DNA from: Paraburkholderia sabiae
Lineage (GTDB): Bacteria > Pseudomonadota > Gammaproteobacteria > Burkholderiales > Burkholderiaceae
NCBI RefSeq assembly: GCF_030412785.1
Contig: NZ_CP125295.1
Span: 1,612,001-1,676,000, forward strand
Direction of reading: 5' to 3'
DNA: 64,000 nt
Of the stretch, positions 1 to 64,000 are shown one piece after another; positions within the stretch are counted from its first letter, which is position 1; every line of letters begins with the position of its first letter. The position numbers and the translations under genes were made by a program. The notes under the pieces are model-generated. The model saw nothing but the letters and a program-made list of their open reading frames with translations. It did not search any database and was not told the origin of the DNA.

Positions 1-470
1 TTCAGCACGCGCTCGAAATAGCCCATGAACTTCGGAATGCGATGGTCGATGAAATCCGTCGAGCGGATTTTCGCGGCCTCTTTCTGTTCCTCGTAATACA
101 TGCCCGATGCGAGGGGATGATGCGTGTCGTGCGCTTCCGTGACCATATCGGCGATGGTCAGCTGCAGTCCGTTTGCCACGTAGCGCAGACTGTCGATTTT
201 CGGCGCGAGATTCAGCTTCGGCCCGAGATAGAACAGGATGTTCGCCGACTGCGAAATGATCAGATCGCCGTCCTGCAGAAACGGCGGCGCATACGGCAGA
301 CACGCTTCATCTTTATCGTTCAGCACGTCGATCATCGCGCCCGTGCCGAGTCCGTCCTGTTCATCGCCGCGCGCCACTTCCACATAGTCCGCGCGTGCCT
401 CTTCCAGCGCGAGCCGCACGAATTCGCCGCGGCCCTGCAAGCCATCCCAATAGTAGAGTTTGTAAGTCAT
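1..470 (-). CDS. Glutathione S-transferase family protein (C-terminus beyond the window)
   Basis: Reading leftward from the ATG complement at 468-470, the protein opens MTYKLYYWDGLQGRGEFVRL, a thioredoxin-fold GST N-terminus. It continues through a typical region ending in ISQSANILFYLG, the glutathione-binding Gln-Ser pair of the family, and then enters the all-alpha C-terminal domain. About 156 residues are visible, and the frame is open to base 1, so the last part is missing. Family members conjugate glutathione to electrophiles in the cytoplasm; the substrate cannot be told from sequence. It appears to be monocistronic and is read in the same direction as the YeiH gene upstream of it, but a strong terminator separates the two. 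Confidence 0.85.
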   Translation of the reverse strand, partial: MTYKLYYWDGLQGRGEFVRLALEEARADYVEVARGDEQDGLGTGAMIDVLNDKDEACLPYAPPFLQDGDLIISQSANILFYLGPKLNLAPKIDSLRYVANGLQLTIADMVTEAHDTHHPLASGMYYEEQKEAAKIRSTDFIDHRIPKFMGYFERVL

Positions 471-589
471 CGGTCAGTCCTCATTCGGTTGTCAGCGGCG
501 CGGGTCGCGCCGCGCTTGCACACGGAAGGGAGCTAGAAGTATGCCGCGCGACATGCGAACTTTGCGTGTTCCGGAAGGTATAGGCAAAA

Positions 590-618
590 AGCACAAAAGC
601 CCCGCACGCGGCGGGGCT
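590..618 (-). terminator. Rho-independent terminator after the yeiH-type gene
   Basis: An 8-bp perfect stem (AGCCCCGC / GCGGGGCT, 598-605 and 611-618) has a 5-base loop. On the minus strand it is followed by a T-rich run (complement of 590-599). It lies directly downstream of the stop of the transporter gene at 639. Confidence 0.8.
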
Positions 619-638
619 TGTTTGAGAGAGGTGGCGGC

Positions 639-1724
639 TTAGCCGAACAGGTGCTGGACGAGCCATGTGATGCCCAGACCGCCTGCGAAGAGCCACACGT
701 AGAGGATCAGACCTGTCGTCAGTGCACGCGGACCGGCGTCGCGGATCTGCGAGAGGCGCGTTTCGATGCCGAGCGCCGTCATGGCCATCGTTAGTGCGAA
801 CGTGTCGAGCATGTTGACCGTGTTCGTTGCTGCTTCGGGCAGGATGTGCAGCGAGTTCACGGCGACACAGGCAAGGAAGCCAAGTGCGAACCAGGGTACG
901 GCGAGCTTGCGCGGTGCATGCGTTGCATCGTGCGTGCCCTTTGCCATCGCCTGACGCGCCGAGCGGTTCACCCAGAAGCCGACGATCAGCAGCACGGGCA
1001 CCAGCAGCATCACGCGGGTCATCTTGACGATGGTGGCGATATGCGTCGCTTCCGGGCTCACGTTGCTTGCCGCGCCGACCACCTGCGCGACTTCGTGAAT
1101 CGTGCCGCCGAAGAACAGGCCAACGCCCGTCGTATCGAGATGGATGATGCCGGCGCGCAGCAGAGCGGGGTAAAGGAACATCGACAGCGTGCCGAACAGC
1201 ACCACGCTACCGACGGCCATCGCGCTCTTGTGCGGCTTCGATTGCAGCGTCGATTCGAAGGCGAGCACGGCGGCCGCGCCGCAGATCGCGCTGCCCGCTG
1301 CCGTGAGCAGCGCGCTGTCGCGATCGAGCTTCATCAGTTTCATGCCGGCCCAGGTGCCGATCACGAGCGTGCTGACCACGATCAGTAATGATTCGGTAAG
1401 ACCCGGCAAACCGACTTGCGCAATTTCCTGAATGCTGACGCGCAGGCCGAAAAACGCGACGGCGATGCGCAGCAGTTTGCGCGCCGAGAAATTGACGCCG
1501 GCGGCCCAGCTATCGGGCATGCCGTCTTTGAGCGCGTTGCCGTAGATCATCCCGCCGACGATGCCGACGATCAGCGGGCTGATGCCCAGGTTGGCGATCG
1601 ACGGGATGGCGGCGATTCGTGTGACGGCCGCTGCGAACAGGGCGACGAAAAGAATGCCGTTGATCTGGCCGCGCGTCGATGACGGCGCGGCGGCGGGAAC
1701 GGCGTGGGTGTGGGCGGTGGACAT
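639..1724 (-). CDS. YeiH/UPF0324-type putative sulfate exporter family membrane protein
   Basis: A 361-residue polytopic membrane protein with about ten hydrophobic segments. It matches the YeiH (UPF0324) family in length and in segments such as NLGISPLIVGIVGGMIYGN and AICGAAAVLAFE, the conserved glycine- and alanine-rich core. The family is annotated as putative sulfate exporters, but function is poorly established. The gene is divergent from a LysR regulator, an arrangement also seen for yeiH/yeiE in enterobacteria, so that regulator probably controls it. The start is the ATG complement at 1722-1724, preceded by a purine-rich stretch on the minus strand. Confidence 0.8.
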   Translation of the reverse strand: MSTAHTHAVPAAAPSSTRGQINGILFVALFAAAVTRIAAIPSIANLGISPLIVGIVGGMIYGNALKDGMPDSWAAGVNFSARKLLRIAVAFFGLRVSIQEIAQVGLPGLTESLLIVVSTLVIGTWAGMKLMKLDRDSALLTAAGSAICGAAAVLAFESTLQSKPHKSAMAVGSVVLFGTLSMFLYPALLRAGIIHLDTTGVGLFFGGTIHEVAQVVGAASNVSPEATHIATIVKMTRVMLLVPVLLIVGFWVNRSARQAMAKGTHDATHAPRKLAVPWFALGFLACVAVNSLHILPEAATNTVNMLDTFALTMAMTALGIETRLSQIRDAGPRALTTGLILYVWLFAGGLGITWLVQHLFG

Positions 1725-1780
1725 GGCTTCAACCTCTTCGTGAAGGCTGCTTGACTCGATGGCCTTATCCTAATTTACGT

Positions 1781-1790
1781 ATATCGATAT
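1781..1790. promoter_or_regulatory. Palindrome in the yeiH-lysR divergent promoter region
   Basis: The 119-base intergenic region is AT-rich compared with its flanks and carries the perfect palindrome ATATCGATAT. LysR regulators usually bind T-N11-A dyads between themselves and a divergent target. This is a candidate operator by position only. Confidence 0.35.
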
Positions 1791-1843
1791 GAAAAATCGT
1801 GATTTAGAATGTCATGTATCGGGAAATCTGATACTTTGTCGCC

Positions 1844-2758
1844 ATGACCCCTGACCAGCTTATAACGTTCGCCGCCGTCGCCGAGCATCGGAACATCAGC
1901 CGGGCCGCGCTGGCGCTGCATCTATCGCAGCCTGCCGTGTCCGGGCAGTTGCGCCAGTTGCAGGATGAATTCGGCGAGCCGCTCTATCTGCGCGACGGCC
2001 GCGGCGTGCGGCTCACGCCCGCCGGTGAGCAGCTTGCCAGTTATGCGTCGCGGCTGCGCGACACGTTCCGCCAGGCGTACGCGTATCGCGACGCGCTGCG
2101 CGGCATGGAGCAGGGCACGCTGCGGATCGGCGCGAGCACGACGCCCGCCAGCTATCTGCTGCCGTATCTGATTGCCGAATTCCAGCGCCTTCACCCCGAC
2201 GTCACGATCCATACGGACGACGGCAATACGGCCGATATCGTCGGCGCGCTGTCTTCGTTCGATATCGCGCTGGTCGAAGGGCAGGTCGGCGGCGATCTGC
2301 CGCCCGATACGGTCGTGCATCCGTGGCACGAGGACGAGATCGTCGCGATCATGCCGCGCTCGCATCCGCTCGCCGAGGCCGGTTTGCGGGCCGTGACGTT
2401 GACCGATCTGAGCACGCATGCGCTCGTGTTGCGCGAGGAAGGCTCCGGCGTGCGGCAACTGATCGAGCGCGCGTTCGCCCGCGCGGGCGCGCCGATGCGC
2501 GTGGCGCTCGCGATCGCGGGCGTCGAGGGCGTGAAGGAAGCCGTGCGCGCGGGCATGGGCGTCGGTTTCGTGTCGGCGATGTCGATGCGCCACGAGAACG
2601 AATCGCTGTGCCGTCTGCCGCTCGGCCCCGAGCCGCTCACGCGACGTTTTTCGATTCTCGTGCCGCATGCGAGCGCGCCGTCACGGCTCGTCGGACGCTT
2701 TCTCGAACTGTGCCTGAATGGCGACGCGCGGCCTCTGCCGGGCGAGTCCGGCCGTTAA
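1844..2758 (+). CDS. LysR-family transcriptional regulator (YeiE/CysB-like group)
   Basis: A 304-residue LysR protein. The N-terminal winged helix covers about residues 1-60 (LITFAAVAEHRNISRAALAL, then the recognition helix HLSQPAVSGQLRQLQ). An effector-binding domain of type 2 periplasmic fold follows from about residue 90 (GTLRIGASTTPASYLLPYLI). It is divergent from the YeiH-type transporter gene 119 bases away, so it probably regulates that gene and itself. The inducer is unknown. A short hairpin with a T run follows at 2808-2827. Confidence 0.85.
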   Translation: MTPDQLITFAAVAEHRNISRAALALHLSQPAVSGQLRQLQDEFGEPLYLRDGRGVRLTPAGEQLASYASRLRDTFRQAYAYRDALRGMEQGTLRIGASTTPASYLLPYLIAEFQRLHPDVTIHTDDGNTADIVGALSSFDIALVEGQVGGDLPPDTVVHPWHEDEIVAIMPRSHPLAEAGLRAVTLTDLSTHALVLREEGSGVRQLIERAFARAGAPMRVALAIAGVEGVKEAVRAGMGVGFVSAMSMRHENESLCRLPLGPEPLTRRFSILVPHASAPSRLVGRFLELCLNGDARPLPGESGR

Positions 2759-2807
2759 GGGATTACCACTATTGGCGCGATGTGCGTCGCGCGGCAGTAT
2801 TCGCCTC

Positions 2808-2827
2808 AAGCGCAGTCGCGCTTTTTT
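2808..2827 (+). terminator. Short rho-independent terminator after lysR
   Basis: A 6-bp stem (AAGCGC / GCGCTT) with a 4-base loop runs into six T residues at 2822-2827. It sits between the LysR stop and the kgu operator, so it probably insulates the operon. Confidence 0.6.
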
Positions 2828-2836
2828 GATATCTGT

Positions 2837-2856
2837 CTTTGGAACCGATTCCAAAG
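2837..2856. promoter_or_regulatory. PtxS-type LacI-family operator upstream of kguE
   Basis: CTTTGGAACCGATTCCAAAG has perfect 8-base arms (CTTTGGAA / TTCCAAAG) around a CCGA centre with the central CG step typical of LacI-family operators. It lies 33 bases before the kguE ATG, where a bound repressor would block the promoter. The last gene of the operon encodes a PtxS-like LacI repressor. From memory, the Pseudomonas PtxS site is a TGAAACCGGTTTCA-type palindrome, which is related but not identical. Confidence 0.7.
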
Positions 2857-2888
2857 GCTGTTTTGAGTAACAGAACAGGGTCTTGGGC

Positions 2889-3653
2889 ATGTCGGAAGTT
2901 GTCATCGTCGCGAGTGCGTTTGGAGCCGAAGCGATCCGCAAGGACGGTCATCACGCGTGGCTGAAGACGGCAGCGCAAGCGGGCGCGGCCGGGTTTGAAG
3001 TGCGCCGGGAGCTGTTCGCGCTGGAAGCGGAGGCGTCGTCGGAAGCGCTGTCGGCGCTGGGCAAGTCAATCGCAGCGAAAGGCTTGTGGTCGGTGTATTC
3101 GACGCCCGCCGAACTGTACGCGGCCGACGGCGCGCTCGACGAAGCGAGTTTGCGTCAGGCGCTGATCGAAGCGACGGCGCTCGGCGCGCGCTTCGTCAAG
3201 CTGCAACTGGGCGGTTTCGCGGGACGCGCCTATGCCGACGCGATCGCGGCATGCACGAAGGGCGTCGCGGCGCGGCTCGTCGTCGAGAACGGACAGATGG
3301 AGCGCGGCGGCTCGCTCGCGCAGTTCGACGGCCTGTTCAATGCGCTGGCCAAGGAAGGCCGTCACAAGCTGATTGGCATGACGTTCGACATCGGCAACTG
3401 GCAATGGCCTGGCGTCGATCCCGTCGAAGCGGCGAAGAAACTCGCGGATCACGTCGAATACATCCATTGCAAGGCGGTGACGGGTGAGGGTGCGCGCCGC
3501 TTTGCCGTCGCGCCTGCCGCCGACGATCCCGTTTTCGCCGCCGTGCTGCCGCTGCTGCCGCGCGACGTGCCGCGCGGCATCGAATTTCCGTTCGACGCGA
3601 CGCGCATCGCCGCCGACGCGTCGCACTACGCCGCATGGCTCGCGTCCGCGTGA
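2889..3653 (+). CDS. kguE: 2-ketogluconate operon sugar phosphate isomerase/epimerase-like protein (KguE)
   Basis: A 254-residue xylose-isomerase-like TIM-barrel protein, with conserved elements GARFVKLQLGG (strand plus ligand loop), VENGQME, TFDIGNW and the C-terminal RGIEFPFD. The ATG at 2889 is preferred over an in-frame TTG six bases upstream because it is the better codon. KguE is the accessory protein encoded with the 2-ketogluconate kinase, transporter and reductase in Pseudomonas; its exact reaction is not settled, and epimerase is the family label. It is the first gene of the operon, 40 bases before kguK and just downstream of the palindromic operator. Confidence 0.8.
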   Translation: MSEVVIVASAFGAEAIRKDGHHAWLKTAAQAGAAGFEVRRELFALEAEASSEALSALGKSIAAKGLWSVYSTPAELYAADGALDEASLRQALIEATALGARFVKLQLGGFAGRAYADAIAACTKGVAARLVVENGQMERGGSLAQFDGLFNALAKEGRHKLIGMTFDIGNWQWPGVDPVEAAKKLADHVEYIHCKAVTGEGARRFAVAPAADDPVFAAVLPLLPRDVPRGIEFPFDATRIAADASHYAAWLASA

Positions 3654-3693
3654 ATGCGGCGACGAGCAGACGCTGACTGAACTGGAGAAACAC

Positions 3694-4656
3694 ATGCATC
3701 CGACACTCGATGTCATCACCTACGGCGAAGCGATGGCGATGTTCGTCGCCGCCGAAACGGGCGCGCTCGCGGGCGTCGGCCAGTTCACGAAGCGTATCGC
3801 GGGCGCCGACCTCAACGTCGCGATCGGCCTGTCGAGGCTCGGCTTCAAGGTAGGCTGGATGAGCCGCGTCGGCGCCGATTCGTTCGGCCAGTACGTGCGC
3901 GACACGCTCGCGAAGGAAGGCATCGATCAGGGCTGCGTGACGACGGATGCGCGCTTTCCGACGGGCTTCCAGCTCAAGTCGAAGAACGACGACGGCAGCG
4001 ACCCCGCCGTCGAGTATTTCCGCAAGGGCTCGGCAGCAAGCCATCTGTCGCTCGACGACTACGTGCCGGACTACGTGCTGCCCGCGCGCCATCTGCATCT
4101 GACGGGCGTCGCGCCCGCCATTTCGGCAAGCTCGCGCGAACTCGCGTTCCATCTGGCGCGCGAAATGCGACAGGCAGGCAAGACGATTTCGTTCGATCCG
4201 AACCTGCGTCCGACGCTCTGGCCCTCGCGTGAAGCCATGGCGGCCGCGCTCAACGAACTCGCGACGTACGCCGACTGGGTGCTGCCCGGCATCGGCGAAG
4301 GCGAGATTCTGACGGGCTACACGAAGGCCGAAGACATCGCGCAGTTTTACCTGGATCGCGGTGCGAAGGGCGTCGTCGTGAAGCTCGGCGCGCAGGGCGC
4401 GTACTACCGCACGGCGACGGATTCGGGCGTCGTCGAAGCGCGGCGCGTCGAGAAAGTCGTCGATACCGTCGGCGCGGGCGATGGCTTTGCAGTGGGCGTG
4501 GTGAGCGCGCTGCTCGAAGGGCGCACGCTGCCGCAAGCGGTGGCGCGCGGCAATCGCATCGGCGCGCTGGCGATTCAGGTGATCGGCGATTCAGAAGGCC
4601 TGCCGACACGCGCCGAACTCGACGCGCTCGAAAGCGCCGCCGCACTGGCCGCCTGA
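3694..4656 (+). CDS. kguK: 2-ketogluconate kinase (PfkB family)
   Basis: A 320-residue ribokinase/PfkB sugar kinase. The N-terminal substrate motif includes GADLNVAIGLSRLG (about 37-50). The C-terminal PfkB signature is DTVGAGDGFAVG, with D263 as the catalytic base in GAGD. KDG-kinase and ketogluconate-kinase members share this architecture; the operon context favours phosphorylation of 2-ketogluconate to 2-keto-6-phosphogluconate in the cytoplasm. The ATG at 3694 is preceded by GGAG at a good spacing, and longer in-frame starts would overlap kguE heavily. If this were a different pathway it could act as a 2-keto-3-deoxygluconate kinase. Confidence 0.85.
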   Translation: MHPTLDVITYGEAMAMFVAAETGALAGVGQFTKRIAGADLNVAIGLSRLGFKVGWMSRVGADSFGQYVRDTLAKEGIDQGCVTTDARFPTGFQLKSKNDDGSDPAVEYFRKGSAASHLSLDDYVPDYVLPARHLHLTGVAPAISASSRELAFHLAREMRQAGKTISFDPNLRPTLWPSREAMAAALNELATYADWVLPGIGEGEILTGYTKAEDIAQFYLDRGAKGVVVKLGAQGAYYRTATDSGVVEARRVEKVVDTVGAGDGFAVGVVSALLEGRTLPQAVARGNRIGALAIQVIGDSEGLPTRAELDALESAAALAA

Positions 4657-4788
4657 CAAGACGGCGCATCAGAGATTCAGCAACACATCAGCAACACAAG
4701 ACGACAACAACAAGATGCCCAGCCGCACGAAAAATCGCGGCTCAACGGCGCACCGACCGACCGCTTAAGCCAAGTACAGGAGACAAGT

Positions 4789-6063
4789 ATGTCCTCATCG
4801 CTCGCGATTCGCCGTTGGTGGACGATCATGCCGATCGTCTTCATCACCTACAGCCTCGCCTATCTCGACCGCGCGAACTACGGCTTCGCGGCGGCGGCCG
4901 GCATCAATCAGGATCTCGGCATCAGCAAAGGGCTGTCGTCGCTGATCGGTGCGCTGTTCTTTCTCGGCTACTTTTTCTTCCAGATTCCCGGCGCGATCTA
5001 CGCCGAACGCAAGAGCGTCAAGAAGCTCGTGTTCTGGAGCCTGGTGCTGTGGGGCGGCTGCGCGGCGCTGACGGGCGTCGTCAGCAACATTCCGTCGCTG
5101 ATGGTGATCCGTTTCGTGCTCGGCGTCGTCGAGGCGGCCGTGATGCCCGCGATGCTGATTTTCATCGCGAACTGGTTCACGAAGCGCGAACGCTCGCGCG
5201 CCAACACGTTCCTGATTCTCGGCAACCCGGTGACGGTGCTGTGGATGTCGGTCGTGTCGGGCTATCTGGTGCATTCGTTCGGCTGGCGCCATATGTTTAT
5301 CGCGGAAGGCGTGCCGGCGATCATCTGGGCCGTCTGCTGGTGGTTCATCGTGAAGGACAAGCCCGAGCAGGTGACGTGGCTGTCGGACGCGGACAAGAAA
5401 CAGCTCGCCGATACGCTGCGCGCCGAACAGGCCGCCATCAAGCCGGTGCGCAACTACGGCGAAGCATTCCGTTCGTCGGCCGTGGTCAAGCTGTGCGCGC
5501 AGTACTTCTGCTGGAGCATCGGCGTGTACGGCTTCGTGCTGTGGCTGCCGTCCATTCTGAAGAACGGCTCGACGCTCGGCATGGTCGAAACGGGCTGGCT
5601 GTCGGCGCTGCCGTATCTCGCTGCGACGATTGCGATGCTCGGCGCGTCATGGGCGTCGGATAAACTCAACAACCGCCGCGCGTTCGTGTGGCCGTTCCTG
5701 CTGATCGGCGCGCTGGCTTTCGCCGCTTCGTATGCGATCGGCTCGACGCACTTCTGGATGTCGTATGCGCTGCTCGTGATCGCGGGCGCCGCGATGTACG
5801 CGCCGTACGGCCCGTTCTTCGCAATCGTCCCGGAACTGCTGCCGAAGAACGTTGCGGGCGGCGCGATGGCGCTGATCAACAGCATGGGCGCGCTCGGCTC
5901 GTTCGTCGGCTCGTACGTGGTCGGCTATCTGAACGGCGCGACGGGTTCGCCCGCTGCCTCGTACGCGTTCATGAGCGTTGCGCTCGTCGCTGCCGTGGTG
6001 CTGACGCTTGCCGTCAAGCCGCAGCCGATGCAGACTTCGAAGCGCGAATCCGTGCATGTCTGA
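4789..6063 (+). CDS. kguT: MFS transporter, probable 2-ketogluconate permease
   Basis: A 424-residue major facilitator protein of the anion:cation symporter type (hexuronate/phthalate group) with 12 predicted membrane segments. It begins RRWWTIMPIVFITYSLAYLD, the usual N-terminus of this group with the conserved YLDR motif in TM1. It is the only transporter in the operon and lies between the kinase and the reductase, so inner-membrane uptake of 2-ketogluconate is the economical reading. The 132-base gap after kguK is long enough for a processing site, but no promoter is evident. An AGGAGA ribosome-binding site precedes the ATG. Confidence 0.85.
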   Translation: MSSSLAIRRWWTIMPIVFITYSLAYLDRANYGFAAAAGINQDLGISKGLSSLIGALFFLGYFFFQIPGAIYAERKSVKKLVFWSLVLWGGCAALTGVVSNIPSLMVIRFVLGVVEAAVMPAMLIFIANWFTKRERSRANTFLILGNPVTVLWMSVVSGYLVHSFGWRHMFIAEGVPAIIWAVCWWFIVKDKPEQVTWLSDADKKQLADTLRAEQAAIKPVRNYGEAFRSSAVVKLCAQYFCWSIGVYGFVLWLPSILKNGSTLGMVETGWLSALPYLAATIAMLGASWASDKLNNRRAFVWPFLLIGALAFAASYAIGSTHFWMSYALLVIAGAAMYAPYGPFFAIVPELLPKNVAGGAMALINSMGALGSFVGSYVVGYLNGATGSPAASYAFMSVALVAAVVLTLAVKPQPMQTSKRESVHV

Positions 6064-6107
6064 AGCGCTATGCGTAAGCCAACTCTCGTTGCAAGGAAAG
6101 TGAATCG

Positions 6108-7076
6108 ATGAAGCGAAAGATCGTCGCGTACAAGCCGCTGCCGGATGATGTGCTTGCGTATCTCCAGCAGCATGCCGAAGTCGTGCAGGCGGACGCCGCG
6201 CAGCACGACGCGTTCGTTGCCGCGCTGAACGACGCCGACGGCGCGATCGGGGCGAGCGTGAAGATCACGCCCGCGATGCTCGACGGCGCGACAAAGCTGA
6301 AAGCGCTCTCGACGATCTCGGTCGGCTACGACAACTTCGACGTCGCCGATCTGACGAAGCGCGGCATCGTGCTCGCGCATACGCCCGACGTGCTGACGGA
6401 ATCGACGGCAGATACCGTGTTCTCGCTGATTCTGGCGAGCGCGCGACGCGTCGTCGAACTCGCCAACTTCGTGAAGGCGGGCGAATGGAAGGCGAGCATC
6501 GGACCTGAACTGTACGGCGTCGATGTGCAGGGCAAGACGCTCGGTATCGTCGGTCTCGGGCGGATCGGCGGCGCGGTTGCGCGGCGTGCGGCGCTCGGCT
6601 TCAACATGAAGGTGCTCTACACGAACCGCAGCGCGAACGCGGAAGCAGAAGAGCGCTATGGCGCGCGCCGCGTCGATCTCGACGAACTGCTCGCGACGTC
6701 CGATTTCGTCTGCCTGCAAGTGCCGCTGACGCCGGACACGCGTCACATGATCGGCGCGAACGAACTGCGCAAGATGAAGAAGAGCGCAATCCTGATCAAC
6801 GCGTCGCGCGGCCAGACTGTGGACGAATACGCGCTGATCGAAGCGTTGCAGTCGGGCACGATCCACGGCGCGGGCCTCGACGTGTTCGACAAGGAACCGC
6901 TCGATCCGAACTCGCCGCTGCTGAAGATGAACAACGTGGTCGCGCTGCCGCACATCGGCTCGGCGACACACGAGACGCGTCACGCGATGGCGCGTTGCGC
7001 GGCGGAGAATCTCGTCGGCGCGCTCGACGGCACGCTGAAGATCAACATCGTCAACCGCGACGTGCTTTCGCAATGA
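6108..7076 (+). CDS. kguD: 2-hydroxyacid dehydrogenase, probable 2-keto-6-phosphogluconate reductase
   Basis: A 322-residue D-isomer-specific 2-hydroxyacid dehydrogenase of the GhrB/TkrA group. The NAD(P)-binding motif GLGRIGG is at 149-155, and the catalytic residues are R234 (NASRG), E263 (DKEPL) and H282 (LPHIGSAT). The residue after the second strand falls in YTNRS, suggesting NADPH preference. In the kgu pathway the enzyme reduces 2-keto-6-phosphogluconate to 6-phosphogluconate, which enters the Entner-Doudoroff or pentose phosphate route. Its stop overlaps the start of the repressor gene (ATGA), so the two are probably translationally coupled. Confidence 0.85.
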   Translation: MKRKIVAYKPLPDDVLAYLQQHAEVVQADAAQHDAFVAALNDADGAIGASVKITPAMLDGATKLKALSTISVGYDNFDVADLTKRGIVLAHTPDVLTESTADTVFSLILASARRVVELANFVKAGEWKASIGPELYGVDVQGKTLGIVGLGRIGGAVARRAALGFNMKVLYTNRSANAEAEERYGARRVDLDELLATSDFVCLQVPLTPDTRHMIGANELRKMKKSAILINASRGQTVDEYALIEALQSGTIHGAGLDVFDKEPLDPNSPLLKMNNVVALPHIGSATHETRHAMARCAAENLVGALDGTLKINIVNRDVLSQ

Positions 7077-8134
7077 ACACGCCGACGTCAGGCGCACCGC
7101 GCCGCGCCACCATCAGCGACGTCGCGCGTGAGGCGGGCACGGGCAAGACGAGCATCTCGCGCTATCTGAACGGCGAGTTGAGCGTGCTGTCGCCGCAACT
7201 GCGCGCGCGCATCGAAGCCGCCATCGAGCGGCTCGACTATCAGCCGAACCAGATGGCGCGCGGCCTCAAGCGCGGTCGTAACCGGCTGATCGGCATGCTG
7301 GTCGCCGACCTGACGAATCCTTATTCCGTCGAAGTGCTGCAAGGCGTCGAGGCCGCGTGTCACGCGCTCGGCTACATGCCGCTCATCTGCCACGCGGCGA
7401 ACGAAGTCGACATGGAGCGGCGCTTCCTGCAACTGCTGACGACGTATCGCGTGGAAGGCGTGATCGTGAATGCGCTCGGCGTCAGTGAAGAGACCTTGCG
7501 GCCTGTCGGCGACGGCGGGATTCCTGCCGTGCTGGTGGACCGCAGCGTCGACGGACTCGTGACCGATATGGTCGGCCTCGACAACGAAGGCGCGACGATG
7601 CTCGCGACGCGGCACCTCGTCGAGCGCGGCTTCGACCGTCTGTGGTTCGTCGTGCAGCCGTTCGAGCACATCAGTTCGCGGCGTCAGCGCGAAGCGGCGT
7701 TCCATCAGGCACTCGAACAGTATCCGCAGGTGAGCGGGCGGACCGTCGTGCTCGAACTCGACGATGCGGATGAACTCGCGCAAACCTTGAACGCGCTCGA
7801 CGCCGAACTCGATGCGGCGATCGACACGCAAGCACAAAACGAAGGCGCGCCGCGCGTCGCGTTGTTCGCGGCGAATGGTCCTGTCGCACTGGCGCTCGCT
7901 CGTCACCTGAATCAGCGGCACGGGCCGAACTGGCAGAAGCGCGTCGCGCTGCTGTCGATCGACGATCCCGAATGGGCCGAGCTGGCGGGCATCACGACGA
8001 TCCGTCAGCCGACTTACGACATCGGCTATCGGGCCGTGGAATTTCTGCACCAGCGCATCGACGGCGAACAGTCCAGCGCGCGCGATTGTCTGCTGCCGGG
8101 CGAACTGATCGAGCGGGCGTCGACGGCGCGCTGA
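7073..8134 (+). CDS. ptxS: LacI-family repressor of 2-ketogluconate catabolism (PtxS-like)
   Basis: A 353-residue LacI/GalR protein. The N-terminal helix-turn-helix is ATISDVAREAGTGKTSISRY (about residues 12-31), followed by the hinge helix region QPNQMARGLKRGR and a periplasmic-binding-like effector domain starting LIGMLVADLTNPY. The start ATG at 7073 overlaps the kguD stop by four bases; an upstream extension would be antisense-like coding inside kguD and is rejected. It should bind the palindrome at 2837-2856 and release it when 2-ketogluconate or its phosphate is present. Placing the repressor last in its own operon gives negative autoregulation. Confidence 0.8.
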   Translation: MNTPTSGAPRRATISDVAREAGTGKTSISRYLNGELSVLSPQLRARIEAAIERLDYQPNQMARGLKRGRNRLIGMLVADLTNPYSVEVLQGVEAACHALGYMPLICHAANEVDMERRFLQLLTTYRVEGVIVNALGVSEETLRPVGDGGIPAVLVDRSVDGLVTDMVGLDNEGATMLATRHLVERGFDRLWFVVQPFEHISSRRQREAAFHQALEQYPQVSGRTVVLELDDADELAQTLNALDAELDAAIDTQAQNEGAPRVALFAANGPVALALARHLNQRHGPNWQKRVALLSIDDPEWAELAGITTIRQPTYDIGYRAVEFLHQRIDGEQSSARDCLLPGELIERASTAR

Positions 8135-8200
8135 TCGACCTTCATCACGGCATGCGCTTACAATGCGCGGCGAGTTCCGACTTTCGCCTTGCTAACGCAC

Positions 8201-8995
8201 ATGTCCGGTCTACCTGTTTCTCCCGTCACGCTCGCCGTGCTCGCCGCCGCGACGATCTTCGTCGCGCTGCTTCCCATCTTTCTGTATCGCCGCTGGCGCG
8301 CGCCGTTCGCGTTGAACCGGCGCGACGCGATCGCGGGCATCGCCGTGTTCGCGTTATCGGCGATGCTGGTCGAGCGCGCGCTCAACGACTATCTGCTGCG
8401 ACAGAACCCAGCCACCAGCGAGTGGCTGTCGGATCCGCTCGCGTTCGTCGTGTATGGCGCGCTCGCCGCTGGCATCTGCGAGGAAGTGGGGCGCTTCATT
8501 GCAATGCGCTGGCTCGCGCGGCGCAAGACGAACGACGCGCGCGACGACGGCACCGCGTTTGCTTACGGTCTGGGTCACGGCGGCGCAGAAGCGTGGTTTG
8601 TCGGCGTGATGGTGCAGGCTCAATGGATCGCGTTCGGCGTGCTCGAAAATCGCGGGCAACTCGATACCTACCTTGGCAATCTGCCCGCCGGTCCGCTGAT
8701 GCGCATTCACTTGCTGCTCGCGAGCCTGTCGCCGGAAATGGCGGGCGTGTTCGTGCTCGAACGGGTGGCGGCGCTGGTGTTCCAGATCGGGCTGTCGGTG
8801 CTGATGTGGCGCGGCGTGCGCGCCGGATCACGTGCCATACTGCCCATCGCGATCGCGGCGCATGCACTGATCGACGTCCCGGCGGCGATGTCGCAGGCGG
8901 GCATGCTGCCCCTCGTGACCGTCGACGTGATCTATGCCGTCGCGGCCCTTGCAGTTGCGGCACTGCTGATCCGCGTGCACAGACGCGCGGCGTGA
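8201..8995 (+). CDS. YhfC-family intramembrane protein (putative metalloprotease)
   Basis: A 264-residue protein with about seven hydrophobic segments. It has the YhfC-family features: an acidic pair in AAGICEEVGRF and a later histidine-containing segment, FAYGLGHGGAEA, with another histidine near IAAHALIDVPAA. These EE and H motifs resemble the CPBP/Abi type of intramembrane metalloprotease, so a membrane protease role is possible but unproven. The ATG at 8201 is chosen over a TTG twelve bases upstream. It follows ptxS by 66 bases on the same strand with no clear terminator, so some read-through is possible. Confidence 0.7.
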   Translation: MSGLPVSPVTLAVLAAATIFVALLPIFLYRRWRAPFALNRRDAIAGIAVFALSAMLVERALNDYLLRQNPATSEWLSDPLAFVVYGALAAGICEEVGRFIAMRWLARRKTNDARDDGTAFAYGLGHGGAEAWFVGVMVQAQWIAFGVLENRGQLDTYLGNLPAGPLMRIHLLLASLSPEMAGVFVLERVAALVFQIGLSVLMWRGVRAGSRAILPIAIAAHALIDVPAAMSQAGMLPLVTVDVIYAVAALAVAALLIRVHRRAA

Positions 8996-9049
8996 TCATC
9001 GACGAACATACACCGCTAAACCGACTCAACAGGCCAGAGGCCAATCGAC

Positions 9050-9415
9050 ATGGAAGCCTATCAGTACGAATGCGCGAACGCGGAGATGGAAGAACTCGCG
9101 CGCGTGATCAGCGATCTCTTTCCCGAGCAGACGCAGTTCATCGAGCGTCCCGATGAGAACGGCGTGCCGCAGATCGTGGTGCATTGGGTCGCGATGCGTT
9201 TTGGCGCGACGGCGCGTCGGATGGAATTGACGGTCGCCATCGCGCCTGCTGCGCTTGCGCGTTATCGCGCGATGCCGCCGCGTGTGCGGGGCCGCAGCTT
9301 CGCCGTGCTACGCGCGTATGTGGAAGCGACGCTGGAATCGATGGAAGAGGAACACGCGGCCGGCAAGACCGTGCCGCGCGAAGTCACGGTCGAACTGGGC
9401 GACGAGTTCGCATGA
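9050..9415 (+). CDS. DUF3022 domain-containing protein
   Basis: A 121-residue soluble, acidic protein, beginning MEAYQYECANAEMEELARVI and ending VTVELGDEFA. The pattern fits DUF3022, a small domain common in Burkholderia-type genomes with no assigned function. It has no signal peptide, membrane segment or catalytic motif. It lies 54 bases after the YhfC-type gene on the same strand and converges with the PGDYG protein gene 24 bases away. The family call rests on recall of the family and should be treated as likely, not certain. Confidence 0.6.
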   Translation: MEAYQYECANAEMEELARVISDLFPEQTQFIERPDENGVPQIVVHWVAMRFGATARRMELTVAIAPAALARYRAMPPRVRGRSFAVLRAYVEATLESMEEEHAAGKTVPREVTVELGDEFA

Positions 9416-9439
9416 AGCTCGGGTAACGTGCCGGGTGCG

Positions 9440-9877
9440 TCAGTCCGCGAGTCGATAGACCTTGGCGAACCGCGCGGCCTGCACGACGCCGTAGTCGCCG
9501 GGTGCGTACTGCATGATCCAGTCGCCCGCCGTGCCTTTGAGCACGTCGCCGCCCTGTGCGGAGCGCGCGAGCGAGAACGCTTCGTCCATTCGCTTCGCGA
9601 GCACGACAGCAGGGCGGTTGCGATACGCGCCAGGTTCGCCATGCGCGAGCGCGGCGTCGGCGGGCAGATACTTCGCGTCGAAACGTTCGCGCGACACGAC
9701 CCAGCGGTCGCCCGTCGAGCCCGTGATCAACGCGTCGCCGCGTGCATAGAGGTTCGGTCCTTCGAGGCTCATCAGTTCGCCGTCGCCTTCGGCAAATTGC
9801 ACGGCGACGGTTTCGTCCTTGACGACGCGTTGCGCGGCCGGGTCGGTGAGCAGGTCGATGTTCTTGAGTTCGATCAT
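9440..9877 (-). CDS. PGDYG domain-containing protein
   Basis: A 145-residue cytoplasmic protein carrying the name-giving motif in DWIMQYAPGDYGVV near its C-terminus, in a segment that also contains VLAKRMDEAFSL. PGDYG proteins are small proteins of unknown function; the motif resembles substrate-handling loops of phosphorylated-sugar or nucleotide enzymes, but no activity is established. It is read toward the DUF3022 gene and is separated from the Spy-like gene upstream of it by a strong terminator, so it has its own promoter in 9878-9960. Confidence 0.75.
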   Translation of the reverse strand: MIELKNIDLLTDPAAQRVVKDETVAVQFAEGDGELMSLEGPNLYARGDALITGSTGDRWVVSRERFDAKYLPADAALAHGEPGAYRNRPAVVLAKRMDEAFSLARSAQGGDVLKGTAGDWIMQYAPGDYGVVQAARFAKVYRLAD

Positions 9878-9961
9878 AAGGCGAAAAAAAGCAGAGATTG
9901 ACGAAAGGAAAGGCGCGCGAGGCGCACGCGCGCATCATGACAGATTCTCGCGCCGCTCAAG

Positions 9962-9991
9962 AAAAAACGCCTGCCGGTGAGGGCAGGCGTT
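9962..9991 (-). terminator. Terminator after the Spy-like gene
   Basis: A 10-bp perfect stem (AACGCCTGCC / GGCAGGCGTT, 9966-9975 and 9982-9991) is followed on the minus strand by six T residues (complement of 9962-9967). Confidence 0.85.
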
Positions 9992-10019
9992 GCGTTTGCA
10001 GCGTATGAAGCGATGCGTT

Positions 10020-10541
10020 TTACGGCTTCACGGTTGCATCGGAAGCGGGCGCTGCGGGCTTGCCCTGACGGCGATGATGCGGACGGCCTTCGGCGGGCTG
10101 GCGGCGGAAGGTATCGTCGGCCAGCTTCTTCTGCTCCGGCGAGAAACTGTTGTACAGCGGGTCGAACGCATCGACGAGCTTCTTCGTGCCGTCGGCGTGT
10201 GCCTGCGTGATCTCGGCGTACTGCTTCATGTCGTCGAGCGCGGAGATGTTGCCGTTGGCGCGGCGCTGTTCGAACAGCTTGCCCATCGTCTCGCTGTTGT
10301 TGCGCATGACGTCGGCGAACGTGTTCCACTGCGATTCCTGCGCCGACGTGATCTTGAGTTGCGTGTGCAGATACTTGATGCGGTCTTCGACGCGCTGTTC
10401 GTGACGCGCCTTGCCCGACGCCTGCGATGCAGCCGACATCGCCGGTGCGGATGCGCCTGCGGGCGCGGCCGTCTGTGCGAATGCAGCGCTAGCGGTCAGC
10501 GCGGCTGCGGCGGTAACGAGTGTGGCGAGGGTTTTTTTCAT
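10020..10541 (-). CDS. Spy/CpxP-family periplasmic protein (LTXXQ-type)
   Basis: A 173-residue exported protein. The signal peptide has an MKKTL start, an Ala-rich core and a cleavage site near SAAFAQ. After a low-complexity Ala/Pro linker there are two Spy-like helical repeats: LKITSAQESQWNTFADVMR and the C-terminal FDPLYNSFSPEQKKLADDTF, each with the T/SxxQ element. Spy and CpxP are periplasmic chaperones or stress adaptors. The C-terminus is basic, His/Arg-rich and proline-rich. It is monocistronic, with a terminator immediately downstream, and is divergent from the LysR gene at 10695. Confidence 0.8.
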   Translation of the reverse strand: MKKTLATLVTAAAALTASAAFAQTAAPAGASAPAMSAASQASGKARHEQRVEDRIKYLHTQLKITSAQESQWNTFADVMRNNSETMGKLFEQRRANGNISALDDMKQYAEITQAHADGTKKLVDAFDPLYNSFSPEQKKLADDTFRRQPAEGRPHHRRQGKPAAPASDATVKP

Positions 10542-10694
10542 TGAGACTCCTGTTGTCTGCTCGTATAAGGCTTAAAGCTGGATGATGCGTCGTGATCGAC
10601 TTGCATCATGCCGTGCGCTATTAGTATCACGATATCGCTTCATTGCGTCTCTATTGCGACAACTGCTTACAACCGAAACGATCGGAAATAGCCG

Positions 10695-11579
10695 GTGGAT
10701 AAATTCGTCAGCATGGAAGTCTTCGTTGCCGTCGTCGAAGCGGGCAGCCTCACGGCGGCCGCGGAACGTTTCGATCTGTCGTCCGCGATGGTCGGCAAGC
10801 ATATCCGCTCGCTCGAATCGCAGCTCGCGACGCGGCTTCTCACGCGCACCACGCGGCGTCAGAGCCTGACGGAAATCGGGCGTCAGTATTACGAGCAGTG
10901 CCGGCGCATACTCGCCGACGTGAAGGCTGCGGAATCGCTCGCGGAGGCCATGACATCCGCGCCGCGCGGCACGTTAAAGGTCACGGTGCCGCTGACATAC
11001 GGCGTCGAAGTGTTCTCGCCCGCGATGACCGATTATCTGAATCTGTACCCTGAAGTCAGTCTCGAACTCGATCTGTCGAACCGCATCTTCGATCTGGTCG
11101 ACGAAGGCTTCGACGCAGCGGTGCGCATCGGGCGGCTGCCGGATTCGAGTCTCGTCGCGCGGCCATTGAAACCGTATCGGATGCGCGCATGTGCGTCGCC
11201 TGCTTATCTGCAACGCATGGGCACGCCGAAGACGCCCGCCGATCTCATTCATCACGAATGCCTCGGCTTTCTGCATTGGGGACGCGAAGGATTGTGGCGG
11301 CTCGACGGCGATGCCGAGACAGATTGCCAGTTGCGTCCCGGACGTTTTCGCGCGAACAACGGTCAGGCGCTGAAGATGGCGGCGCTGCGCGGCTTCGGCC
11401 TCGTGCTGCAGCCGGAAGCGCTGCTCGCGGGTGAGATCGAGCGCGGCGAGCTTGTCTCAGTGCTCGAAGACTATCTGCCCGACGGCGCGCCCGTGCATCT
11501 GATCTATCCGCGCGATCGCCAGCCGACGCCGAAGCTCACCACGTTCATCGACTTCGTGATCGAGCGCTACGGTATGTGA
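10695..11579 (+). CDS. LysR-family transcriptional regulator
   Basis: A 294-residue LysR regulator starting at a GTG (MDKFVSMEVFVAVVEAGSLT), which is the typical N-terminus of the CrgA/DmlR-like subgroup; an internal ATG six codons later would truncate the first helix. The HTH recognition region is AAERFDLSSAMVGKHIRSLE. The effector domain begins GTLKVTVPLTYGVEVF. The target is unknown: it is divergent from the Spy-like gene (153-base intergenic) and followed by an Lrp-type regulator on the same strand. Confidence 0.8.
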   Translation: MDKFVSMEVFVAVVEAGSLTAAAERFDLSSAMVGKHIRSLESQLATRLLTRTTRRQSLTEIGRQYYEQCRRILADVKAAESLAEAMTSAPRGTLKVTVPLTYGVEVFSPAMTDYLNLYPEVSLELDLSNRIFDLVDEGFDAAVRIGRLPDSSLVARPLKPYRMRACASPAYLQRMGTPKTPADLIHHECLGFLHWGREGLWRLDGDAETDCQLRPGRFRANNGQALKMAALRGFGLVLQPEALLAGEIERGELVSVLEDYLPDGAPVHLIYPRDRQPTPKLTTFIDFVIERYGM

Positions 11580-11706
11580 TCGTCACGAGCAAAGCGCAAT
11601 ATGTGCAGTCCGCATGTATTCGCGTGAGCGCGTGCAGGGCGCATAATCGGCGTCATCGGCTCGTCGCAAATGGCGGGCTCTCACTCTCACACTTGACCTT
11701 GAATCG

Positions 11707-12165
11707 ATGAGACCACCGCGCCTCGATCAACTCGACGAACTCGACCGCAACCTTGTCGCGCTGCTGCAGGCCAACGCGCGCGAAAACGTCGCGAATCTCG
11801 CGCGGCAACTCGGCGTCGCGCGCACCACCGTGATCGCGCGGATTGCGAGGCTCGAAAAGACCAACGTGATCGCGGGCTATAGCGTGCGGCTCGGGCAGGA
11901 CGTGCTCGATGCGAGCATGCACGCGTACGTCGGCATCATCATCGCGCCGAAGTTCGGGTCCGACGTGCTGAAGAAGCTCAACCGGATGCCCGAAGTGCAA
12001 CTGCTGTGCGCAGTGAGCGGCGAATTCGATTACGTCGCGTGGCTGCGCGCCGATTCGCCCGAGCGCCTGAACGATCTGCTCGATCAGATCGGCGGACTGG
12101 CGGGCGTCGAACGCACGACGACGTCGATCATTCTGTCGCGCAAGATCGATCGCGGGATGACCTGA
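11707..12165 (+). CDS. Lrp/AsnC-family transcriptional regulator
   Basis: A 152-residue Lrp-type protein. The N-terminal HTH is DELDRNLVALLQANARENVA through LGVARTTVIARIARLE, and the C-terminal RAM ligand-binding domain contains AYVGIIIAPKFG and VSGEFDYVAWLRADS. Members sense amino acids. The next gene, 193 bases downstream, encodes a saccharopine-dehydrogenase-like enzyme of amino-acid metabolism, and the intergenic region carries an 11-base inverted repeat, so this regulator probably controls that gene. Confidence 0.85.
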   Translation: MRPPRLDQLDELDRNLVALLQANARENVANLARQLGVARTTVIARIARLEKTNVIAGYSVRLGQDVLDASMHAYVGIIIAPKFGSDVLKKLNRMPEVQLLCAVSGEFDYVAWLRADSPERLNDLLDQIGGLAGVERTTTSIILSRKIDRGMT

Positions 12166-12199
12166 CGAACGAGGGCGCGTTTACGCGTTTTTGACGCGT

Positions 12200-12241
12200 T
12201 TTCGTCGAATCGTCAGAGTGCTTCGTCATTTCGACGAAAAT
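12200..12241. promoter_or_regulatory. 11-base inverted repeat between lrp and the dehydrogenase gene
   Basis: TTTTCGTCGAA (12200-12210) and its exact reverse complement TTCGACGAAAA (12231-12241) are separated by 20 bases. The half-sites sit about three helical turns apart, as expected for an oligomeric Lrp-type protein. The region is AT-rich relative to flanking genes and lies 118 bases before the dehydrogenase ATG. Confidence 0.5.
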
Positions 12242-12358
12242 CATGGTCATAGCGCAGCACTTTGCGCCTATAAACCGACTCGCCTTCTCCCTAAACTCTT
12301 TGGTAGAGGTTCGCTGCGGCGGCCGACATTCACCAGACAGAGAACAAAGGAGAAGCGC

Positions 12359-13456
12359 ATGAAAGTTGCCATCGTTGGCGCAGGTCTGATCGGACACACC
12401 ATTGCGCATATGTTGCGGGAGACGGGCGACTACGAAGTGGTCGCGATGGATCGCGACCAGCACGCGCTCGACAAGCTGGCCGCGCAAGGCATCCCGACCC
12501 GCCGCGTCGATTCCGCCGATGCCGCTGCACTGCGCGCCGAAATCCAGGGCTTCGATGCCCTCGTCAATGCGCTGCCGTACTACCTGGCCGTGAGCGTTGC
12601 ATCGGCGGCGAAGGGCGCGGGCGTGCATTATTTCGATCTGACGGAAGACGTGCGCGCCACCCACGCGATTCGCGCGATCGCGGACAGCGCCGAGCACGCG
12701 TTCATGCCGCAGTGCGGCCTCGCGCCGGGCTTCATCGGCATTGCCGCGCACGAACTGGCCAACCGCTTCACCGAAATCCGCGACGTGAAGATGCGTGTCG
12801 GTGCGCTGCCCGAGTTCCCGACGAATGCATTGAAGTACAACCTGACGTGGAGCGTCGACGGTCTGATCAACGAATACTGCCAGCCCTGCGAAGCGATCCG
12901 CGACAGCCGTACGCAATGGGTGCAGCCGCTCGAAGGCCTCGAACATTTTTCGCTCGACGGTATCGAGTACGAGGCGTTCAATACGTCGGGCGGTCTGGGT
13001 ACGCTGTGCGAAACGCTGTCGGGCCGCGTCGAAACACTCGACTACAAGTCGGTGCGTTATCCGGGGCATCGCGAACTGATGCAGTTCCTGCTCGAAGACC
13101 TGCGTCTCGCCACCGACCGCGACACGCTGAAAACGATCATGCGCCGCTCGGTGCCGTCGACGGCTCAGGACGTCGTGCTCGTCTTCATCACCGTGACGGG
13201 CATGCGCGACGGCCAGCTGGTGCAGGAAGTGTTCACGCGCAAGATCTTCGCGAAGACCGTCTGCGGCGTGCCGATGAGCGCGATCCAGATCACGACGGCG
13301 GGCGCGATGTGCGCGGTGCTCGACCTGTTCCGCGAGAAGAAGCTGCCGCAAAGCGGCTTCGTGCGTCAGGAGCAGGTGTCGCTGCGCGATTTCCTCGCGA
13401 ACCGCTTTGGCCAGCTGTACGAAGGCCGCGCGATGGAGGCGACGGCGACCGTCTGA
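12359..13456 (+). CDS. Saccharopine dehydrogenase-family protein (lysine dehydrogenase-like)
   Basis: A 365-residue oxidoreductase. It starts MKVAIVGAGLIGHTIAHML, a Rossmann GxGxxG motif, and later contains ALPYYLAVSVASAAKGAGVHYFDLTED and QCGLAPGFIG, both characteristic of saccharopine dehydrogenase-like and lysine 6-dehydrogenase-like proteins. It probably deaminates an amino acid or reduces an imine using NAD(P). The ATG at 12359 follows AAAGGAG. The Lrp-type regulator upstream supports a role in amino-acid catabolism. The substrate is not determined. Confidence 0.75.
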   Translation: MKVAIVGAGLIGHTIAHMLRETGDYEVVAMDRDQHALDKLAAQGIPTRRVDSADAAALRAEIQGFDALVNALPYYLAVSVASAAKGAGVHYFDLTEDVRATHAIRAIADSAEHAFMPQCGLAPGFIGIAAHELANRFTEIRDVKMRVGALPEFPTNALKYNLTWSVDGLINEYCQPCEAIRDSRTQWVQPLEGLEHFSLDGIEYEAFNTSGGLGTLCETLSGRVETLDYKSVRYPGHRELMQFLLEDLRLATDRDTLKTIMRRSVPSTAQDVVLVFITVTGMRDGQLVQEVFTRKIFAKTVCGVPMSAIQITTAGAMCAVLDLFREKKLPQSGFVRQEQVSLRDFLANRFGQLYEGRAMEATATV

Positions 13457-13543
13457 TTCCTCGACGAATGCCGGCCATTCCGAGGGTCAACTGAGATGAT
13501 CGAGGCTCCGTAGAGAGCTTTTGTGAGTCGTGAGTCGTATGGG

Positions 13544-13580
13544 AAACGGGCGTCCCGCTTTGCTGCGGGACGCCCGTTTT
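13544..13580. terminator. Strong bidirectional terminator
   Basis: A 15-bp perfect stem (13544-13558 with 13565-13579) and a 6-base loop, with T residues after the stem on the plus strand and AAA before it. It serves both the converging dehydrogenase gene and the ATPase gene at 13599. Confidence 0.9.
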
Positions 13581-13598
13581 GTATTTGCCGACGTGCGC

Positions 13599-14219
13599 TT
13601 AAACAGGCATCGGCGGCAACATGACGCCGGACGATTGCGGTGTCCGCACGATCTGCGCGAGCAGCGTGTCGTGATCGGCAGGCGTGGGCGATGTGTTGTC
13701 GAACATGAACAGCCCGTCGCACTCGTCGCCGGACGGCACGAAGCGGCGCTGCCGGTAGTCGTCCCAATGCGCGAGCTTGTACGCGTCGTTCGGATTGCCG
13801 CGCGCGGCAATCCTCTCACGCGCCGTCTCTTCCGCTGTCGATACCCACACCACGCTGATCTGCACATCCTTTGGCACGCCGAGCCATGCGTGATCGAAGA
13901 GCTTGCGCTCGCGCACTTCGCGCGACAGCGGACCGACGGCGATCACGCCGATGCCCAGGCGCAGATTTTCCTCGGCCGTATCGAACAGCCCGCGATATTC
14001 GGGGTCGCGAAAGTGCTGCAGAAAGAGCGGGCTGTCGCGATCGTTCGGATCGCCCGTCAGCGCGCCGATCGCGGCCGCACTATAGACGCCGTACAGCGTG
14101 TCCTTGTCGAGCAGGCAGAAGGCCTCGCCCGTTGCCTTCATCAGCGGGCCGATCAGCCGTTTGGCGAGCGTCGTCTTGCCGGTGCCCGCATGGCCACAGA
14201 TAAAAACCAGATGCGTCAC
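13599..14219 (-). CDS. AAA/P-loop ATPase, kinase-like
   Basis: A 206-residue protein starting with a GTG (complement of 14217-14219). The Walker A motif is GHAGTGKTT at 9-17. Later landmarks are FCLLDKDTLYG and VVWVSTAEETARERIAARG, the arrangement seen in small nucleoside/sugar-kinase-like or zeta-toxin-like P-loop proteins. It is probably cytoplasmic and phosphorylates a small molecule, but no substrate can be assigned. It is monocistronic, with a strong terminator downstream. The only in-frame ATG lies 50 codons upstream and would give an unlikely basic extension. Confidence 0.7.
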   Translation of the reverse strand: MTHLVFICGHAGTGKTTLAKRLIGPLMKATGEAFCLLDKDTLYGVYSAAAIGALTGDPNDRDSPLFLQHFRDPEYRGLFDTAEENLRLGIGVIAVGPLSREVRERKLFDHAWLGVPKDVQISVVWVSTAEETARERIAARGNPNDAYKLAHWDDYRQRRFVPSGDECDGLFMFDNTSPTPADHDTLLAQIVRTPQSSGVMLPPMPV

Positions 14220-14328
14220 GTCGATGAATCCCCGCTGTGTTGAAAGTTGCGCCTGCGCCGATCTTGAACGGGATGGCGAGCTGCCGCAAGCCCTATGCCA
14301 TCCGGCCAGATTGACGGCGCGAATGCTG

Positions 14329-14347
14329 GTGATATCATTGCTATCAC
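14329..14347. promoter_or_regulatory. FitA-type operator of the toxin-antitoxin pair
   Basis: GTGATA-N7-TATCAC forms a perfect 6-base inverted repeat 21 bases before the antitoxin ATG. The gonococcal FitAB complex binds TGATAGCA-like half-sites, and the sequence here includes TTGCTATCA, so the site probably mediates conditional autoregulation. Confidence 0.6.
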
Positions 14348-14367
14348 ACGTGTACCGGGGAATTGTC

Positions 14368-14613
14368 ATGGCAAATCTTTTGGTCCGAGGTCTGGACGAT
14401 GCGTTGGTGCAGAGTCTGCGCGAGCAGGCCGCGGCTCACGGGCGCAGCGTCGAAGCAGAGCATCGGGAAATCCTGGCGCAGGCGCTCTTTCAGCCCAAAA
14501 AACTCAGTTTCACGGAGTGGCTGATGAGCATGCCCGACGTCGGCGAAGACGCCGACTTCGAGCGCCGCAATGACGCAACTGACGTAAGCGAGGGACCGGG
14601 TGTATTTGATTGA
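14368..14613 (+). CDS. FitA-like ribbon-helix-helix antitoxin
   Basis: An 81-residue protein opening MANLLVRGLDDALVQSLREQ, the ribbon-helix-helix of FitA/Phd-like antitoxins, including AAAHGRSVEAEHREIL in the second helix. The acidic C-terminal tail is the usual toxin-neutralising arm. It overlaps the downstream PIN toxin gene by 14 bases, which is typical of type II pairs and ensures coupled translation. Expression is probably repressed by the FitAB complex at the inverted repeat just upstream. Confidence 0.85.
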   Translation: MANLLVRGLDDALVQSLREQAAAHGRSVEAEHREILAQALFQPKKLSFTEWLMSMPDVGEDADFERRNDATDVSEGPGVFD

Positions 14614-15028
14614 TACCAATGTAATCAGCGAAATGCGCAAGAGCAGCCGCGCCAATCCAGGCGTGCAGGCTTTTTTCGGGGCGGCGAGGGATGAGGGACA
14701 TCGCCTTTATCTATCCGTGGTGACGGTGGGAGAGTTGCGGCGCGGCGTCGACCAGATCCGGCATCGCGGCGACCGGTTCCAGGCGTTGCGGCTGGAAGGG
14801 TGGCTCGACACGATCATGGAGTCGTTCAGCAGCCACATTCTGAATGTCGGCGCCGACGTCGCGCAGACGTGGGGCCATCTGCGCGTGCCCGATGCCGGGC
14901 ACGCGCTGGACAAGCTGATCGCGGCGACCGCGCTGATCTACAACCTGACCGTCGTGACCCGCAACGTGGCAGACTTCGAAGGAACGGGCGCGCGGGTGTT
15001 GAACCCGTTCCAGACGCTGGACGCATGA
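14600..15028 (+). CDS. FitB-like PIN-domain toxin (VapC family)
   Basis: A 142-residue PIN ribonuclease starting at a GTG. The acidic metal-binding set is complete: D5 (LIDTN), E45 (TVGELRRG), D104 (HALDKLIAATA) and D125 (RNVADF). Members cleave RNA with Mg2+ and are held inactive by the cognate antitoxin encoded directly upstream. The pair appears intact, so it may be active for stabilisation or growth control. No mobile element flanks it. Confidence 0.85.
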   Translation: MYLIDTNVISEMRKSSRANPGVQAFFGAARDEGHRLYLSVVTVGELRRGVDQIRHRGDRFQALRLEGWLDTIMESFSSHILNVGADVAQTWGHLRVPDAGHALDKLIAATALIYNLTVVTRNVADFEGTGARVLNPFQTLDA

Positions 15029-15117
15029 CGTCCAGGGCAGCAACCGCATAACAACGCGGCGCGTGCAAGCGCGCCGGAACAATGAACGGGACGCCTAAGG
15101 CGACGGGGAGAGAACGC

Positions 15118-15573
15118 ATGACACGTACCCAAAGGCCTGTGACGCGGGCGGTTGTATCGGCTATCACCGTTGCGCTCGTTAGCGGCATGCTCGTCGCCGG
15201 TTGCGCATCCACGCCCGCGGATAAAGTCCCGTTCAAGGACGTGCCCGCCGAGCGCATCGTCCAGCCTGTTTATACGCAGCCCGGCGAAGGCAAGGTCGCC
15301 GTCGACCTGCGCCGCGAGCGGACCGACAACGTCATCGTGCGTTTCCGCGATGCGCTGGTGTACATCGACGGCGAGCGCGTCGCGGACATCATGAACGGCG
15401 AGCACATCGTGTTCTGGCTCGCACCGGGCACGCATCGCATCGGCGTGTCGACGCAGTTCGATCCCGTTGTCGAGATCAACTTCATCGTCACGGCCGACCC
15501 GCGCTACTCGAACCGCGCGAGCGTCTCGTTCAACGACGATCACCGCATCATGCTGCGGCGCGTCGCCAATTAG
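15118..15573 (+). CDS. Putative lipoprotein
   Basis: A 151-residue protein with a basic N-terminus, a hydrophobic core and the lipobox LVAGC, so acylation at Cys is expected. The mature part contains a short repeat-like beta-rich region (VIVRFRDALVYIDGERVADI, then EHIVFWLAPGTHRIGV), similar to small lipoproteins with a PEGA-like or DUF2846-like fold. The ATG at 15118 follows GGGGAGAG; an upstream in-frame ATG is less well placed. Function unknown; membrane anchoring is predicted. Confidence 0.7.
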   Translation: MTRTQRPVTRAVVSAITVALVSGMLVAGCASTPADKVPFKDVPAERIVQPVYTQPGEGKVAVDLRRERTDNVIVRFRDALVYIDGERVADIMNGEHIVFWLAPGTHRIGVSTQFDPVVEINFIVTADPRYSNRASVSFNDDHRIMLRRVAN

Positions 15574-15670
15574 CGGCCGTCGTCAGTGCGTCATTGACAA
15601 TTCGACACAGCGTACTCGCGCAAGTCCACGTAACATCGTGGCTTGACACCGCGCGCCGCGCGGCTTTGCA

Positions 15671-15699
15671 GGCGGTCTTACAGGAGACGTAAGACCGCC
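15671..15699 (+). other. Strong RNA hairpin upstream of corA
   Basis: An 11-bp perfect stem (GGCGGTCTTAC / GTAAGACCGCC) with the 7-base loop AGGAGAC lies 58 bases before the corA ATG. There is no T tract, so it is not a simple terminator. It could be an RNA regulatory element in the corA leader, or a terminator-like stem for the lipoprotein gene. Confidence 0.5.
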
Positions 15700-15756
15700 C
15701 ATCCAAACTAACGATCTGTAATCCGCAAAGCCGATTCGAATTCAAGGTATTCAACC

Positions 15757-16734
15757 ATGCTGATCAACTGCGCCGCGTACCAGGATGGCCGCAAACTGGC
15801 CGACATCGAAATCGACGACATCAGCGTGTATGTCGCGAAGCCCGAATGCTTCGTCTGGGTCGCGCTCAAAGATCCCGGTCCGGGCGAACTCGAAGTGATG
15901 AAGCACGAGTTCGGTCTGCACGAACTGGCTGTCGAAGACGTGCGTCACGGTCATCAACGTCCGAAGATCGAAGAGTACGGCGACTCGATCTTCGCAGTGA
16001 TGCACACCATCGAAACAGACGACGACGGCGAATTCGTGATCGGCGAAGTGGACGTGTTCGTCGGTTCGAACTATGTGCTGTCCGTGCGGCGCGGCACGCG
16101 TCACGGGTTTCAGGAAGTGCGCGCGCGCTGCGAGCGCGAGCCGCAGCTGTTGAAGGAAGGCGCCGCGTTCGTGCTGTATGCGCTGGCCGACAACGTCGTC
16201 GACCGCTACTTTCCGATTCTCGAAGCAATGGGCACCGAGATCGAGGAGATCGAAGACCGCATTTTCGACAAGCACGATCTCGCCGCGTCGCGCGCGATCA
16301 TCGAAGACCTTTACTCGCTGAAGCGCCGTCTCGTGACGCTGCAACATCACATCGAGCCGCTGCTCGAAGGCATCAGCAAGCTGGTGGGCGGACGCATTCC
16401 CGCCATCTGCGTCGGCATGCAGGCGTACTTCCGCGACGTCTACGATCACCTCGACCGCATCGTGCGTACCATCGAGGGCCGGCGCGAAATCATCGTCACG
16501 GCTGTGCAGGTGAATCTCGGCATGATCTCGCTCGCCGAGAACGAAGTGACCAAGCGGCTCGGCTCGTTCGCGGCGCTGTTCGCCGTGCCGACGATGATCG
16601 CCGGCATCTACGGGATGAACTTCCAAGAGATTCCCGAGCTGCACTTCAAATACGGATATCCGATCTGTCTGCTGGCGATGCTGCTGATCGACCTCGTGCT
16701 GTACCGGGGCTTCAAGAAAGCGAACTGGCTGTAA
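15757..16734 (+). CDS. corA: CorA-type magnesium/cobalt transporter
   Basis: A 325-residue CorA protein: a long cytoplasmic N-terminal domain, then two C-terminal membrane helices. The family signature GMNF is present in GIYGMNFQEIPEL between them, and the C-terminus is short and basic (RGFKKANWL). It forms a homopentameric Mg2+ channel in the inner membrane. It is monocistronic by position, with a strong RNA hairpin in its leader. Length and motifs match the family. Confidence 0.9.
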   Translation: MLINCAAYQDGRKLADIEIDDISVYVAKPECFVWVALKDPGPGELEVMKHEFGLHELAVEDVRHGHQRPKIEEYGDSIFAVMHTIETDDDGEFVIGEVDVFVGSNYVLSVRRGTRHGFQEVRARCEREPQLLKEGAAFVLYALADNVVDRYFPILEAMGTEIEEIEDRIFDKHDLAASRAIIEDLYSLKRRLVTLQHHIEPLLEGISKLVGGRIPAICVGMQAYFRDVYDHLDRIVRTIEGRREIIVTAVQVNLGMISLAENEVTKRLGSFAALFAVPTMIAGIYGMNFQEIPELHFKYGYPICLLAMLLIDLVLYRGFKKANWL

Positions 16735-17303
16735 CGCGCGTGTGTGTGGCGGCGGTAGGGCGATCCGCCGTGTGCATCTCAAGGTCTGGTCACCGCGCAC
16801 CGCACGGCTCGCTGCGGGCGCACGCAATCACTCCATCGACACCACAACAACTACGTCCCATCTGTTGCGCAGATTGTGACGGAATCCGTTTTTCCCTTGC
16901 AGCGTGCGCAATAACAGGCCAGCATATGCGACCTGCGTGCCACATAACTTGCGGCTCGCGGGAAGATGGGAAGCAGCAGGAAGGCAATGCCGGCGCGTCG
17001 TATCGCCGGGCATCACGACCGCCGTGAAGAACGAAAACGTGAACCCGCAGGCACCACGTCGTTCGTATCGGCAGACCAATGCAGAACAAGCGAGCCATTC
17101 TTGTCACGACGTCATTCGCCGTATCGCGGGAGCAGCACGGCAACACGCGGATCCAGCCACGGGGCGCGGGCCGCGGCGTGCTGTGCAGCGCAGCACCGCC
17201 AGTCGTTGACATTGCGAACCGGCGCCGCCGAGAATAGCGCTCGCAAACGTTTGCGCATAATCAAAAAACGGGCTCGTCCGAGTCCAACAACTGGAGATAC
17301 TGC
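16735..17303. other. 569-base gene-free region before the ribose operon
   Basis: Reading frames here on both strands lack the codon bias of neighbours and resemble no family. The only clear elements are the RbsR-like operator at 17242-17255 and a short AT-richer stretch before rbsB. No terminator with a T tract for corA is obvious. Confidence 0.5.
17242..17255. promoter_or_regulatory. RbsR-type operator
   Basis: CGCAAACGTTTGCG is a perfect 14-base palindrome with the central CG of LacI-family sites. It lies 49 bases before rbsB, and the operon contains an RbsR-like repressor, so this is its probable operator. Confidence 0.8.
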
Positions 17304-18260
17304 ATGAACCAACGCATTCGCCGCCGGGTATTGAGCGCTGCCGTCGTCCTCACGGCCGCCGCCGCGATGCCGTTTTCGTCGGCCTGGGCTCAGGGCGCGA
17401 AGAAACCCAAGGTCGCGCTCGTGATGAAGTCGCTTGCCAACGAGTTCTTCCTCACGATGGAAACGGGCGCGAAGGACTACCAGAAGCACAACGCCAACCA
17501 GTTCGACCTGATCACCAACGGCATCAAGGATGAAACCGACACGGCGAACCAGATCCGTATCGTCGAACAGATGATCGTGTCGAAGGTCGACGCCATCGTG
17601 CTCGCGCCGGCGGATTCGAAGGCGCTCGTACCCGTCGTCAAGAAGGCCGTGGATGCCGGCATCATCGTCGTGAACATCGACAACCGACTCGACCCCGACG
17701 TGCTGAAGTCGAAGGACCTGAACGTGCCGTTCGTCGGCCCGGACAACGCGAAGGGCGCGGAGAAGGTCGGCGACTATCTCGCGAAGAAGCTGAAGTCGGG
17801 CGATGAAGTCGGGATCATCGAAGGCGTGTCGACCACGACCAACGCGCAGCAGCGCACGGCCGGCTTCAAGGCTGCGATGCAGAAGGTCGGCGCGAAGATC
17901 GACACGGTCCAGTCGGGCGAATGGGAAATCGACAAGGGCAATGCGATTGCGTCGTCGATGCTCAATGCATATCCGAACATCAAGGCGCTTCTGTGCGGCA
18001 ACGACAACATGGCGATCGGCGCGGTGTCGGCGGTGCGCGCGGCGGGCAAGCAGGGCAAGGTCTACGTCGTCGGCTACGACAACATCAACGCGATCAAGCC
18101 GATGCTGAAGGACGGCCGCGTGCTCGCCACGGCTGACCAGTACGCGGCCAAGCAGGCCGTGTTCGGCATCGACGTGGCGCTCAAGGGCATCTCCGAGCAC
18201 AAGAAGCAGGCAGACCTGTCGGGCGTCGTCGAAACGCCTGTCGATCTCGTCACGAAGTAA
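17304..18260 (+). CDS. rbsB: Ribose-type ABC transporter substrate-binding protein
   Basis: A 318-residue periplasmic binding protein (type 1, RbsB-like). The signal peptide ends near SSAWAQG. The mature protein starts KKPKVALVMKSLANEFFLTM, the typical first strand and sugar-contact loop, and later contains GVSTTTNAQQRTAGF and LLCGNDNMAIGAV. It delivers a pentose, likely ribose, to the RbsAC complex. It is the first gene of the operon, directly downstream of the palindromic operator. A GC-rich hairpin downstream would favour a higher level of this protein than of the membrane components. Confidence 0.85.
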   Translation: MNQRIRRRVLSAAVVLTAAAAMPFSSAWAQGAKKPKVALVMKSLANEFFLTMETGAKDYQKHNANQFDLITNGIKDETDTANQIRIVEQMIVSKVDAIVLAPADSKALVPVVKKAVDAGIIVVNIDNRLDPDVLKSKDLNVPFVGPDNAKGAEKVGDYLAKKLKSGDEVGIIEGVSTTTNAQQRTAGFKAAMQKVGAKIDTVQSGEWEIDKGNAIASSMLNAYPNIKALLCGNDNMAIGAVSAVRAAGKQGKVYVVGYDNINAIKPMLKDGRVLATADQYAAKQAVFGIDVALKGISEHKKQADLSGVVETPVDLVTK

Positions 18261-18590
18261 CGGCCGCACGGCGGCGGGCGGCGTCGCGAAAGCGGCGCTT
18301 CCCGCCCGCCCCGCGAATGTTAATTTGACGTTCAGCAAACGCTCAAGAAATCCGCCGCGCCGCCGTTATGCCAGAGGTAAGCGTCATGACGGTCGGCGAG
18401 CCGCGCGAGGAAATGAGGCACAGCGGGAAGCGCACCGCATAGCCCGAACAGCTTTGCTTCGGGATGCGCAGGACCTTGCGTCCGCTGCCGGCATGACTTG
18501 CGCGGCCGTCGGGCGGCGTTGCGTGACGGATTGCCGGCATGTCCGGAATCCACGCAAACGCCACGCGGCGGCTACGAGATCTGGATCACG
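18261..18590 (+). other. 330-base intergenic region with GC hairpin between rbsB and rbsA
   Basis: A stem GGCGGGCGG / CCGCCCGCC (18273-18281 with 18302-18310) directly follows the rbsB stop. It has no T tract, so it may act as an attenuator or RNA-stability element. A GCAAACG half-site of the RbsR operator occurs near 18335. Minus-strand frames at 18332-18564 look noncoding. Confidence 0.45.
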
Positions 18591-20197
<1,607 letters not shown>

Positions 20198-20201
<4 letters not shown>

Positions 20202-21244
20202 ACGATCAAAGGGTCACGGGCAAGGACTCGACGGCTGCACCCACGGGCGCGGCCACGGCCAGCACGGCCGATCCGTCGGCGCCGCTCGCGAGCGGCAAGC
20301 CGGCGGGCACGCGTCTGGGCTTTTCGAACTATCTCGGCCTCGCGGGCGCGCTGGTCGCGATGATCGCGCTGTTTTCGGTGCTGAGTTCGCACTTCCTGAC
20401 ATACGACACGTTCATCACGATCGCGAACCAGATTCCCGATCTCGTTGTGATGTCGGTGGGGATGACGTTCGTGCTGATCATCGCGGGCATCGACCTGTCG
20501 GTGGGCTCGGTGCTGGCGCTGGGCGCGTCCGTCGTGAGCGTTGCTGCGCTGAAGTGGCAGCTCGGGCCGCTCGCGGCGGCAGCGCTGGGTCTTGTCGCGG
20601 CGGCGCTGACGGGCACGGTGACGGGCGCGGTGACGGTGGGCTGGCGGATTCCGTCGTTCATCGTGTCGCTCGGCGTGCTCGAAGCGGCGCGCGGCCTCGC
20701 GTACCAGATGACGAATTCGCGCACGGCGTATATCGGCGATGCGTTCGACTTCCTGTCCAACCCGATCGCGCTTGGCATTTCGCCGGCGTTCCTGATCGCG
20801 GTGGCCGTGATGATCGTCGCGCAACTGGTGCTGACGCGCACGGTGTTCGGCCGCTATCTGGTCGGCATCGGTACGAACGAGGAAGCGGTGCGGCTCGCGG
20901 GTGTGAATCCGAAGCCGTACAAGGTGATCGTGTTTGCGCTGATGGGTGCGCTGTCGGGGCTTGCGGCGCTGTTCCAGATCTCGCGCCTGGAAGCGGCCGA
21001 CCCGAATGCGGGCGTCGGCCTGGAACTGCAGGTGATCGCCGCTGTCGTGATTGGTGGCACGAGCCTGATGGGCGGACGCGGTTCCGTCATCAGCACGTTC
21101 TTTGGCGTGTTGATCATTTCGGTGCTGGCGGCGGGCCTCGCGCAGATCGGCGCGAACGAGCCCACCAAACGCATCATCACGGGCGCCGTGATCGTGGTCG
21201 CGGTCGTGCTGGACACGTACCGCAGCAGGCGCAAGCGCAGTTGA
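20198..21244 (+). CDS. rbsC: Ribose-type ABC transporter permease
   Basis: A 348-residue membrane protein of the RbsC/BPD_transp_2 family with about ten transmembrane segments. Family landmarks include LIIAGIDLSVGSVLALGASV, GTNEEAVRLAGVNPKPYKV and VVIGGTSLMGGRGSV, the latter two being the cytoplasmic contact region to RbsA. The N-terminal 45 residues are low-complexity Ala/Thr/Ser-rich. It forms the channel through which the sugar from RbsB crosses the inner membrane. The start overlaps rbsA by four bases. Confidence 0.9.
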
Positions 21245-21262
21245 ACGCATTTGAACAAAGGG

Positions 21263-21292
21263 TGGGCCGCCGTGGCGCGGGACGGCGGTCCA
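21263..21292 (+). other. Stem-loop between rbsC and rbsR
   Basis: An 11-bp stem with one G-T pair (21263-21273 with 21282-21292) and an 8-base loop lies just after the rbsC stop. There is no T tract; it may stabilise the rbsBAC transcript or weaken transcription into rbsR. Confidence 0.4.
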
Positions 21293-21378
21293 TCTGGATA
21301 TAACTTAACGAGAGCACCGCGGATGCAGCATGAGCTGCATTGGCCAGCAGTAAAAAACAGGCAGGGGAGTATCAGCTT

Positions 21379-22410
21379 ATGGCGACGATCAAGGATGTGG
21401 CGGCGATAGCCGGCGTGTCGTTCACGACCGTGTCGCATGTCGTGAACAATACGCGTCCGGTGTCGGCGGATGTGCGCTCGAAGGTCGAGCTGGCGATCCG
21501 CCAGCTCAACTACGTGCCGTCCGCTGTCGCGCGGTCGCTGAAGGCGCGTTCGACGGCGACGATCGGGCTCGTCGTGCCCAACAGCACGAACCCGTATTTC
21601 GCGGAACTGGCGCGCGGCATCGAAGACGGTTGCGCGCGCAATGGCTACTGCGTGTTCTTCTGCAACTCGGACGACGATCCCGCGAAGCAGCGCAACTATC
21701 TGCGCGTGCTGCAGGAAAAGCGTATCGACGGGCTCATCGTGGCCTCCGCTGGCGACGACGCGACGCTCGCGCAGACGCTCGCCGATTCGCGCGAGCCGCT
21801 CGTGATCGTCGACCGGAACATCGAAGGGGTGTCGGCCGATCTGGTGCAGATCGACCACGAAAAGGGCGCCTATCTGGCGACGCGGCATCTGCTGCAACTC
21901 GGGCATTCGAAGATCGGCTGCATCACGGGTCCGATCGAAACGGCCGTCAGCGCGATGCGCGTGCACGGCTTCATTCGCGCGATGGCCGAGCGCGGCATCG
22001 AGATCGCGTCGAACGGGATTGTCGAGAGCGACTTCTCCGGCAGCGGCGGCTACCGCGCGGCGGCGCAGCTGTTCGACACCGTGCAGCCGACGGCGATTTT
22101 CGCGGGCAACGACATGATGGGCATCGGCGCGCTGCGCGCTGCCGCCGAGCGCGGCCTGCGCGTGCCGCAGGACTGCTCGGTGATCGGTTTCGACGACATC
22201 GAACTGGGACGCTTCACGTATCCGGCGCTGTCGACGGTCGGCCAGTCGGTGCGTGCGCTCGGCGAAATGGCCGCGCAGACGCTGATCGAGCGGATCAGCG
22301 GCGCGTCGACGGGCGCGTTGTTCCGGCGCCGTGTGATCGCGCCGCGCCTGATCCTGCGCGAATCGACGGCCGCGTTCGCGGGCGCGCGCCGTTCGGCGCA
22401 GGCGGCCTAA
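21379..22410 (+). CDS. rbsR: LacI-family repressor RbsR
   Basis: A 343-residue LacI/GalR repressor. The HTH is ATIKDVAAIAGVSFTTVSHV, followed by the hinge segment VPSAVARSLKAR and an effector domain starting TIGLVVPNSTNPYFAEL. The close fit to RbsR and its place between rbsC and rbsK indicate ribose-responsive control. The perfect palindrome at 17242-17255 is the expected target. The ATG at 21379 has GGGGAG upstream; an in-frame ATG thirteen codons earlier has a poorer site. Confidence 0.85.
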   Translation: MATIKDVAAIAGVSFTTVSHVVNNTRPVSADVRSKVELAIRQLNYVPSAVARSLKARSTATIGLVVPNSTNPYFAELARGIEDGCARNGYCVFFCNSDDDPAKQRNYLRVLQEKRIDGLIVASAGDDATLAQTLADSREPLVIVDRNIEGVSADLVQIDHEKGAYLATRHLLQLGHSKIGCITGPIETAVSAMRVHGFIRAMAERGIEIASNGIVESDFSGSGGYRAAAQLFDTVQPTAIFAGNDMMGIGALRAAAERGLRVPQDCSVIGFDDIELGRFTYPALSTVGQSVRALGEMAAQTLIERISGASTGALFRRRVIAPRLILRESTAAFAGARRSAQAA

Positions 22411-22528
22411 ACTCGCTCTATCGGGCGATGCATGCGGGCGCAACGAGCGCGCGCGACGAGTGTGCGCAACGCAGGCAGCAGCATCATGCAAGGGACGGGA
22501 GGCGCTTCCGTCCAGACAGGAGAACGCA

Positions 22529-23458
22529 GTGGCAACGAATGAAGCGCGCGGACACGTGACGGTGGTCGGCAGTCTGAACATGGATCTCGTCGCACGCGCG
22601 CCGCGCCTGCCGCAGCCGGGCGAAACGCTGGCGGGCCATGCGTTCGCGCAGGTCGCGGGCGGCAAGGGCGGCAATCAGGCCGTCGCCGCGGCCCGCCTGG
22701 GCGCGCAGGTGACGATGCTCGGCTGCGTCGGCGCCGATCCGAACGGCGCGCAGCTGCGCGCGGGCCTCGAAGCGGAAGGCATCGATTGCGCCGCGCTGGA
22801 AACGAGCCCGGCCGCGCCGACAGGCGTCGCGCTGATCATCGTCGACGACGGCAGCCAGAACGCCATCGTCATCATCGCGGGCAGCAACGGTGAAGTGACG
22901 CCCGAGACCATTGCGCGCCACGAAGCGGCGCTCGCGGCGGCACAAGTCGTGATCTGCCAGCTGGAGACGCCGCCCGCCGCCGTGCACGCCGCGCTCGCCG
23001 CCGCGCGCCGCCTCGGCAAGACCGTGATCCTGAATCCAGCGCCCGCTACGGGCCCGCTGCCGGAAAACTGGCTGCCGCTGATCGACTATCTGATTCCCAA
23101 CGAACTCGAAGCCGCGACGCTGACGGGCCTGCCCGTGACGTCGCCGCAGGAAGCGCAGGCAGCCGCCCGCGCGCTGCGCCGTGCGGGCGCGCGCAACGTG
23201 ATCGTGACGCTCGGCGCGCAAGGCGTCGTCGCGGCGCTCGGCGACGCCGAGCCGCAGCATTTCGATGCGCCGCGCGTGAAGGCCGTCGATACGACGGCAG
23301 CGGGTGACACCTTCATCGGTGGCCTGGCGGCGCAGCTCGCGCACGGCGCCGAAGTCGCCGACGCCATCCGTTTCGCACAACGCGCCGCGTCGATTTCGGT
23401 GACGCGCGCCGGCGCGCAGCCGTCCATTCCCACCCGCGCCGAAGTCATCGGCGCCTGA
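22529..23458 (+). CDS. rbsK: Ribokinase
   Basis: A 309-residue PfkB kinase starting at a GTG behind AGGAG. It has the ribokinase N-terminal motif VGSLNMDLVARAPRLPQPGE, the glycine-rich GGKGGNQAVAAARLG and the C-terminal signature DTTAAGDTFIGG with the catalytic Asp. It phosphorylates ribose at O5 in the cytoplasm, giving ribose 5-phosphate for the pentose pathway. It is the last gene of the operon; no rbsD or nucleoside hydrolase is nearby. Confidence 0.9.
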   Translation: MATNEARGHVTVVGSLNMDLVARAPRLPQPGETLAGHAFAQVAGGKGGNQAVAAARLGAQVTMLGCVGADPNGAQLRAGLEAEGIDCAALETSPAAPTGVALIIVDDGSQNAIVIIAGSNGEVTPETIARHEAALAAAQVVICQLETPPAAVHAALAAARRLGKTVILNPAPATGPLPENWLPLIDYLIPNELEAATLTGLPVTSPQEAQAAARALRRAGARNVIVTLGAQGVVAALGDAEPQHFDAPRVKAVDTTAAGDTFIGGLAAQLAHGAEVADAIRFAQRAASISVTRAGAQPSIPTRAEVIGA

Positions 23459-23470
23459 TCTCCCTTCCTC

Positions 23471-23506
23471 CGTGTGTCGGGCCGGCAGCCGTCGGCCCGA
23501 CACACG
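23471..23506 (+). terminator. Long hairpin at the end of the rbs operon
   Basis: A 14-bp perfect stem (23471-23484 with 23493-23506) and 8-base loop lie 12 bases after the rbsK stop. It lacks a T run, so it may be a weak or factor-assisted terminator or an RNA-stabilising 3' end. Confidence 0.55.
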
Positions 23507-23515
23507 TCGAGCGCT

Positions 23516-23528
23516 TGTAATAATTACA
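23516..23528. promoter_or_regulatory. TGTAAT-A-ATTACA palindrome upstream of the chemoreceptor gene
   Basis: A 13-base inverted repeat with a single central base in an AT-rich patch, 175 bases before the chemoreceptor ATG. It is a candidate operator with unknown partner. Confidence 0.35.
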
Positions 23529-23702
23529 GCGCCTTCCAGCCATATTCCTCAGACCATATAGAAGCTTCAAGTCTTCCACTCGAATGCCGTAAACGCAGTC
23601 AGAGCGCCACGTTCCATAGCAAACGGCGCCGTGCAAGACCACCGCGTACGACATGCGTTGCAGCGACAACGCGCCTCTCACAGTTATCTCACAGGAAGAA
23701 GC

Positions 23703-25439
23703 ATGAACAAGGGCATCACCATCAAGGCACGAATTGGCCTGACGATGGCTTTTCTCGCCGCATTGCTGGTCGCCATCGCGCTGCTCGGGCTGTTTGGCCT
23801 GAGCCGCTCCAACGACTCGCTGCGCGACGTGTTCACGAACCAGATGCCGAGCGCCGTCGATATCGGCAATGCCGAGCTGTACGCCGCACGTGAACGTCTC
23901 GCCCTCGACCGCGCCGCGTTCATGCTCGGCACGCCCGAAGTTGCCGCGACGCTGGAGCGCGCCCGCTCGATGCGCGCGATCTCGGACGACTGGTGGAAGC
24001 GATATCTGTCGACGCCGCGCGGCGCCGAGGAAGATCGCCTGGCGCAAGACGTGACGGCCAAACGCGACACGCTTCATCAAACCATGGAGGCTTTCTACGC
24101 AATCGTTAGCGCAAACGATCAATCGAAGGTGATTGACGGCGCGAAGCGTCTCCAGGCGACCTACAACGAGCTGTCCGGCGCCGACGACGCGCTGCGCAAG
24201 CTCCAGTTCGAACTGGCCAAGCAGAGCTTCGATAACGCGCAGTCGACCTTCTCGACGTTCCGCGTGATCAGCATCGTCGCGCTGCTGGCGGGCGTAATCG
24301 CCGCGTTCTTCTCCTATGTGACGCTGCGCGGCGCGATCGCCCGGCCGCTGTCGGACGCGCTCGAACACTTCGACGCAATCGCCGCCGGCGACCTGCGCCG
24401 TCCCGTCGTGGCGACGTCGCGCGATGAAATGGGCCAGCTGATCGACGGTATCGGCAAGATGCAGCGCAGCCTGACGGAAACGGTCCGCACGGTGCGCTCG
24501 GGCAGCGAATCGATCGCGACGGCTACGCGCCAGATCGCGGCGGGCAATATCGATCTGTCATCGCGTACGGAAGAGCAGGCGTCCGCGCTGCAGCAGACGG
24601 CGTCGAGCATGGAAGAACTGACGGGCACGGTGAAGCAGAACGCCGACAATGCCCGCCAGGCGAGCGCGCTCGCGGCGAACGCGTCGGAGATTGCCAACAA
24701 GGGCAGCTCGGTGGTTGGCCAGGTGGTCGGCACGATGGGCGACATCAACCAGAGTTCGGCGAAGATCGCAGACATCATCGCGATCATCGAAGGCATCGCG
24801 TTCCAGACCAACATTCTGGCGCTGAACGCAGCCGTCGAAGCGGCGCGCGCAGGCGAAGAAGGCCGCGGCTTCGCGGTCGTCGCGGGCGAAGTGCGCAGCC
24901 TCGCGCAGCGTTCGTCGGCAGCGGCGAAGGAAATCAAGGAACTGATCGACACGTCGGTCGAGCGCGTTCAGGCGGGCTCGGCGCTCGTGGACGAAGCGGG
25001 TCGCACGATGACGGAAATCATCGGTGCGGTGCAGCGCGTGACGGACATCATGGGCGAGATCGCGGCGGCGTCGGAAGAGCAGAGCAGCGGCATCGATCAG
25101 GTTGCGCGCGCCGTCACGCAGATGGACGAAGTGACGACCCAGAATGCGGCGCTGGTCGAAGAAGCGGCAGCGGCGGCGTCCTCGCTGGAAGAGCAGGCAG
25201 CCAAGCTGCGTACGACGGTTTCCGTGTTCCAGGTCGACGAATCGGCCAGCAGCTTTTCGGCGACGCCGGCAAAGCGTCCCGTGCGCCACGCACCCGTGTC
25301 CGCACCGCGCAAGGTAGCGCCGTCGATGCCGGCCGCAGCGCCGGCAGCGGCAGCGCCCGCCGCGGCACCTGCGCCGGCTCGCGCCGCCGCGCCGCAGAAA
25401 GCGGCAGCGACGTCGGATGCCGATTGGGAAACGTTCTGA
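23703..25439 (+). CDS. Methyl-accepting chemotaxis protein (Tar/Tsr-like, 4HB sensor)
   Basis: A 578-residue receptor. TM1 is about residues 11-33, a periplasmic four-helix-bundle sensor domain follows, and TM2 is about 187-210. A HAMP domain and the long signalling coiled coil come next, with the hairpin tip [20 protein letters not shown]. The tail after about residue 515 is Ala/Pro-rich and ends DWETF, matching the NWETF-type pentapeptide that tethers CheR/CheB. This supports adaptation by methylation. The ligand is unknown. A clear terminator follows. Confidence 0.9.
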
Positions 25440-25537
25440 CGCACCAAAATTGGGCTCGCGCGGCCGCATCGCTCCGCTGCGCGTGACCATCCGCTTCGTC
25501 CGTTCGCGCGATATGCCGCGGACCGACGCAGCATCCG

Positions 25538-25577
25538 AAGACGGCTGTCCTCGCCAGGGCAGCCGTCTTTTTGTTTT
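25538..25577 (+). terminator. Rho-independent terminator after the chemoreceptor gene
   Basis: A 13-bp stem with one G-T pair (25538-25550 with 25557-25569) is followed by a T-rich tract interrupted by one G. The rest of the 377-base gap to the next gene has no supported coding frame. Confidence 0.85.
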
Positions 25578-25816
25578 TCGAGCGCACCCGAACTGACCCG
25601 CCGCGGCATTGTTCCGGTACATTGACGAACGCGGTTGCGAACATGTTGACGGGTGTCATCAGGACATCGGGCACGTACCCACGCCGCATGACGGCGTGCG
25701 CGAACCGTATGAAGTGAGGGCGTTTCACGCGAGATGCCGCGCGTCCCTCGTCATGGCCTCGCCGCCACGCCGCGCGCGCTATGCACCGCCTCAAAACAGC
25801 CAACAAGGGATACGAC

Positions 25817-26578
25817 ATGACGGATCACGACCTCGCGCAACGCCTCGTGCATGCGCGCCGCCAGCACCGCGCTATCGACACGCTGCCGCTCGACTCCCTC
25901 CCGCCCGATGCCGCCACGGCTTATGCCATCCAGCAGTCGGTGATCACCGGCCTGGGCGGTGCAACGGGCGCCTGGAAAATCGGTGCCAAAGCTCCGGGCG
26001 GTCCGGCATCGGGCGCGCCGATTCCGGCTGCGCTGACGGTCGCTTCGCCTGCGCGCCTCGAACATGGTTCGTTTTTTCGCGTGCTGCTGGAGCTGGAAGT
26101 GGCGTTCCGCTTTGCCGAACCGATCGAGCCGCATGGTCAGGCCTATGCGCGCGACGAAGTGCTCGCACGCGTCGGTTCGGTGCTGCCGACCATCGAAATC
26201 GTCGATAGCCGCTTTGCCGAATGGCCGAACGTCGCGCCGCTCGCGCAACTCGCCGATGCGCAGAACAACGGCGCGCTGGTGACGGGGCATGCCGTGCCGT
26301 ATGCGTCGATCGCGCGCTCATTCGATTTCGTGTCGCCCGAACTGGAACTGACGTTCGAAGGCAAATCGCTCGTGCCCGAATCGCCGGGCAACCCCGCCGG
26401 CGATCCGCGCGAACTGCTGGTGTGGTTCGTCAACCATTGCGCGGCTATGGGTATCACGATCGATCCGGAATGGACCATCACCACGGGCTCGTATGTGGGC
26501 GCGCATCGCGTCGATGGACCGGGCACCGTATATGGCCATATCGACGGACTCGGCGAAGTCGAAGTCGAATTGACGTAA
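25817..26578 (+). CDS. Fumarylacetoacetase/2-keto-4-pentenoate hydratase-fold protein
   Basis: A 253-residue protein of the MhpD/2-oxopent-4-enoate hydratase-like group: N-terminal helix with AIQQSVITGLGGATGAWKIG, the central LLELEVAFRFAEPI with the metal-binding ExE pattern, and PTIEIVDSRF. The family hydrates or decarboxylates 2-keto acids from aromatic meta-cleavage. No other meta-cleavage gene is next to it, so the substrate is open. The ATG at 25817 is preferred over one 12 codons upstream. A 10-bp hairpin without T tract lies 35 bases after the stop. Confidence 0.7.
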   Translation: MTDHDLAQRLVHARRQHRAIDTLPLDSLPPDAATAYAIQQSVITGLGGATGAWKIGAKAPGGPASGAPIPAALTVASPARLEHGSFFRVLLELEVAFRFAEPIEPHGQAYARDEVLARVGSVLPTIEIVDSRFAEWPNVAPLAQLADAQNNGALVTGHAVPYASIARSFDFVSPELELTFEGKSLVPESPGNPAGDPRELLVWFVNHCAAMGITIDPEWTITTGSYVGAHRVDGPGTVYGHIDGLGEVEVELT

Positions 26579-27453
26579 ACCACTAAGCTTCCGACACCCA
26601 TCTCTTCCACGCGGCACCGGCACTCGAATACGTGCCGGTGCATGCGCATGCACTCACGCCCGCCTGCACTGCCTGCACTAATTCGTCCTTGCGGCCATCG
26701 CAGGTAATGAAGGGCAATCACCTGGCTACATCTACCTATTCAGACGCGTGCTGCACTCGTCGTCATACAGACATGAACGAGCGTGCATGTCGACTCTGCA
26801 CACGACCCTGCACTTAACAGGGATTTCAGACGACATCGAGTGCATGTGACGCGTTGAACATGCACACGTACGCATGCAGTTTTGGTTGAACGAATTGACG
26901 TACGCACGGACGAACAGCAGGACATGCGCCCTACCGCACATGCAAAACATGTAACACAGCGAGCAGACTGTCGTCGCAAGCGCGGGTGTGTGCGTTATGG
27001 CGGAAAAGGCCGTGCGTATCTGCGTCAACGTGGAGTCATGGCGACGGAATGCATGGCGTCACATGCACTGCACGCACAGGCTGAAAGAAGTAATGTGTGG
27101 TCGGAGTGTGGTCAGGCAGACAGCGTGCTACAGGCTTGTTTGCGAAGGTGCGGAAAAGTGCAGGGAACCGCGCGATGCCACATGTATCGGATGTCATGCG
27201 ACGCATGAAACGCAGGGAAGGAACGCGAGATGCAATGCAGCACGTCGGTCGTGTTTCGCAGGCTGTGGGCAACGATTGTAAGTGACCGTATTTTCGTCAT
27301 CAAGCAGGGGTTGGCGAGTGCTGGCTGTGGCGCGATTTTCACAACGTAGTTCGTGAAAAAAAATTTAAAAGGGTTTAGGATGAATTCGAGCGATGTCGTT
27401 TCCTGATAGCGCGCCGCGCACGACATCGTCCCAGACTTCGGCGAGGAGGTAGC
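26579..27453. other. 875-base gene-free region upstream of prkA
   Basis: No frame here has normal codon usage. Base composition is visibly less GC-rich than the genes. The stretch is crowded with TGCATG/CATGCA-type words and CATGCAC/GTGCATG variants in both orientations (for example near 26640, 26783, 26839, 26860, 27048 and 27062). It starts with the hairpin GCACCGGCAC / GTGCCGGTGC (26614-26641) and ends with an A/T-rich tract (27353-27370) and an inverted repeat before prkA. It probably contains the prkA promoter and a long leader. Confidence 0.5.
27391..27428. promoter_or_regulatory. Inverted repeat in the prkA leader
   Basis: CGATGTCGT (27391-27399) and ACGACATCG (27420-27428) are exact inverted copies 20 bases apart, ending 25 bases before the prkA ATG. 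They could form an RNA stem near the ribosome-binding site GAGGAGG, or be a protein site. Confidence 0.5.
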
Positions 27454-29376
27454 ATGGATATCTACAGCAGTTTCGCGACCCGCTTCGAGAAAACGCGAGA
27501 GGAGGAACTTTCGCTCGAGGAGTATCTCGCGCTCTGCAAAGAAAATCCCGCCGCGTACGCCACCGCTGGCGAACGCATGTTGACGGCAATCGGGGAACCG
27601 GAACAGATCGACACGCGCAACGATCCGCGTACCTCGCGTATCTTCGCGAACAAGGTGATCAAGGTATACCCCGCGTTCCGTGAGTTCTACGGAATGGAGG
27701 ACGTGATCGAGCAGGTGGTGGCCTACTTCAGGCACGCTGCCCAGGGGCTCGAAGAAAAGAAGCAGATTCTCTATCTGTTGGGCCCGGTGGGCGGCGGCAA
27801 GTCGTCGATCGCCGAACGGCTCAAGCAACTGATGGAACGCGTGCCGTTCTATTCGATCAAGGGTTCGCCCGTCAACGAGTCGCCCCTCGGGCTGTTCGAT
27901 TACGACGAGGACGGTCCCATCCTCGAAGAGCAATATGGCATTCCGCGCCGCTACCTGAAGAGCATTTTGAGCCCGTGGGCCGTCAAGCGCCTGCATGAAT
28001 ACAACGGCGATATCCGCAAGTTCCGCGTGGTGCGCCGCTATCCGTCCATCCTCCGGCAGATCGGCATTGCGAAGACCGAGCCTGGCGACGAAAACAATCA
28101 GGATATTTCGTCGCTCGTGGGCAAGGTCGATATCCGCAAGCTCGAACAGTACGCCCAGGACGATGCAGACGCATACAGCTACTCGGGCGGTCTTTGCCTC
28201 GCCAATCAGGGCCTGCTCGAATTCGTCGAAATGTTCAAGGCGCCGATCAAGGTGCTGCACCCGTTGCTGACGGCAACCCAGGAAGGCAACTTCAAGGGCA
28301 CGGAAGGCTTCGGCGCGATTCCGTTCGACGGCATCATCCTCGCGCACTCGAACGAGTCGGAATGGAAGGCGTTCCGCAACAACCGCAACAACGAAGCACT
28401 GCTCGACCGTATCTTCGTCGTGAAGGTGCCGTACTGCCTGCGCTACTCGGAAGAGATGAAGATCTACGAGAAGCTGCTGCGCAATTCGTCGCTGTCGAAC
28501 GCGGTCTGCGCGCCCGGCACGCTGAAGATGATGGCGCAGATGTCGGTGCTCACGCGTTTGCAGGAGCCCGAGAATTCCAGCCTCTTTTCGAAGATGCAGG
28601 TGTACGACGGCGAGAACCTGAAAGACACCGATCCGAAGGCGAAGTCGTATCAGGAGTATCGCGACTTCGCGGGCGTCGACGAGGGCATGACGGGTGTGTC
28701 CACACGCTTCGCGTTCAAGATCCTGTCGCGCGTGTTCAACTTCGACACGACGGAAGTGGCGGCGAACCCGGTGCACCTGATGTACGTGCTCGAACAACAG
28801 ATCGAGCGCGAACAGTTCCCGCCGGAAACCGAGCAGAAATATCTGTCGTTCATCAAGGACGTGCTCGCGTCGCGTTATGCTGAATTCATCGGCAAGGAGA
28901 TTCAGACTGCGTATCTGGAGTCGTATTCCGAGTATGGGCAGAACATTTTCGATCGCTATGTGACGTACGCCGACTTCTGGATTCAGGACCAGGAGTTCCG
29001 CGATCACGACACAGGCGAGAGCTTCGACCGCGCGGCGCTCAACGCCGAACTGGAGAAGATCGAGAAGCCTGCCGGCATCAGCAATCCGAAGGACTTCCGC
29101 AACGAGATCGTGAATTTCGTGCTGCGTGCGCGTGCCGCGAACGGGGGCAAGAATCCCGCGTGGATCAGCTATGAAAAGCTGCGCGTCGTGATCGAAAAGA
29201 AAATGTTCTCGAATACGGAAGAACTTCTGCCCGTCATCTCGTTCAATGCCAAAGGATCGGCGGAGGAGCAGCGCAAGCACGAAGACTTCGTCAACCGGAT
29301 GGTCACCAAGGGCTATACGCCGAAGCAGGTGCGGCTCTTGTGCGACTGGTATCTGCGTGTGCGCAAGTCGTCATGA
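27454..29376 (+). CDS. prkA: PrkA/YeaG serine protein kinase
   Basis: A 640-residue protein with the PrkA AAA domain: Walker A GPVGGGKSS at 110-118 within QILYLLGPVGGGKSSIAERL, then a C-terminal kinase-like PrkA domain ending VRLLCDWYLRVRKSS. Length and sequence match YeaG of enterobacteria. YeaG is an AAA-type protein and reported serine kinase or protease, induced in stress and nutrient limitation. It is the first gene of the conserved prkA-yeaH-spoVR set. A strong GAGGAGG ribosome-binding site precedes the ATG. Confidence 0.92.
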   Translation: MDIYSSFATRFEKTREEELSLEEYLALCKENPAAYATAGERMLTAIGEPEQIDTRNDPRTSRIFANKVIKVYPAFREFYGMEDVIEQVVAYFRHAAQGLEEKKQILYLLGPVGGGKSSIAERLKQLMERVPFYSIKGSPVNESPLGLFDYDEDGPILEEQYGIPRRYLKSILSPWAVKRLHEYNGDIRKFRVVRRYPSILRQIGIAKTEPGDENNQDISSLVGKVDIRKLEQYAQDDADAYSYSGGLCLANQGLLEFVEMFKAPIKVLHPLLTATQEGNFKGTEGFGAIPFDGIILAHSNESEWKAFRNNRNNEALLDRIFVVKVPYCLRYSEEMKIYEKLLRNSSLSNAVCAPGTLKMMAQMSVLTRLQEPENSSLFSKMQVYDGENLKDTDPKAKSYQEYRDFAGVDEGMTGVSTRFAFKILSRVFNFDTTEVAANPVHLMYVLEQQIEREQFPPETEQKYLSFIKDVLASRYAEFIGKEIQTAYLESYSEYGQNIFDRYVTYADFWIQDQEFRDHDTGESFDRAALNAELEKIEKPAGISNPKDFRNEIVNFVLRARAANGGKNPAWISYEKLRVVIEKKMFSNTEELLPVISFNAKGSAEEQRKHEDFVNRMVTKGYTPKQVRLLCDWYLRVRKSS

Positions 29377-29391
29377 CACGCGTAGCGCAAC

Positions 29392-29431
29392 GCCCGCGCC
29401 AACGGGTTCGCTTCACCCGGTACGCGCGGGC
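29392..29431 (+). other. Nested hairpin between prkA and yeaH
   Basis: An outer stem GCCCGCGC / GCGCGGGC (29392-29399 with 29424-29431) encloses CGGGT / ACCCG. There is no T tract. It could tune expression of yeaH relative to prkA. Confidence 0.45.
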
Positions 29432-29517
29432 CTCCTGCGAGGCGCAAGCCGCATGGACATAAGATTGCATGCGCAACTTGCGCCCCGCGTATTCCAAATC
29501 GGAGCGGGAGACCGGAT

Positions 29518-30789
29518 GTGCTTCATCAAATCATCGACCGCAGGCTGGCAGGCAAGAACAAGAGCATTGCAAACCGCGAACGCTTTTTGCGTCGTGTAAA
29601 GGGCTATATTCGGCGCGCAGTATCGGAAGCGGTGCGCGACCGCAGCATCAAGGATATCCAGAACACCCAGAGCATCACGATTCCGCGCAAGGACATTGCG
29701 GAGCCTTCGTTCCGGCATGGTCCGGGCGGCAAGCGCGAAATGGTGCACCCGGGTAACGCCGACTACATTCGCGGCGACAAGATCCCGCGTCCGCAAGGAG
29801 GCGGTGGTAGCGGTGGCGGTGGCAACGCCAGCAACGAGGGCGAAGGGCAGGACGACTTCGTCTTCGAACTCAGCCGCGAAGAATTCATGCAGTACTTCTT
29901 CGACGATCTCGAACTGCCGCGTCTCGTCAAAACCCATCTGCTCGCCGTGCCGACGTGGAAGAGTATCCGCGCGGGCTGGGCTGCCGAAGGCACGCCGAAC
30001 AACATCGACGTGGTGCGTTCGCTGCGCAGCGCATTGGGCCGGCGTATCGCGCTCGGCGCGCCGCTCGTCAACGAACTGCACGAACTCGAACAGCAACTCG
30101 AAGCGATGAAGGCGGACCCCGCCGACCGTCGCGAAGAGATCAAGCTGCTCGAAGAGGAAATCCATCATCTGCGCGGCCGCATCTGGCGCATTCCGTTTAT
30201 CGATCCGTTCGATCTGCGTTACGTGAACCGCGTGAAGCAGCCGCAGCCGTCGAGCCAGGCCGTGATGTTTTGTCTGATGGATGTGTCGGGTTCGATGGAC
30301 GAGCAGCGCAAGGATCTCGCCAAGCGCTTCTTCATCCTGCTGTACCTGTTCCTCAAGCGTAACTACGAGAAGATCGAGGTGGTCTTCATCCGTCACCATA
30401 CGCGCGCCGAAGAAGTCGACGAAGACACGTTCTTCCATTCGACGGAAAGCGGCGGCACGGTGGTGTCGAGCGCGCTGGAACTGATGCAGAAGATACTCGA
30501 CGAACGCTACTCGCCTACTGAATGGAACATTTACGGCGCGCAGGCTTCGGACGGCGACAACTGGACCGACGATTCGCCGAAATGCCGCAAGATCCTCGCA
30601 GATGACATTCTCGAGAAGGTGCGGTATTTTGCGTACATTCAGGTGACGCCCGAAGAGCAGAACCTGTGGCTGGAATATGCGCAACTCGCACTGTCGCAGC
30701 CGCATATGGCGATGAAGAAGGTCGAAACGGCTGCGGATATCTATCCGGTGTTCCGCGAGCTGTTCGAAAAGCAGGTGGAAGCCGCATGA
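29518..30789 (+). CDS. yeaH: YeaH/DUF444 family protein
   Basis: A 423-residue protein beginning at a GTG behind GGAGCGGGAG. The DUF444 pattern is clear: N-terminal IIDRRLAGKNKSIANRERFL, a Gly-rich basic linker (about residues 85-105), and a C-terminal von Willebrand A-like fold containing MFCLMDVSGSMDEQRKDLAK, a MIDAS-like DxSxS motif. The function is unknown, but the family is tightly linked to PrkA and SpoVR. Its stop overlaps the SpoVR start by four bases. Confidence 0.9.
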   Translation: MLHQIIDRRLAGKNKSIANRERFLRRVKGYIRRAVSEAVRDRSIKDIQNTQSITIPRKDIAEPSFRHGPGGKREMVHPGNADYIRGDKIPRPQGGGGSGGGGNASNEGEGQDDFVFELSREEFMQYFFDDLELPRLVKTHLLAVPTWKSIRAGWAAEGTPNNIDVVRSLRSALGRRIALGAPLVNELHELEQQLEAMKADPADRREEIKLLEEEIHHLRGRIWRIPFIDPFDLRYVNRVKQPQPSSQAVMFCLMDVSGSMDEQRKDLAKRFFILLYLFLKRNYEKIEVVFIRHHTRAEEVDEDTFFHSTESGGTVVSSALELMQKILDERYSPTEWNIYGAQASDGDNWTDDSPKCRKILADDILEKVRYFAYIQVTPEEQNLWLEYAQLALSQPHMAMKKVETAADIYPVFRELFEKQVEAA

Positions 30790-32522
30790 CGACACGCCAC
30801 CTGCACAACGAGGCGCGCGGCTATCAGCCGGAGCGTCGACAAGGCGTGCCGAAGCAGCGTGAGGCCGGGCATGCCGAGGCGAATACTGCGCACGTGCAGA
30901 ATCCGCGTGCGCCCGATGCCGGAGCAGGCGTAGCGCCTGACGCAGCTGCAGCACGTGGACCCACCGGGGCGCCCACCGAAGGGCAAAGGGAAGTCCGTAT
31001 GAACGTTGCCGATAGAAGGCCGTTGCCGTGTCCGTCCGACTGGACCTTCGAACTGATCGAAGAGTACGACACTCATATTGCGCATGTTGCAGAGCAATAT
31101 GAACTCGATGTCTATCCGATCCAGCTCGAACTCATCAGCGCTGAACAGATGATGGACGCGTACGCGTCCGTCGGCATGCCGGTCAATTACCGGCACTGGT
31201 CGTTCGGCAAACACTTTCTTGCTACCGAAAAGAGTTACCGTCGCGGGCAAATGGGCCTCGCGTACGAGATCGTCATCAACTCCAATCCCTGCATCGCGTA
31301 TCTGATGGAAGAGAACACGATGACGATGCAGGCGCTCGTCATTGCGCATGCGGCCTACGGGCACAACTCGTTCTTCAAGGGGAATTACCTGTTCCGCTTG
31401 TGGACGGATGCGCATGCCATCATCGATTACCTCGTCTACGCGAAGAACTACATCGCGGAGTGCGAAGAGCGCTTCGGGCTCGATCGCGTCGAAGAACTGC
31501 TCGACTCGTGCCACGCGCTGATGAACTACGGCGTGGACCGCTACAAGCGTCCGCAGAAGCTGTCGTTGCAGAAGGAGTTCGCAGCGCGCCGCGAACGCGA
31601 AGCGTATCTGCAGTCGCAGGTCAACGAATTGTGGCGCACGCTGCCAACGCGTCACACGCCGTTGCCCGAAGAAGTGGAAGACCGCTATCCGCCCGAGCCG
31701 CAGGAAAACCTGCTGTATTTCGCGGAGAAAAATGCGCCGCTGCTCGAACCGTGGGAACGCGAAGTCATCCGCATCGTGCGCAAGATCGGCCAGTACTTCT
31801 ATCCGCAGCGGCAAACGCAGGTGATGAACGAAGGCTGGGCGACGTTCTGGCATTACACGCTGCTGAACACGATGTACAACGAGGGCAAGCTCGAAGACGG
31901 CTTCATGATGGAGTTTCTCCATTCGCACAGCAACGTCGTCTATCAGCCGCCCGTGACGAAGCCGTATTACAGCGGCATCAATCCGTATGCGCTCGGCTTC
32001 TCGATGATGAGCGACATCCGCCGCATCTGCGAACACCCGACGGAAGAGGACCGCAAGTGGTTCCCCGAACTCGCGGGCAGTCCGTGGCTGCAGGCGCTGC
32101 ACTACGCGATGCGCAACTTCAAGGACGAGAGCTTCGTTGCGCAGTATCTGTCGCCGCATCTGATCCGTGAAATGCGGCTCTTTTCGGTGCTCGACGACGA
32201 CATGCGCGATGCGCTCGAAGTCTCCGCGATCCACGACGACAGCGGCTATCAATACGTGCGTCAGGCGCTCTCGCGCCAGTACGACATGCATCATCGCGAG
32301 CCGAACATTCAGGTGTATTCGGTGAATACGCGCGGCGACCGCAGTCTCACGCTGCGCCACTTCATGAGCGACAACCGGCATCTGTCGGGCGACAGCGACG
32401 AAGTGCTCAAGCACATGGCGCGCTTGTGGCAATTCGACGTGTATCTGGAAAGTGTCGACGAAAACGGCACGGTCAGGAAGCGTTACGAGTGCCGCTACCA
32501 GGCGCCTGCCGTTCGCGTTTGA
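30786..32522 (+). CDS. SpoVR family protein
   Basis: A 578-residue protein if started at the ATG that overlaps the yeaH stop (ATGA). The conserved SpoVR region starts only after about 75 residues (PCPSDWTFELIEEYDTHI) and includes QLELISAEQMMDAYASVGMP, YLMEENTMTMQALVIAHAAY and QTQVMNEGWATFWHY. Homologues such as YcgB are about 510 residues and lack the basic low-complexity N-terminus. An internal ATG at 30999, preceded by AAAGGGAAG, would give a normal 507-residue protein, so this start is uncertain. SpoVR proteins act in sporulation cortex formation in Bacillus; the role in Gram-negatives is unknown but tied to stress. Confidence 0.88.
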   Translation: MTTRHLHNEARGYQPERRQGVPKQREAGHAEANTAHVQNPRAPDAGAGVAPDAAAARGPTGAPTEGQREVRMNVADRRPLPCPSDWTFELIEEYDTHIAHVAEQYELDVYPIQLELISAEQMMDAYASVGMPVNYRHWSFGKHFLATEKSYRRGQMGLAYEIVINSNPCIAYLMEENTMTMQALVIAHAAYGHNSFFKGNYLFRLWTDAHAIIDYLVYAKNYIAECEERFGLDRVEELLDSCHALMNYGVDRYKRPQKLSLQKEFAARREREAYLQSQVNELWRTLPTRHTPLPEEVEDRYPPEPQENLLYFAEKNAPLLEPWEREVIRIVRKIGQYFYPQRQTQVMNEGWATFWHYTLLNTMYNEGKLEDGFMMEFLHSHSNVVYQPPVTKPYYSGINPYALGFSMMSDIRRICEHPTEEDRKWFPELAGSPWLQALHYAMRNFKDESFVAQYLSPHLIREMRLFSVLDDDMRDALEVSAIHDDSGYQYVRQALSRQYDMHHREPNIQVYSVNTRGDRSLTLRHFMSDNRHLSGDSDEVLKHMARLWQFDVYLESVDENGTVRKRYECRYQAPAVRV

Positions 32523-32542
32523 GTCCCTAACTGATCGTCACC

Positions 32543-32570
32543 AGAGCCAGCCTTCGGGCTGGCTCTTTTC
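32543..32570 (+). terminator. Terminator after spoVR
   Basis: A 10-bp stem AGAGCCAGCC / GGCTGGCTCT with a TTCG tetraloop (32543-32566) is followed by a T-rich tract. It ends the prkA-yeaH-spoVR operon. Confidence 0.92.
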
Positions 32571-32720
32571 TTTTGCGCAGCGTTTCTAGCAAGCGGCGGC
32601 TGAGTGCCCGAAAGGAAGCGCAACCCTACAGATGCCCGCGCACACGCCGTTATCCTGGGATATCCGTTAAGATACCGACGCGCCAAAGCTTACATATAGA
32701 TACAATCTCGCACGCGCGCT

Positions 32721-32758
32721 GCAACCCGGTTGCAACGAGACCGAAACCTGGTTGAAAC
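32721..32758. promoter_or_regulatory. Tandem operator-like repeats upstream of the KgtP-type gene
   Basis: GCAACCCGGTTGCAAC (32721-32736) and GAAACCTGGTTGAAAC (32743-32758) match at 13 of 16 positions and start exactly 22 bases apart, two helical turns. Each contains an AACC-N-GGTT dyad. They end 65 bases before the permease ATG. Confidence 0.6.
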
Positions 32759-32823
32759 CGGGTGGAGCGCAAAACAAAGGCGGCGTTCGACCGCTGAAAC
32801 TTCAAGAAGGGACCGACACCAGC

Positions 32824-34119
32824 ATGACCGATACGACAGTCTTCACGCCCTCCGATACCCGGCGACGCATCTTCGCGATCGTCGGCGCTTCGTCGGGCAA
32901 TCTCGTCGAGTGGTTCGATTTCTACGTCTACTCGTTTTGCGCACTGTACTTCGCGCCCGCGTTCTTCCCGAAGGGCGATACGACCGCGCAGCTGTTGAAT
33001 ACGGCTGGCGTGTTCGCTGCGGGCTTCCTGATGCGCCCGATCGGCGGCTGGTTCTTCGGCCGTCTCGCTGACAAACGCGGCCGGCGCTTCGCGATGATGG
33101 TGTCGGTGTTCATGATGTGCGGCGGCTCGCTGGTGATCGCTGCCTTGCCGACCTATGCACAGATCGGCGCGCTTGCGCCTGCGCTGCTGCTGGTCGCGCG
33201 CCTGTTTCAGGGCCTGTCGGTGGGCGGCGAGTACGGCACCAGCGCAACCTATATGAGTGAGGTTGCGTTGAAGGGCCGTCGCGGTTTCTTCGCGTCGTTC
33301 CAGTACGTGACGCTGATCGGCGGTCAACTCTTTGCGCTGCTCGTGCTCGTGATCCTGCAACAGGTGCTGACGACGGAAGAGCTGAAGGCGTGGGGCTGGC
33401 GCGTTCCGTTCGTGGTCGGCGCACTGGCGGCCCTCGTCGCGCTGTATCTGCGCCGCTCGCTCGACGAAACGACGACGGCCGAAACGCGTCAACGCAAGGA
33501 AGCGGGCACGCTGCGCGGCATGTGGAAGCACAAGGGCGCATTCTTCACGGTGCTCGGCTTCACGGCTGGCGGCTCGCTGATTTTCTACACGTTCACGACG
33601 TACATGCAGAAGTACCTCGTCAACACGGCGGGCATGAACACTAAAACGGCGAGCAACGTGATGACGGCAGCGCTCTTCGTCTACATGATCATGCAGCCCG
33701 TGTTCGGCGCGCTGTCGGATCGCATCGGTCGCCGTCAGTCGATGCTGCTGTTCGGCTTCTTCGCGACGATCGGCACGGTGCCGCTGCTGCACGCATTGAA
33801 GGACGTGACGAGCCCGGTAATGGCCTTCGTGCTGGTCGTGATCGCACTGGCTATCGTCAGCTTCTATACGTCGATCAGCGGCCTCATCAAGGCCGAGATG
33901 TTCCCGCCTGAAGTGCGCGCGCTCGGCGTCGGTCTGTCGTATGCAGTGGCGAACGCGATCTTCGGTGGCTCGGCCGAATACGTCGCGTTGTGGCTCAAGC
34001 AGGCAGGCAGCGAATCGATGTTCTACTGGTACGTGACGGTGCTCTGCGCGATCGCGGGCCTCGTGTCGTTCCGCATGCGCGATCCTTCGAAGGAAGGCTA
34101 CCTGCGTAACGAACCGTGA
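32824..34119 (+). CDS. kgtP: MFS transporter, MHS family (alpha-ketoglutarate permease-like)
   Basis: A 431-residue, 12-TM major facilitator of the metabolite:H+ symporter group. Key motifs are [13 protein letters not shown] in TM1, [18 protein letters not shown] in the loop 2-3 signature, and [20 protein letters not shown] in TM4-5, as in KgtP and shikimate or proline/betaine members. It probably imports a dicarboxylate such as 2-oxoglutarate with protons. It has tandem operator-like repeats upstream and a strong terminator downstream, so it is a single-gene unit. The exact substrate is not proven. Confidence 0.8.
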
Positions 34120-34151
34120 TGCTTTGCGCCTGAAGCGCGATCACGATGTGC

Positions 34152-34183
34152 AAAAAGCGGCTCTTGTTAGAGCCGCTTTTTTT
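34152..34183. terminator. Bidirectional terminator
   Basis: A 13-bp perfect stem (34152-34164 with 34169-34181), loop TGTT, with T runs on both strands. It separates the converging permease and glycosyltransferase genes. Confidence 0.92.
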
Positions 34184-34214
34184 ATGTGCCGTTACTCGGA
34201 AAGGTCGGGGAAAG

Positions 34215-35192
34215 TCAGGGAAAGCGCGGTGCCGATGGCGGCAGTCCGCGCGACTTCGTCGGAATGAAGGCGCGCACGATCAGCGACAGATGATAGTAGA
34301 GCCGCACATCGAAGCCGTACGAATACGCGTAGAGATGCTCGAACGCCACGCGCAACGCTGCAAAGGGCGCGTCGTTCTTCGCATACAGCGACACGACGAT
34401 CGGCGCGAGCCTGCGCAACGCGAGCCGGCGCGCAGGTTCAAGCGACGCATCGAGCGTCAGCTTCGACACGAATTCGAATGCCGTGAACGAAGCGGAAGCG
34501 GCCGAGCCGCGCGAGCGGCCCGAAACGGACGCGTCCGTCTTGCGGTAGTACGACACATAACGATGCAGGTAAAACACCTGCGATGCAGCGAGACACAACT
34601 CGGAACCGAACACGTAATCGCAGCACGTCCCGACGTCATCGCGATAGCTGATCCGTTTGACGAGCGCGGCATTCGCCATCCAGCCGTTGTTCGGGAACAT
34701 CTGCACGAGACCCGTGCGCCCTGGCTGCTTCTGCAGACCTTGCGCGGCTGCGTTGCGATGGAAGGCCTCGTTGACGGTCGCACTTTGCGCCGTATCGAAG
34801 TTGCCTTGCGCGTCGACTTCGTACTGATCCGCGAACGCGACTTCGAGTTGCGGATGCTGTTGCCACAGCGCCAGCAAAATTTCGATGCCATCGTGCGTGA
34901 AGTAATCGTCGTCGTGAATCAGCGCGATCTTGTCGCCCGTTGCGCGCGCGAACAGACTCGCGACGTTGCGCGCCTGACCCAGCGACGGCTCGTTCTTCAC
35001 GTAGCGAATACGCGCGTCGTGCGCGTAGCGCGTGGCGATCAGCTGTTGCGTGCGCGTATCGCTCGAATCATCGCCGATCAGTACTTCGATGTTCGTGTGC
35101 GTCTGTGCCAGACACGAATCCAGACATTCGACGAGCAACTCGGGCCGGTTGTATGTCGGGACGCAAATGGAAACCTTGCAGGATGTCGTCAT
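34215..35192 (-). CDS. Family 2 glycosyltransferase
   Basis: A 325-residue GT-A fold glycosyltransferase, beginning VSICVPTYNRPELLVECLDS. The nucleotide-sugar binding region contains IGDDSSDTRT, then LIHDDDYFTHDGIEILLALW with the metal-binding DDD triplet. No membrane segment is evident. The enzyme transfers a sugar to an unknown acceptor, perhaps a surface polysaccharide. No other polysaccharide gene is adjacent. Confidence 0.85.
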   Translation of the reverse strand: MTTSCKVSICVPTYNRPELLVECLDSCLAQTHTNIEVLIGDDSSDTRTQQLIATRYAHDARIRYVKNEPSLGQARNVASLFARATGDKIALIHDDDYFTHDGIEILLALWQQHPQLEVAFADQYEVDAQGNFDTAQSATVNEAFHRNAAAQGLQKQPGRTGLVQMFPNNGWMANAALVKRISYRDDVGTCCDYVFGSELCLAASQVFYLHRYVSYYRKTDASVSGRSRGSAASASFTAFEFVSKLTLDASLEPARRLALRRLAPIVVSLYAKNDAPFAALRVAFEHLYAYSYGFDVRLYYHLSLIVRAFIPTKSRGLPPSAPRFP

Positions 35193-35352
35193 TGTTTTCC
35201 GCTCGCTCCATTGACCAGAAGCAGCGGACTCGTTACGAAATCTTCCGCTGCTCGCCGCAAGGTAGATGAAGGGCGCGGAAAAATAACCAGAAAAAATTCA
35301 GTAAATAATGCTGTTTCCGTGAATTCCGGCTGCAGACTGTGCGGGATTTGCC

Positions 35353-35399
35353 GTGAAAAAAATACGGCGGCGCTGCAAAAAATGCAGGCCGCCGTATTT
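35353..35399 (-). terminator. Terminator after the small hydrophilic protein gene
   Basis: A 12-bp stem AAATACGGCGGC / GCCGCCGTATTT (35360-35371 with 35388-35399) with an inner CTGCA/TGCAG stem is followed on the minus strand by a run of seven T residues (complement of 35355-35361). Confidence 0.85.
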
Positions 35400-35434
35400 C
35401 TTGCTGCGAATGGTCGCGCTCGCGCGCGAATGCA

Positions 35435-35623
35435 TCAACCGACGGAAGGTTCGCCTTCGCCGGTTTTTCTGCCGGGGCGGTCGGCAGGCGACTGCTTGCG
35501 GTGTTCGTCGTCGCGTTCGGGCATCTTGCTCTTTTCGTTGTCGCTGTGAACGGGAGGCTTCGGATGTTCGAGATCGCCGCCGGGGCTGGCCGTGCCGGCC
35601 GTATCCTGCTTCTGGCTGCTCAT
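35435..35623 (-). CDS. Small hydrophilic protein, unknown function
   Basis: A 62-residue, Lys/Asp/Glu/Pro-rich protein (MSSQKQDTAGTASPGGDLEH to GEGEPSVG) with no hydrophobic segment; it is probably disordered. A strong AAGGAG ribosome-binding site is placed correctly for the ATG complement at 35621-35623, and a clear terminator follows. These signals support a real gene despite its size. Stress-related hydrophilic proteins of this type are frequent in Burkholderia relatives, but I recognise no family. Confidence 0.65.
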   Translation of the reverse strand: MSSQKQDTAGTASPGGDLEHPKPPVHSDNEKSKMPERDDEHRKQSPADRPGRKTGEGEPSVG

Positions 35624-35739
35624 GGGATGCTCCTTGGAACAATGTTCGCCTTGATCCAGCAATTGCCGGTCCCGTCGCGCCGTTGATAGACTCGTCGCCA
35701 GGCACCTACATCACAAAACAGCCTGACGGAGACAACCCA

Positions 35740-35970
35740 ATGAGCAAAATCGCGTTCCAGGATTTCGAACGGCAAGTGTTGCAACGTCACATGATCCGCG
35801 GACATGTGTACGAGAATGCCGCGGCGCTCGTCGATCGCGCGAATGCATGGATCGCCGAGCACAAGGTCGACGTGATCAACGTAGAGAGTCTGTCGACCTT
35901 CGGTTCTGGCGACGATACGAGCGTGAGTCACTGGTATTCGGGCATTCGCGTGTGGTATCGGATCGAATAG
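35740..35970 (+). CDS. Small conserved-looking protein, unknown function
   Basis: A 76-residue protein beginning MSKIAFQDFERQVLQRHMI and ending SHWYSGIRVWYRIE. It is soluble and has a helical N-terminal half followed by an apparent beta-rich end. The ATG at 35740 is preceded by a weak purine-rich site. It is divergent from the small hydrophilic protein gene and converges with the gene at 35985. No family recognised. Confidence 0.5.
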   Translation: MSKIAFQDFERQVLQRHMIRGHVYENAAALVDRANAWIAEHKVDVINVESLSTFGSGDDTSVSHWYSGIRVWYRIE

Positions 35971-35984
35971 CGTGCGCGCTGCCT

Positions 35985-36455
35985 TTATTTGCCCTTGCCC
36001 GACACGACCAGTTTCAGTTTGCTCGCGCCGGCGGGCATCGCTGTGATCTGCGTACGCGAGTCGCGCGGGCCGATATAGAAATGCTGCCGCGCGGGCGAAT
36101 TCACGTCGTGCGTCGCGTCGGGCAAACAGGAGGCGATGTCGGCCGCTACCGCCTGCAAGGCCGTCGTGCTCGAACCCGCGCCGCCGCTCGGCGTCCATGA
36201 ACACGTGTAACTGCCTTGCGTCGCGCCGCATTGCGCGTCGCTGCCATAGGGCTGCGCGACGCCTTTGCCGTCGTCGGGCGTGAGCTGAGAAAAGCCCGTA
36301 GGCGCCGCAGCGACGATGCGCTTGAGTGCGGCGCAGGGGTTCGGGGCATCGTCGGCGCTGGCTGTGAGCGGTGTCAGCGTAGCTGCTGCGAGCGCGGCGA
36401 GCGGGACGATTCCGCGTAACGAGTGAATGAAGTGGGCGCGCTGGATCCGTTGCAT
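35985..36455 (-). CDS. Putative exported protein, unknown function
   Basis: A 156-residue protein with a signal peptide (hydrophobic core VPLAALAAATLTPL, cleavage near TASADD). The mature part has four cysteines suited to disulfides (NPCAAL, AQCGAT, YTCSW, ASCLPD) and a C-terminal basic beta-rich end. The second ATG (36453-36455) has AAGGAG at the right spacing and is used; a first ATG two codons earlier abuts that site. It is probably periplasmic. No catalytic motif seen. Confidence 0.6.
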   Translation of the reverse strand: MQRIQRAHFIHSLRGIVPLAALAAATLTPLTASADDAPNPCAALKRIVAAAPTGFSQLTPDDGKGVAQPYGSDAQCGATQGSYTCSWTPSGGAGSSTTALQAVAADIASCLPDATHDVNSPARQHFYIGPRDSRTQITAMPAGASKLKLVVSGKGK

Positions 36456-36551
36456 GTGCATCTCCTTGGCCTGGATGGCGGCGCAGCGTTCGTGCGCCGC
36501 CGATCTGCCGAGCCAGTGTGCAATGAACGCGCCTGATCCTGTTTCAGCGGC

Positions 36552-37871
36552 TTATGCCGCTGCGCCGCCGCCATGCTCTTCGCGTTCGAGCGTACGCGTG
36601 CGGCGCAATTCCGGAAACAGCTTCATCCAGAGCAGCGCGATTGCGATCGTCGCGCAACCGCCGACGAGCACGGCAGGTTGCGCGCCCCACCAGCCGGCCG
36701 TGAGTCCCGATTCGAACTCGCCAAGCTGGTTCGACGTGCCGATGAACAGCGAATTGACGGCGCTGACGCGGCCGAGCATGTCGTCGGGCGTGCGCAACTG
36801 CACGAGCGACAGCCGCACGACGACGCTGATCACATCCGATGCGCCGAGCGCCATCAGCGCGAACAGCGACACGATGAACGAGTGCGACAGGCCGAACACG
36901 AGCGTCGCGATGCCGAATGCGATCACGCCGCCGAACATCGCCGCGCCTGGCCGGTTGCGCAGCGGGAAATGCGCGAGCCAGATCGTGCCGCCGAGCGCGC
37001 CGACAGCCGACGCGGAGCGCAGCAGGCCCAGGCCGAGCGGACCCGCGTGCAGCACGTCGCGAGCGAAGATCGGCAGCAGGGCCGTCGCGCCGCCGAACAG
37101 CACCGCGAACAGATCGAGCGAGAGGGCGCCGAGAATCACGGGCTGGCTGCGGATGAAGCGCACACCCGAAAACACCGAATCGAGCGTCACAGGCGCGCGC
37201 GGCACGGGCTTCGTGCGCAGCGGAATGGTGCTGACGGCAGCCGATGCGAGCGCGAACGACAGCGTGCACGCAAGATACGCCGCGCCGGGACCGATGCCGT
37301 AGAGCAGGCCGCCGAGCGCAGGGCCGCCGATCTGCGCGGCCTGGTTCGCGGAGGTCGCCCAGGCCGTTGCCTGCGACAGCTGCGCGCGCGGCACGACGCC
37401 CGGCAGCAGCGACGCGACGGCAGGCGACTCGAACGCGCGCGCCGCGCCCACGCATGCCGCGAGCACATAGATCACGGGCGCGCTGATCCAGCCGCCGAAT
37501 GTGCCCCATGCGAAGAGTGCGGCCGCGAGGCATTCGAGTCCCTGGCAAATGGCCGCGATACGCCTGCGGTCGTAACGGTCCGCGACCTGACCGACGACGA
37601 GTGTCAGCACGAACATCGGCAGGAACTGCGCGAGGCCGACGAGACCGAGCGCAAATGCACTATGCGTGAGCGCATAGATGTGCCAGCCCATCGCGACGGC
37701 CAGCATCTGGAACGACAGCGACGACAGCACGCGCGTACACCAGAAACGCTGGAACGGCTTCTGTCGCGGGAGACTGATTTCGGGTTCGCGGTCGGCGTCG
37801 TCGACGAGGGTGGAGAACGTGTCGGCGGAATCGGTGGGCTGGTTGCTGGAGTCGGCGGGCGGTGTGTTCAT
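36552..37871 (-). CDS. MFS efflux transporter (MFS_3/EntS-like)
   Basis: A 439-residue 12-TM transporter. The first 35 residues are hydrophilic and cytoplasmic, then RFWCTRVLSSLSFQMLAVAM opens TM1. The motif GQVADRYDRRRI matches the loop 2-3 signature of the EntS/MFS_3 group. Such proteins export siderophores or drugs. The C-terminus is basic (RTRTLEREEHGGGAAA). No siderophore biosynthesis gene is nearby, so the substrate is open. Confidence 0.8.
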   Translation of the reverse strand: MNTPPADSSNQPTDSADTFSTLVDDADREPEISLPRQKPFQRFWCTRVLSSLSFQMLAVAMGWHIYALTHSAFALGLVGLAQFLPMFVLTLVVGQVADRYDRRRIAAICQGLECLAAALFAWGTFGGWISAPVIYVLAACVGAARAFESPAVASLLPGVVPRAQLSQATAWATSANQAAQIGGPALGGLLYGIGPGAAYLACTLSFALASAAVSTIPLRTKPVPRAPVTLDSVFSGVRFIRSQPVILGALSLDLFAVLFGGATALLPIFARDVLHAGPLGLGLLRSASAVGALGGTIWLAHFPLRNRPGAAMFGGVIAFGIATLVFGLSHSFIVSLFALMALGASDVISVVVRLSLVQLRTPDDMLGRVSAVNSLFIGTSNQLGEFESGLTAGWWGAQPAVLVGGCATIAIALLWMKLFPELRRTRTLEREEHGGGAAA

Positions 37872-38128
37872 CGATAGATGGATCGTCGTCCCATATAACG
37901 GGCCGACTGCCTTCGCGCGGTATGCCTTTATTCAGGCACCGCATTTGCAAACGCATTGGCGGGAAAAGCGCGGCGGAACGCGTGTTCTGTCGACGCTTCG
38001 TTCGGGCCGCCAGTGTAGAGCAAGTGGCGCGCGCTTGCCGGTCTGCCTGCGACGGCATCAGACGGCAGCCCGTTACGCGGTGTTACGCGGACTGGCCGGC
38101 AAGTCGCTTTCTTCAATCGATACAAACC

Positions 38129-38986
38129 ATGGATGATCTGATCGCTCGCCTATTTCACCTGCAACCTTCGCTGATCGTGTCGCTCACGCATGACGTGATG
38201 CATGCGGGCGTGGCGATCCTGATACTGGTCGTCGGCTGGTGGCTCTCCAACCGGATCGGTGCCTTGCTGTCGAAAGCAATGTCGCGCACGCGTGCGGATC
38301 CGACGCTCGCGCCGATGATCAACGCAATCGGGACCTGGACAATACGCGTGCTCGTGCTGTTCGCCGCGCTCAGCGAGGTCGGCGTCGCAACGGCGAGCGT
38401 GCTGGCCGTGCTCGGCGCGGCCGGTCTCGCGATTGGTCTTGCACTGCAAGGCACGCTGCAGAATATTGCCGCCGGCATTATGTTGCTGATGCTGCGGCCG
38501 TTTCGTGCAGGCGACGTGATCGAAGGCTCGGGTGCGACGGCGGGTATCGTGCGCGAAGTGGGGCTCTTCACGACGCGTATCGAACGCAGCGACGGCAATG
38601 CCGTCTTCGTGCCGAACAGCCAGATCTGGAGCAATCCCGTGATCAACTACAGCAGCGGCGGCACGCAGCGCGTGGAAGTGGAAGTCGCGATCCAGCAGCG
38701 CCAGGACGTCGCATGCGCGATCGATGCGCTGAAGAAGATGGTCGCCGGCGATCCGCGCGTGCTTGGCGGCAATACGCTCGCGCCCGTGGTCACAGCCGCC
38801 GATTATCAGCGCGGCGGCGGTGCAGCGGTACGGCTCGCGGTCTGGGTGAGCGGAGCGGACGCGCAGCTCGCCGCCGATGACATGCGTGAACACGCGCGAA
38901 CCGTCCTCGAAGAAGCCGGCTGCAAAACGGCGGAAGCGCCGCGTGCGGGGACGGCGGAGCGCACGTCGGTGACACAGCACGCCTGA
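38129..38986 (+). CDS. MscS-type mechanosensitive ion channel
   Basis: A 285-residue protein with three predicted TM helices. TM3 carries the pore pattern VLAVLGAAGLAIGLALQGTL and the following LMLRPFRAGDVIE opens the MscS beta domain, which continues with VPNSQIWSNPVINYS. These are diagnostic. It releases ions on hypo-osmotic shock in the inner membrane. It is divergent from the MFS gene, 257 bases away, and monocistronic. Confidence 0.9.
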   Translation: MDDLIARLFHLQPSLIVSLTHDVMHAGVAILILVVGWWLSNRIGALLSKAMSRTRADPTLAPMINAIGTWTIRVLVLFAALSEVGVATASVLAVLGAAGLAIGLALQGTLQNIAAGIMLLMLRPFRAGDVIEGSGATAGIVREVGLFTTRIERSDGNAVFVPNSQIWSNPVINYSSGGTQRVEVEVAIQQRQDVACAIDALKKMVAGDPRVLGGNTLAPVVTAADYQRGGGAAVRLAVWVSGADAQLAADDMREHARTVLEEAGCKTAEAPRAGTAERTSVTQHA

Positions 38987-39052
38987 CGGTTTTTCCGCGA
39001 TGCAATGCCGGATCGCGCATGTGCACTGGACTGAGTTCCAGTTCATGCGTTG

Positions 39053-39067
39053 CAGTGCATTGCACTG
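39053..39067. repeat. CAGTGCA-T-TGCACTG palindrome
   Basis: A perfect 7-base inverted repeat with one central base. The word TGCACTGGA also occurs at 39022 and 39061 in direct orientation. This TGCA-rich patch lies between the MscS gene and a small ORF, and resembles the word-rich region before prkA. Confidence 0.4.
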
Positions 39068-39223
39068 GAGTTCACGCACCACGGTTCACCCACGGCCTCG
39101 TTTCGATTCCTCCCACGCGCTCGCGACCGTGCATTTCCGCACCGGCATGTTGCAAAGCGGCAATTGTCGTAGGTAAAAACCCTAGTATTGAGATAGAATA
39201 CGGGCTTACCGGAAGAGATTGCC

Positions 39224-39436
39224 ATGTTGCCCCGTTTTCAGATTTTTGAAAAAATTGCCTTTTCGCTGGTCGTGATGTCTGCCGTGATGTGCTCCGGCTA
39301 CATTGCGTGGGAAACGTCGCCCGATTTCCAGGACGCCGTGCACGCCAGTGCCGCCGCCGTGCGCTGGAGCGGCGACTACTCGTTCATCTGCGCGTCGACG
39401 GCGACCAACGCCTGCGACCAGCTGCCGATCGACTGA
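39224..39436 (+). CDS. Small membrane protein, probably interrupted by an in-frame TGA
   Basis: A 70-residue product with an N-terminal membrane anchor or signal segment (IAFSLVVMSAVMCSGYIAW). It is behind a GGAAGAGA site. The frame continues after the TGA at 39434-39436 for 41 codons to a TAA at 39560-39562 with good coding character (LLEAEDHKTLARLEAQASAQ, later FTPSVGVFFKAP). The intact gene may have been about 112 residues, so this could be a nonsense-mutated pseudogene, a sequencing error or a true readthrough. Function unknown. Confidence 0.45.
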   Translation: MLPRFQIFEKIAFSLVVMSAVMCSGYIAWETSPDFQDAVHASAAAVRWSGDYSFICASTATNACDQLPID

Positions 39437-39746
39437 CTCCTCGAAGCAGAAGACCACAAGACGCTGGCGCGCCTCGAAGCGCAGGCCAGCGCGCAGCGTC
39501 GCGTAATTTTCACTCCTTCCGTCGGCGTTTTTTTCAAAGCGCCGGCCGGCCATCCCGCGTAAGCCTCGTCCCGTCTCGAACATGCATTTGGAATGCCGCT
39601 TGCTTACTGTGAGCGGCTGGACTTCGTCCGTCGTTACGACATGAAGTCCGGTTCATTCGAAAACCGTCGTCGCCAGCCCGTCGATCATCCATGGTCGGCC
39701 TCCACGGTCTAGAACAATTCCGACGCATGCACTGAGGAGCCGCACC

Positions 39747-40010
39747 ATGACACCCGCTACCCTTTACGAAATGCAGATTCTGCAGACGGACATGCGCATG
39801 CTCATCGCTATCGACGACGCGGCGATCGAACTCTTTCCCGGCGCGGCAGCCAGCAGCGGATTGGCGGGCAAACCGTACGCGGTCTTGCACACCGATTCGC
39901 TCGCCACGCTGAGCGGCTGGCGCGAAGTCATGCAGGCAGGCGGGCGCCCGCATCGCCTCGTGAACAACGTCTACGGTTACCGTCAGGAAGTGAACAACCC
40001 GGACTGGTGA
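39747..40010 (+). CDS. Small hypothetical protein
   Basis: An 87-residue soluble protein (MTPATLYEMQILQTDMRMLI to RQEVNNPDW). A good GAGGAG site precedes the ATG. No signal, membrane segment or family motif is recognised. It is followed after 92 bases by the cardiolipin-synthase-like gene on the same strand. Confidence 0.55.
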   Translation: MTPATLYEMQILQTDMRMLIAIDDAAIELFPGAAASSGLAGKPYAVLHTDSLATLSGWREVMQAGGRPHRLVNNVYGYRQEVNNPDW

Positions 40011-40102
40011 CGCATCGCGGCCGCGCGCGCGACCTCATGCCTACGAGGGCCCACGAGGCACACCGCGCGCGATTCCCTCATTCCCACCGCTGAACGCGGC
40101 GC

Positions 40103-41365
40103 ATGCTGACGATCCTGCTCACCGCCGTCGTCACGCTCGTCGTCGTGCTTGTGATCGCCAATCTGTCGACGGGCGAGAAGAAGATCGAGCACAAGATCGA
40201 GCGACTGTACGGCAGCGACGATCCGCAATTCATTCGCTCGATGGGGCTGCTGCTCGGGCCCCCCGTCTCGTCCGGCAACTGCTTCGAAGTGCTCGTCAAC
40301 GGCGACGAGATTTTTCCGTCGATGCTTGAAGGCATCGCGAGCGCGCGTAAAACCATTACGTTCGAAACGTTCATCTACTGGTCGGGCGCGATCGGCGAGC
40401 AGATCGCCCACGCGCTGACGGAGAAAGCGCAAGCAGGCATTTCAGTGCATGTGCTGCTCGACTGGGTCGGTTCGCAGAAGATGGACCGGCGCTATCTGGA
40501 CATGCTCAAAAATGCAGGCGCCGAAGTCATCCAGTACCACAAGCCGCACTGGACAGGTCTCGGCCGCATGAACGACCGCACGCACCGCAAGCTGCTCGTG
40601 ATCGACGGACGCATCGGCTTTACGGGCGGCGTCGGTATTGCGCAGGAGTGGACGGGTCATGCACAGGACGACAAGCACTGGCGCGACACGCATTTTCGTG
40701 TGACGGGCCCTGTGGTCGGGCATATGCAAGCGGTCTTCATGGACAACTGGATCAAGGCAACCGGCAATGTATTGCATGGTCCCGACTACTTTCCTGAATC
40801 CGATGAAGCAGGCGACGGCCTCGCGCACATGTTCAGCAGTTCACCCTCCGGCGGCAGCGACGACATGCAGTTGATGTATCTGATGGCGATCACTGCGGCG
40901 ACGCGTTCGATCCATCTCGCCAGTGCCTATTTCGTGCCGGACAGGCTGACGATCAATGCGATCGTCGAAGCAGCGAAGCGCGGCGTCGACGTGAAGATAC
41001 TGACGCCCGGACGGCACATCGACACGCATACCGTGCGCGAGGCATCGCGTGCATGCTGGGGAAGCTTGCTCGAGGCGGGCGTGCAGATGTTCGAGTATCA
41101 GCCGACGATGTTTCACGTCAAGCTGCTCGTCGTCGACGAATATCTCGTGTCGGTCGGCTCGACGAATTTCGACATGCGCTCGTTCAAGCTCAACGACGAA
41201 GCGAACCTCAATATCTACGACGCGGCGTTCGCGCGCCGTCAGACGCAGATTTTTGCCGACGACCTCGCGAAGTCGAAGCGCGTGACGCTCGAAGACTGGA
41301 ATGCACGCCCATGGACAGCGAAGCTGATCGATCGCGCGGTTGCGCTGCTCGATCCGCAGCTTTAA
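40103..41365 (+). CDS. Cardiolipin synthase-like phospholipase D family protein
   Basis: A 420-residue membrane-anchored protein (TM helix about residues 3-20). It has two HKD motifs: H161-x-K163-x4-D168 in HRKLLVIDGR and H338-x-K340-x4-D345 in HVKLLVVDE, the second followed by SVGSTNFD. This is the architecture of bacterial cardiolipin synthases, which join two phosphatidylglycerols. The first HKD is followed by GGVGI, where many PLD enzymes have GGxN, so a related transphosphatidylation activity is possible. It is likely inner-membrane bound. Confidence 0.85.
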   Translation: MLTILLTAVVTLVVVLVIANLSTGEKKIEHKIERLYGSDDPQFIRSMGLLLGPPVSSGNCFEVLVNGDEIFPSMLEGIASARKTITFETFIYWSGAIGEQIAHALTEKAQAGISVHVLLDWVGSQKMDRRYLDMLKNAGAEVIQYHKPHWTGLGRMNDRTHRKLLVIDGRIGFTGGVGIAQEWTGHAQDDKHWRDTHFRVTGPVVGHMQAVFMDNWIKATGNVLHGPDYFPESDEAGDGLAHMFSSSPSGGSDDMQLMYLMAITAATRSIHLASAYFVPDRLTINAIVEAAKRGVDVKILTPGRHIDTHTVREASRACWGSLLEAGVQMFEYQPTMFHVKLLVVDEYLVSVGSTNFDMRSFKLNDEANLNIYDAAFARRQTQIFADDLAKSKRVTLEDWNARPWTAKLIDRAVALLDPQL

Positions 41366-41403
41366 CGGGAAGGTGCAAGGGCGCCGACATGACGCCCGTT
41401 GAA

Positions 41404-41646
41404 TCATTGCATGGAACGCGACATGTGCATGGGTGGCGCACGCTCGGGCGGATCGCCGGCGGGTGGCTCCTGATCGGGTAACGAATCCGGTTCACGCTCG
41501 GGAACGGGAGGCGAATCGGGGCCCGGGTCCGGATCGTCCGGACTCGGCGCGGGATCGGGATCGACCTCGGGCGGCGTCGGCGTGTGCAGGCGCGGCCCGA
41601 TGCGAAACGGCGGGAAGGGAAGAACAGGAAACGCAGTCTGGTTCAT
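41404..41646 (-). CDS. Small proline/aspartate-rich protein
   Basis: An 80-residue protein beginning MNQTAFPVLPFPPFRIGPRL and continuing as Pro/Asp/Glu-rich sequence. It is probably disordered and extended. Similar Pro-rich small proteins recur in Burkholderia-type genomes, but no function is known. The ATG complement at 41644-41646 follows a GAGAGA site, and a longer frame start is less plausible. It converges with the cardiolipin-synthase-like gene. Confidence 0.5.
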   Translation of the reverse strand: MNQTAFPVLPFPPFRIGPRLHTPTPPEVDPDPAPSPDDPDPGPDSPPVPEREPDSLPDQEPPAGDPPERAPPMHMSRSMQ

Positions 41647-41760
41647 CGTGTGGATCTCTCGAGTGCAGTTCGACACATCGATGGAATCCCGCAATGCATG
41701 TGCCATCGCTCGGCGGCATCAATATGCACGGTGCTTCAGCGTGCAAGAAACTGCGTCGAC

Positions 41761-42837
41761 CTAGAATCGTTCGATCATCCCGACCTGCACGCCGCGCACG
41801 GGCGCGCCGGGATACGCGACGGGAAGCCCCGTTACGTTCACGCCGCGCAGCGTGAAGGTGGCCTGTCCGCGGTTTTCGAGGTCAGCGGCGCTGAGATAGA
41901 GCAACAGCGCCTTCGATACCTGGTAGTCGAACGCGATGCTGAACTGATCCGCGTTGTTGTCGCCGCCGCTGCGGTCGCGCGCATGCGCGTAGCCGACGGA
42001 CGCGCTCGCCTGCGGCGTGATCTGCCACAGCGCGGACACCGAGAGCCCGTCGTCGTGATAACGCGGCGTCCCGCCGTCGCCATTGAAGTACGCGACGAAG
42101 CCCGTGAGCGCGCCCCATTGATACGAAGCGCCCGCGAAGTTCGCGCGCAACGCGCCGTCGCCGTGTGTCTGCTGATGCGCGTACAGCAGCTTCATGCCGC
42201 CGAGCGCCCACACGGCCGTCACGTAGTAGCCGCCGATGCCGTTGCCATCGCCGGGATCGCGCAGCGCGTACATGCCCGTTACCGTCAAGCCGGCGATGGT
42301 CGGCGACAGATACGCAAACGCGTTGTCCGTATAGGGCGTGATCTTCGACAGGTTGTTCAGGCCCGAGGCGATTGTGCCCGCGCCGAATGCATCGAGTTGC
42401 CCTTTGAACGGAATGTAGATGGGCGAGTACTGCCGGCCGACGCGCAATTCGCCCCACGCGCCATGTGCGCCGATCCACGCCTGCCGGTTGAAGATACTGC
42501 CCGGCACCGAGAACTCGCCGGTCGCCGAATCGAAGCCGTTTTCGAGCGTGAAGACGAGACTGTTGCCGTCGCCGAGCGGCTCGCTGCCATGCAGGCCGAA
42601 GCGCGTGCCGCGATAGGCGCCCGAGTCCATGCGCGCGACATAGCCGCTGCCGGGATTCGTCACTTCGATGCTGGTGTCGATCAATCCATAGAGCGTGACC
42701 GAGCCTTGCGCGAAAGCGGGCGGTGCAACGCCGGGTGCAAAGGCCAATGCGAGCAGAAGGGACCAAGCCGCGCGCCGCTGCGGAGCGCGATGAAAGGACA
42801 GGAAGCACAGCCGGCAAAACGCGATCGACGTTGGCAT
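41761..42837 (-). CDS. Gram-negative porin (Burkholderia OmpC-type)
   Basis: A 358-residue outer-membrane porin. The signal segment (AAWSLLLALAFAPGVAPPAF) ends before AQGSVTLYGLIDTSIEV, the classic first strand of the Porin_4 family. The protein ends with a terminal aromatic (MIERF), as needed for barrel assembly. It should form a 16-strand trimeric channel. It has a fairly long N-terminal region before the hydrophobic core, so the true start could be later. Confidence 0.85.
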   Translation of the reverse strand: MPTSIAFCRLCFLSFHRAPQRRAAWSLLLALAFAPGVAPPAFAQGSVTLYGLIDTSIEVTNPGSGYVARMDSGAYRGTRFGLHGSEPLGDGNSLVFTLENGFDSATGEFSVPGSIFNRQAWIGAHGAWGELRVGRQYSPIYIPFKGQLDAFGAGTIASGLNNLSKITPYTDNAFAYLSPTIAGLTVTGMYALRDPGDGNGIGGYYVTAVWALGGMKLLYAHQQTHGDGALRANFAGASYQWGALTGFVAYFNGDGGTPRYHDDGLSVSALWQITPQASASVGYAHARDRSGGDNNADQFSIAFDYQVSKALLLYLSAADLENRGQATFTLRGVNVTGLPVAYPGAPVRGVQVGMIERF

Positions 42838-42969
42838 CGGGCAGGCAAGGGCAGTGAAATGGAAAGGGCACAGCGGGGCATAGCGCCGTTCGCGACCATG
42901 CCCGTGAAGACAACAGCGAATACTAACCGAACATCCCCGGTGCGCAGCGCGCGTTCGACCACCTGCGTG

Positions 42970-43284
42970 CTACATGTTCGTGTAAGAACTGCACCATCCG
43001 CCGCCCGCTACCTGTTTCGTACCGAACAGCGTGCAGCCACCCCAGGCATCCGTCGGATTGCCCTGAAAGAGCGAGCAGTTGTTGCAGGTTTGCCCGGCGG
43101 CGTAGTTGGGAAAGCGCGCCTTGTCGACTTTCGCCGCGACGCTCACATAGCCGACGGCCTGCGCGGCCGGGTCGCTTTCGCTGAGCTTCTCGTCGGCGCG
43201 CGCATCGCTGGCGATGAGCACTGTGCACATTCCGACGGCGGAGCCGAGCCCCGCTACGATGAACTCACGCCGTGTTGTTGTCAT
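42970..43284 (-). CDS. High-potential iron-sulfur protein (HiPIP)
   Basis: A 104-residue protein with a Tat-type signal (TTRREFIVAGLGSA) and four cluster cysteines at C67, C70, C84 and C98 in the HiPIP spacing (CNNC, GGC, WCSSY). It carries a [4Fe-4S]3+/2+ cluster and shuttles electrons in the periplasm. It overlaps the Pr6Pr gene upstream by 20 bases, so both are probably co-transcribed. Confidence 0.9.
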   Translation of the reverse strand: MTTTRREFIVAGLGSAVGMCTVLIASDARADEKLSESDPAAQAVGYVSVAAKVDKARFPNYAAGQTCNNCSLFQGNPTDAWGGCTLFGTKQVAGGGWCSSYTNM

Positions 43285-44068
43285 GATTGGTCTCTTGCGG
43301 GCGAGGTGGGGTCATTGAGGGGGCAACTGAGGTGACGGACGGTATCGGCCGTCTGTGATTGATCGCGACGAACACAGCCATCAGCAGCACGAACGCGAGC
43401 ACGAGCAGACTCGCGTTGATCAGCACACGCGTGTAGCCGAGTTCGCCTACGTCGATGAAAGGATAGGGATAGAAGTCCGACATGGCGCCGCGCATCATCG
43501 TCAGCGCGAGATAACCCAGCGGATAAGCGAGCCACCACAACAGATGGCGCAACCTCAGGTGAAAGCGCGGCACGAACAGCAGCCAGTACAGCGCGACGAG
43601 CAGCGGGACGAGCGTATGCAGGCTTTCGTTGAGCAGCATGCGCCAGCCCGACGGCGTCCACAGATGCCGCAGCAGCAGGTTGTACGCGAAGCCGACGAAC
43701 ACGATGTAGCACGTCACGGCCGTGACGACAGTCGGTTGCCGGAAGAAGCGCACGAAGGGCGTAGTGCTGCGCCCGAAGAAACCGACGCACGTGAAGCACA
43801 GCGCGCACGTAAAGATGGTCAGATTGGTCAGGTAGCTCGTGAGCCGCTCGATGCCGTCGATCACACCGTAGCCGCGCGACAGCATCCGGTGCACGGTGAC
43901 GTCCGTCTGCGCGGCGAATGCGAGCCACGCAATCAGCGCAATCGATATGGCCAGCGCGACGGATGCGATGCTCGGCGTGCGCAGCGGCAATTCGGGCTCG
44001 ATGGCTGTAAGCGGTGACGAGCCAGGTGACACAGCGCGCGACGCGGCGGAGGAAGCAGGCTTCTTCAT
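43265..44068 (-). CDS. Pr6Pr family membrane protein
   Basis: A 267-residue protein with six hydrophobic segments, preceded by a 30-residue hydrophilic N-terminus. Typical elements are the early YLTNLTIFTCALCF and the later LLWWLAYPLGYLAL with the DFYPYPFIDV loop, matching the Pr6Pr/FAR-17a-like membrane family. Function is unknown in bacteria. Its last codons overlap the HiPIP start. Confidence 0.75.
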   Translation of the reverse strand: MKKPASSAASRAVSPGSSPLTAIEPELPLRTPSIASVALAISIALIAWLAFAAQTDVTVHRMLSRGYGVIDGIERLTSYLTNLTIFTCALCFTCVGFFGRSTTPFVRFFRQPTVVTAVTCYIVFVGFAYNLLLRHLWTPSGWRMLLNESLHTLVPLLVALYWLLFVPRFHLRLRHLLWWLAYPLGYLALTMMRGAMSDFYPYPFIDVGELGYTRVLINASLLVLAFVLLMAVFVAINHRRPIPSVTSVAPSMTPPRPQETNHDNNTA

Positions 44069-44130
44069 GCATCGATTCTATACGCGTGAAGCACTGCGTG
44101 CAGGCGCTGCCCAGGCATCGCGTCTGCACC

Positions 44131-44165
44131 AAAAAAGAAGCCGGCCCGCAGATGGCCGGGCCGGC
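44131..44165 (-). terminator. Terminator after the phytase-like gene
   Basis: GCCGGCCC (44140-44147) pairs with GGGCCGGC (44158-44165), and the minus strand continues into TTTTTT (complement of 44131-44136). Confidence 0.85.
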
Positions 44166-44209
44166 CCGTTACAACGTCCGTCAGGGACGCAGGAACTTAG
44201 TGCGCGCGA

Positions 44210-45718
44210 TCAGTGGCCGTGACCGTCGTGGTCGTGACCATGATCGTCGTCATCGTCGCGGCCGCAGACGTCGTCGTGATCGTGATCGCGGCCGTTCTTC
44301 GACACGCCCGGCAGACGCTGCGCGACATAGTCGGGCAGATCGGCGGCGTCGATCGCGAACACGAAGAACTGGTTCGGATTGGCGATGCCCGCGGGATGGT
44401 TCGTGTCGGTGACAGTCCCGATGAAGTCGTTGTCGTTCGCGACATACAGCGTGTGCTTCTTCACGCCGTGCACGGTGACGTCCGGACCGAACGCGATGCC
44501 TTCGATCTTCGCGGGGATGTCGTTCGCGTTGTAGCCGGCGCCCGTCAATGCAGCGACGATATCGAGGAACAGCGTCTTCTTCACAGCATACGGTGCGAGA
44601 CCTTTTTCGCCGCTTGCCTGGCTCACGTCCTGCGCACCCGTCAGGTCGATGCGGTTGATCTGCTTGAACACTGCCGTCGAATCGTCGCCGAGCCCCTTGC
44701 CGTCGCGCTCGTCGACAAGCAGTTCGTGATCGTTGATGGCGAGCACGTCGCTGATCGTCGGGTACTTCGGCTTCGATGCCGATCCGATGTTCGTCAGCGG
44801 ATACGCGTATTGCGTCGTACGGCCCGTGCGAATGTCGATCTTAACGATGCGCGTGTACTGCGCGTTCGTGCCGCCGTCCTGGATCAGCGGGCTTTGCATC
44901 GCGCCGAACAGCGTCGTGCCGTCGGGCGAAATCGCGAGGCCTTCCATGCCCTTGTTCGCGACGCGGCCCGACGTGTTCACGCTGATCTCGGTGTCGCCAA
45001 CGGGCGCGAGCGTCGAGACGGCGAACGTGTCGGGCAGCTTGTACGTCGCGATGCGGCGGCCGCTCTTGCGGTCGAAGCGGTACACGTACGGGCCGTATTC
45101 GTCGGAGATGAACACGCTGTCGCCGTCGTTCGCGATGCGGATGCTTTCGGGATCGAAGCGGGCGTCGAGCGGATAGGTCGACAGATGCGTCGGATCGAAA
45201 TTGTCCGAGCGGCCCGTGAAGTAATTCGTGTGATTCTCGCGGTTGAGCTTCGGCGCGCCGTTGGGCACGTTATACGCGGAGCCCGCGCCGTACACGAGGC
45301 GATCGGACGTATGCAGCAGCGTCGTATCGATCAGCTTCGGCGCTAGCGTGAACGGCAGCGCCGAGCCTTTCGGCGCATCCTTCAGATGCAGACGCAGCGT
45401 CTGGAAGCGGTTGATGTACGAAGCCGTATCGTCGATCGACTTGTTGTACGAAATCGCATTCGGGCCACGGTCGGGCACGGCGAGGAACGTATGGCAGCCC
45501 GCATAGCCGATACCCGAACCGAGGCCGCCGAGCAGATTGCCGGGCGCACCGTTTTCGAGCGGGGCCGCCGTTTCTTTCGACTTGTCGAGCAGATTGCCGT
45601 CGAGCTTGCCGATCGCGATCAGTTCGACAGTGGCGTGGGCGGCGGGAGCCGCGGCGAGTGCCGCAAGCGAGGCGACGGCACCGAGCATGGTGCGGGTGAA
45701 AAGCGATGAGCGCAGCAC
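44210..45718 (-). CDS. Esterase-like activity of phytase family protein with His/Asp-rich tail
   Basis: A 502-residue exported protein starting at a GTG (complement of 45716-45718) behind AAGGA. The signal peptide ends near APAAHATVE. The body is a beta-propeller of the phytase esterase-like family, with landmarks PDRGPNAISYN, FDPESIRIANDGDSVFISDE and NKGMEGLAISPDG. The C-terminal end, about 25 residues, is Asp/His/Gly-rich (RDHDHDDVCGRDDDDDHGHD), a probable metal-binding tail. It is likely periplasmic and phosphoesterase-like; the substrate is not proven. The wider frame upstream is rejected. Confidence 0.82.
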   Translation of the reverse strand: MLRSSLFTRTMLGAVASLAALAAAPAAHATVELIAIGKLDGNLLDKSKETAAPLENGAPGNLLGGLGSGIGYAGCHTFLAVPDRGPNAISYNKSIDDTASYINRFQTLRLHLKDAPKGSALPFTLAPKLIDTTLLHTSDRLVYGAGSAYNVPNGAPKLNRENHTNYFTGRSDNFDPTHLSTYPLDARFDPESIRIANDGDSVFISDEYGPYVYRFDRKSGRRIATYKLPDTFAVSTLAPVGDTEISVNTSGRVANKGMEGLAISPDGTTLFGAMQSPLIQDGGTNAQYTRIVKIDIRTGRTTQYAYPLTNIGSASKPKYPTISDVLAINDHELLVDERDGKGLGDDSTAVFKQINRIDLTGAQDVSQASGEKGLAPYAVKKTLFLDIVAALTGAGYNANDIPAKIEGIAFGPDVTVHGVKKHTLYVANDNDFIGTVTDTNHPAGIANPNQFFVFAIDAADLPDYVAQRLPGVSKNGRDHDHDDVCGRDDDDDHGHDHDGHGH

Positions 45719-45806
45719 GGAAGTGGTCCTTGAAAGGAGCAACGCGATGAGGGCGGCGCCGGGCGCGCACGGCAGAAGCAGGAAAGCGGCAAGCGACCGG
45801 ACGCAG

Positions 45807-45830
45807 GGTTTCTTACTGGGTTTCTTACTT
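45807..45830. repeat. Two perfect tandem copies of GGGTTTCTTACT
   Basis: Copies at 45807-45818 and 45819-45830, in the 281-base gap upstream of the phytase-like gene, about 90 bases before its start. A 12-base period is close to one helical turn, so this might bind a regulator such as a response regulator dimer. Confidence 0.6.
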
Positions 45831-45999
45831 TTTATTTCCGGGCACCGATATTCCGTGACGTGTATGTCGGAAGTGTGACGGAGCGCTTTCGAACCGTGCC
45901 ATGTGTGCGCAATCGCACATTCAGATGAGCGGACGTCATCGATGCACGCGCACTCATATCGATGCCGCATGAACGGCATCGCGCGTTATGACTGCACGC

Positions 46000-46908
46000 T
46001 CAGTTCCGCCCGCCGATTTCAGGCGCGATGGCTGCATGATTCAGCAGCGCGACGAGCGACATGCCGCCCACCACGTTGCCCGCGAGCGTCGGCAGCAGGA
46101 AGCGGTTGAAGTAGTCGGCGAGCGACGCGTCGCCTGCCAGCACCGCGTAGGCGACTTCCGTCGATCCCGCGATGATGTGCGACAGCTTCGCGACGGCGAC
46201 CACCCATGTGATCAGCACGACGGTCAAAAGCCGCGCGGAGCGCGCGCTCGGCAGCAGCCACACCATCAGCGCGATCAGCCATCCGCCGAATACTGCGCGC
46301 ATGAAAGTGGGGAACGTTTCGACGGGACCGATCGCGCCGCGCGCGGTTTCGTCGAGTGCATCGACCACGTCCGCTTCGAACACGCCCGGCAGGCGCAGCA
46401 TCGCCGCGAACAGCCACGAACTGATCACGTTGCAGACGAGCACGACGATCCATAAACGCAGTGCCTTCAGAAAACAGTCCAGTTCGCGCCGGGTCAAAAC
46501 GGGAAGCACCACCGTCAACGTGCTTTCGCTGAAGAGCTGCTGCCGTCCCATGATGACGAGCACGAAGCCCGTCGTGTAGCCGAAGCTCGACACGAGATGC
46601 CGCCATGACGTATCGGGAAGACCGGCCTGCAGCACGGCCGTCGTGAGAAACGAAAATCCCATCGACAGTCCCGCTGCGAGCGACGACCACACGAGCGCAA
46701 TCACCGTACGTTCGAGCGCGGCTTCGCCTTCCTCGCGCACGATCTCGTGCAGCATCAACGCGTGCGGCGCCGTGTGTTGTGCCGCCTGGTCCTTTTCGCC
46801 TTCGTCGAGGTGCGGCGATTCCGCGCCTGCTTTTTCCGGGCGATCATCGGAAGCGGCACGATCGGTCGAATCGCGTTGCTGTTCCCGATGGGTAGTGTCT
46901 TTCGTCAT
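46000..46908 (-). CDS. Formate/nitrite transporter family protein (YfdC-like)
   Basis: A 302-residue protein with a 60-residue hydrophilic N-terminus followed by six TM segments of the FNT fold. Characteristic segments are SLAAGLSMGFSFL, then SHIIAGSTEVAYAVLAG and LLPTLAGNVVGGMSLVALL, matching the YfdC branch. YfdC members are inner-membrane channels of unclear substrate. It faces the phytase-like gene in the same direction with a 281-base gap. The Asp/Glu-rich N-terminus is typical of this branch. Confidence 0.85.
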   Translation of the reverse strand: MTKDTTHREQQRDSTDRAASDDRPEKAGAESPHLDEGEKDQAAQHTAPHALMLHEIVREEGEAALERTVIALVWSSLAAGLSMGFSFLTTAVLQAGLPDTSWRHLVSSFGYTTGFVLVIMGRQQLFSESTLTVVLPVLTRRELDCFLKALRLWIVVLVCNVISSWLFAAMLRLPGVFEADVVDALDETARGAIGPVETFPTFMRAVFGGWLIALMVWLLPSARSARLLTVVLITWVVAVAKLSHIIAGSTEVAYAVLAGDASLADYFNRFLLPTLAGNVVGGMSLVALLNHAAIAPEIGGRN

Positions 46909-47101
46909 GGTGGCGCTCGCTCATGCGCGGTTCACAGGCGCATCGCGTAGCGTTTTGCAAAAACGATGCCCGGAATCGAGTGCAAATCGAGTGCATTCAG
47001 GCGGACATGTCGTCGCTTTTCGTCGGACCAGGCTGTTTAGATGAACCGTTAGCGCCGTGCTACGATGAACGCGAACCCCGCAAACCGAAACCCGACGCGA
47101 C

Positions 47102-47743
47102 ATGGCAACCCTTTACGCGAAGCTTGGCGTGTCTCAAGACGCCACCTGGGAAGAGATCAAACGGGCGTACCGGAAGGCCGCGATGAAGTGGCACCCGGAC
47201 CGCAACGTCGGACAGGAAGACGCCGCGCGTGCCGCCTTCCAGGAGATCAAGGACGCGTACGCGATTCTCTCCGACGAGAATCAGCGCAAGGTGTACGACG
47301 CCGTCTACGCGCAGGAAATGCGCCGCTGGGAAGCGCTACGGAAGCGTCAGCAGGAAGTGGAGGCGGCGCGCACACGCAAGGCGAAGGCCGAAGCGGAGGC
47401 GAAGTACACGCAGATGGTGGGCGTCGCGATGCGCTACGCAGACGAAGGCCACAACCGCGACGTGCTGTTCGGCGTGCTGCTCGGGCGCGAATGCGACGCC
47501 GACATGGCGCAGCGCATCGCCGATAGCGTGTGGGCCTTGCAGCAGGCACGGCGCGCGTCGCAGGCGAGCGAGCCGGGTGAAGCGGCTGATGTCGATGTTG
47601 CCGCATCGTCCGAAGCCGCCGATCAAGCGTCGCCTGCGCAATCCCAAACGACAGCGGCGAAGCAGGACAAGCCTTCACACGATGCGCGCGCGGCGGGTCT
47701 GTTCGATTCGCTGTGGCAGGGCTTCTTCGGCGTTCGTTCGTAG
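47102..47743 (+). CDS. DnaJ domain-containing protein
   Basis: A 213-residue protein: an N-terminal J-domain (residues 1-65) with the HPD motif at 31-33 in KWHPDRNVG, a basic coiled-coil segment, and a low-complexity Ala/Ser/Gln tail ending FDSLWQGFFGVRS. No zinc finger or C-terminal DnaJ domains, so it is a type III co-chaperone with a specialised partner. The next gene on the same strand follows after 91 bases. Confidence 0.88.
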   Translation: MATLYAKLGVSQDATWEEIKRAYRKAAMKWHPDRNVGQEDAARAAFQEIKDAYAILSDENQRKVYDAVYAQEMRRWEALRKRQQEVEAARTRKAKAEAEAKYTQMVGVAMRYADEGHNRDVLFGVLLGRECDADMAQRIADSVWALQQARRASQASEPGEAADVDVAASSEAADQASPAQSQTTAAKQDKPSHDARAAGLFDSLWQGFFGVRS

Positions 47744-47834
47744 CGCGCCTATCGCACTTGCCGACACCACATTTTCGCTCCACGTCGCGCGCCATTTGCA
47801 TGCGCGCGACGGACTTACGCATGGACATGTTTCG

Positions 47835-48374
47835 ATGAAAGACGCTTTTGAACGACGCGCGCTGCTGCTGCATCTCGGCGACGCGCTGCAGGCCATCGAC
47901 GCGGCGCTCGCCGCTGACACACCTCGCCACACCTTGCAGGATCTGTTGAACGCGCAGACGGATCTGGCCGCACGGACGTGGCTCGCAGCCGTATCGCCCG
48001 ATATGAAGGCATCCGACTTCGCGAAGCGCATGAGCGCCGCGTTTGCCGCATGGCCTGCGTTGCTGCTGGAAGAGCAGGTCGACTACACACGCCTCGCATT
48101 GACGGTGCGTGACCATCTGTTCGCGGACGATCCCGCGGGCTGGCGCCGCTATGTCGATGCGATCAGGAGCGAGGTCGAATGGTTCGGCGAAGCGTTGCCT
48201 TCCGCCGATGCCGTCGATACTGCCGCCTACGCGCAGGCATCGGATGAAGCGGAGCCGCTCACGAACGACAGCACCGATATCGAGCGTGCCGAAGAACCCG
48301 GCGATCGACCGCGCGAAAACGTCGAAAGCAATGGAGGCTTGTATCCGGCATGGCCGTGGAAGCCGGGCGTGTGA
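47835..48374 (+). CDS. Hypothetical protein downstream of the DnaJ-domain gene
   Basis: A 179-residue soluble protein, beginning MKDAFERRALLLHLGDALQA. It is largely helical, with an acidic C-terminal part (ASDEAEPLTNDSTDIERAEE) and the end YPAWPWKPGV. No family recognised. The close spacing to the J-domain gene suggests that the two are co-transcribed, and the J-protein may act on it. The ATG at 47835 is the first in-frame one after that gene ends. Confidence 0.6.
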   Translation: MKDAFERRALLLHLGDALQAIDAALAADTPRHTLQDLLNAQTDLAARTWLAAVSPDMKASDFAKRMSAAFAAWPALLLEEQVDYTRLALTVRDHLFADDPAGWRRYVDAIRSEVEWFGEALPSADAVDTAAYAQASDEAEPLTNDSTDIERAEEPGDRPRENVESNGGLYPAWPWKPGV

Positions 48375-48468
48375 CGAAATGCAATCGCCTCGCGTCACCG
48401 GTTGCGCTCCGGCTGCCGCGAGGCGATCAGAGGTCACGCGTATCAATACGCGTGTTCAAACGAGCCAA

Positions 48469-48756
48469 TCAATAGCCCCAGCGTTCGCGTTGACGCTCGC
48501 GCCACATATGTTCACGCCAGGCTTCGTGACGTCGCCATTCGTGTTCGCGCCACTCATGCTCACGCCAGTCGCGGCGTGCGCGCCAGTCATCGGCATAGCC
48601 GACGGCAACGGGGGCGGGCGCAGCATACACGGGCTGCGCAGGCACGACCACGCCCGGCACGCCCAGACCCACGGCTACATCGACGTGCGCGGAAGCCGCC
48701 GCCGAAGCCGCCAGCATTGCCACACCGATAGCTGCACCAAGCATCATCTTCTTCAT
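48469..48756 (-). CDS. Small exported Trp/Arg/Glu/His-rich protein
   Basis: A 95-residue protein with a signal peptide (MKKMMLGAAIGVAMLAASAA, cleavage near ASAHVD). The mature part begins VDVAVGLGVPG and ends in a repeat region (WREHEWREHEWRRHEAWREH) with a regular W-R-x-x spacing. Such charged and aromatic exported proteins are common in Burkholderia; some are annotated as lipoproteins or PXPV-repeat proteins. Function unknown, possibly surface or metal related. Confidence 0.6.
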   Translation of the reverse strand: MKKMMLGAAIGVAMLAASAAASAHVDVAVGLGVPGVVVPAQPVYAAPAPVAVGYADDWRARRDWREHEWREHEWRRHEAWREHMWRERQRERWGY

Positions 48757-48914
48757 TTTTGCTCCCTGCGCATGGTTGCGCGTCACTGATTGACGGCTTC
48801 AGTCTAGGGGCGCATGCGGGACACAGGTGCTACAGCGATGCGAGAAAAGTAACGTGGGGTTACAGCGCGATGTGCATCACGAACGAAGCCGCGCTTGTGC
48901 ACGCTTATAGACAC

Positions 48915-49454
48915 TTACGCAGCGCACAGCCTCGGCACACGATGAAACTGACGGTCGAAGTAGATGAGGCTGTCGCCATCGGCGCATACGCGGATCTGTA
49001 CGGCCTCGACGAACATCACGGAATGCGAGCCCACTTCCTTCAATTCGACGATGGTCCCTTGCAGGCTCGCGAGTGCATCGCGCAGCACGGGCACGCCGTG
49101 CAGACCTTCGTCCCAGATCGGCAACCCGAAGCGCGCATCCATCGGCAGTTGCGTGAGTCCCGCGAAGTGCCGCGCGAGCAGTTCATGATGACCCGGCAAC
49201 ACATTGATGCAGACGTTGCGGTTGCGTTCGAACACGGCATGCATTGCGCTCGACCGGTTCATGCAGACGAGCAGCGTGGGCGGCGCATCCGTCACCGAGC
49301 AGACAGCGCTCGCCGTGATGCCACAGCGCCCGGACGGACCGGACGTCGTGATGACGTTGACGGCTGCGCCCAGATGCGCCATCGCCTGGCGAAACTGTTT
49401 GCGCGCGTCGTCGGGTGAGAGCGTGGTCGCGTGAAGAGCGGACGGTTGGGACAT
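48915..49454 (-). CDS. iacG: Flavin reductase of the IAA degradation system
   Basis: A 179-residue flavin reductase of the HpaC/HsaB family: GAAVNVITTSGPSGRCGITA, then SVTDAPPTLLVCMNRSS and the C-terminal DGDSLIYFDRQFHRV. It reduces FMN or FAD with NAD(P)H and supplies the free flavin used by IacA. The ATG complement at 49452-49454 is preferred because its AGGAAGG site has the correct spacing. It is separate from the other iac genes and divergent from iacR1, so it has its own promoter. Confidence 0.8.
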   Translation of the reverse strand: MSQPSALHATTLSPDDARKQFRQAMAHLGAAVNVITTSGPSGRCGITASAVCSVTDAPPTLLVCMNRSSAMHAVFERNRNVCINVLPGHHELLARHFAGLTQLPMDARFGLPIWDEGLHGVPVLRDALASLQGTIVELKEVGSHSVMFVEAVQIRVCADGDSLIYFDRQFHRVPRLCAA

Positions 49455-49810
49455 GTGCATGCCTTCCTGTACGTTGAGTCGCTGCCGGTCGATCTCGCTT
49501 GCGACGATTGCGCGCGCGACGATCCCATGACGCAAGCGTACGGCACGCATCGCACGAATAAAATCCGCGCGAGCGGCACATGCGTTAGCACGCTTCCCGA
49601 GCCGGCTAAAGGTTTTACCAGGTTGCATTTCACGCGCATTCGAGCATTGAGCGCGAGTACGCGCCGGAAACGGAAAAAGCCTGCACAGAAGGCTTTTCAT
49701 GCGTATTTCGGCTGGTTATGATGGGCTTCCACAATAATTGACAGGTAACGCGTGGAGACAGCCGGACGTCGAACGGCGCGCATTGCCGATGGTTCGAGAA
49801 GGTTCAAGAC
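49455..49810. promoter_or_regulatory. 356-base divergent region between iacG and iacR1
   Basis: The region has no supported gene. It contains CTAAAGGTTTTACCAG (49606-49621), which shares the first half-site with the palindrome between iacA and iacS but not the second, and a TTGACA hexamer at 49738-49743 whose -10 partner is not evident. Regulation by the IacS/IacR1 system is possible. Confidence 0.4.
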
Positions 49811-50470
49811 ATGAGTTCAGCGAGCAAGGCGCCATCCACCGGTTCGCCCGCGCCCGTCGTGTACATCGTCGATGACGACAACGGCATGCGCACATCACTG
49901 GCGTGGCTGCTGGAGTCGGTTGGCGTGAAGTCGGAAGGATTCGCGAACGCCGCCGATTTTCTGCAGGCGTTCGATGCGAACGTGCCCGCATGCCTCGTGC
50001 TCGATGTGCGGATGCCCGAGACGAGCGGCTTCGATGTGCAGGCGGAACTCAACGCACGCGGCGCGACGCTGCCGATCATCTTCGTGAGCGGGCACGGCGA
50101 CATTCCGATGTCGGTGCGCGCGTTGCAGAACGGCGCGATCGATTTCGTCGAGAAACCGTACAACTCGCAGCAGATGCTCGAACGCATTCAGCGCGCGATG
50201 AAACTCGCGACGCAACGGCATGCAGCGGACCAGAAGCATCGCGAGCTGCGTCAGCGGATCGAGTCGCTGACGGCGCGTGAAAAGGAAGTGCTGCGCGGCG
50301 TGCTGGACGGCAAAGGCAGCAAGCGCATCGCATCGGATCTGTCGATCAGCGTGAAGACAGTCGACGTGCATCGCGCGAGCATCAAGGACAAGCTCGGCGC
50401 GTCGTCGATCGCCACGCTGGTGCGCGATGTGATGGCCGTGTGGAATACGGGCGAGGGCGGACGCGAATAG
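49811..50470 (+). CDS. iacR1: FixJ/TodT-type response regulator of the iac locus
   Basis: A 219-residue response regulator: acidic triad D21-D23, phosphoacceptor D65 in LVLDVRMP and K115 in VEKPYN, followed by a LuxR-type HTH (LTAREKEVLRGVLDGKGSKR, then KTVDVHRASIKDKL). The kinase partner is probably the PAS histidine kinase encoded at 54777, as in TodST/StyRS-like and FixLJ-like pairs. It should bind a palindromic site as a dimer and activate iac promoters. The symbol follows the description of LuxR-type regulators in Paraburkholderia iac loci, from memory. Confidence 0.75.
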   Translation: MSSASKAPSTGSPAPVVYIVDDDNGMRTSLAWLLESVGVKSEGFANAADFLQAFDANVPACLVLDVRMPETSGFDVQAELNARGATLPIIFVSGHGDIPMSVRALQNGAIDFVEKPYNSQQMLERIQRAMKLATQRHAADQKHRELRQRIESLTAREKEVLRGVLDGKGSKRIASDLSISVKTVDVHRASIKDKLGASSIATLVRDVMAVWNTGEGGRE

Positions 50471-50508
50471 TGTCGAAGTGCATGGCATTGCCATACACTT
50501 CGTGTGTT

Positions 50509-51252
50509 CTATCGCATGTAAAGGCCGCCGTTCACGTCCCAGCACGCGCCGTTTGCAAAGTAGGCATCGCCCGATGCGAGCAGCAACGCAACCTGCGCCA
50601 CGTAATCCGCCGAACCGAGACGCCCGACGGGAATGCTCGACACCACCTTGTCGAGCTTGTCGGCGGGCACGCTTTCATGAACGATCGGCAAATCGAGTGG
50701 TCCCGGCGAGATGGCATTGACGGTCACGCCATGCGCAGCGAGATCGCGTGCGAACACCTTGGTCAACGTGATCGCACCGCCTTTCGCAGCGGCATAGTGC
50801 GCGCCCGTCGCCGAGCCGCCGTTTTGTCCCGCGAGCGAAGCGATATTGACGATACGTCCCACGCCGCGCTCCGCGAAATACTGGCCGAACACCTGGCAGC
50901 CGAATAGCACGCTGCGCAGATTGATATCGATGACCTGATCGAATTGCTCGGCGGTGATCTCCATCACGGGCACGACTTTCGACGCGCCCGCGTTGTTCAC
51001 GAGTACATCGACCTGTCCCCATCGGGCGATCAATGCATCGCGCGCTGCTTCGAAATCTTCCTTGCGCGTGACGTCGAGGCGAATTGCGCATGCCGTCTGA
51101 TGGTCAGCGCTCAATTCGGCGGCCAGCGTTTGCGCGGCATCGAATGCGATATCGGCGAGTGCGACGCTGTAGCCCGCGCGATGAAACTGCTGCGCGACGA
51201 CGGCACCGAGACCACGTGCCGCGCCCGTTACGATGACAACCCTGTTCGACAT
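50509..51252 (-). CDS. iacE: Short-chain dehydrogenase of IAA degradation
   Basis: A 247-residue SDR with TGAARGLG (9-16) for cofactor binding, NNAGA after strand 4, and the catalytic set S139, Y153 and K157 (in YAAAKGG). IacE is the SDR of the iac pathway, thought to act on the hydroxylated indole acetate intermediate formed by IacA. It is the last gene of the iacA-B-I-H-E unit and follows iacH by 51 bases. The ATG complement at 51250-51252 has AAGGA upstream. Confidence 0.78.
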   Translation of the reverse strand: MSNRVVIVTGAARGLGAVVAQQFHRAGYSVALADIAFDAAQTLAAELSADHQTACAIRLDVTRKEDFEAARDALIARWGQVDVLVNNAGASKVVPVMEITAEQFDQVIDINLRSVLFGCQVFGQYFAERGVGRIVNIASLAGQNGGSATGAHYAAAKGGAITLTKVFARDLAAHGVTVNAISPGPLDLPIVHESVPADKLDKVVSSIPVGRLGSADYVAQVALLLASGDAYFANGACWDVNGGLYMR

Positions 51253-51303
51253 GAGTAATGGTTCCTTCGCTGCGTGCATTCATACGAACGCACGCTGTTG
51301 ACA

Positions 51304-52443
51304 TCAAGACGCGGCGAGCGCCGCTTCGAAGTGCGCGGCGACGGCGCATACCTGTTCGTCCGCGCCCTTGCGTCCGATGATCTGCAAGCCGGCCTTTAGT
51401 GTCGAGCCTTCGATCGGAATTGGCAGGCTCAACGCGGGGTGGCCGCTCAGATTGAACGGGCGGATCAGCGACGACATCGCGATGACGGAGGTGCCGTTGC
51501 GCGCCGCTTCGATGGTGATGGGCAGCGCGGGCAACGTCGGCATCACGAGCACATCGGCGCTGTCGAGCGCGTGATCGACGGCGTTCGTGAACGCACGTCG
51601 CACGCGTTCGGCGGCATCGAGTTGCGTCTGTGTGGTTTGCGCTGCGGCGCGCAGACGCGCGTCGAGATCCGCACCGAGCTTGCCCGTGTCGACGAGATGA
51701 CCGAATGCACGCGACGTTTCGACGTTGATCACGGCGAGGCCCGCGTCGAAGGCGTCTTTCATGTGTTCGAGTTCGATGACGCGCGATGCGAACTCTGCGA
51801 CGCGCACGGCACGCGCTACGCCTCGCCCGATAGCGGCGTCGGCATCGACGGAAACGATCGCGACGTTGGCGTTTGCGTTCGAACGCTTTGCAGTAGCCGC
51901 ATCGAATGCAGGCGTGATCGCGGCCATCGCGGCGATGAGCGTTGCGATATCGCGCGTGAACGGACCGACGCAATCGAGCGTCGATTCACGCGGCGCGACG
52001 CCATGCCGCGACACACGCCCGAAGGTCGGCTTGAGTCCGATCACGCCGCAACAGGCTGCTGGTCCGCGAATCGAGCCACCCGTATCCGTGCCGAGCGCGG
52101 CGTCGACGAGCTTCAATCCGACAGCCGATGCCGAGCCGCTCGACGAACCGCCCGGAATGCGCGCGGCGTCCTGCGGATTGACGGGCGTGCCCGTGTAATC
52201 GTTGATGCCCGTCATGCCGAATGCAAGTTCGTGCATGTTCGCTTTGCCCGTAATACGCCAGCCCGCATCGAGCAAACGCTGCACGACTTCGGCATGCGCG
52301 GAGGCGGGCGGCGCGTCGGCGAGCGCGCGGCTTGCGCCCGTCGTCGGATAGCCAGCGATGTCGATCGAATCCTTGATTGCGATGGTCGGGCCTTGCGCGG
52401 CGGCATCCGCGCTCAACGTGAATTCGCTGATGAATGCAGTCAT
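51304..52443 (-). CDS. iacH: Amidase of IAA degradation
   Basis: A 379-residue amidase-signature enzyme. K24 (IAIKDSID), the cis-Ser in PGGSSSGSA (about S101) and nucleophile S124 (GTDTGGSIR) form the Ser-cisSer-Lys set. IacH is expected to open or hydrolyse an amide in the indole-derived ring intermediate after IacCD action; the exact step is not certain. The start (complement of 52441-52443) overlaps the iacI stop by four bases, a coupled arrangement. Confidence 0.8.
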   Translation of the reverse strand: MTAFISEFTLSADAAAQGPTIAIKDSIDIAGYPTTGASRALADAPPASAHAEVVQRLLDAGWRITGKANMHELAFGMTGINDYTGTPVNPQDAARIPGGSSSGSASAVGLKLVDAALGTDTGGSIRGPAACCGVIGLKPTFGRVSRHGVAPRESTLDCVGPFTRDIATLIAAMAAITPAFDAATAKRSNANANVAIVSVDADAAIGRGVARAVRVAEFASRVIELEHMKDAFDAGLAVINVETSRAFGHLVDTGKLGADLDARLRAAAQTTQTQLDAAERVRRAFTNAVDHALDSADVLVMPTLPALPITIEAARNGTSVIAMSSLIRPFNLSGHPALSLPIPIEGSTLKAGLQIIGRKGADEQVCAVAAHFEAALAAS

Positions 52444-52967
52444 GATGTCATGTCCTTGCGAGCGTTGACTTGCCAGGGCGCATCGAACAGACGCTCGGTG
52501 CGAAAGTGCTGGATCAGCCACGTATGTCCCTTCGTAGCGGGCACGAAATCGATCTCGAGCCGAGCGGCGATCAGTTCGGCGCGCGCATCGACATAGCCCG
52601 ACGCCTGCAGCATGATCCAGCGGCCTTTTGCGTGCGCGCCATCCACTTCGATTGTCTCCGAGGTAAGGAAGTGCACATTGGTCGCAAAGTGCGGAACGGG
52701 CGGCAGATAACGCTGCAGCATCGCGAGAATCGCGTCATGTCCTTGCAAGTGGCCGAATTTTTGCGTGTATTGCGGACCGATGCCTTCCCAGATCGCGTCT
52801 TCCGTAAAGAGCGCGGCGAGCGATTCGCCGTCGAGTGCGCCCGAGGGCACATCGCACAAAGCCATATAGCGCGCGATCGTTTTACGCACCGCGTTTTCGG
52901 CTTCGAGTGCGGCGATGCGGACTTTCAATGCCTCGAACGCGGCAATGGGCAACGTGATATCGCTCAT
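52440..52967 (-). CDS. iacI: SnoaL/NTF2-fold protein of the iac operon
   Basis: A 175-residue NTF2-like protein. After an N-terminal helix (FEALKVRIAALEAENAVRKT) it follows the SnoaL fold, with LFTEDAIWEGIGPQYTQKFG and FLTSETIEVDGAHAKGRWIM, typical of the hydroxylase or polyketide-type cyclase group. IacI's role in IAA degradation is not firmly assigned; it may act as an isomerase or hydrolase-like helper. It lies 3 bases after iacB and overlaps iacH. Confidence 0.72.
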   Translation of the reverse strand: MSDITLPIAAFEALKVRIAALEAENAVRKTIARYMALCDVPSGALDGESLAALFTEDAIWEGIGPQYTQKFGHLQGHDAILAMLQRYLPPVPHFATNVHFLTSETIEVDGAHAKGRWIMLQASGYVDARAELIAARLEIDFVPATKGHTWLIQHFRTERLFDAPWQVNARKDMTS

Positions 52968-52970
52968 GAT

Positions 52971-53363
52971 TCAGGACGCATTCTGCGCTGCCGCGTTTGC
53001 CGCAGCGGGCGGCACCGTCAACGCACGGCCGACGCGCGCCTCGATCTTGCCATAGCGCCACAGGTTGTATTCGCCGACGGGTGTCGTGCGATACAGGTTG
53101 CACACGGCGACGGCCGTGTCGAAATCGGCGACGTCGGCCATGATGTAGAAGGTCCACGGCGCACCATCCGACTGTCCGACCACAAGCCGGTCGTCATCCA
53201 TCACGCCGAGCACACGCACGTTCTCCATTGCTTCGACGGCGGCCAGCATCTTGCCGTACGCCTGCCATACCTCGCCGATCTGCTCGCGCGGCAAGTCGAA
53301 GAAATTCTGCGTGACGCCGCAGCAGAACAGTACGCGCAATGGCAACGAACGATTGTCAGTCAT
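52971..53363 (-). CDS. iacB: IacB-like protein of unknown function
   Basis: A 130-residue small protein with an alpha/beta ferredoxin-like look (LRVLFCCGVTQNFFDLPREQ, then WTFYIMADVADFDTAVAVCN). No catalytic residue set is recognisable. Its position, 48 bases after iacA and 3 bases before iacI, matches the small IacB of known iac clusters. Its function has not been assigned with certainty, and I call it IacB on size and position, not on a shared fold. Confidence 0.65.
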   Translation of the reverse strand: MTDNRSLPLRVLFCCGVTQNFFDLPREQIGEVWQAYGKMLAAVEAMENVRVLGVMDDDRLVVGQSDGAPWTFYIMADVADFDTAVAVCNLYRTTPVGEYNLWRYGKIEARVGRALTVPPAAANAAAQNAS

Positions 53364-53411
53364 GAAACGAAACTCCCTTGAATACAGGTGTAGAAAAAGT
53401 AGCTTGATCGG

Positions 53412-54608
53412 TTACAGATAGCCGGGAATAGGCGGCACGCCGACGAAGACGGCACCCGCGCCGTCGTAATTGCCTTCGCCGAGAAAAGCGTGCTGTGTGA
53501 CGACCATCGCATCGCGCATCAGGCGCTGCAACGGATGCGAGCGATAGATCGCCATCGTGCCGCCCAGCCGGTACGCGCGGCTCACGACATCGGCGCCTTC
53601 ACGCGCAATCTGCGTCGCGGCGAGACGCAGCAGGCTCACTTGATCCGGCGTCACGTCGTTGCCGGCGAGAATCGACTGCCACACGCTATCCGTCGATTCA
53701 TAGAAGAACGCGCGCGCCGAGCGCAATTGCGCTTCAGCCTTCGCGAGTTCGATGCGGTAGTACGCGCGGTCCGCGAGTTGCGGGGCGCCCGTCGTCGTCT
53801 TGCGGCCGCCCGCCATCTGGTTCGCGACATCGAGCGCGGCGCGGGCGAGCCCGAGGTTTACGACGGCGAGTACCTGTGCAGCGTAGGCAATGGTCGGATA
53901 GCGATACAGCGGTTCGTCGACGGTCGGCGTGCCGCCGCGCACGAAGGTCCAGTCGTCGGCGACGAGCTGGTCGGTCACGCGCAAATCGTGACTGCCCGTG
54001 CCCTGCATGCCGACCACGTCCCAGTTCTCGACGATTTCGACCTGCTCTGCCGGGAACACGGCGGTACGCGGCTTGCCGGGCGCAGCACCGTCCCTGCTGC
54101 CCGTGCTGATCCCTACGCCCAGCCAGTCCGCGCCCTTGCAGCCGCTCGCGAACTTCCATGTGCCGTTCACGCGCCAGCCGCCGGGTGCCGGTTGCGCGGG
54201 CTGCACGGGAAACAGGCCACCCGCGAACACCTGATCGGGACCGGCCGCATAGATGGCTGCCTGTGTCGCAAGCGGCAGCGCCGCGAGATACACGTTCGCC
54301 GATCCGAAGCTCGCGACCCATGCCGCCGAGCCGTCGGCAACGGCGATACGTTCGATCATCGCGAGGAATTCGCCCGGAGCGCGCGCGTCGCCACTGAAGC
54401 GCCGGGGCGTGCCAGCGCGATAGATGCCGGCGCGCTTGAGCTTTGCGATCACATCGCGCGGCACGTGCGAGATGCGATCGAATTCGTCGCGACGTGTGGC
54501 GATTTCAGCGATCACGTCGTCGAGGGAAAGCGCGTTAGGCGCTTCGCGTTGCAACGGCTCGATGCTGCGTTCATCACATGAAGCGAGGGCTGCGGCGGTG
54601 GCTGACAT
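53412..54608 (-). CDS. iacA: Flavin-dependent indole-3-acetate monooxygenase
   Basis: A 398-residue protein of the acyl-CoA dehydrogenase-like two-component monooxygenase group. Typical elements are NGTWKFASGCKGADWLG, VVGMQGTGSHDLRV and LRLAATQIAREGADVVSRAY. In the iac pathway IacA hydroxylates IAA at the indole ring with reduced flavin from IacG, the first committed step. A strong AGGAGG site is 7 bases before the ATG. It is the first gene of the iacABIHE unit and divergent from iacS. Confidence 0.85.
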   Translation of the reverse strand: MSATAAALASCDERSIEPLQREAPNALSLDDVIAEIATRRDEFDRISHVPRDVIAKLKRAGIYRAGTPRRFSGDARAPGEFLAMIERIAVADGSAAWVASFGSANVYLAALPLATQAAIYAAGPDQVFAGGLFPVQPAQPAPGGWRVNGTWKFASGCKGADWLGVGISTGSRDGAAPGKPRTAVFPAEQVEIVENWDVVGMQGTGSHDLRVTDQLVADDWTFVRGGTPTVDEPLYRYPTIAYAAQVLAVVNLGLARAALDVANQMAGGRKTTTGAPQLADRAYYRIELAKAEAQLRSARAFFYESTDSVWQSILAGNDVTPDQVSLLRLAATQIAREGADVVSRAYRLGGTMAIYRSHPLQRLMRDAMVVTQHAFLGEGNYDGAGAVFVGVPPIPGYL

Positions 54609-54735
54609 GTCGAATCCTCCTGAATGCGTTTGACGTTGTTGACGCGTTGTTGACGTTCAGGCCAGTCTAGAAATGCAAAAAAGCGCCATCAATTGGGGCG
54701 CCGATCCCCGTTTCCTGGTATCGACGCCTGCCCGT

Positions 54736-54751
54736 CTAAAGAAATCTTTAG
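54736..54751. promoter_or_regulatory. Palindrome between iacA and iacS
   Basis: CTAAAGA-AA-TCTTTAG is a perfect 7-base inverted repeat, 26 bases before the iacS ATG and 128 bases before the iacA ATG. It resembles the binding sites of TodT/FixJ-type response regulators, so IacR1 is the most likely ligand. Confidence 0.6.
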
Positions 54752-54776
54752 CGCCGTGACAGGTGAGGCGGGTGTT

Positions 54777-56300
54777 ATGGTTACGCGTGCCATCAAGGTC
54801 CGTCGAACGCGCATCATGAACTTTCCCGCCGAAGAAGATTTTCACCGCCTGCTCGATGCGTTGACGCTGTGCGTGCTGCTGCACGACGCGCAGACGAAGG
54901 CGATCGTGTGGGCCAATCACGCCGCGTGCGTCGCGCTCGGTTTTACGCTTGAAGAACTGCTGCCGCTGAAAGCGTCCGACATGACGCGTCCCGAACCGAA
55001 GTACCGGCGCGAAGTCGGCGTGGCTGCGATGGATCGCGCGATCACGCAAGGGCCGCAGGTGTACGAGTGGTGCTACCGGTCGCGTGAGGGTGTCGACATG
55101 CTGTCGGAGGCGATCGCGACGTATGTGCCGCTGCACGAGCGTGCCGTGGTCATGGTGCAGTTTCGCGACATCAGCGCGGAAGAAGCGGTGCGGCAGAAGT
55201 TGCGCCGCTACGAAACGCGTCTGCGCGAATTCATGCAGGATCTCGGCGAAGGCGTAGCCGTGCTGACGCCACGCGGCAAACTCGAATTCATCAGCGAATC
55301 GGGGCGTCGCGTGCTGGGCGTGATGCCTGGCGAGCCACTTGGCGGCGTGCTCGATTACTGCACGCTCGCGGATCGGAACCGGCTCGTCACGCAACTGCGT
55401 CACGCGACGAGCGAACAGCCCACGCATGCGCAGCGTTATCGCATCACGCGGCGCGACGGCGCGACGCGCTGGTTGCGTATCACGTGCCGAAGAGTGTCGA
55501 TCGAGAACGATCTGAACGGCTTGCTGATCCACTTTCGCGACATCAGCGATGAGGTCGCGACCGAGGAAGCGCGGCGCACGGAAGCGCGCATGCTCGAATA
55601 CGCGGGCCGCTACAACGCGATGGGCGAGATGGCGACTGCCGTTGCCCACGAGTTGAGCCAGCCGCTTGCAGCCGTGCGCAATTTCATCGAAGGCGCGATT
55701 CAACGGTTGAACCAGGGCAGTATCGATTCCGCCATTTGGGGCCTGCGCAGCGCGGACCGTCAGGCCGAGCATGCGGCGCTCATCATCAAGAGCGTGCGCG
55801 AATATGTCGTCAAGCGCGAGCCGACGGAAACGCACGCCGATCTGCGCGATATCCTCAACGACGTCGCGTACTTCATCGAATTGCGCGCGAAAGAAGAGGG
55901 CGTGTGCGTGCGGATCGAACAGGCGCAAGAAGCCTTGCCCGTATTTTGCGAGCGCGTGCTGATCGGGCAGGTGATCCTGAACCTCGCGTTCAACGCGGTT
56001 GAAGCTTTGACGGAGACGAAGGCCGCGACGGGCATCGTGACACTCGCGACCGCATTGGCGGGCGAACGTGCCGAATTGCGCGTGATCGACAACGGTCCCG
56101 GCGTGCCTGCCGATGCGCATGAACGGCTGTTCGACGGCTTCTCGTCGTCGAAGGCGGGCGGTAATGGCATCGGGCTCTCGCTGTGCAAGAACATCGTCGC
56201 GCGACATGGCGGACGTATCTGGGCACAGCCTGCGCATGAAGGCGGCCTCGACTGCCGCTTCGCGTTGCCGCTTGCGCCCGCCGCCGACGCGGCCATCTAG
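54777..56300 (+). CDS. iacS: Soluble PAS-domain histidine kinase of the iac locus
   Basis: A 507-residue protein without membrane segments. It has two PAS domains, about 20-135 (ends in VVMVQFRDISAEEAV) and about 148-260 (ends in GLLIHFRDISDEV), then a HisKA dimerisation domain with phospho-His H291 (VAHELSQPLAAV) and an HATPase domain with GPGVP and GGNGIGLSLCKN. The partner is probably IacR1. It likely senses IAA or a derived metabolite in the cytoplasm, like TodS and FixL relatives. The ATG at 54777 is better placed behind GAGGCGGG than other candidates. Confidence 0.78.
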   Translation: MVTRAIKVRRTRIMNFPAEEDFHRLLDALTLCVLLHDAQTKAIVWANHAACVALGFTLEELLPLKASDMTRPEPKYRREVGVAAMDRAITQGPQVYEWCYRSREGVDMLSEAIATYVPLHERAVVMVQFRDISAEEAVRQKLRRYETRLREFMQDLGEGVAVLTPRGKLEFISESGRRVLGVMPGEPLGGVLDYCTLADRNRLVTQLRHATSEQPTHAQRYRITRRDGATRWLRITCRRVSIENDLNGLLIHFRDISDEVATEEARRTEARMLEYAGRYNAMGEMATAVAHELSQPLAAVRNFIEGAIQRLNQGSIDSAIWGLRSADRQAEHAALIIKSVREYVVKREPTETHADLRDILNDVAYFIELRAKEEGVCVRIEQAQEALPVFCERVLIGQVILNLAFNAVEALTETKAATGIVTLATALAGERAELRVIDNGPGVPADAHERLFDGFSSSKAGGNGIGLSLCKNIVARHGGRIWAQPAHEGGLDCRFALPLAPAADAAI

Positions 56301-56307
56301 ATTGGCG

Positions 56308-56694
56308 TCAACGTCCAAGCGCGCGGGCCGTCTGACCGCCAATGCCGAAGTCGGTGTTGGGGATGTCCTTGATCATCACGCGCGTCGCCTGAAGCGGTGC
56401 GTCGAGCACGGCCGCAGCCGTTTCGGATAACGCCGCGATCAGCGACTGCTTTTGCGCATCGGTGCGGCCCGCAATCAGGATCGCGACGATCACGGGCAGC
56501 GAAGGCGGCGCACCGTTGGCAGCCGTCTTACCGCCCAGACCGATATGCGTGCCGGGCAATTCGCTGAGCAGGATGCGCACCGATTCGGCGGGCGCGTTGA
56601 TCGCGCTGACGGTGGCCTGCGTCAGGCCCTGGATCAGCGACGCCTTGCGCGCTTCGTCGTGCCCATGCGGCAGATAGACTTCGAGTGTAGGCAT
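56308..56694 (-). CDS. Tandem-fused 4-oxalocrotonate tautomerase-like protein
   Basis: A 128-residue protein with two tautomerase domains in tandem. The first starts MPTLEVYLPHG (catalytic Pro2 after Met removal) and ends about residue 60. The second starts at PVIVAILIAGRTDAQK with an internal Pro67, and repeats the pattern FGIGG near its end. Both domains keep Arg positions (R40, R77, R105), but only the second has F116. Natural 4-OT enzymes are about 62 residues. It is the last gene of the iacCD unit and a candidate for an isomerisation step. Confidence 0.7.
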   Translation of the reverse strand: MPTLEVYLPHGHDEARKASLIQGLTQATVSAINAPAESVRILLSELPGTHIGLGGKTAANGAPPSLPVIVAILIAGRTDAQKQSLIAALSETAAAVLDAPLQATRVMIKDIPNTDFGIGGQTARALGR

Positions 56695-56764
56695 TAACCA
56701 TCGCTCCTTGCGCACAGCGGTTCGGCTTTTGCATTGAAACGCCGCCGCTGTGCGCATGAAAAAC

Positions 56765-57265
56765 TCACAGCAGGAAACCGATCGCGCTCAGTGCTTCCGT
56801 CGAATCGATCAGGCGAATCACCTTTTCGACGAGACGCGGTTCGCCCGTCGTGAAGCTGATCTTGTGCGTGAGATCGGCGGCGAAAATCGTCGGCGTGCCG
56901 CGCTTGTACGCAACAATCACCTGCGCCGATTTGACTTCGACCACGTCGGCGACGTCGCTCGTCAACGTGAAGCGCGACACGGTTCGCACCGTGCGCGCCG
57001 CATCGGTCGCCGATGCTGAATAGCCGGACGTCATCCGTTGCACACGCTTCTCGCGCATGTCGTGATCGTCGTACGCATAGTTCAGCGTCGCGGCGTAGTC
57101 GGTCGTCTGCGGATCGATGGGCACGACATAGAAGCTCGACGGCTCCCACAATTCGAGCCACGCGCGATAGTCGCGACGGTCGAGCAATTCGGCTTCGCGC
57201 CAGATGAATTCGATCGCGCGCGCGAAGGTCTGTTGCGAGAAGAGTGCGTTACGGTCGTCCATCAT
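56765..57265 (-). CDS. iacD: Aromatic-ring-hydroxylating dioxygenase beta subunit
   Basis: A 166-residue protein of the SnoaL-like ring-hydroxylating beta-subunit family (FIWREAELLDRRDYRAWLEL, then FYVVPIDPQ). It pairs with IacC to form the Rieske oxygenase. The ATG at 57263-57265 overlaps the iacC stop (ATGA), consistent with coupled translation. It has no catalytic cofactor site itself; it stabilises the alpha subunit. It is followed after 70 bases by the tautomerase gene. Confidence 0.82.
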   Translation of the reverse strand: MMDDRNALFSQQTFARAIEFIWREAELLDRRDYRAWLELWEPSSFYVVPIDPQTTDYAATLNYAYDDHDMREKRVQRMTSGYSASATDAARTVRTVSRFTLTSDVADVVEVKSAQVIVAYKRGTPTIFAADLTHKISFTTGEPRLVEKVIRLIDSTEALSAIGFLL

Positions 57266-58545
57266 GCCTGCTCCATCATTGCGCGCCATTGGCGATACGC
57301 TTCGCGCATGCCCGTTTCATCTGTTGCGTGTGCTGTCTTTTCGCCGTTCGCAGCCGTCGTTTCGCGATTCAGGCCGCGGTTGACGAGAATGGGCACATCG
57401 GGGCCCGCATACGAACCGCGCTGCACGCGTTCCCAGGCTTCCGCGTCATCGGGACTGCCGAAACCGAACGGACCCTGGAAGTGTTCGTGGATGCGCAGGC
57501 GCACGCGGTTCGCTTCGTCGGGGCCGCCGTCCATCGCGAGCGCAACGTGGCGAATCTCCGTTTCTTCCGCGGAAATGGGCCGCAGCACGCGGAAAAAGGC
57601 CATCGACAGCGCGAGGTTCGGGAACAGGTTCAGATTGAAGCCGACGCCCATCAGCGAGCGCACGATGCGCCGCACTTCTTCCGGCGAGTGACGCTCCGCG
57701 AGTGTCGCGGCGAGTTCGTTGAAGCGCTCGGGCAGCGGCGCGCCGTCGTCCTTGTCGAGATCGACGATTTCGGGCACCAGCACGGCAAGACTATGGCCGT
57801 TGCCGAGCGAACGGCAGAACGCGTCTTCGCTCGTCATGAAGCTGGTGATCGCGGCAGCCGTTTCGTCGTCGATCGATTTCATCCACGATTTGTGCACGAC
57901 CGGGAAGTGATACAGATCCGTCGTGTTTTCCAGCTGGATTTTCCAGTTGCCCTTGAACTTGAACTTGTGCTCGCCGTTCGCCTTGATCGGATAGCCTGCG
58001 CCTTGCTTCATGAACAGGTCGATCCACGGCTTCGCACCGCCGAGAAAATCTTCGAGCGGTTCGATCTCGTCGTTGAAGCTCGCGAAGATCAGCCCTTGAT
58101 AAATACCGACGCGCAGCTTCGCGAGCGGCAGGTCGCCTTTCTCGCAAACGCCTTCATAGCCGTCGCCATAGGGCAGCGCGCGCAGCGTGCCGTCGAGCGC
58201 ATACGACCAGCTGTGATACGGACACGTGAAGCCTTTCGCATTGCCCTTGTGCTCTTCGCACACGGTCGCGCCGCGATGCCGGCAGCGGTTCTGCAGCACG
58301 TTCACGGTGCCCGTCTTGTCGCGTACGACGATCACGGGTTGTTTGCCGATCGTCGTCGTGCGGAAGTCGCCGGGGTTCGGCAGTTCGCTTTCGTGAGCCA
58401 CCCACACCCAGGTTTTGTAGAAAATCCGCTCGAGTTCGGCTTCGAACAGGTTCGGGTCGTAGTACAGCGAGGGCGCGATGCGATCGGACTGAACGCGGCC
58501 GCTCAGCGCACTCGTGTCGATGGTCTGCCAGGTAGTGTCGCTCAT
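57262..58545 (-). CDS. iacC: Aromatic-ring-hydroxylating dioxygenase alpha subunit
   Basis: A 427-residue Rieske oxygenase. The Rieske centre is C88-R-H90 (QNRCRHRG) and C108-P-Y-H111 (TCPYHSW). The non-haem iron site has D209, H212 and H217 (NTTDLYHFPVVH). In the iac pathway the IacCD oxygenase acts on an oxidised indole derivative, with reductase IacF, on the route to catechol. The ATG at 58543-58545 is chosen over an upstream frame start that would place a non-family extension across the promoter motif. Confidence 0.85.
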   Translation of the reverse strand: MSDTTWQTIDTSALSGRVQSDRIAPSLYYDPNLFEAELERIFYKTWVWVAHESELPNPGDFRTTTIGKQPVIVVRDKTGTVNVLQNRCRHRGATVCEEHKGNAKGFTCPYHSWSYALDGTLRALPYGDGYEGVCEKGDLPLAKLRVGIYQGLIFASFNDEIEPLEDFLGGAKPWIDLFMKQGAGYPIKANGEHKFKFKGNWKIQLENTTDLYHFPVVHKSWMKSIDDETAAAITSFMTSEDAFCRSLGNGHSLAVLVPEIVDLDKDDGAPLPERFNELAATLAERHSPEEVRRIVRSLMGVGFNLNLFPNLALSMAFFRVLRPISAEETEIRHVALAMDGGPDEANRVRLRIHEHFQGPFGFGSPDDAEAWERVQRGSYAGPDVPILVNRGLNRETTAANGEKTAHATDETGMREAYRQWRAMMEQA

Positions 58546-58654
58546 CGGTGTGTATGTCGGGACGTGATTGTCGGAAGTGGAAATCGAACGAAAGTGGACA
58601 CATGTCGTGTTTGTTTCGCGTTGACACCAGTCTCGCTTTGCACCGATCATGCGT

Positions 58655-58690
58655 CAAATCGATTAAAAATCAGCCGGTCAATAAGTCCGG
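58655..58690 (-). promoter_or_regulatory. Shared iac motif upstream of iacC
   Basis: CAAATCGATTAAAAAT (58655-58670) is followed after 10 bases by ATAAG and then CCGG. The identical 16-base word and the same phased ATAAG occur upstream of iacF. It lies 110 bases upstream of iacC and also 20-55 bases before the divergent LysR gene. Confidence 0.7.
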
Positions 58691-58710
58691 CAAATAGTCG
58701 GAAGTTCATC

Positions 58711-59631
58711 ATGACCTCACTCGATCACGTCGACCTCAATCTGTTGCGTGTGTTTCAGGCGATCGTCGACGAACGCAGCCTCACGAAAGCGGGGGAACGT
58801 CTCGCACTTTCGCAGCCGGCCATCAGCTATTCGCTGGCGCGTTTGCGCACGTTGTTCGACGATCCGTTGTTCATCCGTACGCGTTCGGGCATGCAGCCCA
58901 CGCCGATTGCGCTGGAACTCGCGGGCATCGTGGGCCGCGCACTCGATACCGTGCGCGAGGCGCTGCGTTATGCGGAGAGTTTCGATCCCGAAACGAGCAC
59001 GCGCACGTTCCGCCTGTCGCTCTCCGATGCAGGGGAAATGGCCTATCTGCCCGCGATCTGCGAGGCATTGCACGAGCGCGCGCCGCGCGTGAAGCTCTCG
59101 GTCGAGCCGTTGCCTGTGGAAGAGATGGAAGACGCGCTGCGTTCTAGCAGGCTCGATTTCGCAATCGGCAATTTGCCGCTGCTGATGGCGCGCACGCGCC
59201 ATCAGTTGCTATTCGAAGAGACGTATGTGTGCATGACGCGCAAGCGTCGCGGTTTGCCCGCAGGCCCGGCGTTGAGCCTCGATCATTTTCTGCAGGCGTC
59301 GCACGTGCAGGTGCGCTCCGTCGAGCACAGCCATCATGCGCTAGACGATGCGTTGCGGGCGCAGGGCGTGGGCCGCAATATCGTGCTGCAATTGCCGCAT
59401 TTCGTTGCGTTGCCGTCCGTGCTGGCCGTCACCGATCTGTTTGCGACGCTGCCGCGAAGGCTGGCAGGCATCCTCAATCGCAGCGACGTGTTTCGCATCT
59501 ACACGCTGCCCGTGTCGATTCCGCAGGCCACCGTGACGATGCACTGGCACGAGCACTTTCACGAAGACGAAGGCATCGCGTGGATGCGCGATCTGATGGC
59601 CGAGATGGTGAAGCGCTTCGACGAGAAATAA
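58711..59631 (+). CDS. iacR2: LysR-family regulator of the iac locus
   Basis: A 306-residue LysR protein with the start DHVDLNLLRVFQAIVDERSL and recognition region RLALSQPAISYSLARLRTLF, typical of the NodD/LinR-like aromatic-catabolism branch. It is divergent from iacC, and the shared motif at 58655 lies between them, so it probably controls iacCD and, via the second motif, iacF. It converges with iacF with a 2-base gap. A much longer frame running through antisense iacC is rejected. Confidence 0.8.
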   Translation: MTSLDHVDLNLLRVFQAIVDERSLTKAGERLALSQPAISYSLARLRTLFDDPLFIRTRSGMQPTPIALELAGIVGRALDTVREALRYAESFDPETSTRTFRLSLSDAGEMAYLPAICEALHERAPRVKLSVEPLPVEEMEDALRSSRLDFAIGNLPLLMARTRHQLLFEETYVCMTRKRRGLPAGPALSLDHFLQASHVQVRSVEHSHHALDDALRAQGVGRNIVLQLPHFVALPSVLAVTDLFATLPRRLAGILNRSDVFRIYTLPVSIPQATVTMHWHEHFHEDEGIAWMRDLMAEMVKRFDEK

Positions 59632-59633
59632 GC

Positions 59634-60602
59634 TCAGAGATCGAGGACGAGTACGGGCGAGCGCGAGCGCGACACGCAACAGCAGATCACGCTGTTGCTC
59701 GCGCGTTCGGCTTTGCTCAGGCAATGGTCGCGATGTTCGGGCTCGCCGCTCACCACGTCGACCATGCAGGTGCCGCATACGCCTTCGCCGCATGACGTGT
59801 CTACTTCGATGCCGATTGCGGCAAGGGCATCGACGATCGACGTCTTGCTGTCGATGCGCACGGTTTGCCCTGTGCTCGCAAGCTGCACGTCGAAGCTGTC
59901 GAGCGAATCGCTGGCAACGGGTTGCGGATCGGCCGTAAAGCGTTCGAGATGAATCGCATCGGCGGGCAAGCGTGCTTCGCCCGCGGCGACGACGCGATCC
60001 ATGAACGGCACCGGGCCACATGTGTAGACATGCGCGCCTTGCGGTGCATCTTCAAGACACGCAGCGAGTTCGGCGTCGAGCGCATCCGGTTCGATGCCGA
60101 AGTGCAGTTTCACATGCGCATCGAACGGCGCGCGCGACAGCAGAGGAAGAAACGCGGCATGCTCTTCACTGCGCGCGAAATAGTGCAGTTCGAAGGGCGC
60201 GCTCATCTTGACGAGACGATGCGCCATCGAAAGCAAAGGCGTAATGCCGATGCCCGCGCCGATCAACACATGCGTGCTGGCTTCTTCGACAAGGCGAAAC
60301 AGATTGCGCGGCGCGCCGATCGACAGTTCGGTGCCGATCTGCACATCGTCGTGCAGCGAACGCGAGCCGCCGCGCGATTGCGCTTCCTTCTTGACGGCGA
60401 ACAGATGCGACTCGCGGCAGTCGGGGTCGCCGCACAACGAGTACTGGCGCGTCACGCCAGCGGGACTCGTGACGTCGATGTGCGCGCCGGGTTCGTACGT
60501 GTCGAACGGCTGGCCATCGAGGCGCGAAACGACGAATGAACGGACGCCGTGTGCTTCGTCGCGCACGGCGTCGACGCGAACCTTGAACGAATGAGCTTGC
60601 AT
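59634..60602 (-). CDS. iacF: Oxidoreductase/ferredoxin reductase of the IacCD dioxygenase
   Basis: A 322-residue VanB/PDR-type reductase. The N-terminal half is an FMN/FAD-binding domain (YEPGAHIDVT, RQYSLCGDP), a central NAD-binding domain has LIGAGIGITPLLSMAHRL, and the C-terminal [2Fe-2S] plant-type ferredoxin domain has CGEGVCGTCMVDVVSG and a later Cys. It passes electrons from NAD(P)H to IacC. The C-terminus is unusually Cys/Ser/Arg-rich (VICCCVSRSRSP). The shared motif lies 87 bases upstream. Confidence 0.85.
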   Translation of the reverse strand: MQAHSFKVRVDAVRDEAHGVRSFVVSRLDGQPFDTYEPGAHIDVTSPAGVTRQYSLCGDPDCRESHLFAVKKEAQSRGGSRSLHDDVQIGTELSIGAPRNLFRLVEEASTHVLIGAGIGITPLLSMAHRLVKMSAPFELHYFARSEEHAAFLPLLSRAPFDAHVKLHFGIEPDALDAELAACLEDAPQGAHVYTCGPVPFMDRVVAAGEARLPADAIHLERFTADPQPVASDSLDSFDVQLASTGQTVRIDSKTSIVDALAAIGIEVDTSCGEGVCGTCMVDVVSGEPEHRDHCLSKAERASNSVICCCVSRSRSPVLVLDL

Positions 60603-60688
60603 GATGCGATCCAGTCTGTGGCTGTGTGTGCCCGCTTGTGGCTGTCAGGCGGAGTCACATTCAGCTTAAGGTTCGCATCCGGATCAGG

Positions 60689-60724
60689 CAAATCGATTAA
60701 AAATGGTTCGCTACATAAGCCGGT
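60689..60724 (-). promoter_or_regulatory. Shared iac motif upstream of iacF
   Basis: CAAATCGATTAAAAAT (60689-60704), then ATAAG starting exactly 26 bases after the motif start, and CCGG. This is the same order and spacing as the site upstream of iacC. Confidence 0.7.
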
Positions 60725-60748
60725 TTGATAATCGGTTGCGTGGACGCG

Positions 60749-61729
60749 TTACCGGTTCACGTCGACCACGAGGCGTCCGCGCACTTTGCCGTCGAGCACG
60801 TCGGTTGCGGCCGCGAGTGCTTCGGCAAGGCTGACTTCCTTCACCATCGATGCGAGCCGTTCGGTGCTGAGGTCTTCGGCGATACGTTGCCACGCCTCGA
60901 CGCGGCGCGCATGCGGAGCCATCACGCTGTCGATGCCCGCGAGCGTCACGCCGCGCAGAATGAACGGCGCGACGGTGGCGGGCAAGTCCATGCCTTGCGC
61001 GAGTCCGCATGCCGCGACGATGCCGCCATACGCGGTGCCCGCGCATGCGTTCGCGAGCGTGTGACTGCCGACGGCATCGACGGCGGCGACCCAGCGCTCT
61101 TTCGCGAGCGGCTTGCCGGGACCGGACAGCTCGGCGCGATCGATGATCTCCTGTGCGCCCAGTTCGTGCAGATAGCCCGATTCGCTGGGGCGTCCTGTCG
61201 ACGCGATCACCTGATAGCCGCGCCGCGCGAGCAGCATGATCGCGACACTGCCGACGCCGCCCGCCGCGCCCGTCACGAGGATCTTGCCTTGCGCGGGTGT
61301 GACGCCATGGCGCTCGAGCGCGAGCACGCACAGCATCGCCGTGTAGCCCGCGGTGCCGACAGCCATCGCATCGCGCGACGTGAGCGGCGAGGGCATGGGC
61401 ACGAGCCAGTCGCCGCTCACGCGCGCGCGTTGCGCGAGCCCACCCCAATGCTTTTCACCGACGCCATAGCCGTTCAGGATCACAGGGTCACCCGCTTTCC
61501 AGTGCGGATGTTCGCTCGACTCGACGACACCCGCGAAGTCGATGCCCGGCACCATCGGGAAGCTGCGCACGACGGGCGAGCGGCCCGTGATCGCAAGCGC
61601 GTCCTTGTAATTGAGCGTCGACCATTCGATGCGCACGGTCACGTCGCCAGCGGGCAATTGCGCTTCGTCGATATCGCGGATAGATGCGTGGCTGCCGTTG
61701 TCCTGCTTCTCGATCAAGATCCCTTTCAT
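60749..61729 (-). CDS. AcuI/YhdH-type quinone oxidoreductase (acrylyl-CoA reductase family)
   Basis: A 326-residue MDR-family oxidoreductase. It begins [17 protein letters not shown] and contains [32 protein letters not shown] and the nucleotide motif [15 protein letters not shown], matching YhdH/AcuI. AcuI reduces acryloyl-CoA with NADPH; members also use quinones or other enones. No zinc ligands are present. It lies upstream of the iacF motif on the same strand; it may be unrelated to IAA. An alternative start 12 codons upstream adds an Asp/Ser/Thr repeat. Confidence 0.82.
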
Positions 61730-61890
61730 GGTCCCGTCCGTTGAGTCGTCTGTTGAGTCGTCCATTGCGTTCGCCCGTGAGCGTTGCATATCAGTCTAGG
61801 AGTCTAGGCGAATGCGGACAGCGTGGCGCGTCTTGCAGCGTTCAACAATTCTTCGGGTCGTTGCTGCCGGCGCCTGAAACGCGCGTATAC

Positions 61891-61920
61891 GCAAACGGCA
61901 CGCGTGTGCGTGCCGTTTGC
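61891..61920 (+). other. 13-bp hairpin at the end of the Ala/Pro-rich protein gene
   Basis: GCAAACGGCACGC / GCGTGCCGTTTGC (61891-61903 with 61908-61920), loop GTGT. The plus strand continues CTTTTG, the minus strand has no T run. It may be a weak terminator in either direction. Confidence 0.5.
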
Positions 61921-61948
61921 CTTTTGTCGAACGAATGGGGAGCGGCCG

Positions 61949-62542
61949 TCAGCGAGTGTAGTAGCCCCGCTGCTGCATACATTTCGAGTACGCGGCCCAG
62001 TAGCGGACCATCGGCGGCTCGGGCGGAGGCGGTGGCGGCATGGCCGCGAGCGATGCCGATCCGTCCACCGGCATGCTGGCGCCCGAGGCCGCGAGCGCAC
62101 CCGAGGCAGGTGCTGCTCCCGACGCCGCAAGCGTCGCCGAAGCACCCGATGCCGCAGCGGCCGTAGTGGGGGTCGCCACGCCGCTTGCACCGCTGGCTGC
62201 CTGCGCGGTCGCGGTTCCGCTCGCGCCGGCGGGCGCGGACGCTGCCGTCGCCGCGGATGCACCGGACGCGCCCGCCGCGGAGGGCAAGGGCGGATTGAGC
62301 GGCACAGGCGCGATGATAGGGCGTGGCGCGGCATCCGCCACCTTGCTGGGCGGCGGCGGACGTTGCGACTCGTGCGCCATGTTGACGTGCGTCGTCTTGT
62401 TGGCGTCTGCGTAACACGCGGCCGTATCCACGGCCTGTTGTGCGGGGCCTTGACTACGGCCCGGATAAGTCAGCGGCTGCTGCGCAACGGATGCGCCGCT
62501 GACGATGAACAGCGCGATTGCAGCATGGGCGAAGCGTCTCAT
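61949..62542 (-). CDS. Ala/Pro-rich exported protein of unknown function
   Basis: A 197-residue protein with a signal peptide (MRRFAHAAIALFIVSGASVA, cleavage near VAQQ). A middle region has many ASGA/AASGAS repeats, and the C-terminal end is proline-rich then MVRYWAAYSKCMQQRGYYTR. It is probably a flexible periplasmic or wall-associated protein. A Cys pair (Cys at about 43 and near the end) might form a disulfide. No family recognised. Confidence 0.6.
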   Translation of the reverse strand: MRRFAHAAIALFIVSGASVAQQPLTYPGRSQGPAQQAVDTAACYADANKTTHVNMAHESQRPPPPSKVADAAPRPIIAPVPLNPPLPSAAGASGASAATAASAPAGASGTATAQAASGASGVATPTTAAAASGASATLAASGAAPASGALAASGASMPVDGSASLAAMPPPPPPEPPMVRYWAAYSKCMQQRGYYTR

Positions 62543-62792
62543 AGGCGAGCGGACTCCCTGGCGAAGTCTTTGGTCTTGTCGGCGCAAATGCGCGTCGCGA
62601 GGTACGCATGTAGCCATGATGTACAAATATGACCGATGCAGCCGGTCAGGCCATCGAAGGCCGAAGGAAAGCTATCTCAGGATATCGCGTCGCAGCGGCG
62701 CAGCACGCCAGAAGCACGCCATTCGTCGCCAATTTCCGTGCTGCAACGCGATATGCATGAATGCGTGGCGCCAGCTGCTCAATGCTCAATGC

Positions 62793-64000
62793 TCAATGCA
62801 GCAGGCCGAACACGGCGACGCCGTTGGTCGCGCCCACGTAGACCTTGCCGCGCGAGATCATTGGTGTAATGAACTTGTTGCCCGCGCCCCACTGATCGCG
62901 CGTCCCGGCCTGATTGCTGTTGTACAGTTCGCGCCCGAGATTCGTCGCGTCGTACGCGTGCAGCGCACCCGTCGTGCCGTTTTCGGCGGCCCACAGTATC
63001 GCGTTCGATGTACCGTTCGCGGAGATCGCGGGAACGGCGCCGGGATAAGCGAACGTCGTCGGGCTCTTCGACGCGGCCGTGGTCGCGAGCAGCGCGTTCG
63101 TGACGGGCAGCGCCTTGATGTTATCGTTCAGCGCGCCGTAGTAGACGGTGCCATTGAAATAGGCCGGAGAGCCCCAGATGCCGCCTGCCAGCGTGCCCGT
63201 CAACACCTGCCAGTTGTTGTTCGACGTCGGGCTGAATTTGCCCATCGCGTCGCGATCGACCACATAGATCTTGTTGTCCTTGCCCGCCGCGACGGCGAGA
63301 TGCTTGACGGTGCCGTCCGCGGTCCTCTGGTCGGGTAACAGCATCGCGCCACCCGAGCCGAAATCGCCATCGACGTTCGCGAGTTGCACGACGTCGAACG
63401 ATGCGAAGTAATCGGTGACCTTGAGCGGACTCGCCGAGAGCTTCATGAACGAGTTGCCGAAGTCGCTATCCACAGGGAAGCCGTTTGCGTCGAGCGTGGT
63501 GCCGAACGTGCCGTTGCCGTCCACTACATAAATGGACGTGCCGTCCGATGCCATGCCCGAACCCGCCATCCACACGGAGCCTTGATGCCCGTTCGGGGCG
63601 ACGTTGACGACGCCTGTCTGCTTCAGTGTGTCGGCGCTGTAGCTCATGATCCAGCCGGTGTACGCGCCTCCCATGCAATGCGCCGTCCATCCCATGAAGA
63701 TATTGCCGTTCACGAGCGTCAACGCGACGCGTTCCGTGTGCAGCGAAGGATCGAACGTGAGCACGCCGTTGACGCTGTTGCCGCCCGAACCCGGGTACGT
63801 GGCCGAGATTTCGCTCGGGCCGCCGAAAAGTTCGGCGCCGCTCGCGAGATCGAGTGCATGCAGACGATGATGAATGCCGCTGCTCGCGTCCTTCGTCATC
63901 GCGACGGCGTAGAGCACGCCGTTCGATCCGCGGCTGCGATCGATGACGGGCGTCGACGTAATGCCGATTTCAGGCGTGATATCGGTGCATCCCCGGTTGT
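62793..64000 (-). CDS. PQQ-like beta-propeller repeat protein (N-terminus beyond the window)
   Basis: At least 401 codons, open to the right edge. The sequence contains repeated propeller-blade units such as YVVDGNGTFGT, IYVVDRDAMG, VYYGALNDNIKAL and VYVGATNGVAVFGL, each ending in a similar aromatic-Val-Gly/Asp motif. This matches pyrrolo-quinoline quinone repeat or Outer-membrane-lattice style beta-propellers; it is probably secreted or periplasmic. No start or signal peptide is visible because they lie outside the window. No catalytic residues can be judged. Confidence 0.75.
   Translation of the reverse strand, partial: NRGCTDITPEIGITSTPVIDRSRGSNGVLYAVAMTKDASSGIHHRLHALDLASGAELFGGPSEISATYPGSGGNSVNGVLTFDPSLHTERVALTLVNGNIFMGWTAHCMGGAYTGWIMSYSADTLKQTGVVNVAPNGHQGSVWMAGSGMASDGTSIYVVDGNGTFGTTLDANGFPVDSDFGNSFMKLSASPLKVTDYFASFDVVQLANVDGDFGSGGAMLLPDQRTADGTVKHLAVAAGKDNKIYVVDRDAMGKFSPTSNNNWQVLTGTLAGGIWGSPAYFNGTVYYGALNDNIKALPVTNALLATTAASKSPTTFAYPGAVPAISANGTSNAILWAAENGTTGALHAYDATNLGRELYNSNQAGTRDQWGAGNKFITPMISRGKVYVGATNGVAVFGLLH

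Follow-up and report, generated by a model that had tools for sequence, protein, structure and literature searches.

A complete auxin-degradation (iac) locus in Paraburkholderia sabiae with predicted separate operator sites for a two-component pair and a LysR-type regulator

The window analysed here is a stretch of 64,000 nucleotides of the Paraburkholderia sabiae genome, and its positions 48915-60602 hold the full set of iacA, B, C, D, E, F, G, H and I. The nine iac-type genes form four minus-strand units (G; E-H-I-B-A; (Y)-D-C; F), between which lie three plus-strand regulators (response regulator, histidine kinase and LysR). None of these twelve genes has an internal stop when the open reading frames of 48915-60602 are read. 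A previous sequence-only reading had described the nine genes, their four units and the three regulators, all of which are present and of the families claimed, but it overlooked a tautomerase gene at 56308-56694, for which we assume the name iacY here. The genes are the following:

48915-49454, minus strand: iacG, flavin reductase (family search; ATG at 49454 chosen)
49811-50470, plus strand: response regulator of the FixJ/NarL type, REC plus LuxR-type HTH (family/domain search)
50509-51279, minus strand: iacE, short-chain dehydrogenase/reductase (SDR) (family search; 83% identical to the Caballeronia glathei locus L045)
51304-52443, minus strand: iacH, amidase (family search; ATG at 52443 chosen, reading frame opening at 52521)
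52440-52967, minus strand: iacI, SnoaL-like protein (domain search)
52971-53363, minus strand: iacB, small protein (92% identical to L045)
53412-54608, minus strand: iacA, acyl-CoA-dehydrogenase-type flavin monooxygenase (family search; 87% identical to L045)
54816-56300, plus strand: soluble PAS-PAS histidine kinase (family/domain search; ATG at 54816 chosen, reading frame opening at 54693)
56308-56694, minus strand: iacY, fused two-domain 4-OT tautomerase (family/domain search)
56765-57289, minus strand: iacD, Rieske dioxygenase beta subunit (family search)
57262-58545, minus strand: iacC, Rieske dioxygenase alpha subunit (family search; ATG at 58545 chosen, reading frame on to 58650)
58711-59631, plus strand: LysR-type regulator (family search)
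59634-60602, minus strand: iacF, ferredoxin reductase (family search)

The start of iacG has alternatives, with an in-frame ATG at 49460 and a reading frame that runs on to 49700; the protein is 72-96% identical to the main copy in relatives. Family and domain searches gave no family and no known domain for iacB.

The locus of C. glathei DSM 50014 (L045) has its genes in the order seen here, with tautomerase, kinase, response regulator and LysR all in place, and its proteins are 72-92% identical over the 13 shared genes; no acuI match was found beside its cluster. The values for IacA (87%), IacC (91%) and IacE (83%) uphold the assignment of the window genes to the iac family, in a comparison made with C. 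glathei. This strain is described as using indole-3-acetate (IAA) as sole carbon and energy source, and the activities of its IacA and IacE were shown biochemically (PMC7225977). The same two enzymes are reported to convert indole-3-propionate and -butyrate as well (PMC7225977), and the P. sabiae genome encodes a second IacA (66% identity) that adjoins a transporter. Both observations would suit a cluster that mainly degrades another indole acid of this kind, with IAA as a secondary substrate. We regard this as very improbable, because C. glathei reportedly lives on IAA alone with the same cluster (PMC7225977) and because IacA, B, C and E are highly identical to their C. glathei counterparts. 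By analogy with C. glathei, IacA, supplied with reduced flavin by IacG, and IacE would convert IAA to dioxindole-3-acetate (DOAA). We propose that IacC-D-F may then lead from DOAA to catechol, together with B, H, I and the fused tautomerase.

Cleavage of the catechol would fall to ortho-pathway genes at other genomic positions. A catechol 1,2-dioxygenase above the family cut-off is encoded on contig 1, and inspection by eye placed a muconate-cycloisomerase-like and a LysR-like reading frame beside it. The reading frames of 48915-60602 include no MFS transporter. With the MFS gene of another related locus (L052) as query, deemed IacT1-like from its position only, we obtained 48 matches genome-wide, of which the best (67%) is on contig 1 at 4726295. 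Another (47%) adjoins the second iacA and an iacG on contig 2, and one at 34% is within the window, outside the locus (about 32836-33999). Donoso et al., in 2017, are said to have included a tautomerase and an MFS transporter among the iac genes of Paraburkholderia phytofirmans PsJN.

The presence of a soluble kinase, a LuxR-type response regulator and a LysR protein in one locus corresponds to the PsJN type. The iac genes of PsJN are described as having a LysR regulator where others have MarR (PMC9613470), together with a LuxR and IacS pair (PMC11630574). The window locus shares both with PsJN, but its set lies in a single cluster, without MFS or cat genes; in LB400, which is said to share its organisation with PsJN, cat genes are within the cluster and iacT2AG is on chromosome 2 (PMC11676955). 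Pseudomonas putida 1290 shares the iacABCDEFGHI set and also has a LysR-type gene, reported directly upstream (PMC6624763), but differs in the order iacABCDEFG-R-HI (PMC6624763) and in its MarR-family IacR (PMC9613470), a family not found among the three regulators of the window cluster (FixJ-type, PAS kinase and LysR). Four Pseudomonas strains are reported to have iac clusters with LuxR and IacS (PMC11630574), and in these, as in the window, a two-component pair replaces MarR. The literature matches listed contained nothing relevant on promoter work with the iac regulators (iacS/iacR1/iacR2).

The arrangement is widespread. Of 80 related loci, 62 have all genes but the tautomerase, i.e. 12 genes, with order and strands unchanged, sometimes with other genes interposed, and this recurrence shows that the cluster is not a product of chance. 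We thus dropped the notion of an unusual architecture: what had been taken as out of the ordinary is common in Burkholderia and relatives, and both the LysR and the LuxR/IacS components were already known from PsJN. Two genomes of another family have the order A-B-I-H-C-D-E..F, with the regulator and iacG at a separate locus. Their kinase is 53% identical to that of the window and is divergent from iacA, which is preceded by a related DNA box; neither a LysR gene nor a LysR box was found in their iac stretches.

The kinase has two PAS domains, one HisKA/HATPase transmitter module and no receiver, and its highest 19-residue hydropathy mean is 1.57. A protein comparison that included the kinase left aside proteins whose match contained a stop or spanned less than 85%. 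TodS-like sensors combine two PAS domains with two transmitter modules and a receiver. The label 'TodST-like', initially given to the pair, was abandoned, since it fits loosely at most: the domain content differs and the best NCBIfam models are FixL for the kinase and FixJ for the response regulator. Both matches are under the cut-off (169.6 against 850 for FixL, 210.6 against 255 for FixJ), and the proteins are not assigned to these families. The predicted model of the first PAS domain (mean pLDDT 93.0) has a plain PAS fold. TodS does not appear by name among 53 sequence matches, nor among the 50 listed of the 1429 fold matches of this domain, and those 50 gave no pointer to a ligand.

We predicted two types of operator-like sites, each upstream of two of the minus-strand units:

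49606-49621, minus strand: predicted response-regulator site CTGGTAAAACCTTTAG, upstream of iacG in the divergent iacG/response regulator intergenic region (pattern and matrix search)
54736-54751, minus strand: palindrome CTAAAGATTTCTTTAG predicted for the response regulator, in the promoter region between the divergent iacA and kinase genes (conservation, pattern and matrix search)
58653-58669, minus strand: predicted site of LysR, TTTTTAATCGATTTGAC, at the iacC promoter, whose -35 it overlaps (conservation, pattern and matrix search)
60687-60703, minus strand: predicted site of LysR, TTTTTAATCGATTTGCC, at the iacF promoter, whose -35 it overlaps (conservation, pattern and matrix search)

In the 9.9 Mb genome, a CTRAAG-N4-CTTTAG-like pattern, composed so as to include both window sites, matched only at iacA/kinase and iacG/response regulator, and the pattern TTTTTAATCGATTTGMC matched only at iacC/LysR and iacF; the reversed controls gave 0 matches in both cases. 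The training set of the weight matrices contained neither the window nor the three relatives nearest to it. For the response regulator, matrix rows had at most 4 mismatches to the starting consensus (62 of 65 kept for iacA, 58 of 63 for iacG); for LysR, rows were within 9 mismatches for iacC (73 kept) and within 6 for iacF (70 kept). On the window, each matrix ranked its expected place first. The iacC and iacF matrices both recovered the two LysR sites, with scores of 43.8 and 28.0 (next place -2.1) and of 40.5 and 26.0 (next 2.2), respectively. The iacA matrix scored its site at 33.0 (next 6.0) and the iacG matrix at 24.4 (next 9.9). The two response-regulator sites are half alike: with the iacA matrix, the iacG site falls below -0.5 and is not listed, and with the iacG matrix, the iacA site comes fourth (3.7).

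The positions of the boxes are also constrained. The response-regulator box is 81-82 bases from a -10-like hexamer in 66 of 69 iacA regions (window included) and in 58 of 67 iacG regions. At iacA this spacing is 61 bases in the distant family and 60 in the relative L018, i.e. about two helical turns nearer. The LysR box is 35 bases from the -10-like hexamer at both iacC and iacF. A wider look at the iacG regions showed 10 more pairings of CTTTA and TACGCT, 113-115 bases apart.

That either site type occurs at just two genomic positions with the patterns used fits an 'upper' two-component and a 'lower' LysR regulon, and the earlier proposal of two-regulator control of IAA breakdown gains support from these distinct, predicted operator-like sites. 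We infer that the response regulator is to be assigned to the iacA and iacG boxes and LysR to those of iacC and iacF. The boxes might instead be core-promoter elements or sites of other factors. This would agree with the overlap between the LysR-assigned box and the -35, two signals that conservation does not separate, with the retention of the iacA box in L039, which has neither kinase nor regulator nearby, and with four loci (L012, L038, L041 and L044) where both proteins are present, yet the iacA box is weak (4-5 mismatches) and the iacG box unclear. We nevertheless find it improbable: each box occurs at two genome places only with the patterns used, the iacA box is palindromic, and the boxes track the regulator pair. 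Allowing at most 3 mismatches, 63 of the 67 loci with both kinase and regulator have the iacA box and 61 of the 67 have the iacG box (L013 and L018 are among those where the latter was not found), against 2 of 4 and 0 of 4 when one or both proteins are missing. Moreover, the distant family, which has the kinase and where no LysR gene or box was found, has the related box before iacA.

Alternatively, both regulators could act on all four promoters, in a cascade or jointly, with the second class of site too weak to be seen. Joint control is common in the catabolism of aromatic compounds, and the response-regulator site at iacG is weak enough not to be listed by the iacA matrix. Against this, the patterns used revealed no additional genomic match for either class of site, and the six best window positions of the LysR matrices include none close to iacA or iacG. 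We consider such shared control rather unlikely.

The reading that we favour, and hold to be very probably correct, is that of a complete iac locus leading from IAA to catechol under split control, with the kinase/response regulator pair acting on iacABIHE and iacG, and LysR on iacCD(Y) and iacF. The soluble PAS-PAS kinase and the FixJ-type regulator would turn on the 'upper' regulon, and the LysR protein the 'lower' one. In PsJN, the signals are reportedly IAA for the two-component pair and DOAA for LysR. A more specific version of split control, to which we give about an even chance, has the pair opening the first steps through the palindromic operator, LysR sensing their product and opening the lower half through a separate operator, and the structurally solved fused 4-OT of Burkholderia finding its physiological role in this locus, between DOAA and catechol. 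The locus itself is of the standard Burkholderia type and the combination of a two-component pair with LysR was already known from PsJN; what is new is the DNA evidence, in the form of predicted sites, for a division of control. The two sites would allow a direct test of staged control. Auxin-degrading bacteria influence root growth, and since control by a kinase pair and LysR is frequent among Burkholderia and its relatives, the sites may be ready parts for auxin sensing.

The product of iacY carries two 4-OT domains in one chain, has a proline after the initiator methionine and is close to PDB 6BLM (E 1.2e-62), the fused 4-OT of Burkholderia lata, with which it matches at 105 of 127 residues. 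This B. lata protein has been presented as a superfamily linker that shows 2-hydroxymuconate tautomerase activity (PMC5818174), in a paper whose main text does not contain the word 'indole'. In the literature listed or read, where subscription journals are mostly absent, we saw nothing that connects fused 4-OT with the breakdown of auxin. At a threshold of E 1e-20, 24 of the 80 relatives, including the near relative L009, have no tautomerase, so it is not essential to the locus. The tautomerase of a B. lata iac locus (L054), an orthologue of the fused 4-OT of B. lata, matches PDB 6BLM at 122 of 127 residues. Its placement in the pathway would make the fused 4-OT a candidate enzyme for the steps from DOAA to catechol.

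The window covers 1612001–1676000 of contig 1 in a genome of 9.9 Mb and four contigs. The sequence-only reading had placed nine iac-type genes and three plus-strand regulators at 48915–60602, and this locus was correctly spotted: all of them are present, in the expected families and free of internal stops. The named genes stand, but one gene had been left off the list, a two-domain tautomerase (Y) revealed by family searches. The features are as follows.

Features of the iac locus (window coordinates)
48915–60602, minus strand: iac genes in four units, G; E-H-I-B-A; Y-D-C; F
49811–50470, plus strand: response regulator, FixJ/NarL type
54816–56300, plus strand: soluble PAS-PAS histidine kinase (start chosen among options)
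56308–56694, minus strand: two-domain tautomerase
58711–59631, plus strand: LysR protein

The regulators start divergently from catabolic units (response regulator from iacG, kinase from iacA, LysR from iacC), and the end of each faces the next unit. Near the locus are a phytase-like esterase-domain protein (44210–45979) and a formate/nitrite transporter (46000–46908). An acuI-type acrylyl-CoA reductase (60749–61789) adjoins iacF and was found in only 3 of the 80 relatives described below.

Searching a species-level genome collection with iacC gave 416 stretches encoding a relative, of which we kept the best 80 loci, from Burkholderia, Paraburkholderia, Caballeronia, and Trinickia. Order and strands agree with the window in 62 loci for all 12 genes (F, LysR, C, D, kinase, A, B, I, H, E, response regulator, G); some of the other 18 are cut by contig ends (one is 7.4 kb long). 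Some Paraburkholderia have extra genes: a stretch of ~3.5–7 kb separates F from LysR, or one of ~1.4 kb precedes the kinase. Caballeronia glathei DSM 50014 can live on indole-3-acetate (IAA) as its only source of carbon; its IacA and IacE convert IAA first to 2-oxoindole-acetate and from there to dioxindole-3-acetate (DOAA) (available excerpts of PMC7225977). Low identity of A, C, and E to characterised proteins had been named as evidence against the iac reading; compared with this proven IAA user they are 87%, 91%, and 83% identical (B, 92%; kinase, 72%; response regulator, 85%; LysR, 83%), so the reading is not refuted. The window holds a complete PsJN-type iac locus, ordinary and shared by many relatives. 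A variant cluster in three loci (L036, L042, L046) consists of A2, G2, a second LysR, C, D, tautomerase, I, and H, with no match for E, B, kinase, or response regulator in the stretch examined; C. cordobensis has one of these (L036) plus a canonical cluster (L032). In L059 and L072, A2-G2-LysR2 is inserted between LysR and iacC of a canonical cluster, on the strand opposite to iacC.

The two-layer control proposed in the sequence-only reading is not new here, since prior reports on PsJN-type regulators make it an already published idea. Donoso et al. 2017 reportedly found IAA to be the signal for the two-component pair and DOAA that for the LysR protein, with a tautomerase and an MFS protein helping in DOAA removal. 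In available excerpts of the literature, MarR is replaced by a LysR regulator in PsJN (PMC9613470), and LuxR and IacS form a putative two-component pair shared by PsJN and four Pseudomonas strains (PMC11630574). What is new here is the distinction of two predicted operator classes and a link to the solved fused 4-OT tautomerase.

Alignment of upstream regions across relatives gave two different conserved boxes. The predicted LysR box, TTTT(T/A)(A/G)ATC(G/A)ATTTG, overlaps the -35 at both iacC and iacF, and a -10-like hexamer lies 35 bases from where the box begins. A pattern search found it in 77 of 78 iacC/LysR regions and 67 of 74 iacF regions, the window counted in both. With at most one mismatch, TTTTWRATCRATTTGMC has exactly two matches in the genome, the iacC and iacF promoters (reversed control, 0). 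All weight matrices were trained on relatives minus the window and its near relatives L009, L010, and L011, with rows far from the starting consensus dropped. The iacC matrix ranks iacC first (43.8) and iacF second (28.0; next, -2.1), and the iacF matrix ranks iacF first (40.5) and iacC second (26.0; next, 2.2).

The predicted response regulator box, CTRAAG-N4-CTTTAG-like, is found both between iacA and the kinase gene and between iacG and the response regulator gene. The pattern CTRRWRAWHYCTTTAG, designed to cover both window sites, occurs at just these two places genome-wide (three counts, one read on both strands; control, 0), and the matrices trained without the window and its near relatives are a fairer test. 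The iacA matrix scores the iacA site 33.0 (22.2 on the other strand; next, 6.0), and the iacG matrix puts the iacG site on top at 24.4 (next, 9.9). Against a single class, however, the iacG site is not listed by the iacA matrix and the iacA site comes fourth (3.7) with the iacG matrix. We nevertheless regard the two as probably one operator class because they share their distance to the -10-like hexamer (81–82 bases in 66 of 69 iacA regions and, to TACGCT, in 58 of 67 iacG regions), because the iacG site of L057 and L077 has the intermediate form CTGAAGAAATCTTTAG, and because the boxes are paired in a distant family.

That family emerged from a search for the kinase (E 1e-90 or better), which found 4 of the 398 Pseudomonadota genomes drawn, the window's own among them; two belong to another family. 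In these two, iacA and the kinase are transcribed divergently, with CTAGGGGATT(T/C)CTTTAG between them; a pattern derived from the two spacers has its sole perfect match in each genome at this place, and one mismatch adds two further places in one genome (G058) and one reversed-control match per genome. Their response regulator (62–63% identity) lies at a separate place, divergent from iacG, with TAGGTGGTTTCTTTAT in between. The two iacA stretches yielded neither a LysR gene nor a LysR box. Both genomes have 61 bases separating the iacA box from the -10, and L018, one of the 80 relatives, has 60, versus 81–82 in most, a difference of about two helical turns. In stretches L118 and L119 of these two genomes, iacG and the response regulator lie apart from the other iac genes; a catechol 1,2-dioxygenase-like ORF follows iacG in L118 (by eye), and the contig of L119 ends at that point.

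Of the 67 relatives encoding both kinase and response regulator in the locus, 63 have the iacA box (at most 3 mismatches) and 61 the iacG box; of the four with iacA and iacG but lacking one or both proteins, two have the iacA box and none the iacG box. The iacA box is kept in L016 (kinase only) and L039 (neither protein). L048 retains 100 residues of the kinase (75% identity) where relatives have the whole gene, gave no response regulator match, and has lost both boxes, which looks like a decaying two-component system. Both proteins accompany a weak iacA box and no clear iacG box in L012, L038, L041, and L044, and no clear iacG box in L013 and L018.

Across 65 kinases, the window's included, mean identity to the window is 0.83 for the first PAS domain versus 0.71 for the second, and 0.60 versus 0.41 in the kinase of stretch L111. 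This better conservation makes the first PAS a candidate signal-binding domain. It is modelled as a plain PAS fold (mean pLDDT 93.0), and its solved fold neighbours among the matches listed include LOV, NifL, and FixL domains and point to no ligand. Over 19-residue segments, the hydropathy mean of the kinase reaches at most 1.57.

The best solved relatives of the tautomerase are 6BLM (E 1.2e-62), 6VVN, and 6VVM. Of the 127 residues of 6BLM, the fused 4-OT of B. lata, 105 match in the window protein and 122 in the tautomerase encoded by a B. lata iac locus (L054); these matches would link the solved enzyme to iac loci. Available excerpts of PMC5818174 present it as a superfamily linker with 2-hydroxymuconate tautomerase activity, and the word 'indole' is absent from the main text. 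The window protein starts with Met-Pro and has, by eye, Arg-11- and Arg-39-like residues in its second domain, like Linker 2 in those excerpts. It may act in the IAA pathway. At E 1e-20 the gene is found in 56 of the 80 relatives, while 24 gave no match, including two that show short remnants; it is therefore accessory or replaceable in the locus.

Elsewhere in the genome, a catechol 1,2-dioxygenase over the family cut-off is encoded on contig 1 at 3493559. On contig 2 (330000–342000), a second iacA (66%), an iacG-like gene (63%), and an MFS transporter gene (47% identical to that of locus L052) stand in a row on one strand, and pattern searches found neither predicted box at this set. A LysR gene (41%) lies nearby. 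The set resembles the iacT2AG cluster of LB400, which is separate, on chromosome 2, in a strain with a LysR-type IacR (available excerpts of PMC11676955).
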